In this document: positions 1 to 64,000 of the stretch, in pieces
Numbering within the stretch: position 1 is the first letter of the stretch
Layout: the number at the start of each line of letters is the position of its first letter
Assembly (NCBI GenBank): GCA_948567375.1
Contig: OX419761.1
Coordinates: forward strand, 8,160,243-8,224,242
Direction: 5' to 3'
Source of the DNA: Lunularia cruciata
Lineage: Eukaryota; Streptophyta; Marchantiopsida; Lunulariales; Lunulariaceae
DNA length: 64,000 nt
Program-made: the position numbers and the translations under genes
The notes under the pieces: generated by a model
What the model was told of the DNA's origin: nothing
Database searches by the model: none
What the model saw: the letters and a program-made list of their open reading frames with translations, nothing else

Positions 1-62
1 CCTAGGCACATTTCTATTTAGTAGACATATTTCAGCTTTGATCTGAAAACCACCTCACTCAT

Positions 63-3000
63 TGTGAGGTAATCAGGTAAATAAAGTTTTTTCCCGCAGA
101 GATACATGTCAGAATTGGTCAAATACAAAGCAAAGTAACAATTTCAGTTCTTCTTGGTTGCGTCTTTAATCTCTCAGGTCAAAACCACACCCAAAAGAGA
201 GTAACAAGCACTGATTTGCAGTCTTGTCACAAATTAACACTCCATAATCACAACTCCTTCAAATCTTTCCAAACAATCTTGATTGTGATGATTCAAGCTC
301 TCCCAAAAATGGCACTTCACTGCAAAATGACTTTGCCTCAGAATTGTGTTCCCCCCCTCCACTGAAGGCACAACTTCCTCGATCAAAATTGCTTCACATC
401 AACCTCGCACTGCACTCACAAATGCAGAATACTACCAACACTACAATTCCTCTCAAATCTGTCAAGGCATTGCTTCGATTGCACTTCACTCAGGATCAAA
501 CACACAGAATGAAGATCGACGTTGCAGAATCCAACATCCAACAAGCACTCTGACTTGCACTTCAAAATTCTTCACACACTCACAAACACAATCACAAAGT
601 TGATACTTGGAATCAAGCTCAAGCAACGAGCACTGCTTCACAGCACTTTTCTTTATCTATTCTCAGAAATTATGAGCACTAAACAACATTATATTGCAAA
701 TGCCACTCTTAAATAGTGAACAAATCGATAGTTCTAACAATCATACCGTTCTACAACAACTTTTTTTAACCTGCAGATCCAAAATGACAATGCACCTCTT
801 CATATCTGCCTCTTCAAATCTCAAAACTGTTACTAGTCCAATCTGATGTCTACTTTGTCATCGGCTTTCAAACCTGAACCCAAAGTAAATTTACTTCCTA
901 CTACTTTTTCCTCGGGTCTTGTATCTTCTACCTCTTCTACCAATTCTAGCAATCCTCTTTCTTGATCTGAAATTGCACTAGTGGGTAACCCTTCTAAATC
1001 TTCTTCTCTCGACCCACTCTTCTCTAATGTCTCCATCGATAACTCCAAAGACATTTGTACTCCTATGTTATCTACCTTGTGTTTTGCTCTAACATCTTTC
1101 CGAAGCTTTTCTATCTCTATTTTCACTAAGTCTAATCTAATTGAAATGTTATCCTCTACCTCTAAAATCTTTCTGTCTACACAAGTTTTGAGACTAATTA
1201 ACAAGGCATTCATATCTGTATTCTTTGCTTGTCTTTGCCTCGTCTCCTGCACCAACAACTTCAACTCGTGCAGCCTCGTCTCTTCAATCCGAATGATGGC
1301 CTCTATACTTAAAATTGCATTCATTCGGAGGACTATCTCCTTCAATGGCTCCAATCTCATCTTTCTCTCACGTTCTTGATCTGCAAGCCAATCCTCTTGG
1401 TACATCGCCAACTCCGCCTTGAACTCGGCTTTCACCGACTCCTTCTCCTTCTCCTTCTGGACAACTCTCTCCTCCTGATTACGAAGTAATTCTTGTAATC
1501 GGTCTTCTTCTCTATATCGTGCCGCCAACTCTTGTTGCCAAAGTTGCTTCTTCTCCTTGACACTCTCCATCATCCTATCGAGCTCTTGATCCTTTGCGGC
1601 TACTCTTGCCATAGCATGGATTACCTCTACTCTTGAATCAGCAAAGTGTTGCTTCAAGATCTCTTACTCAGCTACTTGTCTCTCCCTTGCTATGTCACTC
1701 TTCTTCACAAGATCCTCTTGATAATTTACTTCTCTCTTTAGGTCATCAATTACCTAACTTCTCACTACTGCCTCCGCTCGCAGTACTTCTCTTTCCTCCT
1801 CACCTTGGGTTAGACTCTTCTTCAACTCCAAGTTTTCTTCTTCTAATCTCAATAATACCTGCAAAACAGTCTTCACTTCCGGACATGTCAACTGCATTTC
1901 CTTCTTCTTGTGCTCCAACTTCACCAACAATGGGCACACAATCTCCCACAGGTACTCCACTCCATCACTAGCAACTACTTCAACCTGCGGAGTGATCTCC
2001 CTTCTTCCTTCTTGTTTGCCTGATACTCGCCTTTGTCTCTATAATCTTTGTATCGGAATCTATGCCTCACTTCCCGAGCTTTCACTCATGTCTTCTTTTG
2101 CTTTACTTGGCCCCACTTCACATGTCGCCTTACGTCTCAAGCAAACTCCTCTCTGTACTGCAATCTTCTTCTCTTCAGGCACAGTTACTTTGTCTTCCAA
2201 CTGTGTGTCGTCCTCGGCTTCAATTGCTGCCTAAACTTCTTCTTCTTCTTCTTCTTTAGCCACTAGCGCCGATGTCATTTCTCCTCCTTTGCTGTCGCTA
2301 CTCGTATCTCCACTCTGCAGCATTAGCTCAGGCTCTTCCTCGTGTTCCGAGTCTTCAGTCTTAAGCTTGGCATCACCTTCCAAGTGTTCATCCTCCGACT
2401 TGATCACCACCATACCTTGCCTCGGGTTGCCTCTCCGTGTCTTCCGAGGTTTCTTTGTGTCTTTGGCTTTGCCCTGCCGACTCCTCTTCTTTGTATTTGG
2501 GGTACTCACTGCAACCTCCATGTTCTTCCCTGTCTTTGTGTAGTAGTCGTCGGTGCTCCTGATTTGCAATATGTATTGTTGCTCCTTGACATTGACCTCC
2601 TTTTGCAAATCAGGATGGAAGTGCGACACCATCTGAATCCGCTCCACCGAGTTCAGCAAATTTAGCCCGAGGTAGAAATGTGCTGCAAATGGCACGATAT
2701 AGTGTGGAGGCAATTTATCCCGCAAATTCCACACCATCTGCCTCGTTCTCCCGTGGAAACACCTCGCCCAATTGATCGGTTCTCTTGCAAATAGCTTGTG
2801 AAAGAACACCGTTTGGTGTTTCATCACATAAGTGGTTCTCTCCGGCTTCAGGATGGCCATCAGTGCACTCACAATTCCTCTCTTCATAGGGTCTTTGTAG
2901 CTCTCAACTTTGTACCCATTCTTTGTCTGCTTTGACGAGAATGCATCTCTCACTTCTTGGGTTTCTTGAGCTATCTCTCCCTTCCCCAAGAACGTGACTC

Positions 3001-3822
3001 CTTGCTCCGAGCCTGCTTCCTTCCCGAGTACAAGTCTCCAATCCGACTTGGTCCAGCGAGCCAGATTTTCTCTCTTCCCTTCTTCCTTGGGTCCATCAAG
3101 ACACTTGCTCTCAAAGATTTTTGTCATGAAACCTAGAAAGCTCACATTCCAATTCCATGCCAAAAAAGTGATCCAAAGTCGGCTCAAGATTTAGATCCTA
3201 GCGATTACATCTAACCTCCGAATCGCATGATTTTTCATTGCAAATTCAAAGTTCTTCTTTCCTCCTCCCATCTCTTCTGCCTTCTCACTATCTCTTGATT
3301 TCACTCTCACAACTTCTCCCTTATGCACCAACACGATTCTAACTCTATTTCCCTTCCCACGATCACCTGCAAGACGACTTCTCAACGACAAAGGAAAATT
3401 ACTCGACATTTTGTCATTGTGAGTTTGATTTTTATGGAGTTGCGCTTCTTTGTCTTTCTTCACTTTGAGTTTCTAACGAGAAATCACACCTCTTCCATGC
3501 ACCTATCACTGTCAATCAACCTTCGCGCGTATGGGCTGCCGGTTTTTGAACGGTCCCTTCTTGAACTTCTTGCCCCGACAAAGGGTTGTTAGACTGTCTT
3601 TGCCTCGAGTTGAGCTCCCCCCGATATGAAGACATTTTACTTTGGGTTGTATGTTGACAGGGCATTTCCGAGTACTTTGCCTTATGACCCGAAGTCACTT
3701 TACTTTGGATTTCATCCCAAAGACTCTCTTTTTTTCCTTCTTCGGCCATACAAGCGCAATCCAACTTCTCTATACACTTCTTCTTCTTTATTTTGAAAAA
3801 AACAAAAAATGTGGGCACCACA
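63..3822 (-). mobile_element. 3.8-kb TGTGG-family element, copy 1 (LTR-like, with internal coding region)
   Basis: This is a 3,760-bp insertion read on the minus strand. It starts TGTGGTGCCCACA (right end) and ends at a TGTGA motif on the plus strand (left end). The flanking 5-bp duplication CTCAT lies at 58-62 and 3,823-3,827. Reading along the minus strand there is a short leader and a coding region in two modules. The first is a globular module (about 2,230-3,460) with a basic/acidic tail. The second is a long charged coiled-coil module (about 830-2,000). A TATA-like box follows, then about 700 bp of non-coding end. The coding region is broken in a few places. No pair of LTRs is seen within it. 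It is inserted in the leader of gypsy A. Confidence 0.75.
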
Positions 3823-4444
3823 CTCATTATAAAAATTCATTTCTTTCTATGTAAGAATGATCTCTCTCTAATTCTTAAGCTTAAAGGTCAAATAATATGC
3901 ACTGAATTGTCTTCAAAAGTTTCAAAATAATCCATTGAAAATTGAAGAGTCTTCAAAAGTTTCAAAATAATCCATTGAAAATTGAAGAAATGACAAACTC
4001 TGTACAAATTTCCAAAGAGCATGCAGTTTTAGGAGCAATTTACCCTATCAAACTTCAAAAATTATAGCTCATTGCATGTACTTGATCTCACAATAATTTC
4101 AAGTGTGATAATTGAAGAATAACCCAAGCTCTAATTTGTAAAAAATTTAAAATCCAGATCTCAAACATGGGATTTTTCCCAAAATCACCGTATCCCTTAA
4201 AATCTGCAATCCACCTCACACAATCTCTCCAAATCCTCTCATGTGTACAAGATGTACAAAATCACCTCAAAGACATCATAATCAACTACAAGGTATACAA
4301 ATGGATCCAAGTTCTCTAACATAAATTTAATCCTCTCCTCCCTTAATGTTCTCTCCAAGTGAACTCTCATAGCTTCCTTCTATCTTATATAAAATTCTAT
4401 GAGGAACATTATCTTGCCTTCTAAAGAGGTCCCAAAACCAAAAT

Positions 4445-5113
4445 TGTGAGCCGGCATGTCTCTCACTCAATATGAACCTCTGATAGCTATTATGGTAGCA
4501 CATCATGGACTAACAAGGCAAGGAACCACAACTCCATCATAATCCTCCAAGGCTAACACTCCAAGACCAAAACCTTTGCTCATTAGAGAACTCAATGAGA
4601 GCGAGATAATTGCAAATGAAAGGGTGATGAGTACCTCCTCACTGCTAGTTTATATAATTGTGAAATAATGACACACCAAAGTTACTAATTACTAAAAGTC
4701 AAATAAAGTCAAAAAGCTAAAGGAATATCCATACTCATGGAAATATTCTCCTAAGCATGTGGTCTTATCTTGACCTAACCACTAAGTCAAGGACTCCTTC
4801 ACATGTGCTATCCTTGGACTATAGAAGAATCCAAAACAAAAGGCCTTGTGGGTCCAAGCGTTCTTAACTCTTTCCTCAAAGCCAAACACCTAGGAATAAT
4901 ACCAAGTCAACACACTAGAATACAAAATAATGATGCTCATCTTTTCCATTTACTTTAAATTAAGGTCTCCTCTATCTTAGCTATAACTAACTTTAGCTAA
5001 TCATGACTAATATAGAACCTTCCTTTATCTTTATATAAATAATATTTCTCAAGTATTTATAATACCAAACTAAATATCACAATAGGCACATACATGCACA
5101 AATGGGTGTTTTA
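4445..5113 (-). repeat. 5' LTR of gypsy element A
   Basis: The LTR is about 669 bp and is homologous along its length to the 692-bp LTRs of element C. It has TGTGAGCCGG at the left edge (3' end on the minus strand) and a GGGTGTT motif at the right edge. It directly abuts the 3' LTR of element B at 5,114 with no spacer. Confidence 0.8.
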
Positions 5114-5666
5114 GGTCTATCTCTCAATCAAGATGAACCTCTGATGTCTATTATGGTAGCACATTAGGGACTAAGAAAGCAAAGAACCCCAACTCCATTC
5201 CTCCAACAATAACACTCCAAGACTCAAACCATTTCTCACTAGAGAACTCAATGAGAGAGATCATTGTAAATGAAAGAACGATGAGTACCTTGTCACCCCT
5301 AGTCCATATACTTGTGAAATAGTTACAGACTAAAGTTACTAATTATTGAAGTATAACTCACGTTACTAGGCTAAAAGTCAAATAAAGTCAAAAGTCTATA
5401 AGAATATCCTAATATCTATACTTTCCTCAAAGTATACATAAGTCACCAATACCAAGTCAATACACTAGAATCCAAAATAGTGGTCCACATTGTTTCCACT
5501 TCCTCTAAAGTAAGGTCCCTTCTATCTTAGCTATGACTAACTTTAGCTAATTATGACTAATGTAGAACCATATTTTATCTTTATATAAATAATATATCTC
5601 AAGTACTTGTAATACCAAACTAAATATCACAATAGCACCTACATGCATGCGCAATTGGGTGTTACA
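5114..5666 (-). repeat. 3' LTR of gypsy element B
   Basis: It is homologous to the LTRs of C and ends GGGTGTTACA at the element-internal side, where a polypurine-like stretch follows. Its outer end stops about 8 bp short of the family end, exactly where the LTR of A begins. This is what an insertion of A into this LTR would leave. Confidence 0.8.
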
Positions 5667-5894
5667 TTTACTATAGACTAAGATGTTCATTTTTTCTTTG
5701 GGTGAAAGGCTCTCTACCTTCTATGATACATCTTCAACTTATCATACTTAATCCTATCAAAGTGTCTTTCTCCTAACTCCTTGAGATCATAGGTGTAATT
5801 TCTCCACATCTTTTACATTATGAAAGGTCAAAAGTACTTAGGCAAAAACTTCTTTTGCACTCTCTTGAATCAAGTGGAATCAAACAACATTACT

Positions 5895-7716
5895 ATGGTA
5901 CACATATTTTTTGTTTTTGGTTTGTTTTGAGAGAACTATATCTTGAAGACAAATTAAAGTAGAGATGGCAATAGAGAAGAATTGTGCATTTTGATCCAAC
6001 CTACCCAAGGAAGTCAACTTTGTGTTAGAGTAAGAAGGACTTGGATTGGATTGGAAGGACTTGACACAAATGAAGGTTACTTTGAATCAAAATGAAGGTT
6101 GGAAGTCAAAATTACTACGGGGTCATATCTCAATGAAAAATGTTCAGATTTTCTATGTTGTATCTTGTTGGAAAAGTCTTCTTTAGGGCTTTCTATTGCC
6201 ACCAAAATCATAAAGTTTAGAGGTTTGTAGTAGAAGTTACAAGCATTTAAAGTTTTTGGAGTAGATGCACTAGAGACTTTGGATATATATGACTTCAGGG
6301 CTAGAGACTTTGCCTCAAGACAAAGATGATCCAACCAAGGTAGTTAGACATCAGATGCAAGTGACTTTGGAGGTCTTGCTAGAGTTATTTGGAGAAGTTA
6401 GAGTAGGGAAAGAAGATAATGTTAGGATACACAAGACTTCAATTTTAGTCATGAATGAAGATATGATAGCATTAGAAGAGAAAATAGCAATATTGAATGA
6501 ACCCAAAGTGCAAGAAAGCTCAAAAGAGGAAAGCAAAGGACATGGATATGAACAATATTTTGATCTTTTTGAGGGATAATTGTAGATAGGAAGATGATAG
6601 AGGTACAAGACAATGCTTGTCTTAGATTAGATTTAGTTAAATTTGTGTTAGAGCAGATTTGGAGTAACATGACGGTAGGAGCCCGAGGTGCAATAAGAGA
6701 GTAGTCATGTAGTTGTCTTTGTAGGAGTTATCTGAGCAATTAAGAGTAATTGGGTTGGAAGATAAGAAGGTAGATAGAATACCTATGAGTTCAATTGCAG
6801 TTGAGACTGAATAGATTATATAAATGGAGGAAGAATTGGTAGTACAATAGAAGTCCAAAGTACAAGAGGCAAAGGAAGTTACATGGGTTTAGAAGAAGAA
6901 GTAAACATCAGATTGGATTCATAATTGATCTGAGATATGAATTGATGAATATGATATTTCATTGTTTATATATGAATCATATGGGTTGCTATTTTAGATC
7001 TGGAGATTGTTAGGAAATGGTATTTTTCTTAGTAATTATTGAAGTGCTCTACCTATTTAAAGGAAGAATTTGTAGTATATTGTTGTTTAGTATTTATATT
7101 TTTGAAGTTGAGTAAAGCAAAGTGCTATAACTCACTACTTGTTGTTTAGCTTAATTCTAAGTATCAATCTTGTGTGTGTGTTTGTGAGTGTTTGGAGAAT
7201 TTTGAAGTGCAAGTTAGTGAGATTGTTGGATCTTAGATTCCATAGTGCTGATTTCATTCTATGTGTTTGATCTTGAGTGGATAGCAATCAAAGCAATGCC
7301 TTGAAAAATTTGAGAGAAATTGTATTATTGGTAGTATTCTACATTGGTGAGCACAATATGGGGTTTGATAAGAAGCAATTTTGATTAAGGAAGTTGTGCC
7401 TTCAATGGAGGGGTGGAACACAATCCTGAGGTGAATTTTTTGTAGTGAAATAGCTTTCTTTGGAAGAATCTGAATCATCACAATCAAGTTTGTTTGGAAA
7501 GAATTGGTGTATTGTGATTATGAGTGTTAATTTTTTATGAGACAACAAATCAATGCTTGTTTCTCTCTTTTGGATGTGGTTTCTACCTGAGAGACAAAAA
7601 GGAAGAACTGAAGTGTTACTATTTACTTTGTATTTGACCATTTCTGACTTGTATCTCTATGGGAACAGACTTTACTTCTTGATTATAGAAAAAGTGATAT
7701 TTGTCTAGTTGTCATA
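5895..7716 (+). mobile_element. Short (1.8 kb) relative of the TGTGG family, copy 5
   Basis: A 1,822-bp insertion flanked by the 5-bp duplication ATTAC (5,890-5,894 and 7,717-7,721), set in the integrase-side end of gypsy B. Its last 700 bp (from the TGTTAGGAAATGG motif near 7,010) match the ends of the 3.8-kb copies, including the TATTTAAA-type box near 7,058. Its start also matches the family (GGTAC near the edge, then a T-rich run). The middle (about 6,080-6,920) is much shorter than in the others and shows only a small charged open stretch near 6,289-6,579 that I could not match to the long coiled coil. It looks like a shorter subfamily or an internally reduced copy. Confidence 0.7.
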
Positions 7717-10700
7717 ATTACCTAATCACCTTCTTTAAAGGGCTCAATCTTCTTCTTGCCTTTCTTCTTGTCATAGCTCTCCTTTTGTTTCCTTTGGGCT
7801 TGCTCCACTCAAATCATAACAACTCAAACCATAGCAATTACTCTTGCTTCCTCCAATTGCATGAGTTTGATCCTTCCTTGACTTCTCTACATCACCTCCT
7901 TGTGCTTTCTTCAATACCTTATAAATACTTTGGAAGGTAAGAAGATCAATGTAAATAGGTTAAGTAGACTCAATACCATACACCAAATGAATTGGAGAAT
8001 ATCTTGTGCAAGTCTTCATGGTTGTTCTATACTTTCACAAAATTGCATGAATCCTCTTATCCCAAAGATGTTTAGCCCCTTTCATTTTTGCAATTTTGGC
8101 AAACATCATGCACAATGTCTGATTGGTTCTCTCTGCCAAGCCATTTGAATTTGGCTTGTGTGATGTAGTTACTCTATGTGTGAGAGAGAAATGTCATGGC
8201 GTGGTTGTAGTGATGCTGCTTGTAAACTCTCTTCCTCTATTAAAAACCAACTTCAAAGGGCACCCAAACTTAGTGATAATGCATTCATGAAGAAATTTAC
8301 CAACTTCATCTTCATTCTTATCCCTCAATGGTCTAGCCTCAATCCACTTGGTAAGATAATCAATAACTACAAAAATGTATTTATTCTTCCTTGGGGTTCT
8401 ATTGAGAGGACCTACAAAGTCAATTCTCCACTTCTCAAAATATCTTGGCAATGGAATTGATCTTAGCAATAGAATTGAGAGGTGGAGTGGAAGTAGATTT
8501 TCTAGCAAAATTTTGAGAAACATGACAAGTTTTGCAATAATCAAGACAATCCTTGAAAATCCTCTCCAATGGTAACCTACATCTAGAATCTTGAAAACAA
8601 TCACCTTTCTTGCAAAGTGCCACTCACACTCTAAACCTGCATGAAACTCCTTTATGAGTAGGATAGACTCATCCTTACCACTACTCTTCAAAGTAGACCA
8701 TTTGTTCCTTGGAGAAAAAAAATTTTCTCCCCCATTATGTAAGGTCTAGGTCTTGTTGCAAGGGCCTTCCTCTCCCTAGCATACATCCCTTTTGGATAGT
8801 TAACTCATGTAACAAAGTCCACAATCTCTTTGTACTCCATGGGAACTCTTAAATGATTGAAATTGTCATGAGCTCCTCATCTGAGAAAAAATCATCCACT
8901 GGTTCAACTCCATCATGATCATAGACCCTAGATAACAAATCAACATTTGCATGTTTCTTCCCTAGCCTATCCTCAATGGTGTCATCATACTCCAACATGA
9001 GTATCACCCACCTTGATAGCCTCCCTTCCATATTAGGCTTGTTGAAGATATACTTCAAAGCCTTATGATTCATGAAAATAGTAGCTTTCCTTCCAATCAA
9101 GTATTGTCTAAATTTCTTGAGACCAAAGATTATTGCCAACCTTTCTCTCTGTGTGACTATTCAGTCACAAAGAGACAATTATTTTTTGTTGAAACCATTT
9201 ATCTACTAGCATAAGCTATTGGATGATCATGCTCATCTTGGTCTAATTGACTAAGAGTGCATCTTATAGCTTCATTGGATGCATCAATGTAGAAGATAAA
9301 AGGCTTACTCCAAGTGAGTTAGCAAGAATTGGAGTCCCAACAAGGGATTGCTTGAGCTCCTTAGAAGATTTAAGCATCTCCTTGTGCTCCAAAATCACCA
9401 TTTATTCTACACCCTTCTTCATGTACATGTTCAATGCATAAGCCCTTTTGTAAAATAAGAAGATGAACCTCCTATAAAACCTAACCATCCCCAAGAATTG
9501 GCATAAATTTATCAAGCTTGAAAGGAATGGAAGGTTTGAGATTTTCCTCACCTTCTTGAGATCAATTGCTATTCCATCCTTGAAGATGATGTGCTCCAAA
9601 AGTAGACCTTCTTCACAACAAAAAATGCACTTCTTTGGGTTGGGTGATGCATTTGCTTCATCCAAGAGTTGCAAGACCTTGATTAGGTGCTCAAAGTGCT
9701 CCTCCTTGCTCCCATAAACACAAAAGCCATCAATGAAGTCTCTCATAAATTTCCCAATAAAAGGTTCAAACACCTTATTCATGAACTATTTGAATGCGGT
9801 TGGAGCATGGCAAAGCCCAAAAGGCATGACCTTGAAAGCATAAGTCACCCAAGATATGATAAACATGGTGAGTTATTGATGCTCTTGTGCAATCTTGATT
9901 TGATTATATCCAATATAACCATCTCAAAAACTATACCTCTCATGACTTACAACCTCCTCCAAGATCTCATCAATGAATGACAAAGGGTAATAGTCCTTCC
10001 TAGTAACAACGTTGAGCTTTTTTTAATCCATACATACCCAAAGCTTGCCATTCTTTTTCTTCATAATTACACTTGGAGACACTCATTCTGAATTCTCCAC
10101 CTCAAAGATAAATCCAACCTCCTTGAGTTTATCAATCTCTTCAATCACAACCAAAGCTATTGGTGTGCTAATGCAATGATGCTTTTGGTGGACTTGTCTT
10201 GGATGGGATTCTATGTCTATCTTGTACTCCTCTAAGGTGATTTCCTTTAGATCCTTGTAACTAAAGCAAACACATGGATGAACTTGTGGAAAATCTCCTC
10301 AAATCTCACATTCTCCTCCTTGGTAATATTTGCACCATACTTGAGGGTAGATAACCTACTCTTTATCTCCTCAAGTGTCAATGGTGATTTATTTGGGTCC
10401 TTCAAAACCTCTACCTTAGATGCAAAATCTATAGCATACAAGGGATATATATACATCTGAATCAAATTCAGATTTATCCTTCTGTGCAGAAGTTTCTCCC
10501 TCTATGCTTGTGTCCACACTTGAAGCTCCTTCTTTTGAATCTTATTCACAATCGTCAGAAGATAATGTATCTAAATATGGAGTGTTGGTGGTGTTAGTCA
10601 TAGGAATTGTGACTCTATAGTTTGATTGCCCAATCCTCAAGTACCATTTGTATCGTTGATCAATTGTGTGTGTTGCTCTCAACCATAACCTCCAAAGAAG

Positions 10701-13466
10701 CAAATCATAGCTTGAATACTTCAAGACTTGGAAAGTCATGAGATTTTGAACTCCCATAACTAAAACTACCATCTTATCAATCACTCCTATTGGTCAAACT
10801 TGTTACTTGTTTGCCATGCTCACCACATATGTTGAAGATCTAGAGGGTATCATACCCAACTTCTTCATCAACCTCTCTGACATGGCATTCACTACAATTC
10901 TTCCATCAACAAGTGCATCCTTGATGTTGGACCCATTCACTCTCAGATCAATCTTGGAGGCATATTCACAAGCCTCCCTTGGCATTGGTTTTGCATCCAC
11001 CACCCCCATTGATACTAGAGCTTTTTCTTTCTTCTTCCTCTTGCTCCTTGCAAAAATCAAACAAACTTTAAGCTCCTTTCTCAAGGTAGGATTCAAAGCA
11101 ATCAGTTGGACCACTATGATATTAGCCTTGTGACTACCAACATCCTCCAACACATTGTTCTATTGTTGCTTTGAGATCAAGAAGTCCATCTACAACTTGT
11201 TTTTTGGAGTCTTTGTTGTTGATGGTGTTGAGTTGCAAGTGCAAGTGCAAGTGCTCCTTGTAGACATAGGAGTATCCTTGGTAGGAGTACATCCTTGAGA
11301 AGAGTCTACATCCTCTATAAAACAAGCTCTCTACTTTTCTTGTGCCAAAAGATCCAAATGAAGACCTTTGGAGTTTGAGCATTTCCCCTTCTCATACTTG
11401 CTCTCAACCACATCTATGGATGTTATTCCCTTACCTTTGTTTGGATTAGAAGCCACTTGGATTTCACTACCTCCCTCTTTCTCTCTATTGGCTCACTCAT
11501 AACCACTTCTTCCATGGTAAGTGGAATTTGGACAATTTCTTTGGATGTGACCTCTTTCTCCACAATTGAAACAATTTCTATCATTGAAATTTTTGGTTGC
11601 TTGGCCTCCTCTATATGGATAGATTCCTTAACTCTTAGGCCCTTTCTCCATGTTTTGATCCATCTCTCTGTTCTCATATAGTTGTTCTACATTGATCTTG
11701 ATATCTACAAGTTGTTCTACAATGGTTTGAAGCAGGTCTTTTGGTAGGGGTGCAAGAACCAAAGCAACTACCACTTAAGGTGCAACCCTTTCCACCAAAG
11801 TATCAAAATTTCCACCACACATATAGCATTGAGGAGGATGCACAACCTCCTCTACCGCCAAATCACTTTCATCTCCTTCCAAACTCTCCTCCATAGAAAC
11901 TGCAATCTTGATGGCTTCAACCTTGGAAGAAGGTTTCTCATATCTCACCATACTTTTAAAATGTGGTCTCAACCCTCCAACAAAATTATTTGTGAGCATG
12001 ACTCTTATGCCAATTATAGTAGTCTCCACATCATCTCCACACTTCCTCAACATTATGCAAAATCTGAGCTAGAACTTCTCCACTATTTCTACATAGACTC
12101 TCACTTTCTCCCCATCTCCTTGTTTGAAGAAAGTAACCTCACTCATCAATCTCTCATAACTCTCAACTAGAAGCAAGTTCTCAATAAGTGCTAAGGTCAA
12201 ACTTCCAAAGTCTCTTCTTGCCCATCTCTCCTCTCTCTCTCTTTTGGTATTCTAACCCATACCATGTAAGGGCTGCATCCTCAAAGAAATTTGATTAATA
12301 TTACCACCCACTCATTCTTCCTCCTCTCATTTTTTCCTATTCAAGATCTCTTGAAGTCTTTCACAAAGGCCTCCTCATCTTCTCTATCTTTGCCAAAGAA
12401 AATTGGAAGTTTCCTTATCTTAGCCCCTCATTATCTTTCTTTTTTCTCTCAAACTTTTTTTGTTATGTTTTGTTTCTCTCACGCTATAACTAATAGAGTA
12501 TGTACATGACTAACACATTTGAGAGTTATCTACTCTAGGGAACACAAAAATTTTAGGTTGTTCCAAGATTCCTATAGCAATATCAAATCTTAGATGCATA
12601 TTAATTGAACCCTCATGGAAAGTTTATCCATAAGTTGAAAGATTATCTCCATCACTAATCTTGAGAACTAATTGATGAAAGTGATAGTTTCTATGTAGCT
12701 ATACTAAGACTCTCTCCAAGATCCTTCACCAAAGTCTCTAGAAGTCTTGTTACTCCACTACACTCATGTCCTTTTGGAAGTCTTCCCATTCCACAAACCT
12801 CACACAACTCCTTGGTCTTAGATCTCCTCCCTCTTGATCTTGGTAAAGAAGGTCAAACATGCAAACTTGAGTCAAGTAAGCCTCTCCTTTCTCTCAATCT
12901 CTTGCTCTCAAAGGTCAATGGATTTGAACTTGCCTTTTGTTCCCTTCTCTCCACATAGAAAGCACTTAGACTCACTCTTTCCTCCAAGTGGTGTATGTTT
13001 TTAGATCCTCTGAACACTCTCTTCAAATTCTATTCTAAACTCTCTTTTTCTTAACTCCAGCCCTATAATCACCTTAGGGAACCTTGCAAAGCCTTAACTT
13101 CCACTCTTGATGACCCTACATGTTTCCAAGATAAGTCTAAACACTCAAACATGCTTTAGTTGCTTTCACACTCCTCATGCATGAGATCTCAACATCTTGA
13201 GAATTCACCTCTCATCACAATGTCTAAAGTCTCTCAACAAGTATATCATAATAATTTGAAATTTTTAACACCTAATTAAGAGCCTAGGTGTTCTTCACTG
13301 CAAAATTTTAGATCTTTTCATTGAACCATTTGGTCTAGGCACCTCTCTATTCAACATATGTATTTCAGATTTGGTCTAAAAACCACCACCCTAACTTTAA
13401 AAACTCATGAATTTGTTTGAAATAATGATATCTCCCTAATTCTTGGGCCAAAAGGTAGAACAATAT

Positions 13467-16400
13467 TGTGACAACCCGGCAAATATCACTTTTGCGGTAA
13501 TTGGGTAAGTAAACTTTGTTCTTGCAGAGATACGAGTCAGAAATGTCCTAATACGAAGTCAAATAGTAACACTTGCAGTTCTTCCTGGTTGCATCTTTAA
13601 TCTCTCAGGTAGAAACCACACCCAGAAGGGAGTAACAAGCACTGACTCGCAATCTTGTCACAAATTAACACTCTATAATCACAACTCCATCAAATCTTTC
13701 CAAACAATCTTGATTGTGATGATTCAAGCTTCATTGCAAAACGACTTTGCCTCAAAATTGTGTTCCACCCCTCTACTAAAGGCACAAATTCCTTGATCAA
13801 AATTGCTTCACATCAACCTCGCACTGCACTCACAAATGCAGAATACTACCAACACTACAATTCCTCTCAAATCTGTCAAGGCATTGCTTTGATTGCACTT
13901 CACTCAAGATCAAACACACAGAATGAAGATCCAGGCTATGGAATCCAACATCCAACAAGCACAATGACTTGCACTTCAAATTTCTCCACACACTCACAAA
14001 CATAGACACAAAGTTGATACTTGGAATCAAGCTTAAGCGACGAGCACTGCTTCACAGCACTTTGCTTTATCTATTCTCAGAAATAATGAGCATTGAACAA
14101 CATAAGACTGCAAATGCCACTCTTAAATTGTGAAGCAATAGATAGTTATCTTCCTAATGCACCTCTTCCTAATGACTCTACAAACCTACAGATCCAAAAT
14201 TACAATGCACCTCTTCATATCTACCTATTCAAATCTCAAATTGGTTTCTAATCCAATCCAATGTCTACTTCTTCCTCGGCTTTCAAACCCGATCCCAAAG
14301 TAACTGTACTTCCTACTACTCTGTCCTCGGGTTTCATAACTCCTACATCTTCTACTAGATCTAACAGTTCTCTTTCTTGATCTGAAATTTCACTAGTGGG
14401 TAATCTATCTAACTCCTTATCTGCCGACCCACTTATCTCTAATGTTTCTAATGGTAACTCCAAAGACATTTGCACTCCTACCTCATCTACTTTAGGTTTG
14501 GCTCTAACGTCTTTCCGAAGTTTATCTATCTCTAATTTTACTAGATCTAATCTAATCGCAATATTGTCTTTGACTTCCAATATCTTCCTATCTACACGAG
14601 TTCTGAGACTAATCAATAGCATGTTCAAATCGGTATCCTTTGCATGTCTCCTCCTCGTCTCCTACACCAACAACTTCAACTTGTGTAGCCTTGTTTCTTC
14701 AATCCAAATACTGGCCTCTGTACTCAACATCGCATTCATCTTGATTATGATCTCCTTCAATGGCTCCAATCTCATCTTCCTTTCACGCTCTCGATCTGCA
14801 AGCCAATCTTCTCTGTACATTGCCAACTCTACCTTGAACTCGGCTTTCACAATTTCCTTCTCCTTCTCCTTCTGCACAATCTTCTCCTCCTGATTACGAA
14901 GTAACTTTTGTAATCTCTCTTCTTCTCTATATCGTACTGTCAACTCTTGCTGCCACAGTTGCTTCTTTTCTTCTACACTCTCCATCACTCTATTGAGTTC
15001 TTGTTCCTTTGCTGCTACCCTTGCTATAACATGGATGATTTCTAGTCTTGAATCATCAAACTGCTGCTTCAAGATTTTGTACTCTACTACTTGTCTTTCC
15101 CTTGCTAGGTCACTCTTCTTCACAAGTTCTTCCCAATACCTTGCTTCTCTCTTCAAGTCCTCAATAACTTGATTCTGTATTACTGCCTCCCCTCGCAGTA
15201 CTTCTCTTTCCTCCTCACCTCGGGTTATACTCTTCTTCAACTCTGAGTTCTCTTCTTCCAATCTTGCCAAAACCTGCAACACAGTCTTCATCTCCGGACA
15301 TGTTGACTGCATCTCCTTCTTCTTGTGCTCCAACTTCACCAACAATGGGCACACAATTTCTCATAGGTACTCCACTCCATCACATGCAACTACTTCCCTC
15401 TATGTAGAAATCTCCTCCCTTACCTCTTCTTCTCCCAATACTCGCCTTCTTCTCTGCAATCTTCATATCGGAATAGACGCTTCACTTCCCGAGCTAGCAT
15501 TTGCTTCTTCCTTTGCCTTACTTGGACCCGCTTCACACTTTGCCTTGCATCTCAACCAAACTCCTCTCTGAATTGTGAACTTCTTCTCCTCTGGCTCGGG
15601 TATCTTGTCCTCCAACTTTGCATTATGTTCTTCTTTGAGCTCCGAACTTCTTATTCTTCTTCTTTTGCAATAGGCACCGATGTCATCTCTCCACCTTCAT
15701 CACTATCGCTACTTGTATCTCCACTTTGCAGCATGAGCTCCGGTTCCTCCTTGTGTTTCGAGTCTTTGGACTTGCACTTGGCTTTGCCTTCCGAGTCTTC
15801 GTCTTTTAACGCGATCACCACCATGCCTCTCCTCGGGTTTCCTCTTTTGGTCTTCCGAGGTCTTGTCTTATCTTTGGCTTCTCCTTGCCGACTCCGCTTC
15901 CTTGACTTTGGAGTACTTACCTCTATCTCCACGCTCTTGCTTGTCTTCACATAGTACTCATCCGTGCTTTGGATTTGAATAATGTATTGCTGCTACTTCG
16001 CGTTGACCTCTCTTCTCAAGTCAGGATGGAAGTGAGACACCATTTTGTTGCGCTCTGCCAAATTGAGCAAATTCAACCCAAGGTAGAAATGTGCTGCAAA
16101 TGGCATGATGTACTGTGGAGGCAACTTATCCCGCAAATTCCACACCATTTGTCTCGTCCTCCCATGAAAGCACCTTGCCCAATTGATAGGTTCTCCTAAA
16201 AATATCTTATGGAAGAATACCGCTTGGTGTTTCATCACATAAGTCGTTCTCTCTGGCTTTAGGATTGCCATGAGAGCACTCACAATCCCTCTCTTCACTA
16301 GATCTTTGTAACTCTCAACCTTATACCCATTCTTTGTTCTCTTCAAAGAGAAAGCATCCCTCACTTCTTGGGTTTCTTTGGCTACTTCTTCCTTCTCCAA

Positions 16401-17050
16401 GAATGTGGCACCCTGCTCCGTGCCTGCCTCTCTGCCGAGCACCAATCTCCAATCCGACTCTGTCCAGCGAGCCGGATTTCCTCTCTTCCCACTTCCTCGG
16501 GGCCATCAAGACACTTACTCTTGATTATCTCGGTCATGAAACTTGGAAAACTCACATTCCAGTTCCATGCCAAGAATGTGATCCGAAGTTGGCTCAAGAC
16601 TTTGATTCTTGCGATCACATCTACCCTCCAAATCGCATCATTTCTCACTACAAATTCAGAGCTCTTCTTTCCTCCTCCCATCTCTCCTACTTTCTCATTG
16701 TCTCTCGGTTTCACTCTCTCAAATTCCCCTCTACACACTAGCGCGTCTTCAACTCTACTTCCCTTCCCATGATCACCTATAGGATGACTTCTCAATGGCA
16801 AAGGAAAATTGCTCAACATTGCTTCATTGTTAGCCCAATTTTTATAGAGTCGCGCCTTCTTTGTCTCTCTTCAATTCAAGTTATCACACCTCTTACATGC
16901 GCCTATCACTGTCAATTGTACTTCATGCATATGGGCTACCGGTTTTGAATGGTCCCTTCTTGAATTTTTTGCCCCAAAGAAAGGTTGTTACACTGTCTTC
17001 ACCTTGGGTTGAGCTCCCCCCGATATGAAACAAAAAATGTGGGTACCACA
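13467..17050 (-). mobile_element. 3.8-kb TGTGG-family element, copy 2
   Basis: A 3,584-bp minus-strand insertion with TGTGGTACCCACA at its start (right side) and TGTGACAACC on the plus strand at its left end. The perfect 5-bp duplication AATAT lies at 13,462-13,466 and 17,051-17,055. It carries the same two-module coding region: a globular module about 15,650-16,820 and a coiled coil about 14,250-15,354. A TATA-like box and non-coding end follow (down to 13,467). It has several breaks in the coding region. It sits in the leader of gypsy B, within roughly 70 bp of the site used by copy 1 in gypsy A. Confidence 0.78.
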
Positions 17051-17569
17051 AATATGCACTTCAACATCTTGGAGAGTTTCAAAGCAATCAAGTGGCAAAT
17101 GAAGGAATTGCAAACTCTATACAAAATTCTAGGGAGCATATAGTTTGTGGGAACACCTTACCACCTTACCATACCACCTTCTAAAAATGCTAGCTCAACA
17201 TGTGTAGCAGCCCTTAAAATAATTTAAAGCGTCTGATGTAACGCATAACCCAAGCTATCCTCTATGAAAATTTCAAGTCCAAATCTAAAACTTGAGGTTT
17301 TGCCCAAAATCACTATAATCTCCGAAATCTGTAGCTCACACAACTCTCCAAATCCTTTCATGTGTATATTATGTACAATACCATCTCAAAAACATCATAA
17401 TGAATTACATGGTATACAAATAGGTACAAGTTCTCTAACATAAGTTTAGCCCTCTTGTCCCCTAATGTTCTCTCCAAGTGAGTTCTCATAGCCTCATTTT
17501 GTCTAATATAGAATTCTATGTGGAACACTACCTTGCCTTCTAGAGGGGTCTTGACAACGGAACCAAGAA

Positions 17570-18254
17570 TATGAGCTGGTATGTCTCTCACTTAGGATGA
17601 ACCTTTGATGGCTATTATGGTAGCGCACCATGGACTAAGAAGGCAATGAACTCCAAATCCATTATACTCCTCCAAGGCTAACACTCCAAAACTCAAACCA
17701 TTGCTCACTAGAGAACTCAATGAGTAAGAGATAGTTGCAAAGGAAAGGATGATGAGTACCTCCTCACTCCTAGTTCATATACTTGTGAAATAGTTTGCAT
17801 TAAAGTTACTAATTATCGGAGGAACTCAAGTTACTTGGCTAAAAGTCAAATAAAGTCAAAAGTCTAAAGGAATGTCCATACTCATGGGAATATTCTCCTA
17901 ACCATGTGGTCTTATCTTGACCTAACCACTAAGTCAAGGATTTCTTCATATTGGCTATCCTTGAACTATATAAGAATCCAAAACAAAAAGGCTTGTGGGG
18001 CCAAGGATTCTTAACTTTTTCTCACAGCAAAATGCCTAGGAATAATACCAAGACCACTAGAATCCAAAATAGTGGTGCTCACTATTTCCACTTTGTCTAA
18101 AGTAAAGTCATCTCTATCTTAGCTATGACTAAATTTAGCTAATCCTGACTAATGTAGTACCATCCTTTATCTCTATATAAGTAACACCACTCAAGTACTT
18201 GTAATACCAAACTAAATATCACACTAGCACAAACATGCACAAATGGGTGTTATA
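17570..18254 (-). repeat. 5' LTR of gypsy element B
   Basis: A 685-bp LTR matching those of C along its full length. The leader and a primer-binding-like motif lie on its left. LINE-1 sequence begins at 18,255 on its right. Confidence 0.85.
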
Positions 18255-21200
18255 GCCCATGTAGGAGGATGAGTTATCACGCCTTCCAAAATTGCATCAC
18301 ATGTAGGATGTGTAACCACACCATCAGCCACTATCACTTCATTATCTCAAACCAAGTCTAAGTCTGCTCTACACGTGTCATCTACAAACAATATGAATGC
18401 TTCCTCCAAGCAAGTTATCCACTCTCTCATGCCATAGCAAACACTATATCCCTATTGGCATGATGTGTAACTATCCTCTTTCTTCCATAAGGACACCATG
18501 TTATATGGACCGTTGTTACATCTAGTGTAGAACCACACTCACAAGTCAGTAACAAAGATGCAAATCGATGGACCAAACTTAGGCAAAACCTCATTGTTAT
18601 AGATAAAGTGGTTGATGTAAGTCAAAATTCCCTAATCCTTGGTCAAGCTAGGATCCAAGAGCATGTACTATTGCCAAAGAAAGAGCAAAGATGTGCTCTA
18701 GTGGCCCAAGGAATGGATGAGTCAACTAAGAGAGAATGTAGCATATGTTGATGTTGTTGCTCCATCAAGGAACACTGCAAACCTTTGTTTCAATTTGATG
18801 GTAGTGAAGTAAAGGATGGAATGTCCTCCCATGCCCTTGGAGATAGACCATGTCTTGTCCTCCATAATAACACTTGGAGAGGAAAAGATCCCTCCTCCAC
18901 CTTGGTCTCATAAGTCTCCAAAATTGGCCTATCAACAACCACAAAATGGGAGGAAAGTAGTGGTGCCAAGAGAGCCTAATTACTCAAAAAATGCTATAGG
19001 TGCTATCTCCACCATAGAAAATAGGCCTACCCCTTCGCACAAGATTGGTTGAGAAGTTTATTCATATGCTAAATCCCCAATCACACACTCAAATGTCCCT
19101 GGCTAATGATATCACCAAAGACTCTTATAATCCTCCAATCAAAAGCTCTCAAATGTGATAAGAAAGTCAAGGAAGAGGGAACCGTGCAAAGAAGGTAAGT
19201 TGGTCAAGGGGCAATACTAGAGGAGAGTATAACAAATGCCACCTATTGATCTTCTAGTAGAGGAAGGTCATCTACATGGAGAACATCCTCTATGAGAGCA
19301 ATGTCTAAGAAGCATGTGACAAAGTCCTTGGATCCTATTGGCACTCCAAGAATACATAGTCCATCTATAGATGTGAGCTCTAAAATGAGCCATGGCAAAC
19401 AAAGGTCCACCTAAAGGATCTTCATGTCATGTACCAACAATTGATTCCAAGATGATGACTTGTGGTACCCACAATTTTTGTTTTTTTTTTGAAATTTGGA
19501 AGAAGTGTATAGAGAAGTCGAATTGCACCTATATGGCTGAAAAAGGCAAAGAAAAGTGTCCTTGGGATGAATCCCAAAGTAACGTGGCTTTGGGTCATAA
19601 GGCAAGATACTTTGAATTGCCTTGTCAACATACAACCCGAAGTAAGGAGTCTTCATGTTGGGAGTGCTCAACCCAAGGCGAGGACAATGTAACAAATTTC
19701 CTTTGGGGCAAGACATTCAAGAAGAGACCGTTCAAAAATGGTGGTCATACGCGTGAAGGACACTTGACAGTGATAGGAGCATGCAAGAGGTGTGATTTCT
19801 TGGTAGAAACTCAAATTGAAGAAAGACAAAGAAGGCACGACTTTATAAAAATTGAGCTAAAGACGAAGCGATGACAAGAAATTTTCCCTTGCTGTTAAGA
19901 AGTCGTCCTGCAGGAGATCATGGGAAGGGAAGTAGAGTTGAAGATGCACTGGTGTGTAGAGAAGAATTCAAGAGAGTTAATCCGAGAATCAGTAGGAAGA
20001 ATAGTCCCCAGTCCAAAGTAGAAGAGAGAAAGATGGTAGGAGGGAAGAAGAATTCTGAATTTTCAGTGAGAAATCATGCGATTCGGAGGTTAGATGTGAT
20101 TGCAAGAATTGAAGTCTTGAGCAAGCTTTGGATTACATTCTTGGCATGGAACTGGAATGTTAGCTTTCTAGGGTTCATGATTGAGACCATCAAGAGTAAG
20201 TGTCTTGATGGTCCCAAGGAAGAAGGGAAGAGAGGTAATCCGGCTCGCTGGACAGAGTCGGACTTGAGGTTAGTACTCAGAAGAGAAGTAGGCATGGAGC
20301 ATGGTGCCACATTCTTGGGGAAGGGTGAAGTAGCAGAAGAAACCTAGGAGGTGAGAGATGCTTTATCTTCAAAGCGCACGAAGAATGTTACAAAGTAGAG
20401 AGCTATATGGATCTTGTCAAGAGAGGGATCATGAGTGCTCTAATGGTAATCTTAAATCCGGAGAGAATGACTTATGTGATGAAGCACCAAGCGGTGTTCT
20501 TCCATAAGATATTTGCAGGAGAGCCAATTAATTAGGCGAAGTGTTTTCATGGGAGAACGAGACAGATGGTGTGGAATTTGCAAGATAAGTCACCTCCACA
20601 TTACATTGTGCCGTTTGCAGCCCATTTCTATCTGGAGGTGAACTTGCTCAATGTAGCAGAGCACAATAGGATGGTGTCGCATTTCCATCCCAACTTAAGA
20701 AGAGATGTTGACGCGGAGGAGCAGCAATAGATTCTTCAGATCAGAAGTAGTGATGAGTACTACGTGCAGACGGGGAAGAGTGTGCAATTGGAAGTGAGTA
20801 CTCCAAAGTCTAAGAAGAGGAGTCGGCAAGGAGAAGAAGAAGAAGAAGTCAAGAAAGCAAGACCTCGGAAGGCTAGAAGGGTAAACCTGAGGAAAGGAAT
20901 GGTGGTAATCACGTTGTCAGAGGAAGAATTGGAAGGCAAAGTCGAGTGCAAGTCCAAAGACTTGGAAAGAGATGAAGAACCCAAGTTCACATTGCAGAGT
21001 GGAGACACAAGGAGTGATAGTGACGATGGAAGGGAGATGACATTGGTACCTGAGGAAGAGGAAGTCAAGATGGAGATGGAGGAGAAAGGTAACTCAAAAT
21101 TGGAAGACGAAGTGCCAGAGCAAGAGGAGAAGAGAGTTACCATTCAAAGAGGAGTTCGTTCCAAATGAAAGGCAAAGTGTGGAGCAGGGCCAAGTAAGGT

Positions 21201-24200
21201 AAGAGAAGGGGAGGATGAAAGTTTGGGGAGCAAAGCATCCATTCCTATAAGGCGACTATGGCTTAGAAGGCAAGTGTCGAGTGAGGAAGAGGTGAAGATG
21301 GAGATCGCTTTGCAAGTCGAGGTAAATCCGAGTGAAGGAATAAAGTACCTATGGGAGGTTGTAAGCCTATTATTAGTAAAGTTAGAGCACATGAAGAAGG
21401 AGATGCAGTCAAAGTGTCCGGAGGTGAAAATTGTGTTGCAGGTGTTAGCAAGATTCGAAGAAGAAAACTTGGAATTAAAGAAGAGTATAATCCGAGGTGA
21501 GGAGGAAAGGGAAGTACTACGAGTAGATGCAGTAGTACAGAATCAAGTGATTGAGAACTTGAGGAGAGAAGCAAGGAATAGGGAGGAACTAATAGAGCAG
21601 AACGTCATAGCAAGGGAAAGACAAATAGCTGAGTATGAAATCTTGAAGCAGCAATTTGCTGATTCGAGACTAGAAATTATCCATGCTATGGCAAGAGTAG
21701 CAGAGAAGGAGCAAGAGCTCGATAGGGTGATAGAGAGTATAGAGGAGAAGAAGCAACTGTGGCAATGAGAGTTGATAGTGAGATATAGAGAGGAAGAAAG
21801 GTTGAGAGAGTTACTTTGCAATCAAGAGGAAAAGATTGTGCAGAAAGAGAAGGAGGAGGAAGCTGTGAAAGCCAAGTTTGAAGCAAAATTGGCAATGTAC
21901 AGAGAAGACTGGCTTGCAGATTGAGAACTGGAGAGAAAAATGAGATTGGAGCCATTAAAGAAGATTGTGATCAAGATGAATGCAATGCTAAGTACAGAGG
22001 CTAGTGTGCGCATTGAAGAAACAAGACTGCACAAGTTGAAGTTGTTGGTGCAGGAGACAAGGAGGAGAAATGCAAAGGACAAAGACTTGAATGCCTTACC
22101 TATCAATCTAAGAACTTGTGTAGATAGAAAGATATCAGAGGTAGAAGACAATATCACAATCAGATTAGACTTAGTCAAATTAGAGATAGATAAACTTTGG
22201 AAGGATGTCAGAGCAAACCCAAAGTAGATAACAAAGAAGTGCAGATGTCTTTGAAGTTACCATTGGAGACATTGGAGAAGAGTGGGTCGGAAGATAAGGA
22301 GTTAGATAGATTACCCACTAGTGGAATTGCAGATCAGGAAAGAGAACTGTTAGATTTGGTAGAGGAATTAGGAGTTGTGAAACCCAAGGATAGAGTAGTA
22401 GTGAGTGAAGTTACTTCGGGTTCAGGTTTGAAAGCCGAGGAATAAGTAGACATCGGATCAGATTAGAAAAAAAATTGAGATTTGAAGAGGCAGATATGAA
22501 GAGGTGCATTGTCATTTTGGATCTACAGGTTTGTAGAGTTGTTAGGAAATGGTATTTTTGTTAGAACCATTGTTTGCTTCACTATTTAAGAGTGACATTT
22601 GTAATCATATGTTGTTTAATGCTCATAATTTTTGAGAATAGATAAAGCAAAGTGCTGTGAAGTAGTGCTCGTCGCTTGAGCTTGATTCCAAGTATCAACT
22701 TTGTGTCTATGTTTGTGAGTGTGTGGAGAAATTCAAAGTGCAAGTCAGTGTGTCTGTGGATGTTGGATTCCATAGCCTTGATCTTCATTCTGTATGTGTG
22801 ATCCTAAGTGAAGTGCAATTGGAGTAATGCGTTGATAGATCTGAGAGGAATTGTAGTGTTGGTAGCATTCTATATCTGTGAGTGCAATGCAAAGTTGATG
22901 TGAAGCAATTTTGATCAAGGAAGTTGTGCCTTCAGTGGAGGGGTAGAACACACTTTTGAGGCAAGCTCATTTTGCAGTGAAGTGCCATTTTTGGGAGAGC
23001 TTGAATCATCACAATCAAGATTGTTTGGAAAGATTTGATGGAGTTGTGATTAAGAAGTGTAATTCGTGAGAAGACTGCAAATCAATGCTTGTTACTCTCT
23101 TCTGGGTGTGGTTTCTACTTGAGAGATCAAAGATGCAACCAAGAAGAACTACATTGTGACATTTTACTTTGTATTTGGACATTTCTGATTGGTATCTCTA
23201 CGGGAACAAACTTTACTTACTTGATTACCGCAAAAGTGATATTTGCTAGGTTGTCACATGACTCCCTGCCATTACTACCCATGTTGCTAGTAAAGGGAAG
23301 CAAGAGAGCTATAGAATGCCTACACAAAGGAAATGAGACTCACAAAGGATCCACCAGCCTCCCTAAGCTCTCTAAAAGATAGATGCCCAAGAATTGCTAT
23401 TAAAAGCATTCATAACATCCACTTGTAGGACAATCCACTTTGTATGGATATCTAGGAGTGCTCTTATGCCTAAAGAAATAGCCTTGCAACCTCCTAATGT
23501 AGTTACTCCAAATTGATGTGGACTTAGGTGCTCTTGGAAGTGATATCAATACTAAAGGACAACGGTGCAACTAACCAAGCTCAAAAAGATCTCTCCAATA
23601 GTAGTTGTTCTAATGCACTCCATGCACTTCTCCATCACAAGAAGTTGACTAGCTCCTAACACTTGACTAATTGACATAGGAATATTTATCCTTGCTATTG
23701 TTGCAACCACTTTAAATAACTCAATAAATCAACTAGAAGGATTATATGCTTGATAGTAATCTCTAAGATACTTATATACCATTCCTAACAAGCCTCTTGA
23801 GAAGAGGTGAGAGGCAATGGACAACACTTGTGCAAAAAGTGACTTATCAAGACATAAAGATTGCTCAGCTTGATTATCTAAGACCTCTAATGGTACTCCC
23901 TCTCCTGCCATGGGATGTAGTGAGCATCAGGGAGAGATAGTCTCATCAAAGGGACTAGTCATAGACAAAGGGTGTAGTGCTTGTGTTGCTCTACGATACT
24001 TGTGTTGCTCCTACACCATTGTAATCAAGTGGACTCTATGGTATCCTATGGAAAAAATTTTCTCCTTAATGCAGCCCTACCCGACTCCTCCTATAAGGCA
24101 GCCCAATCTCCTTCTTGGAATTGACAAAATCTAACAGCCACTTTTCTATGCCTTGCAGGTCCCTCTAGCATAATGAAGACACAATTGAGGGATTAATAGG

Positions 24201-25090
24201 AATAAGAACCATGCTAACTTGTCCAAGGATCACATGCCAAATGATTAAATGGTAGGCAAAAAGCTTGTCTAGCCTCATCATGGAGTGTATGGGGTAGCCT
24301 ATGGAATAGATGTGGACATGGAAAACTCCAGATAACCCCAAAATACAACCTTCTTGAGATACTAACCACTCTTATGACTTGATCGGTATCCTTGGAATGG
24401 TAAACAAAGGGATAGAGGAAGTGTGCATAATCCCAAGTGTCATTGCTGTTGATGTGATTGTTTGCCTCACATGAGCATCCCAACTGGTCCAATCATAGTC
24501 CTTTTGCATCCTTCCCATATGGTACCCCATGTAAGGTAAAGTATTGATGACACATTGGGCATAGTGTATTCCGAGCCGCTCTAGGCGGCCCCACATAGGG
24601 AAGTGTAGCCATAGCACAAGAGTAAAGATCGTAACACATGATGCTCCTCTCCACATCTACTCGTACATGCAAAACCACAACCCTCACATCCCAACGTGCA
24701 TGAGTAAATACAATTTCCCTAAACCCTAAAAACTATAAATTCTCATAAATTTCAATTTTGGTCTCCAAAACTTTCCAACTAAGTTCTCATGGAACTCAAG
24801 CATGAATACCACAAAATTAGAAATGAAAATTCCTGACCCATCACTTCCAATATGAAGTATTCACTCTAAACACTAGAATACCTAAAAATACTTTTAACTT
24901 TATACTCAATTCTCCATAGCCTTGAATCTAGATACCAATAGAGCAGAAATTAAAAAACAAACAGAATTGACTTCACTTTTATGAGGTATGGAGATGAACT
25001 CTAAAACTCTAGAATATCCTCTCCTCATTTCTCCCTCTCCTTATCCCTCCCCCCTCCTCTCCTCCCGTTCCCTCTCCTCTCCAAGTTGTA
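18255..25090 (-). mobile_element. LINE-1: non-LTR retrotransposon with reverse transcriptase, minus strand, broken
   Basis: Homologous along its length to LINE-2 (42,640-46,230). It is split by 3.8-kb copy 3, leaving 23,264-25,090 (5' part) and 18,255-19,460 (3' part). The 5' end has a purine-rich leader, then a reading frame with an early Cys-x2-Cys zinc-finger-like motif (near 24,590) and the RT motif A region with VDVMNAFNS (near 23,420). After copy 3 the GGPLFAMAHFRA motif-B region is followed at once by the thumb region ILGVPIGS. The DD motif-C segment seen in LINE-2 has therefore been deleted here. The C-terminal cluster CECGSTLD...H...C is present near 18,510-18,560. Many in-frame stops mark it as a dead copy. 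Gypsy B lies against its 3' part, so the last portion is outside the window. Confidence 0.75.
19461..23258 (+). mobile_element. 3.8-kb TGTGG-family element, copy 3
   Basis: A 3,798-bp plus-strand insertion starting TGTGGTACCCACA and ending GGTTGTCACA, with the perfect 5-bp duplication TGACT at 19,456-19,460 and 23,259-23,263. The pre-insertion sequence is recognisable in LINE-2, which confirms both edges. The globular module lies at about 19,870-21,170 and the coiled-coil module at about 21,220-22,445. A TATTTAAG-type box lies near 22,583, and the non-coding end runs to 23,258. It has roughly six or more breaks. No LTR pair is seen inside. Confidence 0.8.
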
Positions 25091-25690
25091 GGAAGGTGAA
25101 CTATAGTTCCCTCCGACTAGAAAAGGCAAACGTGTCGCAAGTGAAAGATATGCTACTAGCATACTGAAAGCTTGGATCAGTTTGTGGTCACGCTTCCGAT
25201 ACCTGTATGTATACGCTTTCTATTCTTCATCTTTCCAACATAATCGGGCTATATGTAATCACAGTACACTTAGTTGGTAGATCTCGACCATTTAATCGAA
25301 AGTTGGAAAGCGCCGATGAGTGAAAGAAAGAAGAAAAGGTGACAGCGTAACAAATTCGAGGGATAGGAAGACTTCAAGGGAGACACAAAAGAAATAAAAA
25401 GAAGCTAGACTCTAATATCGATACGAGAAATTTGATTCCTTGCACCTAATATAACTGAACTATGCAAATCGAAAGGTTTAATTACCTACTGGCAGATCCC
25501 GAGAAAATATCACGTAATTACTCTCTTCTCTTATTGATTACACAAAGAAAACGAAAGTAGAAGAAAAGAAAAGAAACGTACATAATTTCAACAGAAAATT
25601 CCACAGTCTTACGTTCCGGCTAAGAAGAAACAACAGGTAACTGGTCCTCACTAACCGTAACAGGGACAATTTGCTCGGGTAAGCTCCGTT
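25091..25690. other. Intergenic, no feature recognised
   Basis: This stretch lies between the purine-rich end of LINE-1 and the 5' flank of the phosphatase gene. I see no repeat match to the rest of the window, no convincing ORF and no RNA gene. It marks the start of the low-repeat island. Confidence 0.4.
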
Positions 25691-26361
25691 ACGTTAGCTG
25701 CTATGGCAACCTGCCTGTCTGTCCATCCATCCTAGCAAGGGACCGGACCTCCCCTCTCTCTCGTGGCTTTCTGTCCCGTCTCTACCTTCCTCTTTGTGTT
25801 GGAGAAGCCTCATTTCAATCTCAGATCTCTCACACCAGCTCAATCCTCGTTTAAATTTCGGGCAATCGTGGCGGATCGCACTTTCTGCGAGGTCCGTTTC
25901 CGATGGTGTTGATCAATTATTATATATTTCGGTGATAGATTTGAATTGTCTTGACATTCGAATTTTGGGTCAAGGATAGCTCCGGGCTTTGAACTGCTGA
26001 AATGGGTTCATGTCTCTGGGTTCTTTCCGTGCAGATATATGTGGAGCAAGATCTGCTGATATTCTTCCAGTAAGAGTTACAACTAGAAGCACTTGTTTGT
26101 GACTTGGAACCTCCGAACTGTAGTGGTGGTCCAGAGGAGTGGCAGGGGAAGGGCAGAGGTTTGGGATCTCATATTTGCGGAATGACCTAAGAGGCGAAGG
26201 ATCTCTGTTTATCGTTCTGGGTGGACTTGGTCGGATTCTTCTTGTTTACTTCCATGCCAGACATTCTTTCTGGCTAATGAGCCAACTTGCCGAACTTTTA
26301 GACAAATTTGTTATTTCTGGAATTTAGAAGACTGAGGTTCTGCTACAAACTCCGAGCAGTC
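25691..26361 (+). promoter_or_regulatory. Putative promoter and 5' untranslated region of the phosphatase gene
   Basis: A pyrimidine-rich stretch (about 25,747-25,800, CCTCCCCTCTCTCTC type) resembles the Y-patch seen near many plant transcription starts. No clear TATA box stands out. Short upstream ORFs occur (for example from 25,794). A possible 5'-UTR intron would run from the GT after GCGAG near 25,893 to the TTTCCGTGCAG near 26,033, but the donor is weak. Transcript data would be needed to place the start site. The assignment rests mainly on position before the gene. Confidence 0.35.
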
Positions 26362-27824
26362 ATGGGAATCTCTGTGATAGTGACCATTCCATCGACTATA
26401 CTTCTGGGTTCGTTCCTCGGATTGAGGCACAATGCATCACCGTTCGTTTTATTTCCCATGTTGCAAGCTTCTCTGGTTGGGTTTACGGCCGCAATAGCAT
26501 CTTCTCCGTTTGTAAATAAGCCCTTCTTGTTCGGAAAGACTGCCCTAGGAGATTTCCCGTGGTGGTCTTATGCCCTGTTCCACCCTTATCTGTTCGGTCT
26601 CAGAACATATGTTCAATTTAGACGAATGAAAAGCCAAGAAGCGGTCTACAACCAAGTCAGCCCAGGCTTGTTTGTGGGTGGTTGGCCATCTAGACTAGAT
26701 GACTTGCCACCAGGCAGCCCAGCTATGGTGGATGTTACATGCGAGTTGCCGAGACCAGCACACTCTGATCCTGGTCAATATCTCAACATTCCCACTTGGG
26801 ATACAAGGGGACCACGTCCTGAAGACATTGAAAGGGCAGTTCGATGGGCAGTCAAGAAACGTGAGCAAGAGCGTCCAGTCTACATTCATTGTGCGTTTGG
26901 TGAGTGATCCTTTGCTTGGCCGGAGTTTGCCTCGTTGATCTAAGTGTCATTAATCACTAGAATGCATGCATGGTTCTCTCCAGGTTCCATCCACTTGGTT
27001 GGATATGGCGTTGCTCTGATAGCTTATCCAGATCTTGTTATCTACCATCAACCTTGATAAGTCCGACTGGATAGATCGAAGTCTTCCGTTTATGAGCTAT
27101 TCAGATTGTATTTGGATTCCTGTAACAACTTGAACGAAGCGTAGAAACTATATGCTGCAAGTGGCGTCCTCTTCAAGCATAGTGGGTTTTTGAGCTCCTT
27201 GACCACCGGCGATGAAGACTCAAGAGTAATATATGTTGCCAAATGTACGTCAGGATAAGCCAACCAAGTACTGGAGACGATTCATCCGACAAGAAGTCTT
27301 TGTAATTTCTAATTGAGCTTTTCGTATTGAGCTTTCACGACAAAGGACATAATGAAAATAACAGACACTCAGACTTTGTTCATGGGAGAGTATTAAAGTT
27401 AGAGAGTGGATTGTGCAGTCGATGGGGACATTCGTCAAAAGGATCTTGGAGATTTTAGATGGCTTTATGGACATATTCTGCTATAATTACTACCATTACC
27501 CTTTTGAACGCTACGGTCGCTCAACTCTGTCATTGCTGCACATTCATCATGAACAACCTCTAGTTGAAACCTCCCACCTTACGCTTCACGACGTGCGTAG
27601 TATGTATTTCAAATTGATGGTCTCTGAGGGTGGCAAACTTTGCAGGACATGGGCGCAGCGTAACTGTAATGTGTGCTTTGATGGTAGCCTTGGGTTTGAC
27701 GGACTCATGGAACAAAGCTGAGAAGATGATTCAACGCCATAGACCTCGAGCTCGCCTGAACAAGGCACAACGAGAGAGCTTACAACAATGGAGTAAGTTT
27801 CGACGCACCAGTTCCGTTCATTAA
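26362..27824 (+). CDS. Membrane-anchored dual-specificity protein phosphatase-like protein, two exons
   Basis: Exon 1 is 26,362-26,899 and exon 2 is 27,646-27,824. A 746-bp GT...AG intron (GTGAGTG to TTTGCAG) falls inside the catalytic loop. Together they encode 238 residues. The ATG at 26,362 (MGISVIV) is preferred over the in-frame ATG at 26,308 because it gives the compact family-like N terminus. Two hydrophobic segments (about residues 3-21 and 27-49) predict a membrane hairpin. A GLFVGGWPSRLDDLPPG stretch follows, typical of plant dual-specificity phosphatases. The likely general-acid loop is PTWDTRGP, and the P-loop is HCAFGHGRS, which fits HC-x5-R with the Cys nucleophile and Arg intact. 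This implies phospho-monoester hydrolysis at a membrane. The substrate is unknown. Plant relatives are often labelled YnbD-like. The gene appears complete and is the best-supported host gene here. Confidence 0.9.
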
Positions 27825-28548
27825 ATGTCAGCACCGTTATGAAGGGGGATAGTGATTTATTGGTGTTCAGTCGAAATTGAATATGTTGAAAGTCTGAACA
27901 AAAGAAGCACTTAGCGTTTTCTCGTTTCGGGCTTACTAAAGCAGCGAGCCTTTTATCTTTTGCATTTCCCTCACCTGCTTTGGGTGGATGTTCAACCTAT
28001 CTTCAGTCTATTTTAGTAGGAAGGCTTCAAAAGTTTCTAAATATTGTTCTAGTCTTCCACATAAAGTGAATTGCTTTGAACATTTAAATGGCTAATATTG
28101 CATTATCGTCCCGTTAGTGGGTTGGATAATGGCTCGAAAGTTGGCACAGGTTTTGTATCATATGCTGTCATTATTTTCTACTTTCCAAAGCCAGAGCATA
28201 CGTTGTCCTAAGTCTTTATTCTGTGGGTCCTTGGCTGCCAGATTCCCATTTCGGAACTGAAGAAGGATAAGATCCAAATCCTTTTGTTCACTAAAGCTTC
28301 ATAATTTACATCACATTTCCAGGCGATTGTATTGCGGAGTGCAACATTGACTGACAGTTGTATTCTATTCTATGCTGATAAGTATAATGAAAGCAGCCAA
28401 AACGTAATCAAGAGAATGGTGCTCCTCTATGTGGAATGAGCCACCAACGTCCTTGCATTAAGGCGTGAATCAGAATTATTACGAGTATGTTTGCGGTTTT
28501 ATCGTCTTGATACACAAACAACTACTGGTACGCATTTAGCCCAGTGCA
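27825..28548. other. 3' flank of the phosphatase gene
   Basis: It holds the 3' UTR and downstream intergenic DNA. I see no further ORF or repeat. An AATGAAA-type motif near 28,387 could serve in polyadenylation, but this is weak. Confidence 0.35.
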
Positions 28549-28741
28549 ATCAATCAAGGGGATTGTTAAATCGGCCCCCTCGTTTGTTGAAACGATCCAT
28601 CCCCGTACATTCTGATGACGTGGCCCAGGAATTAACGCTGTGGGATTGGTTTACTCGTTGACAGCCAATGGTGAGTACGGAATAGGGAAATGGATCGTTT
28701 CACAAAGAGAGGAGATCGATTCAAAAATCCCCTTTAATTGA
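28549..28741. mobile_element. MITE-like element with about 46-bp terminal inverted repeats
   Basis: The left arm starts AGGGGATTGTTAAATCG at 28,557 and includes GAAACGATCCAT. The right arm, read on the minus strand from 28,733, starts AGGGGATTTTTGAATCG and includes the same GAAACGATCCAT at the same spacing. About four in five bases match over 46 positions with no gap. The outer TCAAT bases also match, so the true ends may be 28,549 and 28,741. The target duplication is unclear. The core is about 80 bp and includes a GACGTGG motif. There is no coding capacity, as expected of a non-autonomous DNA transposon. The superfamily is not settled. Confidence 0.7.
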
Positions 28742-30530
28742 AACTCAAGAATTACCATTACTAGTGGATATTTTACCCTGTCGCTTTCACACTTGAGGTT
28801 GCAGGACCAGAATCATATGGGGGCCATGGGAACGTCACCAATGCGTATCCACCTTTATTCCGTCGAGTTAGACGAAACTCTGTCACCAACCAGAACAGCA
28901 TGCCTGATCGTCTTTCTCACAAAAGGAAGAGTTCAGTTTAAACCTATGAACTGTCTATGAATTCACGCTCTTACTCAGGAGAAAGTTCTGTTTCTGGACA
29001 TGGCTCCATGTATTGTAAGAGTAGCAATAATACAGCGCAGTGGCTCTCGAAATCAAATAAGATGTGGAGATCCCTGGGCATGGATAAATCCTATGAGCTG
29101 TTTTAACGAAAACGCCTATCATCGCGCGGAGTTGTTCAATGATAATAGAATGTACCAAAATGTCATCTAGGAACCTAAATAGCACCACAGTGTTACAATG
29201 TGACTTCACCACATTATGTCCCTGATAAAGGTCCACAGAAGCATCACCGTCCGCTCAATGACTTGGGTATATTTCGTTAGCTCAATTAGGAACTTCAGTT
29301 ACTGTAAGAGTACGAGTAGGAGAGTTCTAAATATCGAGGGATCACTATGAATTCACTGAAGACAGCGTTGCTATTGAGTCAGTTCAGAATAGTTCCATTT
29401 TTAACAAGAAGAAGTTAGGCTCATCTAATGGACCCCGGGATTTTAGCTTCGGCGGACCCTGGATGAAGAAGAATCATAGGATACTCGGTCTTTGTTTTCT
29501 CCAACTGGCTTCTATGCTGTTTACTGCGGCTAGCCTAAGCATGCAATGCTCGTGGTCCTTGCATTAATTTTTCTATCTCCTTAGTTGTTCTGCAAGCCGG
29601 CTCTTGGGTGTTTGAGGACTATCCGCCAAATTTTCATGGACAAAATTTTCAATTTCATGACTTCTGGGCCAGGAGATCCCTAATCCGAAACTCCATGATA
29701 CACCTTCCGCCGAGTTTCACGGAGTTTTATGTATACTTAAAAATTACACGCTGATAGTTTACATTTAGAAATATGCATATAATAGGTGGATATATTCACA
29801 ACCCAAACGTTTATGGAAATCGTGTAGACTGGATATTCAATTTCATGATAGTTTGCAAAATTAGAACGAACATGTCAACGTACTATTAAAGTTTGTACAT
29901 CAGTAAAATTTGGTGGATATAATCGGATAGATACTACAGATGTAGCCCGTCCCACAGGATACATTCCACTGGTAACTATATTCTGCAGAGCGGGTACATT
30001 CCAGATCCCACTTTATGAGTATATTCCAATCCCTTAAATTCACAGACCATCCAGAATGGACATACTTGATAATTCATTGACGTTCGGGCATGAAATTCAT
30101 TGATCTTCGGAACATGTCATGACAGGTGCAACTCTCTCGAGTGTATTCAAAGCTTCTATCGACTCTCGTGAAATAGATCTCCAAAGAATTTGTTGAGAAT
30201 TGAGAATCTTTGCTCCAATTGAGAATATTCATTTTCTTTCAGCTTCGGAGCGATGTATAAGGTAGTTTTGTATGTTTATCATAAATTGTCCAAGACTTTA
30301 CCATACTAGATAAAAGGAATATCACGATCATTTTATTAATTTATAAGTTATTTTAAATAAGATGTATCAAAGAACACTAGCTAGTGCACTCCATAAAAAA
30401 ATCACACTAAATGAGGTTTCTTGGTATATTCTAGTGGTATGTACACAATTTGTGTGACGTAGCTTTGATAAGATCAGATCAGATAAGAAAGATACTTATA
30501 AGATAATTTTCTCATCTAATACTATCTGTA
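28742..30530. other. Low-repeat intergenic DNA
   Basis: I find no gene, RNA gene or repeat here. The longest open frame (28,955-29,236, minus, 93 codons) has no recognisable domain, and I treat it as chance. Confidence 0.4.
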
Positions 30531-30535
30531 CTTCG

Positions 30536-30625
30536 TCCCATTTTACCTCTTAGCTTTTATCCTTGTATGATTTGATGTGGTCTTTCCACCCTTCTCATTA
30601 TCCTATACTTCTTTAGTCTTTTCTT
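30536..30625 (+). repeat. LINE 3'-tail fragment (5'-truncated copy)
   Basis: This segment (TTTTACCTCTTAGC..., CCTTGTATGATTTGATG, TGGTCTTTCCACCC) matches the 3' untranslated region of LINE-2 at 54,118-54,220 and the two minus-strand tails at 42,344-42,550. It has no coding part, as expected of a 5'-truncated LINE insertion or a SINE sharing the LINE tail. Confidence 0.5.
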
Positions 30626-30789
30626 TTCGACAATCGCTCTTCATGTACTTGCACAAGCCATATTACTTGGCCAGATCGAGGTTGTTTAGTGGGGACCCAG
30701 CCAAGCCAAGCCAACCTGCCATCCCGTATAGATTTGAATATGAATTCGTACTATTCCAAGACTCTTGCTCTTGGCTCTCTGATCTTTGG

Positions 30790-31450
30790 CCCTATTGACG
30801 CTTGGAGCCACAATCAGCTGGAGATGGTCATGGTTAACAAAGCAATTTAGAATAATCAACTTGGGGACGGCGATGGCAGAATGAAGTAAGGGAGAGTAAT
30901 TAGTTGAAGACGGCGATAGTGGAATGAAGCAAGAGAGTGTAATCAGATGTGTAATCAGCGTTTGCATTCCAAGCAAGCTAGAGCAATCAACTGGTTATGT
31001 CGATGGCGGAAGAAAGTAAAGCTGAAATAATCAGCTAGAGATATCAGTTGGAGATCACTTATCTTAGGGCAAACTTGTCAGTTCACCTACACAGATCACT
31101 TTTGGCAAATGCTACACTCAGCTGGAGAGGGCAGAAGGGAATAGTTAGTTACAATGGCGATCATGTATGGAACCAGTTGGAATAATCAGCCAAAGATGAC
31201 GGAAGAGAGCAAGCGAGTGTAATCAGTTGCAGGTGGCAAAGGTGAACGGAAGCAAGAGAGTGTAATAAGTTGAGTAATCAACCTTTGTACAATGCATTCC
31301 AAGCAAACTAGAGTAATCAATTGAAGATGACATCCACTCAAGGAAGTAAGCTAGAATGATTAGTTGGAGACGGCAATGGCGGAAAGAAGCAAGCTGGAGC
31401 AATTAGTTGGGAATGGCGAGGCAAGAAAGCAAGGGAGTTCCTTAGTTGAA
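30790..31450. repeat. Degenerate minisatellite, about 45-bp unit
   Basis: Imperfect units built on AATCAGTTGGAGA, GGCGATGGCGGAA and GAAAGCAAGAGAGTGT recur more than ten times. A larger unit including TGCATTCCAAGCAA and CTAGAG near 30,961 recurs near 31,294, about 330 bp on, so the array has a second-order period. The units are too diverged to be a young satellite. Confidence 0.6.
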
Positions 31451-32999
31451 ATACAAGATTAGTAAAACTATTATCTTGATTGACTACATCTCTTTTCTCT
31501 ACTCTCAGTCCTTGATATAGTGTAGGACTGTACTATACAAGGCCATGCACATCCCTCAAGTGATACTTCTGCATGTTATAGGATTGATAGTTGTGGGTTT
31601 TCTCCTAACTCTACGCAGGAGGTTTTTGTCTAGGGACTTCATTAAAGGAGATTCTTCCATAGCATACTACAATTAGCATATCTTCTCTTAGCATATCCAA
31701 CTAAAGGTTCAATTACACGGATGTTTTCTATCAAAGCATTCATCAACATATGAAACAAGTTGCGAATCCACTATTATAAACCAATTGATGGATTTAAAAG
31801 ATCTACCTGGATTCCAAAGCATATATTGGACACCAAAGTGATGTGAATTGTTTGATTAGATGTAAGATTCTTTAGAAAAACAATAAAAAGACATTGTTAT
31901 AGAGCACTTATTTTTGCTCAGACTACAAAACAACTAAAAGTTCAATTTTAGATTGAAGTTGAGATAGAGATCATGGTCATATACTAGATGGAGTTAGTGA
32001 TTGGAATGACTTTATGACAATTGGAGCAAAGATTGGTGTTGTTATTGAAGATCGGATTAAGGGTGTGATTGGAATTAAAATTAGGGTTGTGTTTGGAGGT
32101 TAGATGATGGTACAACCATGCAAAGAGAATGGGATTAAGTTTTCCATTAAAGAGGTTGATTTCCATTGGTTGAACTATATCTCTTTTTGGTCATTCTAAT
32201 ATTTTTTTATCCTTGTTTTTTCAGTGTTTTCATTTCTCATTTTTTTGATTTTGATTTTGGTTTTAATATTTTTATCATTAAGACCAGATTCTTCCACAAA
32301 CACTTGCATACCAACACATCCAGATATTGTTCTCCGTCATTGACTCAATGACTCAAAAAGCACACATGGACAGACTAAGTCATACTTGTCAACACTTGTC
32401 TGCCTCAAAAAGCACACATGGATAGACTACACAGTTCAATACAAGTTCCTTATTTTTTAGCAAACTCCATAATAGGTGGTTTGTAGGAAATAAGAGATAT
32501 GGAGTTTGCATCAGTACATTGTAAAGCATTAATTGTAATTGAGGGTTAATAAAGGATTGCATAATTTGAATCTGAACACTAAACTTTCACGAAGGAATCC
32601 ACGAGTGGAGCTCTCTATTTCTTTGCTTGAGTTCTCCATTTCTCTCTATCCTTGAGCTCTCCATTTCTTGATGTCAATTTCTCTTTCACATTTTTGTAAC
32701 TGATTTCTCCATGGAGGAGAAGATAGTGTTGCTCAAAGTGGAGTAAGCTCTTCTCTTCTCTTCTCAAGAGTACATAGTGGAGTATGCAGATGCCATTCTA
32801 ATTTGCCCTTGAGCACCTCATCAAGCACAGGAACATTATACCAGCTTGCAAATTAAGCATGGGAGCAAATTTCATAGGTATCAAATTTCATGAGTACAAA
32901 GTAGAGATTTGACTATTTTTTAGTAGAACATGCTATGGGGAAGTATGCAGCAAGAACTCATAAGAAACATAAGAAAATATATACAATGGAGTATCCAAA
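31451..32999. other. Unassigned AT-rich DNA with one short direct repeat
   Basis: The only structure I can support is a two-copy direct repeat containing CTCAAAAAGCACACATGGA at about 32,352 and 32,404, spaced 52 bp. No coding frame is recognised. The stretch after 32,450 could be the end of an old element but has no diagnostic motif. Confidence 0.35.
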
Positions 33000-35030
33000 T
33001 AGATTTTGATATGGATGATGATGAATGTTTTCTCTACAATGGAAATGAAGAGGGAAGTTATGATATGCTAGAACTATTGCTTATGTGATGGGAGTATCCA
33101 TATTCCCATAGATACTTAGAACCAAGAGTTACATATCCTTGTAGTAAGGAATTTGTAATTAAATATTTTAGAGGCCTAGATGTTATCCTCATAGTAAGGA
33201 ATTTGTGACTAAAGATTTCACAAGCCTAGATGTTAAGGCATTCCGACAACTAGAATTGGATTTTAAGTCTTTTTCTACATGAGTGGATCTTATAAAGGAT
33301 CATGCAGTATTTTAGAAGAACTATAGGCATGAGCAAACATTTGTATGGATCCAAATAGCTTTGGCTCTTGATAGATATGGGCATCACGGTAATGGGGCCT
33401 ATGTTGCAAGAGGGTTAAATATTTAGGGCTTTCATGCTATTTCAACCGTTACTTTTACCAAAAAATTCATGACTGCTATATTAAGCATTATGTGGAGTCA
33501 ACTTGCCTGGCTAGAGCAAGATGAGAGAAAGAGAATATCTATGGTTTTTGCACAAAAAGTTTCCCTGGTTGTGTAGGTTGGGTAGCAAGAACAATTTTTC
33601 TTCTTGGAGCTTAACCTATTATGGGTGGAGAAATATATTTCAATAGGGAGGTCTTTTATTCAATAAATGAGCAAGTGATTTGTGATCATAAAAGAAAAAT
33701 TATTCATTTTACATGAGGTAAATAAGTGTATAGATGTTTCAATATACAATTCCACTTTTTAATTTAAGTTGTGAGCAATGGATGTTCAAAATGGATAAAA
33801 AAATTCTTTTTAATTCAATTTGTGAGCATTAGATTGAGAATTTAATGTTGGCATTCTTTTAATTTGCAAAATGCCAAGGTGATGCCACAACAAGATGTAA
33901 TACCATTAGCTAGAATTTTTAATTCAAGTTGTGAGCAATGGATGTTCAAAATGGATACAATTTTGCTTTTTAATTCAATTTATGAGCATTGGATTGAGAA
34001 TTTAATGTTGGCATTCATTTAATTTGCAGAAATGCTTTAGGTGATGCCACAACACGATGTAATACCATTAGCTAGACAAATTAACTACAAGTTAAAATTG
34101 GCCTGGTAATATCTTTAATGATATTATACATGATGGTCTAAGAAGATCAGATAGAAGAATCATCAAAAGAGAACTTTCATTAATAGTGTAGAAGTCTAAA
34201 ATACACCAAAAACTTCAAAGCTAATTTTAGAGGCCTAAATGAAGGAATTAAGCTTCAAAAATGGACTGTTACCTTCTGTTAAGGGGGAGAAAAGACATTT
34301 CTTTTTTCCCTCTTGTTTTTATTGTTGAGACCTTTGCAGCAATACCTCATCCATGTTGTTCTAAGCTTCCTACAAGAATATTCACAAAAGATTCTCTTTG
34401 GTCAACCTTTTTTGACCAATCAAACAAGACTAGGATCAACATGTCACCACACCTGCATCTGATCTAAGGGTGTAGCTTGCTAACATGTCATAAATCCATG
34501 TATCTATTCTAAAGGGTGTAACTCACTTTGGAGGATCCTCTTTGTTATATAATAAAGACAAGGTGCTCCTTTGGTGTATCGGACTTTTATAAGAGTTCCA
34601 ATCTTGGGGGCTTCTTGGGCTATTACATATGACTTGTTTAAAAAAGTCACCATTGTGGAATAATTTGAGCAAAAGAGGAGGTTGCAACAATTTTGAGGCC
34701 AAAGAATATATTTAAGGTGAGTTTGGTTATGTCACAATGCATCATCTAGTCCTCGCCCTCAATCATGCTTGATTGGAGGACAAATAAGAGTTCAATAAAT
34801 ATTTGGCAAAGACTCGGGTGATAAATGAGCATTGTATAGGAATATTGAAAGGTAGATGGTATTCAATTTAGGAGTTGAGAGTGCAGCTTAAAGGAAAAAG
34901 TAGAAATGCATACATTAAAGTGTGTTAGTGTTTTTATTATCTTACACAACTTTTGTATAGATAGAACCGATGTTTGGGTAGAAGATGATGACGATTTTAT
35001 AGAGGAAACTCAAACTAGAAACAAAAATTT
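33000..35030 (+). pseudogene. PIF/Harbinger transposase fossil, split by about 0.95 kb of other sequence
   Basis: The N-terminal part is at about 33,008-33,720. It reads YSHRYLEPRVTYPCSKEFV, then KAFRQLELDFKSF, VDLIKDHAVF, then VWIQIALALDRYGHHGNGA and WLEQDERKRISM. These are hallmark stretches of the HARBI1-like DDE transposase of PIF/Harbinger DNA transposons. The C-terminal part is at about 34,693-34,930, with FNKYLAKTRVINEHCIGILK followed by GRW. The second and first parts are separated by 33,720-34,690, which holds a tandem repeat. A 50-bp internal duplication near 33,130-33,230 breaks the N-terminal part. In-frame stops occur in both parts (for example TAG within LKGRWYSI*ELRV), and the expected third catalytic region reads GEFGY rather than a GDSGY-like form. 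It is a dead copy. No terminal inverted repeats were located. Confidence 0.75.
33756..34077. repeat. Two-copy tandem repeat, about 160-bp unit
   Basis: Units at about 33,756-33,915 and 33,916-34,077 share GTGAGCAATGGATGTTCAAA (first at 33,771, again at 33,931), then GAGAATTTAATGTTGGCATT and TGATGCCACAAC. It lies inside the sequence that interrupts the Harbinger transposase. Confidence 0.8.
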
Positions 35031-38000
35031 CTAAGAATAGAGTGGAGCTTGGTAGAGAGCAAAGTAGGTAAATGGTGATGCAATAGTGCCTTACTTATCA
35101 ACAAGAGGAAGTAGAACAGGAATATGTTACTGGAATATGAATAAAAATTATCCTTTTAATTTTTTTATGTACTATATCATTGTATTTCATAGTATTTCAT
35201 GTATGTGTAACATATGCATAAGATGCCTTGGGTTGGCACTAGGCTAAACCTTGGGTCTGGTTGGCATTGGGAGGCTTTAGGATGACTTGCAAAGATGCTA
35301 GTTGGCGCCAATACTTGGCAACCATCACTTTTAGTGAGATAGGTGCCGGTTGACAATGTGTTGTGCCACATGGTGGCACTAGTTGATGATGGTTGTCATT
35401 GTCAATTTGTTGACTATTCAAATTTTTTTAAATGAAAAAGAGTATTTCAAAATTTCAAAACTTAGGTTCTTTGTTGGAGGAGAATAGGTTTTGATCTGAC
35501 TGAAAGGAATACATTTTTTTATAGAAGCATATTATATAAACTTCACCACTCATTATAGAAATTGTAAAGTGCATTTTGCAAGAGGAAAGTGAGGTTTAGA
35601 AGAGGGGAGGCAATTTACAAGAGAGTGCAATTTGCAAGAGGTATAGAATATTTTGTAGGAGAGAAGTGAGGAGGAGAGTGAATTCACAAGACTTTAGGCA
35701 GTTTGCAAGTAGGAAGAGAGTATATTGCAAGAGTGAGAAGGGTACTTTTCTGTGACCAGGGAAATTTTCCATGAGAGGATAGTTTGAAAGGATCATTTTG
35801 GGTATTGAGTTCAAAGGAAAGTGAGAGCAAAAACCATGGCAGAAATTTAGCTTATAAAATTATTTTTGTTAGTGAGGGTATGAAAAAATAAGTAATAAGG
35901 AGATTGACTCATTGGATTCCACACAATTGCACACTCAATGCCTTTCATCAAACGGTCTTGGATTGACAAAAACAAGGTTTCATCAATGGTTGCTACAATC
36001 AAGGAGGTGGATGCTGATATTCTTGGTTTGAAGATACCACTTGGTTTACATTACCATTGTTTAGAGGTAAGAGCATCTTTGCCTACTTTATTGTCTATTT
36101 TGTCTTCTTGCTATTTTCTTTGATTTTGTATAGTTTTTATATGCTATTTTCCTTTCTCAAACCTGCAATTGTCAATGCCAACCAGTGCCATCCCATGCCA
36201 TCTATATACCCCTTGCAAATCCCTAGTGTCTTGGTGTCACCCAATGCCAAACTGCTCTTAAGCCCTATACCTTACATTGGCGGGTGCCATCCAATGCCTT
36301 TTGACATCTTTTCCCTTTACCCTAATGTTGGCAAGTACCGCCCAACACCTTTTTCCTTTACCCTAACATTGGTAGGTGCCACCCAATGTCTTTTGGCACC
36401 TTTCCCATGTACCCCAATGTTGGCAAGGCATCACCCATCACCTTTGCCATGTACTCCAATGTCGGCCAACACCCTCTAGTGCACATGTACTAACATCTTG
36501 TTTGCTTGCTAGGTACTAGTGTGTATAGAGTTTATGTGGTCTTAGACCAAGAGTACTTTGATGGAAATTGTTAAGGGAGGCAATTTCAATTGAATTTAGA
36601 GGCAATTTGTGATGCACTTGAAATGCAAAGAGGGAGGACTCCAAGGAGAAGGATAGTGCCTTACACAACAATTTTGAATTGGTTCCCGTTGAGATATTGG
36701 GTTGCAAAGAGGTATTTAACAAGACAATGTGTGTATCCCGCATTTAGGGCTCTTTTCAGATGATGGGTGCCTTGTGGCACCAATGAGTTGCCCCAAGTTT
36801 GTACATTGGCTTTTGGTTCTCAACACCAAAAAAAAGTTGAGGAGGTTTGGTGGAGGGCTAAGATTGCAATGAATTAGCCCTTTGATCCATTACTATAGAG
36901 GTGTAGAGTTTGCAGGGGTAGTTGAGGCATCCTAAAGGGCACTACTTTATGGTCACCTTTCTTGGATAGATCCTCACTCACCTCTTTATGGAGAGAGAAT
37001 ACATTCTTGAGGAGGAGGTTTCCTACTTCCATGAGAGAGAGAGGAGGAGATTATACACAATGGAGAGGATGAGAACAATGAGTGACCAATCAATTTAGTT
37101 TTGGTGCATTTGGTATATTTTCTTTGTTGGAAACCATGCAAGGTACTTATTATATACAGCTTTACCAAATTTAATAAATTAAGTTGTAGTATATATACTT
37201 GGATTAATTAATGAACTTTAAGTTAGTCTGACTTGATGGATGAACATTTGATGGATGACTATATATTACCTATTGTTCACATGTGTTCAACTGATTTGTG
37301 TTGAGATACATGCATTACCCATAATGAGGTTAGGGAGTGACGGGTCTCCTAAAAGAGTTCCATGCACATCTTCATCCTTGGAAAGAGTGCCTTCCCCACC
37401 TTCTTCTCCCTCTTCATCCCTAGAGAGTGCCCCTTCCCCTCACTTCAAAGAGCCCCTTCATCCTCTCCTTCCCTTGGGAAGCCCTTTAACAGATTATAAT
37501 GAAAATACTAATATTGGTCCTCCTCAGGTTCAGTGGTGGGTTTTAAGGGATCTTGTTGCTCAACTACTTATGCTTTCACCATCTCGGTCCCCACCTCTAT
37601 CCTTATCCATGACATAGAGTATGTATTAGATGATGTGTCCAAGTGGTAAAGGAGCAAGAGAGAGATATTTTTGAGCATGAGAGTAGATTGGATAGCTTAG
37701 AGGAGCAAGACAGAATTGTCATAGAGAGAAAGAGACTCTTTTGGATTCTTATGGAAGAGGATTATTGTTGTGGCTATTACTTGTTTAGCCTCAATATGGC
37801 ATCATAATAGCTATGGTTATGGGATGTCGGAGAGCTTGACCATTAGGGATAGATAGTGCACTCACATGCAGTCTGGTCATGTAGGGTGGGTAGCTCATCC
37901 CGATGTTATCCTTTTTTCCTTTTTTTTTATAGTTTTGCTTGTTGTGCTTTGAGGTTATCTTGTCAATAGACCTTTTGCCAGCTGATGTTGAGCTTCTACT

Positions 38001-39100
38001 ACAAAGCATGTGGTAGTATGCTGAGCTCCCTAAGGAGGTTCAAAATGGGTCTTGGCTCATGGCCTGTTTGCAGACTATTAACATCCAGAGAGATGAGTTT
38101 AGAGGACTTAGAGCTAGATTATATGAACATCTCACTTCATTACGTTTGCCTCTTTGTGATCTTTTGATCCTAAAAAATTATGCACTCTTGTACTGTAGGA
38201 ACCATCCATATTGTGTGATCCATCCTCCCTACTTCAGTCCTTATAGGGCAGAGTGATCATCATACACTTGGTCATGTGAGCTCTTGATGATAGCTTTGGA
38301 TAGATTTGTCCATGATGATCACCTTGTTGTTACTTGGGTTGAGGAGGAGTGGACTTCCAATAGACTGAGTTCTTATTGTAGCAATCCATGTGACCTTCTA
38401 GCTACCTCTATCAGGGTCCAACCCTTGGATGGGATAAAGTGGAGCCTATGGTAGTCACTCAACCCATTTAGGATTCCACTTTATGTATACCAATGCCAAC
38501 TTGAGGATGCAATTGCATGCAAACTTTAGGCTGCAACTACTTCAGCTCCAACTCTTTCAGCTCCAGCTTTAGTTTTGCATAATGACTAGCTTTCAACATA
38601 TGCATACATGTGTACCATGATACCAGATCATATGTATATACATTTTCCCTTTTCCCTTAACTTCACTCTCACACATGATGCTCATCATGTGAATGTGAAT
38701 CTTGTGCTTATGTGTAAACTCTTGAAGTATTATACACCAGAAGTCAAGGGAAGTCAAGTGCCAAGCACCACCAAGCACTTGCAACACCCATCGGGTGCAA
38801 TCAAGTGCCATTGAGCATCTTTCCATGGTTTGGTCAGTGCTAGTGACCGGAACTGCCTTTTAGAGGTTTTGTCAAGAGTTGGCAAGCACCAACATGTACC
38901 TTTTTGGGGTTTTGTTGGCACCTTTTTGAGGTTTTCTTGTCATTGTCTAGTACCATCAAGCATCAAGCGCCATCGTGCTTTTCAAGGTTTGTCAATCTCA
39001 AGCACTTACAAACACTTTACTTCTAAAAAAATCAATCATTCATGCACTAAAGCACATTACACCATAGATTACACAATAGGTGAACAAGAAAGTGCACACA
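35031..39100. other. Unrecognised region with scattered coding-like pieces and TGGCACC-type words
   Basis: I do not recognise a gene or element family here. Plus-strand pieces look protein-like over short runs. One lies near 36,510-36,720 (ILNWFPLRYWVAKRYLTRQC) and another near 37,980-38,260, but both are interrupted by stops. Words such as TTGGCACT, GGTGCC and CAATGCC recur at 35,230-35,380, 36,165-36,480, 36,765-36,800 and 38,745-38,990. This suggests one old element or several copies of a simple-word-rich repeat. No LTR, TIR or target duplication was found. Confidence 0.35.
36165..36480. repeat. Degenerate tandem repeat of about 55-65 bp
   Basis: Successive units carry a CCCTAATGTTGGCA-like word, then GGTGCCACCCAATGCC, then TTTTGGCACCTTT. 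Copies start near 36,275, 36,330, 36,365, 36,415 and 36,450. The units are poorly conserved and uneven in length. Confidence 0.5.
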
Positions 39101-40430
39101 AACTTTATTTATGAACATTGAACATTATATGGAATTGCCTTCACTGGTATCATTTTCATTGTCATGGAGCAATATAAGTTGGGTATTGGGTGTTTTGGCT
39201 TGTGACTAAAATGAGTAATACAAGGCTGGTCCTTATTAGCTTGAGCAAGAATTTTAAAATATTTACTTATTTTGTGTGTAGCTTTTCCCCCTTGCAAGAT
39301 ATACATTTTGATATCGTGAGTTCACATGGACCCCAAACTCATCTCCTTGAACCGATGCTTGTCAACTCTAGCTTTCCTCCTATTGTCACTCAATTTCTTC
39401 TCAATTTATACCTTTAGTTTCTCAATCTCTAATCTAACTTGCTCAACTTCTATTTCCATGAGAGTCTTCTCTCTTAGGTAATTGATAAAATAAATAAAGT
39501 AGTTGGTCACAATCATAAAATAAGTAATACATGTCATCGGCGTGTAACATACAGTCCACACTTTTTTATCAACCAAGTGTTCAGTAACTTTGGAACCCAG
39601 GGTTGACCATAGCACCTCTAGTTGTATTACACATCTTACAGCTGGACACATAAGCACGCACTGCCAATATCTGACCAATCGAATCATGACCCAATTGAGT
39701 TTTCTCGCTGCCCAAGGTCTGCTTTGAATTTTGAAGTTTGTTGGAACAAGTGAATACTGTTCATTGAAATCCCCTGATCGTAAAGGTAAAGGGCCCGTGT
39801 GGAAATCTTAATTTAAGCAGAGAAACTTAAATTAAGATGAGATTTAATTCTCAGCTTAATCACCTAACTTAAGAAGTCCTGCCACCAAGGTTGAGTCTTG
39901 ATCTTCAGAACGAGATCAGATTATGACAAACTCTAATCAAATGATTCACTCTGCAGCTGGTGGTCACCTGTTTTCATATTGCTAATAAAAACATGAATAA
40001 AGCATATATGCATGTTAGTATTACCACGCTAAATTTGCCTCTGGATGCTCAAATGAAGACGAGCTCCAAAAGGTTTGCTGTGTAAATCGAGAACTATATA
40101 TCTTCATTGATGCAAGTATGACGCTCCAAAAATAGGCGGGTCCAAACAGTTCGCTATGAGCCAAGGCCTGTCAATTCTTGCTCTACAGAACAGATCTCCT
40201 TTCTTTCACAAACTACGAACAGAATTCAGAAATCTTCCCAACAAAAACATCCTTCCTTTGTATTCTAACAACTTGTCTTTCCAGGTCCATGAATTAGGCA
40301 CATGATCCAAGTGACAATTGTAAACTTACATTGATTCCCGATTATCATCTTAGTCAGTCCTTTTTATCGTGATACGCTCAATTCTGTGTCAATTGAGTCC
40401 ATCTAGATCTCTTTGTAACTAACTAAAATG
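39101..40430. other. Low-repeat DNA, no feature recognised
   Basis: Short open frames here carry no recognisable domain. No element match to the rest of the window was seen. Confidence 0.35.
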
Positions 40431-40435
40431 TAGGA

Positions 40436-40865
40436 GTGCTGGAGTTCCTTTCATCACTGTCTCTATCTCTGTACAGGCTTACCGATGGCCAGGATTTCTA
40501 TATCGTATCTGGTATGGAGTGCAGTACGTTGAGGTCCCTTGAAATCAGAGCTCGTCCGATGCTTAAAAGTAGGAAAAGGAAGGAAAACTCAGCTTCAGGA
40601 GATAAAATATCCGCTCTTGCTTGAGCTTTTCATTGTCTCTCTACGCTCCGAGGCTGGAGTTCTTTTCATCATTATCCTTAATTATGTACAGGATTACCGA
40701 TGGCCAGGTTTTCTATATTGCACCTGCTATCCAGTGCAGTACGTTGAGTTCCCTTGAAATCAGAGCTCGTCTGATGCATAAAATTAGAGAAAGGAAGGAA
40801 AACTCAGCTTCAGGAGTTCAAATTTCAGCTCTTGCTAGAGCTTTTAATTGTCTTTCTACGCTCCA
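40436..40865 (+). repeat. 215-bp tandem duplication with exon-like boundaries
   Basis: Two units lie 215 bp apart (ACCGATGGCCAGG at 40,481 and 40,696). Each has a pyrimidine-containing stretch ending GTACAG just before G[CA]TTACCGATGGCCAGG, which looks like a splice acceptor. Each then opens a similar reading frame: TDGQDFYIVSGMECSTL in the first and TDGQVFYIAPAIQCSTL in the second, both followed by SLEIRAR. The second frame stays open to the TAG ending at about 40,923. I do not recognise the protein. It could be a duplicated exon of an unrecognised or dead gene, or a chance frame in a duplicated non-coding segment. Confidence 0.55.
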
Positions 40866-41014
40866 AGTCGACGGAAATGATAATCGAGCTGGAAAATCTT
40901 TCGAACTCTACTGTGATATGTAGTATTCAACACCAGGGCTTGCACCACGGAAGATGGAATAAACGCTCTGAAAGATATCGACTTCGAATTAAATTGAAGC
41001 TGATTGGTCTATTA

Positions 41015-41341
41015 TTAACAGCCGCCGCCACCACCACCACCACTTCCTCCTCCGGCTCCTCCTCCACCTCCATAATCACCGCCTCCACCACCACAACCAC
41101 CTCCCTGAACATCCACGACACAACTATCTCCACCACCGTCTCCTCCCTCACCAGGTCCATTATTACCTCCACCACCGTCTCCTCCCTCACCAGGTCCATT
41201 ATTACCCTTCCCGTGTATAACGAGACCGCCAAGAATGCATCCTTTTAGACATATAGTGCCTATAGCAACAACGAAGATTACTGTACTCACAATAATAATA
41301 AAGACCAGAAAGGGTGTCGGCAATGAAGAAGACATCTTCAC
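41015..41341 (-). CDS. Small glycine-rich protein with an N-terminal membrane segment (candidate gene)
   Basis: This is a single frame of 108 codons on the minus strand. Residues about 9-28 (PFLVFIIIVSTVIFVVAIGT) form a clear hydrophobic segment, a signal anchor or uncleaved signal peptide. It is followed by a short Cys-containing stretch and a long glycine-rich tail ending in GGGC. The tail includes a perfect 13-residue repeat (NNGPGEGGDGGG unit, 39 bp at DNA level, 41,131 and 41,170). Glycine-rich tails behind a membrane anchor occur in plant cell-wall or surface proteins. No exact family is recognised. The plus-strand frame opposite it is Ser/Thr-rich and is most simply its shadow. There is no intron and no clear promoter. 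The open frame could be partly due to low-complexity sequence. Confidence 0.5.
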   Translation of the reverse strand: MKMSSSLPTPFLVFIIIVSTVIFVVAIGTICLKGCILGGLVIHGKGNNGPGEGGDGGGGNNGPGEGGDGGGDSCVVDVQGGGCGGGGGDYGGGGGAGGGSGGGGGGGC

Positions 41342-42340
41342 AGTCAGTCACCTAAATAACAACCGAGGAAGAACTCCGGGAAAATGAGAATGTGGTGCAG
41401 TTTCTCTTCCTGCAGTTCCTGTTGTAATTCCTAGATCTGGACAAAATCACTTCCGAATCCAAATTAGCTAGGAATCATACGTATCTACAATGATTAGTGT
41501 AGAATTCAATCTGTATAGACGTGTTCCCTGAGAATATTTGATTTACTATCAATATGCACTGAACATTCGTGTGAGCTTTGCTGCACCAATTTCTGCGGGT
41601 CGATTGTATGCTAAAGTCACAGCAATTCAGCAAGCACTGATCTTAAATTTCAACTGTTTGCAGATGGTCAGAGAAAATACTAGATCGAGTTCGACTTAAG
41701 CACCCCCTCCAACACTTCACTTACCTTCAAGGGCCTTTGTAAACCGTCATGATAGTTTCACGCGTACTGTGCAATACACGCGAATACTACACAAGACTTG
41801 TATCACCGTCTCTTGTCACGTCGGCTCCCAATGTTGTTGACTGGGTCTTAAATCTTCGGACGATGATTCAGAACGTTTACTTTCTTTTCTACGAATCAGA
41901 ACGTTAGCCCAAGAGCTTATATGGCTCCGCGAATGGATTTTCGACACTGCATATCATCAGTCTGTCATCCCCTCTATGGGCAGCTAGATTAACGACCACA
42001 TTTCACACGAACGCCATTTCACGACCAGACAACCTGGACCAGGAAGAGAAAAAGGAGAAAAGAAAGAGCAGAAAGAGTGATCGGGGGTGAGGAGTGATGT
42101 CTACATTGTTAATGTACTATTTAGACGTGCATTTTGTCGTCATTGGCCTGTGCTGGAGAAACGTAGTTCTCACGCGAGTCGACGTGATTCGACATCTCAT
42201 TCCTTGACAATTTTTTGAGCTTGGTACAGGGCCCTGCCGTCGTCTTGAACAAGCAAGTCTGTGTTTCACTCGTCTTGAACAAGCAAGTCTGTGTTTGACT
42301 GTGAACAGCGACAAACTCCAATCTGGTTGAAATAGAGAAA
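41342..42340. other. Low-repeat DNA, no gene recognised
   Basis: This is the likely 5' flank of the glycine-rich candidate plus intergenic DNA. A perfect 30-bp two-copy direct repeat starts at 42,241 and 42,271 (GTCTTGAACAAGCAAGTCTG core). A short minus-strand open frame (42,117-42,437) runs through it and into a LINE tail, and I do not accept it as a gene. Confidence 0.4.
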
Positions 42341-42343
42341 GAG

Positions 42344-42439
42344 AAAACGGCGACCTGCGTAGGATAACAAGAAGGATGAAAGACCCCATCAAGCATACAA
42401 GGAAAAAGCATAGGGGTAAAATGCTGCTTAGCCCCAATA
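42344..42439 (-). repeat. LINE 3'-tail fragment, minus strand (first of two)
   Basis: Read on the minus strand it gives TATTGGGGCTAAGC, then CCTTGTATGCTTGATGGGGT, CTTTCATCC and TATCCTACGC. This matches the 3' untranslated region of LINE-2 (54,118-54,220) in order and spacing. It carries no coding part. Confidence 0.55.
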
Positions 42440-42459
42440 TATCGGTCAGAGGAATAGAT

Positions 42460-42550
42460 TACCGCGGAAGATCAAAAAGAGGGTGGTAAAACCCCATCAT
42501 ATCATATAAAGATAAAATATGAGAGGTAAAATGGAGCTAAGCCCCGATAC
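42460..42550 (-). repeat. LINE 3'-tail fragment, minus strand (second of two)
   Basis: Read on the minus strand it gives ATCGGGGCTTAGCTCC, ATTTTACCTCTC, then GATATGATGGGGTTTTACC. It is the same tail as its neighbour at 42,344-42,439, giving two in tandem. Both lie just upstream of LINE-2 and in the opposite orientation. Confidence 0.55.
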
Positions 42551-45500
42551 TATATCGATAGTATCGGTATGAAACTAAACCCCAATAATATCAGGTGAAA
42601 CCACGAGTTGTGAACGGACAAGTGTCAATTTTGATCCATTACTTTCGGGTCTCATCGAGAGAGGGAGTTGCGGGGAGAGTGGAGACAGGAGAGGAGAGGG
42701 AGAGATGTGAGACAATATCTATAATTTCTGAGTGCTCTCTAGCATGTAGAATTCGAGTGAATAGTAGATTTTCTTTGTTTTTCAATTTCGGTTCCGTTGG
42801 TACCAAGAGTGAAGACTATGGAGAATAGAGTAGAAAGTTATGGTGACTTTTAGTTTTTTTTAGGGTTTAGAGTGATCATTATTCAATGAGAATGATGTGT
42901 TGTGAATTTTTATTTACAATCTTTTGTTTTTCATGATTAAATTCCATGGGAATTTAATTTAAAAATTTTGGAGATAAAAATGGAAAGTCATGAGAGTTTA
43001 TAGATTTTAGAGTTTGGAGAGATTATTTTTTCTTATGTGAGTTGTTAGGTGAGAGGTTGTGGTTTTGTAGATATGTAGAGATATGGAGAGTAGCAGCATG
43101 TGTTACTATCATAATTCTTGTGCTAGCCATGGCTACACTTTCCCATGTGGGATCATCAAGAACAGATCGGGATACACCATGCTCGGTGTGTCACCGACGC
43201 TTCACCTCGCAAGGGTAAAGACCCATGTTGGGAAGGATGCACAAGGACTATGATTGGACCACTTGGGATGCCCATGTGAGACGTGTGACCACATCCACAG
43301 CAGTGACACTTGGGATTACGCACACTTCTTCTATACCTTCGTTGATCGTTCCAAGGATACCGATCGAGTCGTGGGAGTGGTTAGCTTCTCAAGCGGGTTG
43401 CATTTTGGGGTTATTTGAGACTAGTTTTCCATGCACGTCTATTCCATAGGCTACCCCACACACTCCATGATGAGGCTAGACATGCTTTTTGCCTACCACT
43501 AGATTGTTTGGCACGTGATCCCTTGGACAAGTTAGCATGGTTCCTATTCCTCCTACTCCCTAGATGGTGTCTTAGTTATGCTAGAGAGGGACGTCGGGGG
43601 CATAGAGAGGTAGCTGCTAGATTTTGTTGATTCCGAGCGGAGTATTGGGCAGCCCTTCAAGAGGAGTCTGTTAGGGCTACACAATTTAGGAGACAAGTAT
43701 TGCCTTGTATTGCCATAAAACCACAAATTCCACTTGATTACGACAATGTAGGACATTGGATCAGGCGGGAGAGTTTAGTAGAGCAGCACAAGCGCTACAC
43801 CCTTTGTCTATAGCGAGTCTTACAGATGAGATCATCTCTTCCTTACGCTCATTGCATCCTATAGCAGTAGAGGGACTACCACTAGAGGTCTTAGATTATC
43901 ATCCTGAGCAGCCTTTATGTCTTGATAGGTCACTTTTGGCACAAGCATTGTGCAGTGCCCCTCGCCTTTCCCAAGAGGCTTGTCAAGGGTGGTTTATGAG
44001 CACCTTAGAGATTGCTTCCAGGCAGATGATCCTTCTAGTGGTTTTACCGAGTTGTTCCAAGTGGTTGCAGCAATAGTGAGAGGAGACATTCTTATGTTTG
44101 TTAGTCGGGTGTTAGGTGCTAGTCAACTTCTCACAATGGAGAAGGACACGGGAGGCATAGACCGATTGTTGTTGGAGAGATTTTTTTGCGTTTGGTCAGT
44201 CTTACCATTGTCCTTCAGCATTGTTATCACTTTTTACAACTCCTTAGTCCACATCAGTTTGGAGTAGCTACACCTAGAGGATGTGAGGCTATATCTCTAG
44301 GCATTGGAGTCCTCCTAGATATCTATTTGGAGTGGGTCATCCTACAGGTGGATGTTGAGAACACTTTTAATAGCGTCTCATGTGCATCCATCTTTAGAGA
44401 GCTTAGGGAGGCTGGTGGATCCTTGGCGAGTCTCATTCCTTTTAGGCGGTCTTTTTATGGCTCTCCTGCTTTTCTTTACTACCAACATGGTGGTTCATAA
44501 GAGGGAGTTACCGTCTTGGAGTCAGCTGTTGGTACACGTCAGGGAGATCCTTTGGGGGGGCCTTTATTTTCCATGGCTCACTTTAGAGCTCTCCTATCTA
44601 CTACTTTTGCCATGCTAGGTTGTGTATTTCCCTCCTTGGGAGATGATACACACATCGTAGGCCCTATAGATCAGATTAGGCAAGCCTTTGACTACTTGAC
44701 TACCGAGCTACATCTAGTAGGCTTGAGAGTCAAGGTGTCAAAGTGTAGGGCATGGTCCCTTTTAGGTATCTCTCCCCACTTTGAGCTTCCAGAGGGGTGT
44801 ATCACATCCACATATGGACTTTGTGTTCTTGGAGTGCCAATAGGATCAGAGGATTTTGTCACATGCTTCTTAGACGCTACCCTTGAAGAAGATGTTCTCC
44901 ATGTAGATGACCTTCCATTAGTAAGAGATCCACATGTGTCATTTGGTATACTCTCTTCTAGTATTGCTCGTTGACCATCCTACCTCATTCGTATAGTTCT
45001 CTCCTCACCGTCCTTCCTATCACACTTGAGAGCATTTGATAGGAGGATTATGGGAGTCTTTGGTAAGATTATTGGACCAAGGACCTTTGAGTGTGTGATA
45101 GTGGTTTTGGCACGTAGAAAAATGGCTCTGCCAATCTCATGTGGTGGGGTTGGCTAACTTTATATGGAGGAGATGACACCTATAGCATTTTTGGGAAGTT
45201 GGGCTCTCTTGGCACCCCTACTTTCCTCTCGTTTTGTGGTTGTTGATAGGCCAATTTTGGAGACTTATGTGACAGAGGTGGAGGGAGGATCCTTTTCTCT
45301 CCAAATGTTATTGTGGTAGATGAGAGATAGTCTATCCCCATGAGTACAAGAGGATTTTCCACTCTTTGCTTCACTATCGTCAAATTGGACTAGAGGTTTA
45401 CAATCTTCCTTGATGGAGCAACAGTGTGAGCATATGCTACATTCTCTCTTAGTTGACTTGTCCATTCCTCAGGCTACTAGAGCACATCTATGCTCTTGCT

Positions 45501-46230
45501 CTGGCAAGGATGCAGGCTCTTGGATCCTAGCTTGACCATGCATTAGGGCTTTTCAACTTGCACTAGCTACTTTCTCTATAGCGATGAGGTTTTGCCTAGG
45601 TTTGGTCCACCCATCTGCATCTTCATTACTCACTTGTGAGTGTGGCTCTACACTAGATGCAGTAGCGGTCCACATGACACAATGTCCTTTTGGAGGACAG
45701 AGGATAGCTACCCATGATGCCATTAGAGACATAGTGTTTGCTATAGCACGAGAGAGTGGATACTTGGCTTGAGGGGAGCATTTGTATGCCTTGCAAACGA
45801 CACGTATCAAGGCAGACTTATACTTGGTCCGAGATGATCAGGTGATAGTAGCGGATTTTGTGGTTATGGACCTTACGTGGGACACAATTTGGAGGGAGTG
45901 ATTACCCACCTCCTTGGATGGGCGGCAAGTGCAGCAGCAGATTGCAAGGTCTCCAAGTATAGGGGCATGCAGCGAGGTCACCTCTTTGTTCCTCTAGCCT
46001 TGGAGTTATAAGGAGCGATGGACACGGCATTTGACACATTTGGCAGTGAGTGCGCAAGAGCTTATCATGTTAGGTGTCAGGGGGTTCCACTCTCACCCTC
46101 ATACTTTGTAGCATATTTTAGACAGTGTGTGTCCATTGCTCTACAAAGGGCAGTGGCTAGTGCAATCCATAGGAGAGCAACCATATTAGGTGATGCTTCT
46201 TTGGATGCTCCAGTTGTGTGTAGATCGTAT

Positions 46231-46922
46231 TGTGAGCCGGCCTGTCTCTCACTCAGGATGAACCTCTGATGGCTATTATGGTAGCGCACCATGGACTAAG
46301 AAGGCAAGGAACCCCAACTCCATCATACTCCTCCAAGGCTAACACTCCAAGACTCAAGACATTGCTCACTAGAGAACTCAATGAGAGAGAGATAGTTGCA
46401 AATGAAAGGATGATGAGTACCTCCTCACTCCTTGTTTATATACTTGTGAAATAGTTACGTACCAAAGTTACTAATTACCGTAGTAACTCAAGTTACTAGA
46501 CTAAAAGTCAAGTAAAGTCAAAAAGTAGAAAGGAATATCCATTCACATGGGCATATTCCCCTAAGCATGTGGTCTTATCTTGACCCAACCACTAAAGCAA
46601 GGATTCCTTCACATGGGCTATCCTTGGACTAAAGAAGAATCCAAAACAAAAAGGCTTGCGGGCCCAAGAGTTCTCAACTCTTTCCCCAAAGCCAAACACC
46701 TAGGAATAATACCAAGTCAACACACTAAAATCCAAAATAGTGGTGCTCATCTTTTCTACTTCCTCTAAAGTAAGGTCCCATCTATCTTAGCTATGACTAA
46801 CTTAAGCTAACCATGACTAATATAGAACCATCCTTTATCTCTATATAAATAATATCTCTTAAGTACTTGTAATACCAAGCTAAATATCACAATACCACAC
46901 ACATGCACAAATGGGTGTTACA
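46231..46922 (-). repeat. 3' LTR of gypsy element C
   Basis: 692 bp, bounded TGTGAGCCGG...GGGTGTTACA on the plus strand (TGTAACACCC...CCGGCTCACA on the minus strand). A minus-strand TATATAAAC box lies near 46,434. Read by eye it is the same as the 5' LTR, base for base. Short open frames inside it are non-coding. Confidence 0.93.
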
Positions 46923-46970
46923 TTTACCCCCGGACTAAGTTTTCACTTTGTCCTCAAAGTGAAGGTCTCT

Positions 46971-49900
46971 CTACCTTCTATGGTACATCTTCAACTTATC
47001 ATGGTTAATCCTATCAAAGTGTCTTCCTCCCAACTCCTTGAGATCATAAGTGTAATTTCCCCACACCTTCTCTACTATGAAAGGTCCAAAGTACTTAGGC
47101 AAAAACTTCTTTTGTACTCTCTTGAATCGAATGGAATCAAACAACATTACCCAATCACCTTCTTTGAAAGGCTCCACCTTCTTCTTGCCTTGCCTCTTGT
47201 CATAGCTCTCCTTTTGTTTCCTTTGGGCTTGCTCCACTCGAACCATAGCAACTGCTCTTGCCTCTTCCAACTCCATGAGTTGATCCTTCCTTGACTTCTC
47301 TGCATCACTTCCTTGTGCTTTCTTCAATCTCCTATGAATGCTTTGGAAGGTAGGAAGATCAAAGTGAATAGGTAAGGTAGACTCAATACCATACACCAAT
47401 TGGAATGGAGAATATCCAGTGGAAGTCTTCATGGTTGTCCTATACTCCCACAAAACTGCATGAATCCTCTTGTCCCAATGATGTTTAGCCCCCTCCATTT
47501 CTGCATCTTTGGCCAACATCATGCACAAGGTCTGATTGGTTCTCTCTGCCAAGCCATTGGAATTTGGCTTATAGGATGTAGTTACTCGATGTGTGATAGA
47601 GAAATGTCGTAGCATGGCTGTAGTAATGCTTCCTGTAAACTCTCCTCCTCTATCAGAAACCAACTCCAAAGGGCATCCAAACCTAGTGATAATGCGTTCA
47701 TAAAGAAATCTACCCACTTCATCTTCATTCTTGTCCCTCAATGGTCTAGCCTCAACCCACTTGGTAAGGTAATCAGTAACTACCACAATGTACCGATTGT
47801 TCCTTGGGGTTCTATTGAGAGGTCCTACAAAATCAATTCCCCACTTCTCAAAGGGTCCTAGCAATGGAATTGATCTAAGTGGTGGAGTGGATGTAGACTT
47901 TCTAGCAAAAGCTTGACAAACATGACAAGTTTTGCAATAATCAAGACAATCCTTGAAAATCCCTCTCCAATGGTAACCTGCATCTAGAATCTTGAAAGCA
48001 GTCACCTTTCCTGCAAAGTGTCCTCCACATACTAAACCTTCATGAAACTCCTTTATGAGTAGGATAGACTCTTCCTTACCCACTGCTCTTCGAAGTAGAC
48101 CATCTGCTCCTTGGTGAAAAAGAATATCATCCACCATTGTGTAAGGTCTAGATCTTGCTGCAAGGGCCTTCCTCTCCCTAGCATGCATCCCTTCGGGATA
48201 GTTACCTCTTGTCACAAAATCCACAATCTCCTTGTACTCCATTGGAACCTCTTGAGTGACTGAGATTGTCATGAGCTCCTCATCCGGGAAGGAATCATCT
48301 ACTGGCTCATCTCCATCATGATCATAGGCTCTAGATAACAAATCAGCATTTGCATGTTTCTTTCCTGGCCTATCCTCAATTGTGTAGTCATACTCAGACA
48401 AGAGAATCATCCACCTTGCTAGTCTCCCTTCAACATTAGGCTTGTTGAAGATGTACTTCAAAGCCTTGTGATCCGTGACAATTGTGGCTTTCCCTCCAAT
48501 CAAGTAGTGTCTAAACTTCTTGAGACCAAAGATCACTGCCAACCCTTCTCTCTCTGTGACAGAGTAGTTCTTCTCTGCTGAAACCATCTGCCTACTAGCA
48601 TAAGCTATTGGATGATCATGCCCATCTTGGTCTAATTGACTAAGAGTGCATCCTATAGCTACATTAGAAGCATCAGTGTAGAGGATGAAAGGCTTACTCC
48701 AATCAGGTTTAGCAAGAATTGGAGCTACAACAAGGGATTGCTTGAGCTCCTCAAAAGCTTTGAGAGCCTCCTTGTCTTCCAAAATCACCATGTAATCTAC
48801 ACCCTTCTTCATGTAGATGGTCAATGCATAAGCCTTGTTGGAAAATGAGAAGATGAACCTCCTATAGTACCCAACCATTCCCAAGAATTGGCGTAACTTT
48901 GTCAAGCTTGAAGGGAATGGAAGGTCTGAGATTTTCCTCACCTTCTCAAGATCAACTGCTATTCCATCCTTGGAGATGATGTGCCCCAAAAGTAGACCTT
49001 CTTCACATCCAAAAATGCACTTCTCTGGGTTGAGTGATGCATTTGCCTCATCCAAGCGTTGCAAGACTTTGATTAGGTGCTCAAAGTGCTCCTCCTTGCT
49101 CCCATAGACACAAAAGTCATCAATGAAATCTCTCACAAATTTCCCAATGAAAGGTTCAAATACCTTGTTCATGAACCGTTGGAATGTGGCTGGAGCATTG
49201 CAAAGCCCAAAAGGCATGACCTTGAAAGCGTAAGTTCCCCAAGGTGTGGTGAATGTGGTGAGTTGTTGATGCTCTGGTGCAATCTTGATTTGGTTATATC
49301 CACTATAACCATCTCCAAAACTGTACCTCTCATGACCTGCAACCTCCTCCAAGATCTCATCAATGAATGGCAATGGGTAGTAGTCCTTCTTGGTAACAGC
49401 ATTGAGCTTCTTGTAATCCACACATACCCGAAGCTTGCCATTCTTTTTCTTCACAATGACAATTGGAGACACCCATTCTGAATTCTCCACCTCAAAGATA
49501 AATCCAGCCTCCTTGAGCTTATCAATCTCCTCCTTCACAACCAAAGATATTGGTGGGCTAATGCGACGTTGCTTTTGGCGGATTGGTCTTGCATGTGACT
49601 CCACCTCTATCTTGTGCTCCTCCAAGGTGACTTCCTTCAAATCCTTGTAACTAAAAGCAAACACATGGATGAACTTGCGGAAAATCTCCTCAAATCTCAC
49701 CTTCTCCTCCTTGGTAACATTTGGGCCATACTTGAGGGTAGATAACCTTCTCTCTACCTCCTCAAGTGTCAATGGTGATTTATCTGGGTCCTTCAAAACC
49801 TCTGGCTTAGGTGCAAAATCCATAGCACACAAGGGATACACATCTGAATCAGATTCAGATTCATCTTCCTCCGTGGAAGTCTCCTCTTCCATGCTTGTGT

Positions 49901-51797
49901 CCACACCTGAAGCTCCTTCTTCAGAATCTGATTCCCAATAATTAGAAGATGGGGTATCTGAATGTGAAGTGTTGGTGGTGTTAGTCACAGGAACAATGAC
50001 TCTATGGTTTGATGGCCCAATCCTCAAGTACCCTTTGTGCCATCGATCAGTTGTGCGTGCTGCTCTCAACCATGGCCTCCCAAGAAGTAAGTCATAGCTT
50101 GAATCCTTCAAGACTTGGAAAGTCATGAGATTTTGAACTCCCATAACTGAAACTACCACCTTATCCATCACCCCTACTGGTCGAACTTGTTGCTTGTTTG
50201 CCATGCTCACCACAAATGTTGAAGGTCTTGAGGGTATCATACCCAACTTCTTCATCAACCTTTCTGACATGGCATTCACTGCTGATCCTCCATCAACCAA
50301 TGCATCCTTGATGTTGTGACCATTCACTCTCACATCAATCTTGGAGGCATATTCACAAGCCTCCCATGGTGCTGGCTTGGCATCCACCACCCCCATTGAT
50401 ACTGGAACTTTTGCCTTCTTCTTCTTTTTGCTCCTTGTAGAACTCAAACCACCTCTAAGCTCCTTTCTCAAGGTAGGGTTCAAAGCAATTAATTGGCCCA
50501 CTGTGATGTTAGCCTTGTGACTACCAACATCCTCCAACACATTGTAGTTCCATTGTTGCTTTGAGATCAAGAAGTCCTCCATCCCCAACTTCTTCCTTGG
50601 AGTCTTTGTTGTTGATGGTGTTGAGGTGCGAGTGCTCCTAGTAGACATAGGAGTATCCTTGCTTGAAGTAAATCCTTGAGAAGAGTGAACATCCTCTGCA
50701 AAACGAGCTCTCTTCTTCTCTTGTGCCAAAAGCTCCAAATTAAGACCCTTGGAGTTTGAGCACTCTCCCTTCTCATACTTGCTCTCAACCACATCTATGG
50801 ATGCTATCCCCTTACCTTTGTTGGGATTAGGAGCCACTTGGGTTTCACTACCTCCCTCTTTCCCTCTATTGGCTCCCTCATAACCCCTTCCTCCATGGTA
50901 AGTGGAATTTGGGCAATTCCTTTGGATATGGCCTCTTCCCCCACAACCAAAACAATTTCTATCATTGAAATTGTTGGCTGGTTGGCCTCCTCTATATGGA
51001 TGGTTTCCATAACTCCTAGGCCCTCTCCCTACATTCTGATCCACCTCTCTCTTCTCCCATAGTTGCACCACATTGATCTTGAGATCCGCAAGTTGTTCTG
51101 TGATGGTTTGGAGTGGATCTTTTGGTGGAGGTGCAAGAATTGGAGCAACTACTACTTGTGGTGCAACCCTTGTCACCAAAGTATCAGAAGTTCCACCATA
51201 CTTGTAGCCTTGAGGAGGATGCACAACCTCCTTCACCACCAAATCACTCTCATCCCCTTCCAAACTCTCCTCCATACGAATTGCGATCTTGATAGCTTCA
51301 ACCTTGGAAGAAGGTTTCTCATATCTCACCTTGCTTCTAATTTGTGGTCTCAATCCTCCCACAAAATTCTTGGTGAGCATGGCCCCTATGCCAATCATTG
51401 TAGTCTCCACATCATCCCCACCCTTCCTCAACACTATGCGAAATCTGGACTCCAACTTTTCCACTCTTTCCACATAGACCCTCACTTTCTCTCCATCTCC
51501 TTGCTTGAGAAATGTAACCTCACTCATCAATCTCTCATAACTCTCATCAGGAAGAAAGTTCTCAATGAGTGCTGAAGTCAAAGTCTCCCAAGACTCCTCT
51601 TCCCCCTCTCTCCTCTCTCTCTTTTGGTATTCTGACTCATACCATGTAAGTGCTGCATCCTCAAAGAAATCTGGTAATAATGAGGCCCACTCATTCTTCC
51701 TCCTCTCATTGTTTCCTATGCAAGCTCTCTTGAAGTCTCTCACAAAGGCCTCCACATCTTCTCCATCCTTGCCAAAGAAAACCGGAAGTTTCCCCAT
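46971..51797 (-). CDS. Gag-pol polyprotein of gypsy element C (1,608 residues)
   Basis: A single open frame with gag and pol fused. The capsid-type gag region lies at about residues 15-130, and a CCHC zinc knuckle (CFGCGGRGHIQRNC) at 282-295. An acidic and Ser/Thr-rich linker follows. The aspartic protease region is about 487-585, and reverse transcriptase about 770-950 with the FIDD active-site motif at 891-894. RNase H is about 1036-1158. Integrase has a His/Cys zinc-binding N-terminal part (about 1250-1296) and a DDE core at D1322, D1382 and E1418. The protein ends about 50 bp before the 3' LTR, with no chromodomain. Domain order RT-RNase H-integrase is that of Ty3/Gypsy. The frame looks whole. 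The ancient element B carries the same layout. Confidence 0.93.
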   Translation of the reverse strand: MGKLPVFFGKDGEDVEAFVRDFKRACIGNNERRKNEWASLLPDFFEDAALTWYESEYQKRERREGEEESWETLTSALIENFLPDESYERLMSEVTFLKQGDGEKVRVYVERVEKLESRFRIVLRKGGDDVETTMIGIGAMLTKNFVGGLRPQIRSKVRYEKPSSKVEAIKIAIRMEESLEGDESDLVVKEVVHPPQGYKYGGTSDTLVTRVAPQVVVAPILAPPPKDPLQTITEQLADLKINVVQLWEKREVDQNVGRGPRSYGNHPYRGGQPANNFNDRNCFGCGGRGHIQRNCPNSTYHGGRGYEGANRGKEGGSETQVAPNPNKGKGIASIDVVESKYEKGECSNSKGLNLELLAQEKKRARFAEDVHSSQGFTSSKDTPMSTRSTRTSTPSTTKTPRKKLGMEDFLISKQQWNYNVLEDVGSHKANITVGQLIALNPTLRKELRGGLSSTRSKKKKKAKVPVSMGVVDAKPAPWEACEYASKIDVRVNGHNIKDALVDGGSAVNAMSERLMKKLGMIPSRPSTFVVSMANKQQVRPVGVMDKVVVSVMGVQNLMTFQVLKDSSYDLLLGRPWLRAARTTDRWHKGYLRIGPSNHRVIVPVTNTTNTSHSDTPSSNYWESDSEEGASGVDTSMEEETSTEEDESESDSDVYPLCAMDFAPKPEVLKDPDKSPLTLEEVERRLSTLKYGPNVTKEEKVRFEEIFRKFIHVFAFSYKDLKEVTLEEHKIEVESHARPIRQKQRRISPPISLVVKEEIDKLKEAGFIFEVENSEWVSPIVIVKKKNGKLRVCVDYKKLNAVTKKDYYPLPFIDEILEEVAGHERYSFGDGYSGYNQIKIAPEHQQLTTFTTPWGTYAFKVMPFGLCNAPATFQRFMNKVFEPFIGKFVRDFIDDFCVYGSKEEHFEHLIKVLQRLDEANASLNPEKCIFGCEEGLLLGHIISKDGIAVDLEKVRKISDLPFPSSLTKLRQFLGMVGYYRRFIFSFSNKAYALTIYMKKGVDYMVILEDKEALKAFEELKQSLVVAPILAKPDWSKPFILYTDASNVAIGCTLSQLDQDGHDHPIAYASRQMVSAEKNYSVTEREGLAVIFGLKKFRHYLIGGKATIVTDHKALKYIFNKPNVEGRLARWMILLSEYDYTIEDRPGKKHANADLLSRAYDHDGDEPVDDSFPDEELMTISVTQEVPMEYKEIVDFVTRGNYPEGMHARERKALAARSRPYTMVDDILFHQGADGLLRRAVGKEESILLIKEFHEGLVCGGHFAGKVTAFKILDAGYHWRGIFKDCLDYCKTCHVCQAFARKSTSTPPLRSIPLLGPFEKWGIDFVGPLNRTPRNNRYIVVVTDYLTKWVEARPLRDKNEDEVGRFLYERIITRFGCPLELVSDRGGEFTGSITTAMLRHFSITHRVTTSYKPNSNGLAERTNQTLCMMLAKDAEMEGAKHHWDKRIHAVLWEYRTTMKTSTGYSPFQLVYGIESTLPIHFDLPTFQSIHRRLKKAQGSDAEKSRKDQLMELEEARAVAMVRVEQAQRKQKESYDKRQGKKKVEPFKEGDWVMLFDSIRFKRVQKKFLPKYFGPFIVEKVWGNYTYDLKELGGRHFDRINHDKLKMYHRR

Positions 51798-52032
51798 CTT
51801 AACCCCTCACTATCTTTCTTTTCTCTTAATTTTTTTTTTCTCTTTTCTTTTCTCTCACTCTATTACTAATAGAGTATATACATGACTAACACCATCTGAG
51901 AATAATCCACTCTAGGGAACACAAAAGGTTCAGGTTGCTCCAAGATTTCTATAGCAACATCAAATCCTAGAGTGCATATTAATCTAACTCTCATGGATAA
52001 TTTATCCATAAGTTGAAAGATTATCTCCATCA

Positions 52033-52530
52033 CTAATCTTGAGAACTAGCTGATGAAGGTGGTAGTATTTCTGTAGCTGTACTAAGACTCTCTCCAAGAT
52101 CCTTCACCAAAGTTTCCAAAAGTGCTTTTACTCCACTACACTCATGTCCTTTTGGAAGTCCTTCAACTCCACAAACCTCACACAACTCCTTGGTCTTAGA
52201 TCTTCTCCCTCCCAATCTTGGTGAAGAAGGTCCAACATGCAAACCCAAGTCAAGTAAGCCTCTCCTTTCCCTCAATCTCTTGCTCTCAAAGGTTAATGGA
52301 CATGAACTTGCCTTATGTCCCTTCTCTCCACATAGAAAGCACTTAGACTCACTCTTTCCTCCAAGTGGTGTAGGTTTTTGGATCCTCTCAACACTCTCTT
52401 CAAATTCTATTGTAAACTCTCTTTTCCTCAAATCCACCCCTACAATCACCTCAAACCCTTGGGGAACCTTGCATAATCTCAATTTCCACTCTTGATGACC
52501 CTCCATGTTCCCAAAGATGAATCTAAACAC
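52033..52530 (-). CDS. Extra ORF upstream of gag-pol in gypsy element C, with zinc knuckle
   Basis: A 165-residue frame between the 5' LTR and gag-pol, same strand, ending about 235 bp before the gag-pol start. It contains a CCHC knuckle CFLCGEKGHKASSC (about residues 64-77) and a second Cys/His cluster CEVCGVEGLPKGHEC (about 118-132). The C terminus is Ser-rich. A matching region exists in gypsy B (about 12,630-13,140), so the ORF belongs to the family. Some large plant gypsy elements (Ogre type) also have an ORF before gag, but I cannot show homology. It may be a nucleic-acid-binding accessory protein or a separate nucleocapsid-like part. The function is unknown. Confidence 0.7.
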   Translation of the reverse strand: MFRFIFGNMEGHQEWKLRLCKVPQGFEVIVGVDLRKREFTIEFEESVERIQKPTPLGGKSESKCFLCGEKGHKASSCPLTFESKRLRERRGLLDLGLHVGPSSPRLGGRRSKTKELCEVCGVEGLPKGHECSGVKALLETLVKDLGESLSTATEILPPSSASSQD

Positions 52531-53344
52531 TCAAACATGCTTTTTGTTGATCTCAAACTTCTCATGCATGAGATCTCCACTCTGCAGAATTGACCCTTCC
52601 TCACAATGTCACTCAAATCTCCCAACGAATATGTTACAGTCCTCTGAAATTTTCCACACTTGATCAGAACTCCAGGGCGTCCCTCCCTGCAAAATTTTAG
52701 ATCTTTTCATCGAGCCATTTGGCCTAGACACCTTTCTATTCAGCACCCATATTTCAGATTTGGTCTGAAAACCACCCCCCTCACTTCAAAAACTCATAAC
52801 GCACTGCGAAAAAATAATCTCTCTCTAATTTTTGTGGCACCAGGTAGGATACAATGCACTAAATTTTCTTGGAAATTTTCAGGACAATTCACTAAAAATT
52901 GAAGAAATGGCGGACTCTGTACAATTTTCCAGAGAGCATGCAGTTGCGGAAGCACTTTACCCTATCAACTTTCAAAAATTCTAGCCCAGTGCGCATAGAA
53001 GCTCTCTCAATAATTTGAAGTGTGCTAACTGAAAGATAACCCAAGCTATCATGTGTAGAAATCTCAAGACCAGATCTCAAACTTGAGATTTTGCCCAAAA
53101 TCACCTTAATCCCCAAAATCTGCAATCCACCTCACACAATCTCTCCAATTCCTCTCATGTGTACAAGATGTACAAAATCACCTCAAAGACATCATAATGA
53201 ACTACAGGGTATACAAATGGATCTTGGTTCTCTAACATAAGTTCAGCCCTCTCCTCTCCTAATGTTCTCTCCAAGTGAGCTCTCATAGCCTCCTTCTGCC
53301 TAATGTAGAATTGGACGCGGAACATTATCTTGCCTTCTAGAGAG

Positions 53345-53366
53345 GTCCCGGCAACGGAACCAAAAA
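53345..53366 (-). other. Putative primer-binding site of gypsy element C
   Basis: Directly inside the 5' LTR the minus strand reads TTTTTGGTTCCGTTGCCGGG. It resembles the GGCGCCGTTGCCGGG type primer sites used by many plant gypsy elements. The tRNA was not identified. Confidence 0.55.
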
Positions 53367-54058
53367 TGTGAGCCGGCCTGTCTCTCACTCAGGATGAACC
53401 TCTGATGGCTATTATGGTAGCGCACCATGGACTAAGAAGGCAAGGAACCCCAACTCCATCATACTCCTCCAAGGCTAACACTCCAAGACTCAAGACATTG
53501 CTCACTAGAGAACTCAATGAGAGAGAGATAGTTGCAAATGAAAGGATGATGAGTACCTCCTCACTCCTTGTTTATATACTTGTGAAATAGTTACGTACCA
53601 AAGTTACTAATTACCGTAGTAACTCAAGTTACTAGACTAAAAGTCAAGTAAAGTCAAAAAGTAGAAAGGAATATCCATTCACATGGGCATATTCCCCTAA
53701 GCATGTGGTCTTATCTTGACCCAACCACTAAAGCAAGGATTCCTTCACATGGGCTATCCTTGGACTAAAGAAGAATCCAAAACAAAAAGGCTTGCGGGCC
53801 CAAGAGTTCTCAACTCTTTCCCCAAAGCCAAACACCTAGGAATAATACCAAGTCAACACACTAAAATCCAAAATAGTGGTGCTCATCTTTTCTACTTCCT
53901 CTAAAGTAAGGTCCCATCTATCTTAGCTATGACTAACTTAAGCTAACCATGACTAATATAGAACCATCCTTTATCTCTATATAAATAATATCTCTTAAGT
54001 ACTTGTAATACCAAGCTAAATATCACAATACCACACACATGCACAAATGGGTGTTACA
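53367..54058 (-). repeat. 5' LTR of gypsy element C
   Basis: 692 bp, same boundaries and same sequence by eye as the 3' LTR at 46,231-46,922. Followed at 54,059 by GTACG, the target site of LINE-2. Confidence 0.93.
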
Positions 54059-54220
54059 GTACGACTTGCATAGCTTGGATATCTTAGGTGCGGTAGGGCA
54101 GATTTCTCATATAGACTCTATTGGGGCTTAGCCCCATGTTACCTTTTTTGTCTCTCCCTTGTATGGCTTGATGGGGTCTTCCCATCGTTCGTTTTTCCTA
54201 TGCGGTCACCTTTTTTCTAG

Positions 54221-54782
54221 TCTTTCGTGTTCACTCTAACTGGGCTCAGGATGAATTGCTCTTGCCAATCAAACTTGATACGAGTGGATTGTTGTTCCTA
54301 CTGATCTTGTACAATACTGCAGTTGAATTACTCATTTGAGATGAAAGTAAAACATATTATATATTACTTTACTTTGTTTCCTTCTCTAGGAAATTATATC
54401 CACTAGACACAATTTCAATACATTTTATTGTTTATGTTCTAACGATCAATTTTCCGAGTCTAACATAAAGGACTCGCATATAGTCTTTAGTTTGTCTATA
54501 CCTAAATAAGACAAAGTAGCAAACAAAATATTGAGTTGACTACTAACCCTATATTTACCTTAAAAAGTATAAACACAAATTTAAGATAAGTGTTTAATAG
54601 TTTCCACCTTGTCTGAAATCTAATATAAAACAAAGGAAGGGCTATTGCCACCCAATTTTGGCTAGGCCACCTATGACATGGTCAAGATGACATGGCACCT
54701 CACCCTTCCCCAGCACTCTACAAGGCCCTGGTATTGTATTGCAATTTGTCTAACCCCTTGTTCCCTCCCTTGGTAGCTTGCC
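54221..54782. other. Unassigned DNA between the LINE-2 tail and the MULE fossil
   Basis: AT-rich, without recognised gene or repeat. The last 130 bp may be the 5' flank of the MULE transposase. No terminal inverted repeat was found. Confidence 0.3.
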
Positions 54783-55600
54783 ATGCAACTTGACAAGGTC
54801 AATGGCTTTCCCAAACGGGAAGACCTCATCTCTCATATCAAAAACATTGCTCTACAAAATGGATACACTGTCACCATCAAGCAGTCTGATGGAGACCTGC
54901 ATGGTTTCTGGGATGCGATCACAGCAGTAACTACCAAAACCTCCTTTAGCTTGAGCTTTGTGCAAAAAAAAGGAAGTGGAACACTAGAACTAGGCTTTTG
55001 GGCTGTCCTTTTTGGAATTGTTTGCAGAAGTGGCAATGACAGTTGTTGGAATTTCCTTGTTAAGGAAAGCAAGCACCATCAAGAGCCCTTGTTGGATATG
55101 TATGGTCACCCAACATGTTTAACGCTCAACTCTTTCCAAATCAAGAAAGTTGGATAATTAGAAACTACATGCATTGCTGCCCGACATATATTGATGGTGC
55201 CGTGCAGAGATGATCCATCAATGTTGGCCATATCCAAGTCAATATACAATATGATAGAAAAATGTCAGTGTGAGAAGCTGGCTGGTCAGTCTCCAATTGA
55301 GGCATTGCTGGAAGAATTGAAAATGAGCAACTTCACATTTCAATTCTTGTGCAACATTGATGCTCATGTTACACATTTGTTCTTTGCACATCTAGATTCC
55401 ATTGCTCTAACACTCAATCACTTGTATGTCTTGCTCTTGGACTGCATATATAAGACAAATAGGTTTTGAATGCCCCTCCTCAACCTGGTTGGATGTATGT
55501 GCCTTAACACAACTTTCTTCTTGTGCTTTCCTTTCAAGAAGGAAGAGATAATGGACTACCGTGGGCCTTCACTCAAGTCTGTTGGCTTTTCAGCAGACTA
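54783..55600 (+). pseudogene. Mutator-like (MULE) transposase fragment, dead
   Basis: A frame starting MQLDKVNGFPKREDLISHIK has the feel of the FAR1/MULE N-terminal domain (the REDLI...IALQNGYTVTI region). In the same frame SPIEALLEELKMSNFTFQF, then HLDSIALTLNHLYVLLLDCI and YKTNRF*MPLLNLVGC match the start of the MULE DDE transposase domain, where the first catalytic Asp sits in LLLDCIYKTN. In-frame stops occur at 55,155-55,157 and 55,467-55,469, and the frame ends at about 55,600. The later part of the DDE domain and the zinc finger are missing, so it is a 5' fragment. The normally Cys-rich N-terminal DNA-binding core appears only partly preserved. No terminal inverted repeat was found. Confidence 0.7.
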
Positions 55601-56762
55601 GTTGTTCTCCAAGTTATTTTCAGTTGGGCAAAGTTACCAAGTCAAAGGGGCAAGAAACCATCTACAAGATGGTACAATAGTGTGGGATAGTGAAGGATTA
55701 CAAGATCCTATGTATGGGGCAGTGGAAGAGGACCTCTACAGGCCAACTAAGACAAAATGCAAGAGAAGTAGAGAAGTGTTATGGGACCTCCTCTGCTGGC
55801 TGGCTAGTTAAAGGAGTAAAGTTGAACTATTCTATGGGTTCTTGTATTATGACAAAAGAAGTAGGTACCATTAAGATTTAAGCAGAAATCTGATGATATT
55901 CAAAGTAAGTGCATCTAGGCTAGGGACATCTAAGGGAGGAGAGCTAATTGGTATTCTTGGTGCAAGCGCATAAGAAGGCGGCAGCTGTAGGAAGAGAAGT
56001 GATTAGAGTAGGCAAAATTCTTTTAGGGTTAGAACAACTATTTAAGTGGGTAATTCACTCCTTTAGTGGGTAATCTCCCAGCCAAAAGTCTATGACTGGG
56101 GATTCTTGCTGAGTCACTTATCTCTCATAACCTTATATTCACCTATGGGCTTGGAGGAGAGGGTATGATTATAACTATGTGCATCAAAGTTTGCCATGTA
56201 ATAAGGATGCATTATTGATGTTGGCTTAGGATCTAAATATTTAAGGATAACAAACAAGCAATGGCTCTAATCTAAATTCTATGAATGATAAGGTGTAAGT
56301 GTGAATTTTATTAAGTCATTTATGTTGTGTTATGGAGTAATTCCACTCATGTAATTGTCATCCCATTTGATTAAGAGGAAGAGTGCATAAGATAATTCTC
56401 AGCATGACTCTAGAAAGGAAACACATTAAGGAACATACCAAGGAGGCCAAAGTTGAGATCTATCTCCAAGGGTGAAGGTCCCTTGGAGATTCCCATACCT
56501 TAGTAGAATTACAAACTAGTATGAAATCTTGTTTACACCTCCTCTCCAAGCCAAGTAAACAGCCGGCTGCACAAGGACTGTATTGACTTCATCTTCTCCC
56601 ATAGAATCCCATAGCCTCCACTCCAAGATGAGACCTTCCCACCAACATTTTTGGCACTGCCGCCGGCTGACAAGCATGTCCTCTCCACTCATCTCAAGAA
56701 CTTGCTTGGGTAATGTTTATTCTATAGAATGCTGCATGGATGCTGCTATTTTCAGCCCAAGA
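55601..56762. other. Unassigned DNA
   Basis: Short frames near 55,602-55,880 are not recognised. The rest shows no gene or repeat I can support. It ends at the target site of 3.8-kb copy 4. Confidence 0.3.
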
Positions 56763-56767
56763 AAAGC

Positions 56768-59700
56768 TATGGTGCCCACATTTTTTGTTTTTTTCAAAAT
56801 AAAGAAGAAGAAGTGTATAGAGAAGTCGGATTGTGCATGTATGGCCAAAGAAGGCAAAGAAAAGAGTCTTTAGGATGAAACCCAAAGTAAAGTGACTTTG
56901 GGTCATAAGGCAAAGTACTCAGAAATGCCTTGTCATCATACAACCCGAAGTAAAGTGTCTTCGTATCGGGGGGAGCTCAACCCAAGGCAAAGACAGTCTA
57001 ACAACTTTTCATTGGGGCAAGAAATTCAAGAAGGGACCGTTCAAAAGCCGATGGCCCATACGCGTGAAGGTTGATTGACAATGACAGGTGCATGCAGGAG
57101 GTGTGATTTCTTGGTAGAAACTCAAAGTGAAGAAAGACAAAGAAAGCGCAACTTTATAAAAATCAAACTCACAACGACAAAATGTCAAGTAATTTTCCTT
57201 CGCCGTTGAGAAGTCATCTTGTAGGTGATTGTGGGAAGGGAAATAGAGTTGGAATCGTGTTAGTGTGTAAAGAAGAAGTTGCGAGAGTGAAATTGAGAGA
57301 TAGTGAGAAGGCAGAAGAGATGGGAGGAGGAAAGAAGAACTTTGAATTTGCAGTGAGAAATCATGCAATTTGGAGGTTAGATATGATCACTAGGATCAAA
57401 GTCTTGAGCTGACTTTGGATCACTTTCTTGGCGTGGAACTGGAATGTGAGCTTTCCAGGTTTCATGACAGAAATCATCAAGAGCAAGCGTCTCAATGGAC
57501 CCGAGGAAGAAGGGAAGAGAGGAAATCCGGCTTGCTGGACAGAGTCGGATTGGAGACTCGTACTCAGGAAGGAAGCAGGCTTGGAGCAGGGGGCCACGTT
57601 CTTGGAGAAGGGAGAGATAGCGCAAGAGACTCAAGAGGTGAGAGATGCATTCTCATCAAAGTGGACAAAGAATGGGTACAAATTTGAGAGCTACAAAGAC
57701 CATGTGAAGAGAGGAATTGTGAGTGCGTTGATGGCCATTCTAAAGCCGGAGAGAACCACATATGTGATGAAACACCAAGTGGTGTTCTTTCACAAGTTAT
57801 TTGCAGGAGAACCGATTAATTGGGCAAGGTGTTTCCATGGGAGAACAAGGCAAATGGTGTGGAATCTATGGGATAAATTGCCTCCACACTACATCGTGCC
57901 GTTTGCAGCGCATTTCTACCTCGGGCTGAATTTGCTAAACTTGGCGGAGCAAACTCGGATGGTATCGCACTTCGATCTTGATTTCAGAAAGGAGATCGAT
58001 GTCGAGGAGCAGCAATACATCTTGCAAATTAGGAGCACCAATGACTACTACACAAAGATAGGGAAGAACATGGAGATCATAGTGAGTACCCCGAATACAA
58101 AGAAGAGAAGTTGGGAGGGCAAAGCCAAAGACATGAAGAAACCTTGGAAGACCAGGAGAGGCAACCCGAGGCGAGGTATGGTGGTGATCAAGTCGGAGGA
58201 TGAAGACTTGGAAGGTGATGCCGAGCTTAAGACTGAAGACTCGGAACACAAGGAGGAGCCCAAGCTAATGCTACAGAGTGGAGATACGAGTAGTGACAGC
58301 AATGAAGGAGGAGAAATGGTATCGGCGCCGGTGGCTGGAGAAGAAGAAGAAGAAGTGCAGGTAGAAATTGAAGCCGAGGACAACACACAATTGGAAGACA
58401 AAGTAATTGAGCCCGAAGAGAAGGCGTACTGCAGAGAGGAGTTTGCTCAAGACGTAAGGCAAAGTACAAAGCAGGTCCAAATACGGTGAAGGAAGAAGCA
58501 CCTGAAAGCTTGGGAAGTGAGGCGTCTATTCCGATACGATGACTATAGCAAAGAAGGCAAGTATCGGGAGAAGAAGAGTTAAAGAAGGAGATCACTCCAC
58601 TGGTTGAAGTAGTTGCCATTGATGGATTGGAGTACCTGCGAGAAGTTGTGTGCCCGTTGTTAGTAAAGCTAGAGTACAAGAAGAAGGAGATGCAGTCGAC
58701 TTGTCTAGAGGTGAAGACTATGTTGCAGGTATTAGCAAGACTAGAAGAAGAAAACTCGGAGTTGAAGGAGAGTATAACCCGAGGTGAGGAGGAAAGAGAA
58801 GTACTGCGAGCGGAGGTAGTAGTGAGAAGTCAGGTAATTGAAGACCTAAAGAGAGAAGTGCATTATCCAGAGGATCTTGTGAAGAAGAGTGACATAGCAA
58901 GGGAGAGACAAATAGCTGAGTACGAGATCTTGAAGTAGTAGTTTGCTGATTCAAGAGTAGAGGTTATCCATGCTATGGCAAGAGTAGCTGCAAAGGATCA
59001 AGAGCTCAATAGGGTGATGGAGAGTGTTGAGAAGAAGAAGCAACTTTGGCAATGAGAGTTGGCAACATGATATAGAGAAGAAGAAAGATTACAAGAGTTA
59101 CTTCGTAATCAAGAGGAGAGAGTTGTACAGAAGGAGAAGGAGAAGGAGACGGTGAAAGCCGAGTTCAAAGCAAAATGGGCAATGTATAGAGAGGATTGGC
59201 TTGTAGATCGAGAACGTGAAAGGAAGGTGAGATTGGAGCCATTGAAGGAGATTGTCCTCAGGATGAATGCAATGTTAAGTACAGAGGCCAGCATTTGGAT
59301 TGAAGAGACGAGGCTGCACAAGTTGAAGTTGTTGGTGCAAGAGATGAGGCAAAGATAGGCAAAAGACACGGATTTGAATGCCTTGTTAATTAGTCTCAGA
59401 ACTTGTGTAGACAAGAAGATCTTGGAGGTAGAAGATAACATTTTGATTAGATTAGGCTTAGTGAAAATAGAGATAGAAAAACTTCGGAAACATGTTAGAG
59501 CAAAACCCGAAGTAGATAACATAGGAGTGCAAATGTCTTTGGAATTACTGCTGGAGACATTAGAGAAGAGTGGGTCAGGAGATGAAGAATTAGATAGATT
59601 ACCCACTAGTGCAATTTCAGATTAGGAAAGAGAATTGCTGGATCTGGTAGAAGAAGTAGAAGATATGAAACCCAAGGACAGAGTAGTAGGAAGTAAATTT

Positions 59701-60534
59701 ACTTTGGGTTCGGGTTTGAAAGCTGATGACAAAGTAGACATCAGATTGGAGTAGTAAAAATTTTGAGATATGAAGAGGTGCATTGTCATTTTGGATCTAC
59801 AGGTTAGAAAAGTTGTTGTAGAACGGTATAGTTGTTAGAACTGTCGATTGATTCACTATTTAAGAGTGGCATTCGCACTCAAATGTTATTCAGTGCTCAT
59901 AAATTCTGAGAATAGATAAAGCAAAGTGTTGTGAAGCAGTGCTCATTGCTTGAGCTTGATTCCAAGTATCAACTTTGTGTCTACGTTTGTGAGTGTGTGA
60001 AGAAATTTGAAGTGCAAGTTAGTGTTTTTGTTGGATGTTGGATTTTGCAGCCTTGATCTTCATTCTGTGTGTTTGATCCTGAGTGATGTGCAATCGAAGC
60101 AATGCCTTGACAGATCTGAGAGGAATTGTAGTGTTGGTAGTATTTTGCATTTGTAAGTGTAGTGTGAAGTTGATGTGAAGCAATTTTGATCGAGGAAGTT
60201 GTGCCTTCAATGGAGGGGTAGAACACAATTTTGAGGCAAAGTCGTTTTGTAGTGAAGTGCCATTTTCAAGAGAGCCTGAATCATCACAATCAAGATTGTT
60301 TGGAAAGATTTGTTGGAGTTGTGATTAAGGAGTGTGAATTTGTGACAAGACTGCGAGTCAATGCTTGGTACTCTCTTCGGGGTGTGGTTTCTACCTGAGA
60401 GATTAAAGACACAACCAAGAAGAACTACATGTTACTGTTTGACTTTGTATTTGACCAATTCTGACTCGTTTCTCTGCGGGAACAAACTTTACTTACCTGA
60501 TTACCGCAAAAGTGATATTTGCCAGGTTGTCACA
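56768..60534 (+). mobile_element. 3.8-kb TGTGG-family element, copy 4
   Basis: A 3,767-bp plus-strand insertion with a GGTGCCCACATTTTTTG start and GCCAGGTTGTCACA end, flanked by the perfect 5-bp duplication AAAGC (56,763-56,767 and 60,535-60,539). The coding region runs from about 57,180 to 59,755. The globular module (57,428-58,489 is the longest open part, 353 codons) contains HGRTRQMVWNL and PFAAHFYLGLNLLN, then a basic segment and an acidic Glu-rich tail. The coiled-coil module follows (about 58,560-59,755). A TATTTAAGAG box lies near 59,860, and about 670 bp of non-coding end follow. It has several breaks. No repeat is shared between its own two ends, so no LTR pair lies within it. Confidence 0.8.
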
Positions 60535-60539
60535 AAAGC

Positions 60540-60838
60540 AACACCTCCAATTCTACAAACAACATTTTAAACCCAAGGAGAAGCATTCTCTCTTATGTCA
60601 TTGAGTACTCTAGTTAGAATGCAAGGAAAATCCTTAATAGCAAGTACTGCCCATCTACATCAATACCACCATAGATTGCAACCAAGACCCTCTTGTGGTC
60701 TCAATGCCTATGAATCTTGCAATACCTATTGCAAGAACATCAAACTTAGTAAGAGGAAAGAATTGTATGCCCCCCAAAATGGTAGTATTCACCAAGTAAC
60801 AAGACTTTGAGTCATTCCTATAAATGTTTGAGAATGTT
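60540..60838. other. Unassigned DNA
   Basis: It lies between copy 4 and the putative LTR of element D. No gene or repeat is recognised. Confidence 0.3.
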
Positions 60839-62186
60839 TGTCACGCCATTTGTAGTTCCGCATCTAGCTGCTCGGACACTGGAGTTCCAGTGATAGTAGT
60901 TAGAGTTATTCTAGTAGTTTCTTAAGGACTACTTTCCGATAGTCTGATTTGGTGTTCGGGGTACTGACTTCACGGTGGGGCCCACTGTCACTTTGCACCG
61001 TTTGCACCGTTGAGTGTGCCGTCAGCGGGACTGTTAGGGTTCTAGTGCTAGCTCGAGTCCAGGGGGTTATAGTTTTGAAGTGAGCTCCAGAGAGCTCACT
61101 TCTCTGATGTTGAGCCTTCGAGTTTTTGGCTATGGTGGACAGAGGCCGGCGAGCGTCACCTGGATTCTCTATGCTTGAGTGGGTATGGCTTGACTGTAAT
61201 CAGTGCCCAGTTGTTGGCAGTTTATAGAGTGATAGATCAAGTATTGATCTGAGTTGAGTTGAGAGTGTTAAGCAATCTGATTACATCAGAGAAGTCAAGT
61301 CAGGGGGAAATTGAGTGCAAGAACGTTGAGTGTTGGTGGTATTTCTAAGCTCGGTGGATCGTGGTAGCTCGATTCAAGTTCTGTGTTTCCCTAGTGTGCA
61401 ACAGCTTGTTCAAGTGATTCAGATTTGGCAGTTAGGCGGACGGTGTGCGGAAGCGCTGGCCAAATTTTGAGCAAAGAAGGAGCAATTTTCAAGTAGTGTT
61501 GTGATTTTGAGCTCAGGAGGTGAAGGCAGGACCAATTTGCTGTGAGTTGGGCTCAGAAAGTCAAATTGAAGGTGGAGTTGGGAAGCTCTTCTCATGAAAG
61601 TGTGATTTGGAAAAACCTGTTTTGTCAATTTGGCTCGAGTGGAAAGTTAGTAGGGGATTTGGCGGACAGCCATCTTTAGGGTTTATGTCAGATTTTACGT
61701 CAGATTTACATCAGATTTTGGGCCAGATTTGGAGGAGTTTTGCTAATTTGGAGGACTTTCGCAGATTTGGAGAAGTTTTGCCAATTTTGGAGGAGGTTTC
61801 AAAGTGGCAACAAGAAAGGCCTCATTTGGCTGAATTTTGGCATTTTGAGGCATATGGCTATGGGCTATGAGAGGCTACGAAGGCCTTGAGGGGCCAGCAA
61901 GCCAGCTTGCTGGCATGAGGCTAGCTAGTTTAGAGTAGATCTTGGTCATTGGTTGGCAAAATCTGCCTTTCTTGCTAGATTGTGTGCAACAAGGTTTGAC
62001 CCCTAAATCTCTTGTTCCTAGACTGGTGCCCTAGCCAACTGGTCCACCCTCACTTGTTGTCCTAGTGACTGCGCCACTATTATCTATACACATGTAGCTT
62101 TGGCTAGGAGAGGCAATTTGATCCCATTCCTGGTGATCCTGGTAGCTTAGGACTTAGATACAAACACTCTCTTATGTCAAATGCCA
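60839..62186 (+). repeat. Putative 5' LTR of element D
   Basis: It begins TGTCACGCC and ends near ATGCCA just before the primer-site-like motif. The length would be about 1.35 kb. The second LTR is outside the window, so both edges are estimates. Confidence 0.45.
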
Positions 62187-64000
62187 AATGGTGGCAGAGT
62201 CAGTCCCGTGTTGTGTTATGAGATGGAGGGTTTTCATTTAGATTTCTTGTGATTGGATCCCCCCCATTCTCTACTTCCTGTTTGTGCACCACGTTTGTGT
62301 GAGGTGCCCTGACTTTTGAGCGTTGGTGCTTTGGTGTGCTCTCGGTGGTGAGGCTGGAGTGATGACTAGTCAGACTACCTTTGTTTCTCTCCGGTGAGGT
62401 AGGAAGTGATGACCTGCAGACCGTGAGAGTGCGTGTTATGATGGCAGGTTACAGGTTGCCCTTCCCCTAGTGTAGTTATCTCGGTTAGAGTTACATTAGT
62501 GGGTGGTGTCTAGTTGGTGTTGGCACTTGGTGGGGCACTTGCGGTTGCAATTGGTGGTTCGGGTTTGCTGTTGCAGTTACGTGGTCACGATGGAGTTCTT
62601 TGGAGATTCCAAAGGAGTTAGCTCTACAGTACGCAGTGGGTTTACTCAGAGTGGTGCTCGGTATCAGCCTGTATCTTAGGTCCCAGTGAGGGAGGAGATT
62701 GACTCTGAGTTGGAGTTTGACACAAGAGTTGATTCAGTTGAGAGTGCACTTGGTGTGTCCACACCATTTTTGTGGGACATGGACGAGATTTATGGGGCCT
62801 CCAAAGGCCTTAGGCGTTACTTTGGTACAATGGGTACCATTGAGTTGGATGATTTCATCCAGGAGTTTGATAGTTGGTGTGATCTGCAGCAGATGCGGAA
62901 CCCGACTTTGTTCACACCCTTCATGGCATGGAAGGGGTTGTTTCAGCACTTGGAGGGTCCGCCAATGGATGATTACCATGAGTTCAAGAGAGCTCATTTG
63001 GAAGAGATTGAGTTATGGAGACAGTATTGGTCTCCACACTATGTCTCCATCACTTCAGGCTCGGTGGCCAGGAGAAGATCGGCTGTACCCACGAGTTCTA
63101 GCTCAAGTAGTGTTGGTTGAGCTAGTGGAGGTGCACTAGCTGGAGATAGTGCTACTACAAGTGGAGGTACCGCTGCAGGAGGTAGTGTGGTACCGGGGTT
63201 TAACCCCATGGTTGAGTTCTTCCTATGTTTGAGGCAGAACTACCAGGGAGTGCGGATTGACAAGTTGAGGAGCTTGCAGGAGTTCCAGCGGAAGGTTGGA
63301 GAGAGCCTACGCGAGGCATACACTCGCATGAGGCGGCTGATCAGTTTCACTCAGGGAGTTACTGAGGCCCAAGCAGTCCAATTTTGGTATGGGATATTGG
63401 ATAAGGAGTAGAGTTCGTGATGCTACGTTGTTGTAGGCTACTTTGCCCACTTTGGCAGTAGTCTTTGGTTTGGCTGAGCGTATTGAGCTCAACATGGTGG
63501 AGGAGAGAGTGGTGACATCTGGATTTGGTAGGGAGACCTCATCCACGGTTGTGACTTCTTCTAGAGTGCAGCAGAGTGCATCACGCCTAGTTGGTTTTTG
63601 AGGACAAGGTGGACAGCGCAGATCCTATGGAGCGAGTGGAGGGCCTAGTGGAGTTAGACCCTTACCCTCATTTTTGAGTCAGTAGTAGCCACTGAGTGGT
63701 GGTGTTGCTTGTTGGACTTGTGATGGACCTCATCATAGGAGAGAGTGTACTCAGGGCAGCGGACCTGATACCTTTGGTGCATTACAGCCAGCACAGAGGC
63801 AGTGTGAGCACTGCCACAGATTTGGTCACACTAGTGACCGGTGTTTTGACCTACACCCGGAGTTACGGAGTGGTAGGGCTGCTATGGCAGGTAGTAGAGG
63901 AGCTCCAGTTCATGGAGGACGAGGTGGTAGAAGTGGTGGTAGAGGATCTACACCTAGTAGGGGTGCAGTACCTGCCCTTACTTCTGACACAACTATGGCT
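60839..64000 (+). mobile_element. LTR retrotransposon D, 5' part only, runs off the right edge
   Basis: Parts are a putative 5' LTR (about 60,839-62,186) and a primer-site-like motif TGGTGGCAGAGTCAG near 62,189, resembling the TGGTATCAGAG type. A gag region runs from about 62,590 to the window end. The gag has a capsid-type stretch and, near 63,710-63,870, two zinc-knuckle-like motifs (CWTCDGPHHRREC and CEHCHRFGHTSDRC). A Gly/Arg-rich stretch follows. The frame is broken in a few places. Probably Ty3/Gypsy, but pol lies outside the window so the superfamily is not proven. It is not the same family as A-C. Confidence 0.65.

What the first reader, a model, noticed from the sequence alone, without database searches (positions are those of the whole stretch)
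56768..60534. A 3.8-kb family with LTR-type ends, perfect 5-bp duplications, a long coding region, and no LTR pair
Seen: five insertions (63-3,822, 5,895-7,716, 13,467-17,050, 19,461-23,258, 56,768-60,534) share TGTGG-type starts and GTCACA-type ends. They are flanked by CTCAT, ATTAC, AATAT, TGACT and AAAGC. Each full-size copy has a two-module coding region, then a TATTTAAG-type box, then about 700 bp of non-coding end. Known: TG...CA ends with 5-bp duplications are the mark of LTR retrotransposon integration. Inference: each is a solo copy of a giant LTR whose U3 carries a gene, as mouse mammary tumour virus U3 carries sag. Alternatively this is a new LTR-less integrase-mobilised class. Either would be unusual in plants.
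Basis: partly seen in the sequence, partly recalled or inferred. Interest (0 to 1): 0.85.

Follow-up and report, generated by a model that had tools for sequence, protein, structure and literature searches.

The report
Plant retrotransposon LTRs carrying a gene
The repeated 3.8-kb insertions are solo end-repeats (LTRs) left by a retrotransposon, and unusually these end-repeats contain a long protein-coding frame that evolution has preserved, an arrangement like the superantigen gene of mouse mammary tumour virus.

Summary
In detail: five insertions, each with a perfect 5-bp duplication. The 3.8-kb unit is the LTR of a Ty3/gypsy retrotransposon. One element read from two loci has 3,784-bp LTRs (95.4% identical), a 6,192-bp gag-pol interior, a polypurine tract and the duplication AGAAG. 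LTR|primer-site junctions number 1,078 (control 0); 182 match the host's tRNA-Asp over 19 of 19 bases. Of 20 fetched LTRs, 14 look solo. Upstream of the TATTTAAG box each long LTR carries one frame of about 811 codons, stop-free in a solo LTR elsewhere in the genome and broken in the window's copies. Median dN/dS is 0.18 over 136 pairs (N-terminal part 0.10); the neutral yardstick from 5'/3' LTR pairs is 0.41-0.43. The protein matches no Pfam family. Gene-start matches number 4,672. A 1.9-kb LTR form without the gene (2,114 left ends) sits in some elements with only about 0.5 kb between primer site and polypurine tract: apparently a non-autonomous derivative. The arrangement resembles mouse mammary tumour virus sag; the plant literature I saw places extra ORFs in the internal region. 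Function, promoter and host name remain unknown.

The parts
56768..60534 (+). Copy 5: solo long-form LTR (3,767 bp), duplication AAAGC/AAAGC
   Evidence: aligned with 16 other LTRs
57155..57163 (+). TATAAAAAT box 165 bp before the ATG; candidate promoter of the LTR gene (inferred)
   Evidence: exact in 14 of 17 LTRs; spacing 165 bp in 16 of 17
57320..59754 (+). LTR gene in copy 5 (ATG to stop, by alignment to L016); broken here, stop-free piece 57413-58486
59857..59864 (+). TATTTAAG box, presumed promoter of the genomic RNA; U3 upstream, R-U5 downstream (inferred)
   Evidence: exact in 12 of 17 LTRs; no comparable codon periodicity downstream
63..3822 (-). Copy 1: solo long-form LTR, duplication ATGAG; gene 3271-833, TATTTAAG at about 715
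5894..7716 (+). Copy 2: solo LTR related to the short form (1,823 bp), without the gene, duplication ATTAC
13467..17050 (-). Copy 3: solo long-form LTR with nearly 200 bp missing near its start, duplication ATATT; gene 16681-14248
19461..23258 (+). Copy 4: solo long-form LTR, duplication TGACT; the most divergent of the long copies aligned; gene 20033-22466

Best explanation
Each unit is an LTR, in the window a solo LTR left by recombination between the two LTRs of a full element. The element is a Ty3/gypsy retrotransposon of about 13.8 kb: LTR 3,784 + gag-pol interior 6,192 + LTR 3,784. Shown: the LTR pair, 5-bp duplication, tRNA-Asp primer-binding site, polypurine tract, gag-RT-RNase H-integrase order, and a sense frame of about 811 codons inside the LTR with a codon-position signature of purifying selection. 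Inferred: the frame lies in U3, so it is copied into both LTRs at each replication and stays behind in every solo LTR. Inferred: it is translated from an mRNA started in the LTR (TATAAAAAT box 165 bp upstream) or from the 3' end of the genomic RNA, as with sag of mouse mammary tumour virus. Inferred, weakest step: the product is a trans-acting accessory protein of the element, probably nuclear, oligomerising through its coiled coil and regulating expression or silencing of the family. Short-LTR relatives, some with an interior too small for gag-pol, would rely on the long form in trans.
For: Full element: LTRs 95.4% identical, AGAAG on both sides, polypurine tract. Four of 20 fetched loci run from the LTR end into the same sequence with small differences; 1,078 such junctions genome-wide within 3 mismatches, control 0. 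182 junctions match host tRNA-Asp over 19 of 19 bases, control 0. Polypurine|LTR junctions 1,487, control 0; PBS-to-PPT spacing 5.97-6.16 kb for 11 of 27 listed on contig C1, 0.06 expected. Pfam gag, CCHC, RVT_1, RNase H, integrase. Stop-free 878-codon frame in solo LTR L016; variation by codon position 0.118/0.095/0.230 in the frame only; dN/dS 0.18 overall, 0.10 N-terminal part; neutral yardstick 0.41-0.43.
Against: No RNA or protein data. The neutral value of this method here is about 0.4, and non-coding LTR controls gave 0.45-0.51, so 0.18 means moderate rather than extreme constraint; the C-terminal tail (0.365) is near neutral. Only 3 of the 52 scored genome copies are stop-free, L016 being one of them, and the four long window copies are broken. 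The gene-less short form is common (2,114 left ends), so the gene is not needed in cis. The TATAAAAAT box is conserved but not exceptionally (31 of 542 windows equal or better), and an ATG without coding signal after it lies 27 bp after the box in all 17 copies.
Confidence: 0.88

Rival explanations
1. An LTR-less class of element mobilised by an integrase.
For: Most copies are unpaired: about 10,235 right ends but only 1,078 LTR|PBS and 1,487 polypurine|LTR junctions.
Against: LTR pair with PBS, polypurine tract, gag-pol and one shared duplication; regular spacings of about 6.1 kb and 9.95 kb. Unpaired copies are what solo-LTR formation leaves.
Confidence: 0.01
2. The frame is a passenger: a captured or relocated internal ORF without function, now decaying.
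For: 49 of the 52 scored genome copies have stops; the short LTR form lost it.
Against: The codon-position signal begins near ATG 552 and ends at the stop codon, with nothing comparable in the flanks; dN/dS 0.10-0.18 against about 0.4 neutral, and no higher than RT-RNase H (0.21-0.40), kept over pairs with dS about 1.
Confidence: 0.07
3. The gene is not a separate unit: it is expressed only as the 3'-terminal ORF of the full-length or spliced genomic RNA, so solo LTRs are silent.
For: U3 is the 3' end of a genomic RNA; sag transcripts starting in the 5' LTR are known (PMC4667437 passage).
Against: A conserved TATAAAAAT box lies 165 bp upstream of the ATG; MMTV also has a promoter within U3 (same passage). 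No decisive data.
Confidence: 0.4
4. The product is a virion or structural protein (a second capsid-like or envelope-like protein) rather than a regulator.
For: Helical N-terminal part and coiled coil (model of very low confidence); plant sense ORFs after pol are often called env-like (PMC7264820).
Against: Profile comparison with the element's own gag: probability 0.02%. No Pfam gag or envelope hit. The highly charged linker and coil do not look like an envelope (no transmembrane search was run).
Confidence: 0.2

Closest known systems
Mouse mammary tumour virus and related endogenous betaretroviruses (sag in U3)
   Same: Accessory gene lying mostly in the U3 of the LTR; sag found mostly in solo LTRs among fossil relatives (PMC4667437, passages).
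   Different: Here a Ty3/gypsy retrotransposon, no env seen; frame of about 811 codons entirely in the LTR; no Pfam superantigen hit.
Non-chromovirus Ty3/gypsy elements of plants with very long LTRs (Diaspora/Calypso, Ogre)
   Same: tRNA-Asp primer (Diaspora, Calypso), PBS a few bases after the LTR (5 in Diaspora, 6-7 here), TG...CA ends, multi-kb LTRs (PMC1142308 and PMC6317226, passages).
   Different: No LTR-borne gene is described in the passages seen; lineage not tested by a tree here.
Plant aORF/eORF-3' elements (Grande gene23, RIRE2, Retand TRP28)
   Same: Extra protein kept by a family; Grande's is nuclear and has its own promoter (PMC7264820, parts 1 and 2 of 3; PMC11963269, passages).
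   Different: Those three lie in the internal region between pol and the 3' LTR and are antisense; here the gene is sense and inside both LTRs. No Transposase_28 or plant-mobile-domain hit.

Membership tests
LTR retrotransposon | Two direct LTRs flanking an interior, ending TG...CA, with one target duplication | tested here: met
   L013 + L029: 3,784/3,784 bp, 95.4% identical, AGAAG both sides
LTR retrotransposon | tRNA primer-binding site and polypurine tract | tested here: met
   PBS fits host tRNA-Asp; polypurine tract GAGGGAGGGGGTA
Ty3/gypsy superfamily | gag, then RT - RNase H - integrase order | tested here: met
   Pfam on separate stop-free pieces; the integrase core is weak (rve E 0.0013, below its cut-off), its zinc domain strong
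Non-chromovirus (Athila/Tat) lineage | Non-Met tRNA primer and no chromodomain | tested here: met
   tRNA-Asp primer; no chromodomain hit in the pieces scanned after integrase, which have broken frames around them
Non-chromovirus (Athila/Tat) lineage | Position in an RT/RH/INT tree | not tested
   No reference set of classified elements at hand
Tat clade | Additional RNase H domain | tested here: inconclusive
   None found in the pieces scanned, but frames are broken and not all of pol was covered
MMTV-type U3 gene (works like) | Sense gene inside the LTR upstream of the genomic promoter | tested here: inconclusive
   Sense frame 552-2984 inside the LTR is shown; TATTTAAG at about 3105; that this box is the genomic promoter is not shown
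MMTV superantigen family (is one) | Protein homology to Sag | tested here: not met
   Only Pfam match up to E 10 is TOPRIM_C at 0.15; no direct comparison with Sag was made
Plant aORF-3'/eORF-3'F | Extra ORF between pol and the 3' LTR | tested here: not met
   The frame opens 351 bp inside the LTR and its coding signature starts near 552
DNA transposon | Own transposase and terminal inverted repeats | tested here: not met
   No transposase in the Pfam scans; only a few inverted end bases

The most novel reading that the evidence does not exclude
A plant retrotransposon has moved an accessory gene wholly into its LTR with its own promoter. Each solo LTR would be a free-standing copy of a trans-acting gene, and solo-LTR formation would multiply and disperse the regulator instead of killing the element. 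Short-LTR derivatives that have lost the gene, and in some cases gag-pol, would exploit it. The gene's lineages are older or more exchanged than the pol they ride with (ORF dS 0.31-0.69 against RT-RNase H 0.11-0.20 in the same four elements).
Probability: 0.35. Interest if true: 0.85.

Novelty: new variant of a known kind. Interest (0 to 1): 0.72.

Why it matters
LTRs are ordinarily non-coding (so stated in PMC4667437), and the review and surveys of plant elements that I saw place extra ORFs in the internal region. A selected gene inside the LTR means that thousands of solo LTRs, normally dismissed as inert scars, may be protein-coding loci. It also gives a natural experiment: gene-bearing LTRs and a gene-less, partly non-autonomous form of the same family in one genome, which makes the role of an accessory protein testable by comparing their expression, silencing and spread.

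Tried and rejected
Rejected: LTR-less transposon. Membership in the gypsy element at 46971-51797 of the window: a different family (only 159 bp of nucleotide match; pol 37-53% identical in protein). Gag origin of the N-terminal part: no relation in profile comparison (0.02% with its own gag, 0.47% with the window's other gag, while the two gags find each other at 87%). No PDB relative of that part by sequence. AlphaFold2 on it with a 3-row alignment gave pLDDT 42.6, so no fold search was made.

Wording searches for an ORF inside a plant LTR listed 21 papers in all; none is such a case by title or the start of its abstract; I opened only PMC4667437 of them.
Full report
OBSERVATION. The five insertions are real. 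Each has a perfect 5-bp duplication (5 of 5), with chance odds near 1e-15. Copies 1 and 3 are on the minus strand. Copies 1, 3, 4 and 5 align over nearly their whole length at 77-88% identity; copy 2 (5,894-7,716) shares well only its last ~0.7 kb with them. In the common orientation they start TGTGGTRCCCACA and end ...GGTTGTCACA, with decayed ends in copies 1, 2 and 5.

WHAT THE UNIT IS. The last 501 bp of copy 5 gave 7,320 first-look candidates in the window's own genome (566 Mb), of which the tool scored 40, all matches. Twenty loci of 10 kb, taken from the top of that list after copy 5 itself and so biased towards copy 5, were fetched. Of these 20, 12 hold a complete long unit. Six of the 12 have a perfect 5-bp duplication on both sides, 3 have one mismatch, 2 are followed by a primer-binding site (L013, L020) and 1 (L021) is preceded by a polypurine tract. 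Five of the 20 hold a short form, 4 with a perfect duplication and 1 with one mismatch. The remaining 3 are interrupted or partial copies, 2 of them followed by the primer-binding site (L011, L024). So 14 of 20 look solo, and 4 of 20 run from the LTR end directly into the same sequence, with small differences: TGATTTTTGGTGCCGCTGCCGGGGATACAAATC in L013 and L024, a few changes in L011 and L020.

That sequence is a primer-binding site. The host tRNA ends in GGGTTCGATCCCCGGCAGCGGCG (13 of 14 matches in the genome exact), and the one tested is tRNA-Asp(GTC) by ARAGORN. With CCA added, its complement is TGGCGCCGCTGCCGGGGAT. Three of the four fetched junctions match it at 18 of 19 bases, and the fourth (L020) lacks one G. 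Genome-wide 182 LTR ends are followed by an exact 19-base match, control 0. Within 3 mismatches the LTR|PBS junction occurs 1,078 times, control 0, and the polypurine-tract|LTR junction 1,487 times, control 0 (this pattern takes in both LTR forms).

One complete element was read from two separate loci. L013 has a 3,784-bp 5' LTR; L029 has a 6,192-bp interior and a 3,784-bp 3' LTR. The LTRs are 95.4% identical (173 mismatches, 148 of them transitions), and AGAAG flanks both outer ends. On contig C1, 11 of the 27 polypurine junctions listed without mismatch have a same-strand PBS junction 5.97-6.16 kb away (random expectation 0.06; the PBS list used was the 47 C1 sites printed with 0-1 mismatch). 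Among the first 100 listed starts of the LTR gene, 13 same-strand pairs lie 9.0-10.5 kb apart, seven of them at 9.9-10.0 kb, against 0.12 at random and 2 opposite-strand pairs. The expected spacing is LTR + interior = 9,976.

The interior codes for gag (PF03732), CCHC knuckles, a weak aspartic protease (E 0.02, below cut-off), reverse transcriptase, RNase H and integrase (H2C2 zinc domain strong, core weak), in Ty3/gypsy order (on separate stop-free pieces of three elements). No chromodomain or second RNase H was seen in those pieces. The tRNA-Asp primer and absence of a chromodomain suit the non-chromovirus side of plant gypsy elements as described in PMC6317226 (passages). No tree was made. 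The host has 37 matches to chlorophyll-binding light-harvesting proteins, so it is photosynthetic and I take it to be a plant; its name is not given.

THE GENE IN THE LTR. Solo LTR L016 (duplication GTAGT) has one stop-free frame of 878 codons, LTR positions 351-2984. Across 17 aligned LTRs (13 from fetched loci, two of these being the LTR pair of one element, and 4 from the window) mean pairwise variation at codon positions 1/2/3 is 0.118/0.095/0.230. The third-minus-second difference of 0.136 compares with at most 0.034 in 5,000 permutations. The signal starts near position 552, where an ATG is present in 17 of 17, and stops at the end codon; the 551 bp before and the ~800 bp after show nothing comparable. 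The coding unit is therefore about 811 codons. Another ATG lies 138 bp upstream (in frame in L016), present in all 17, without coding signal after it.

Median dN/dS (Nei-Gojobori) is 0.183 over all 136 pairs (range 0.11-0.50). By module, pairs with dS above 0.2 give 0.104 for the N-terminal part (109 pairs), 0.242 for the linker (116), 0.145 for the coiled coil (127) and 0.365 for the tail (91). Controls: shifted frames 0.85 and 1.05; non-coding LTR 0.51 and 0.45; RT-RNase H of four elements 0.21-0.40. The best neutral yardstick is the two LTRs of one element, which have diverged only since insertion: 0.43 (L013/L029) and 0.41 (L020 and the 3' LTR in L030). The constraint is thus real but weaker than the raw figure suggests. 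Among the 52 genome copies scored (of 34,795 first-look candidates), 3 are stop-free, L016 being one. In the window the four long copies are all broken.

The protein has a helix-rich N-terminal part (AlphaFold2 model of very low confidence, pLDDT 42.6), a basic stretch that looks like a nuclear localisation signal (my reading), an acidic linker (net charge down to -14 per 42 residues) and a long charged region with heptad periodicity in places (a simple Fourier score). Its only Pfam match up to E = 10 is at 0.15. The N-terminal part has no PDB relative by sequence and no relation to the element's gag (hhalign probability 0.02%).

Two promoter-like boxes flank the gene. TATAAAAAT lies 165 bp before the ATG in 16 of 17 LTRs (189 in copy 4) and is exact in 14 of 17. 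TATTTAAG lies about 120 bp after the stop and is exact in 12 of 17. The first is conserved but not uniquely so: 31 of 542 windows in that region are as conserved or more. Which box drives what is inference.

TWO FORMS. The short LTR form (1.9 kb) shares the last ~1,046 bp with the long form at 88-89% (two copies compared), including a remnant of the gene's 3' end; its longest stop-free frame is 119 codons (3 of 6; 74-101 in the others), and it shows no codon periodicity of the kind seen in the long form. Copy 2 is a diverged relative of it (67-69% over ~0.4 kb on the left, 74-79% on the right). Its left end occurs 2,114 times, while gene starts of the long form number 4,672. Up to 93 short-form left ends directly follow the polypurine tract (some of the 3-mismatch sites look intermediate). 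Set against 166 printed PBS junctions (of 1,078), 8 of these 93 have one upstream on the same strand within 15 kb, 0.18 expected at random: four at 521, 521, 526 and 528 bp, the others at 4.5, 6.1, 11.8 and 12.4 kb. None of the 27 long-form C1 sites has one within 3 kb. An interior of about 0.5 kb cannot hold gag-pol, so part of the short form looks like a non-autonomous derivative moved in trans; one site with a short-form start has the normal 6.1-kb spacing. These interiors were not read. Of about 10,235 LTR right ends, about 1,078 are 5' LTRs and at most about 1,500 are 3' LTRs, so roughly three quarters are solo or broken; the patterns differ in length, so this is approximate.

UNEXPLAINED. 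In the same four elements synonymous divergence of the LTR gene (0.31-0.69) exceeds that of RT-RNase H (0.11-0.20). At four-fold sites it is 0.20-0.38 against 0.09-0.18. The 5'/3' LTR pairs show no higher mutation rate in the gene. Exchange of LTR genes between lineages, or long-lasting gene lineages on a recently spread backbone, would fit.

COMPARISON. Mouse mammary tumour virus keeps most of sag in U3, has several sag promoters including one within U3, and most sag genes found in mammalian genomes lie in solo LTRs (PMC4667437, passages). That is the closest arrangement; no protein homology was found. Plant extra ORFs are described upstream or downstream of gag-pol in the internal region (PMC7264820, parts 1 and 2 of 3 read; PMC6317226 and PMC11963269, passages). 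[quoted passage not shown] the passages do not say that LTRs were excluded, so LTR-borne ORFs could lie unremarked in its tables. Long LTRs with a tRNA-Asp primer are known (Diaspora, PMC1142308, passages). Wording searches for an ORF in a plant LTR listed no such case by title or abstract. I would call this a new variant of a known kind.

Noticed in passing
window 46971-51797 (-), with 692-bp identical direct repeats at 46231-46922 and 53367-54058: A different gypsy element with an unbroken 1,608-aa gag-pol frame and 100% identical repeats at its sides, so probably a recent insertion. An older relative lies at about 3,950-18,255, interrupted by copies 2 and 3.
   Followed up: partly
L013/L029, L030, L032, L034 against their LTR genes: The LTR gene is 2-4 times more diverged at synonymous sites than RT-RNase H of the same elements, though single-element LTR pairs show no raised mutation rate.
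   Followed up: partly
C6:55039620, C7:44698450, C6:23605243, C2:66607312 (genome G000): Short-LTR elements whose primer-binding site and polypurine tract are only 521-528 bp apart: likely a non-autonomous, gag-pol-less derivative of the family. Interiors not read.
   Followed up: partly
window 33756-34076 and 40438-40867: Two short head-to-tail duplications (about 160 bp at 91% and 215 bp at 86% identity).
   Followed up: no
window 26308-26907 (+): A 199-aa frame with a weak phosphatase match below cut-off (E 0.025), possibly part of a host gene.
   Followed up: no
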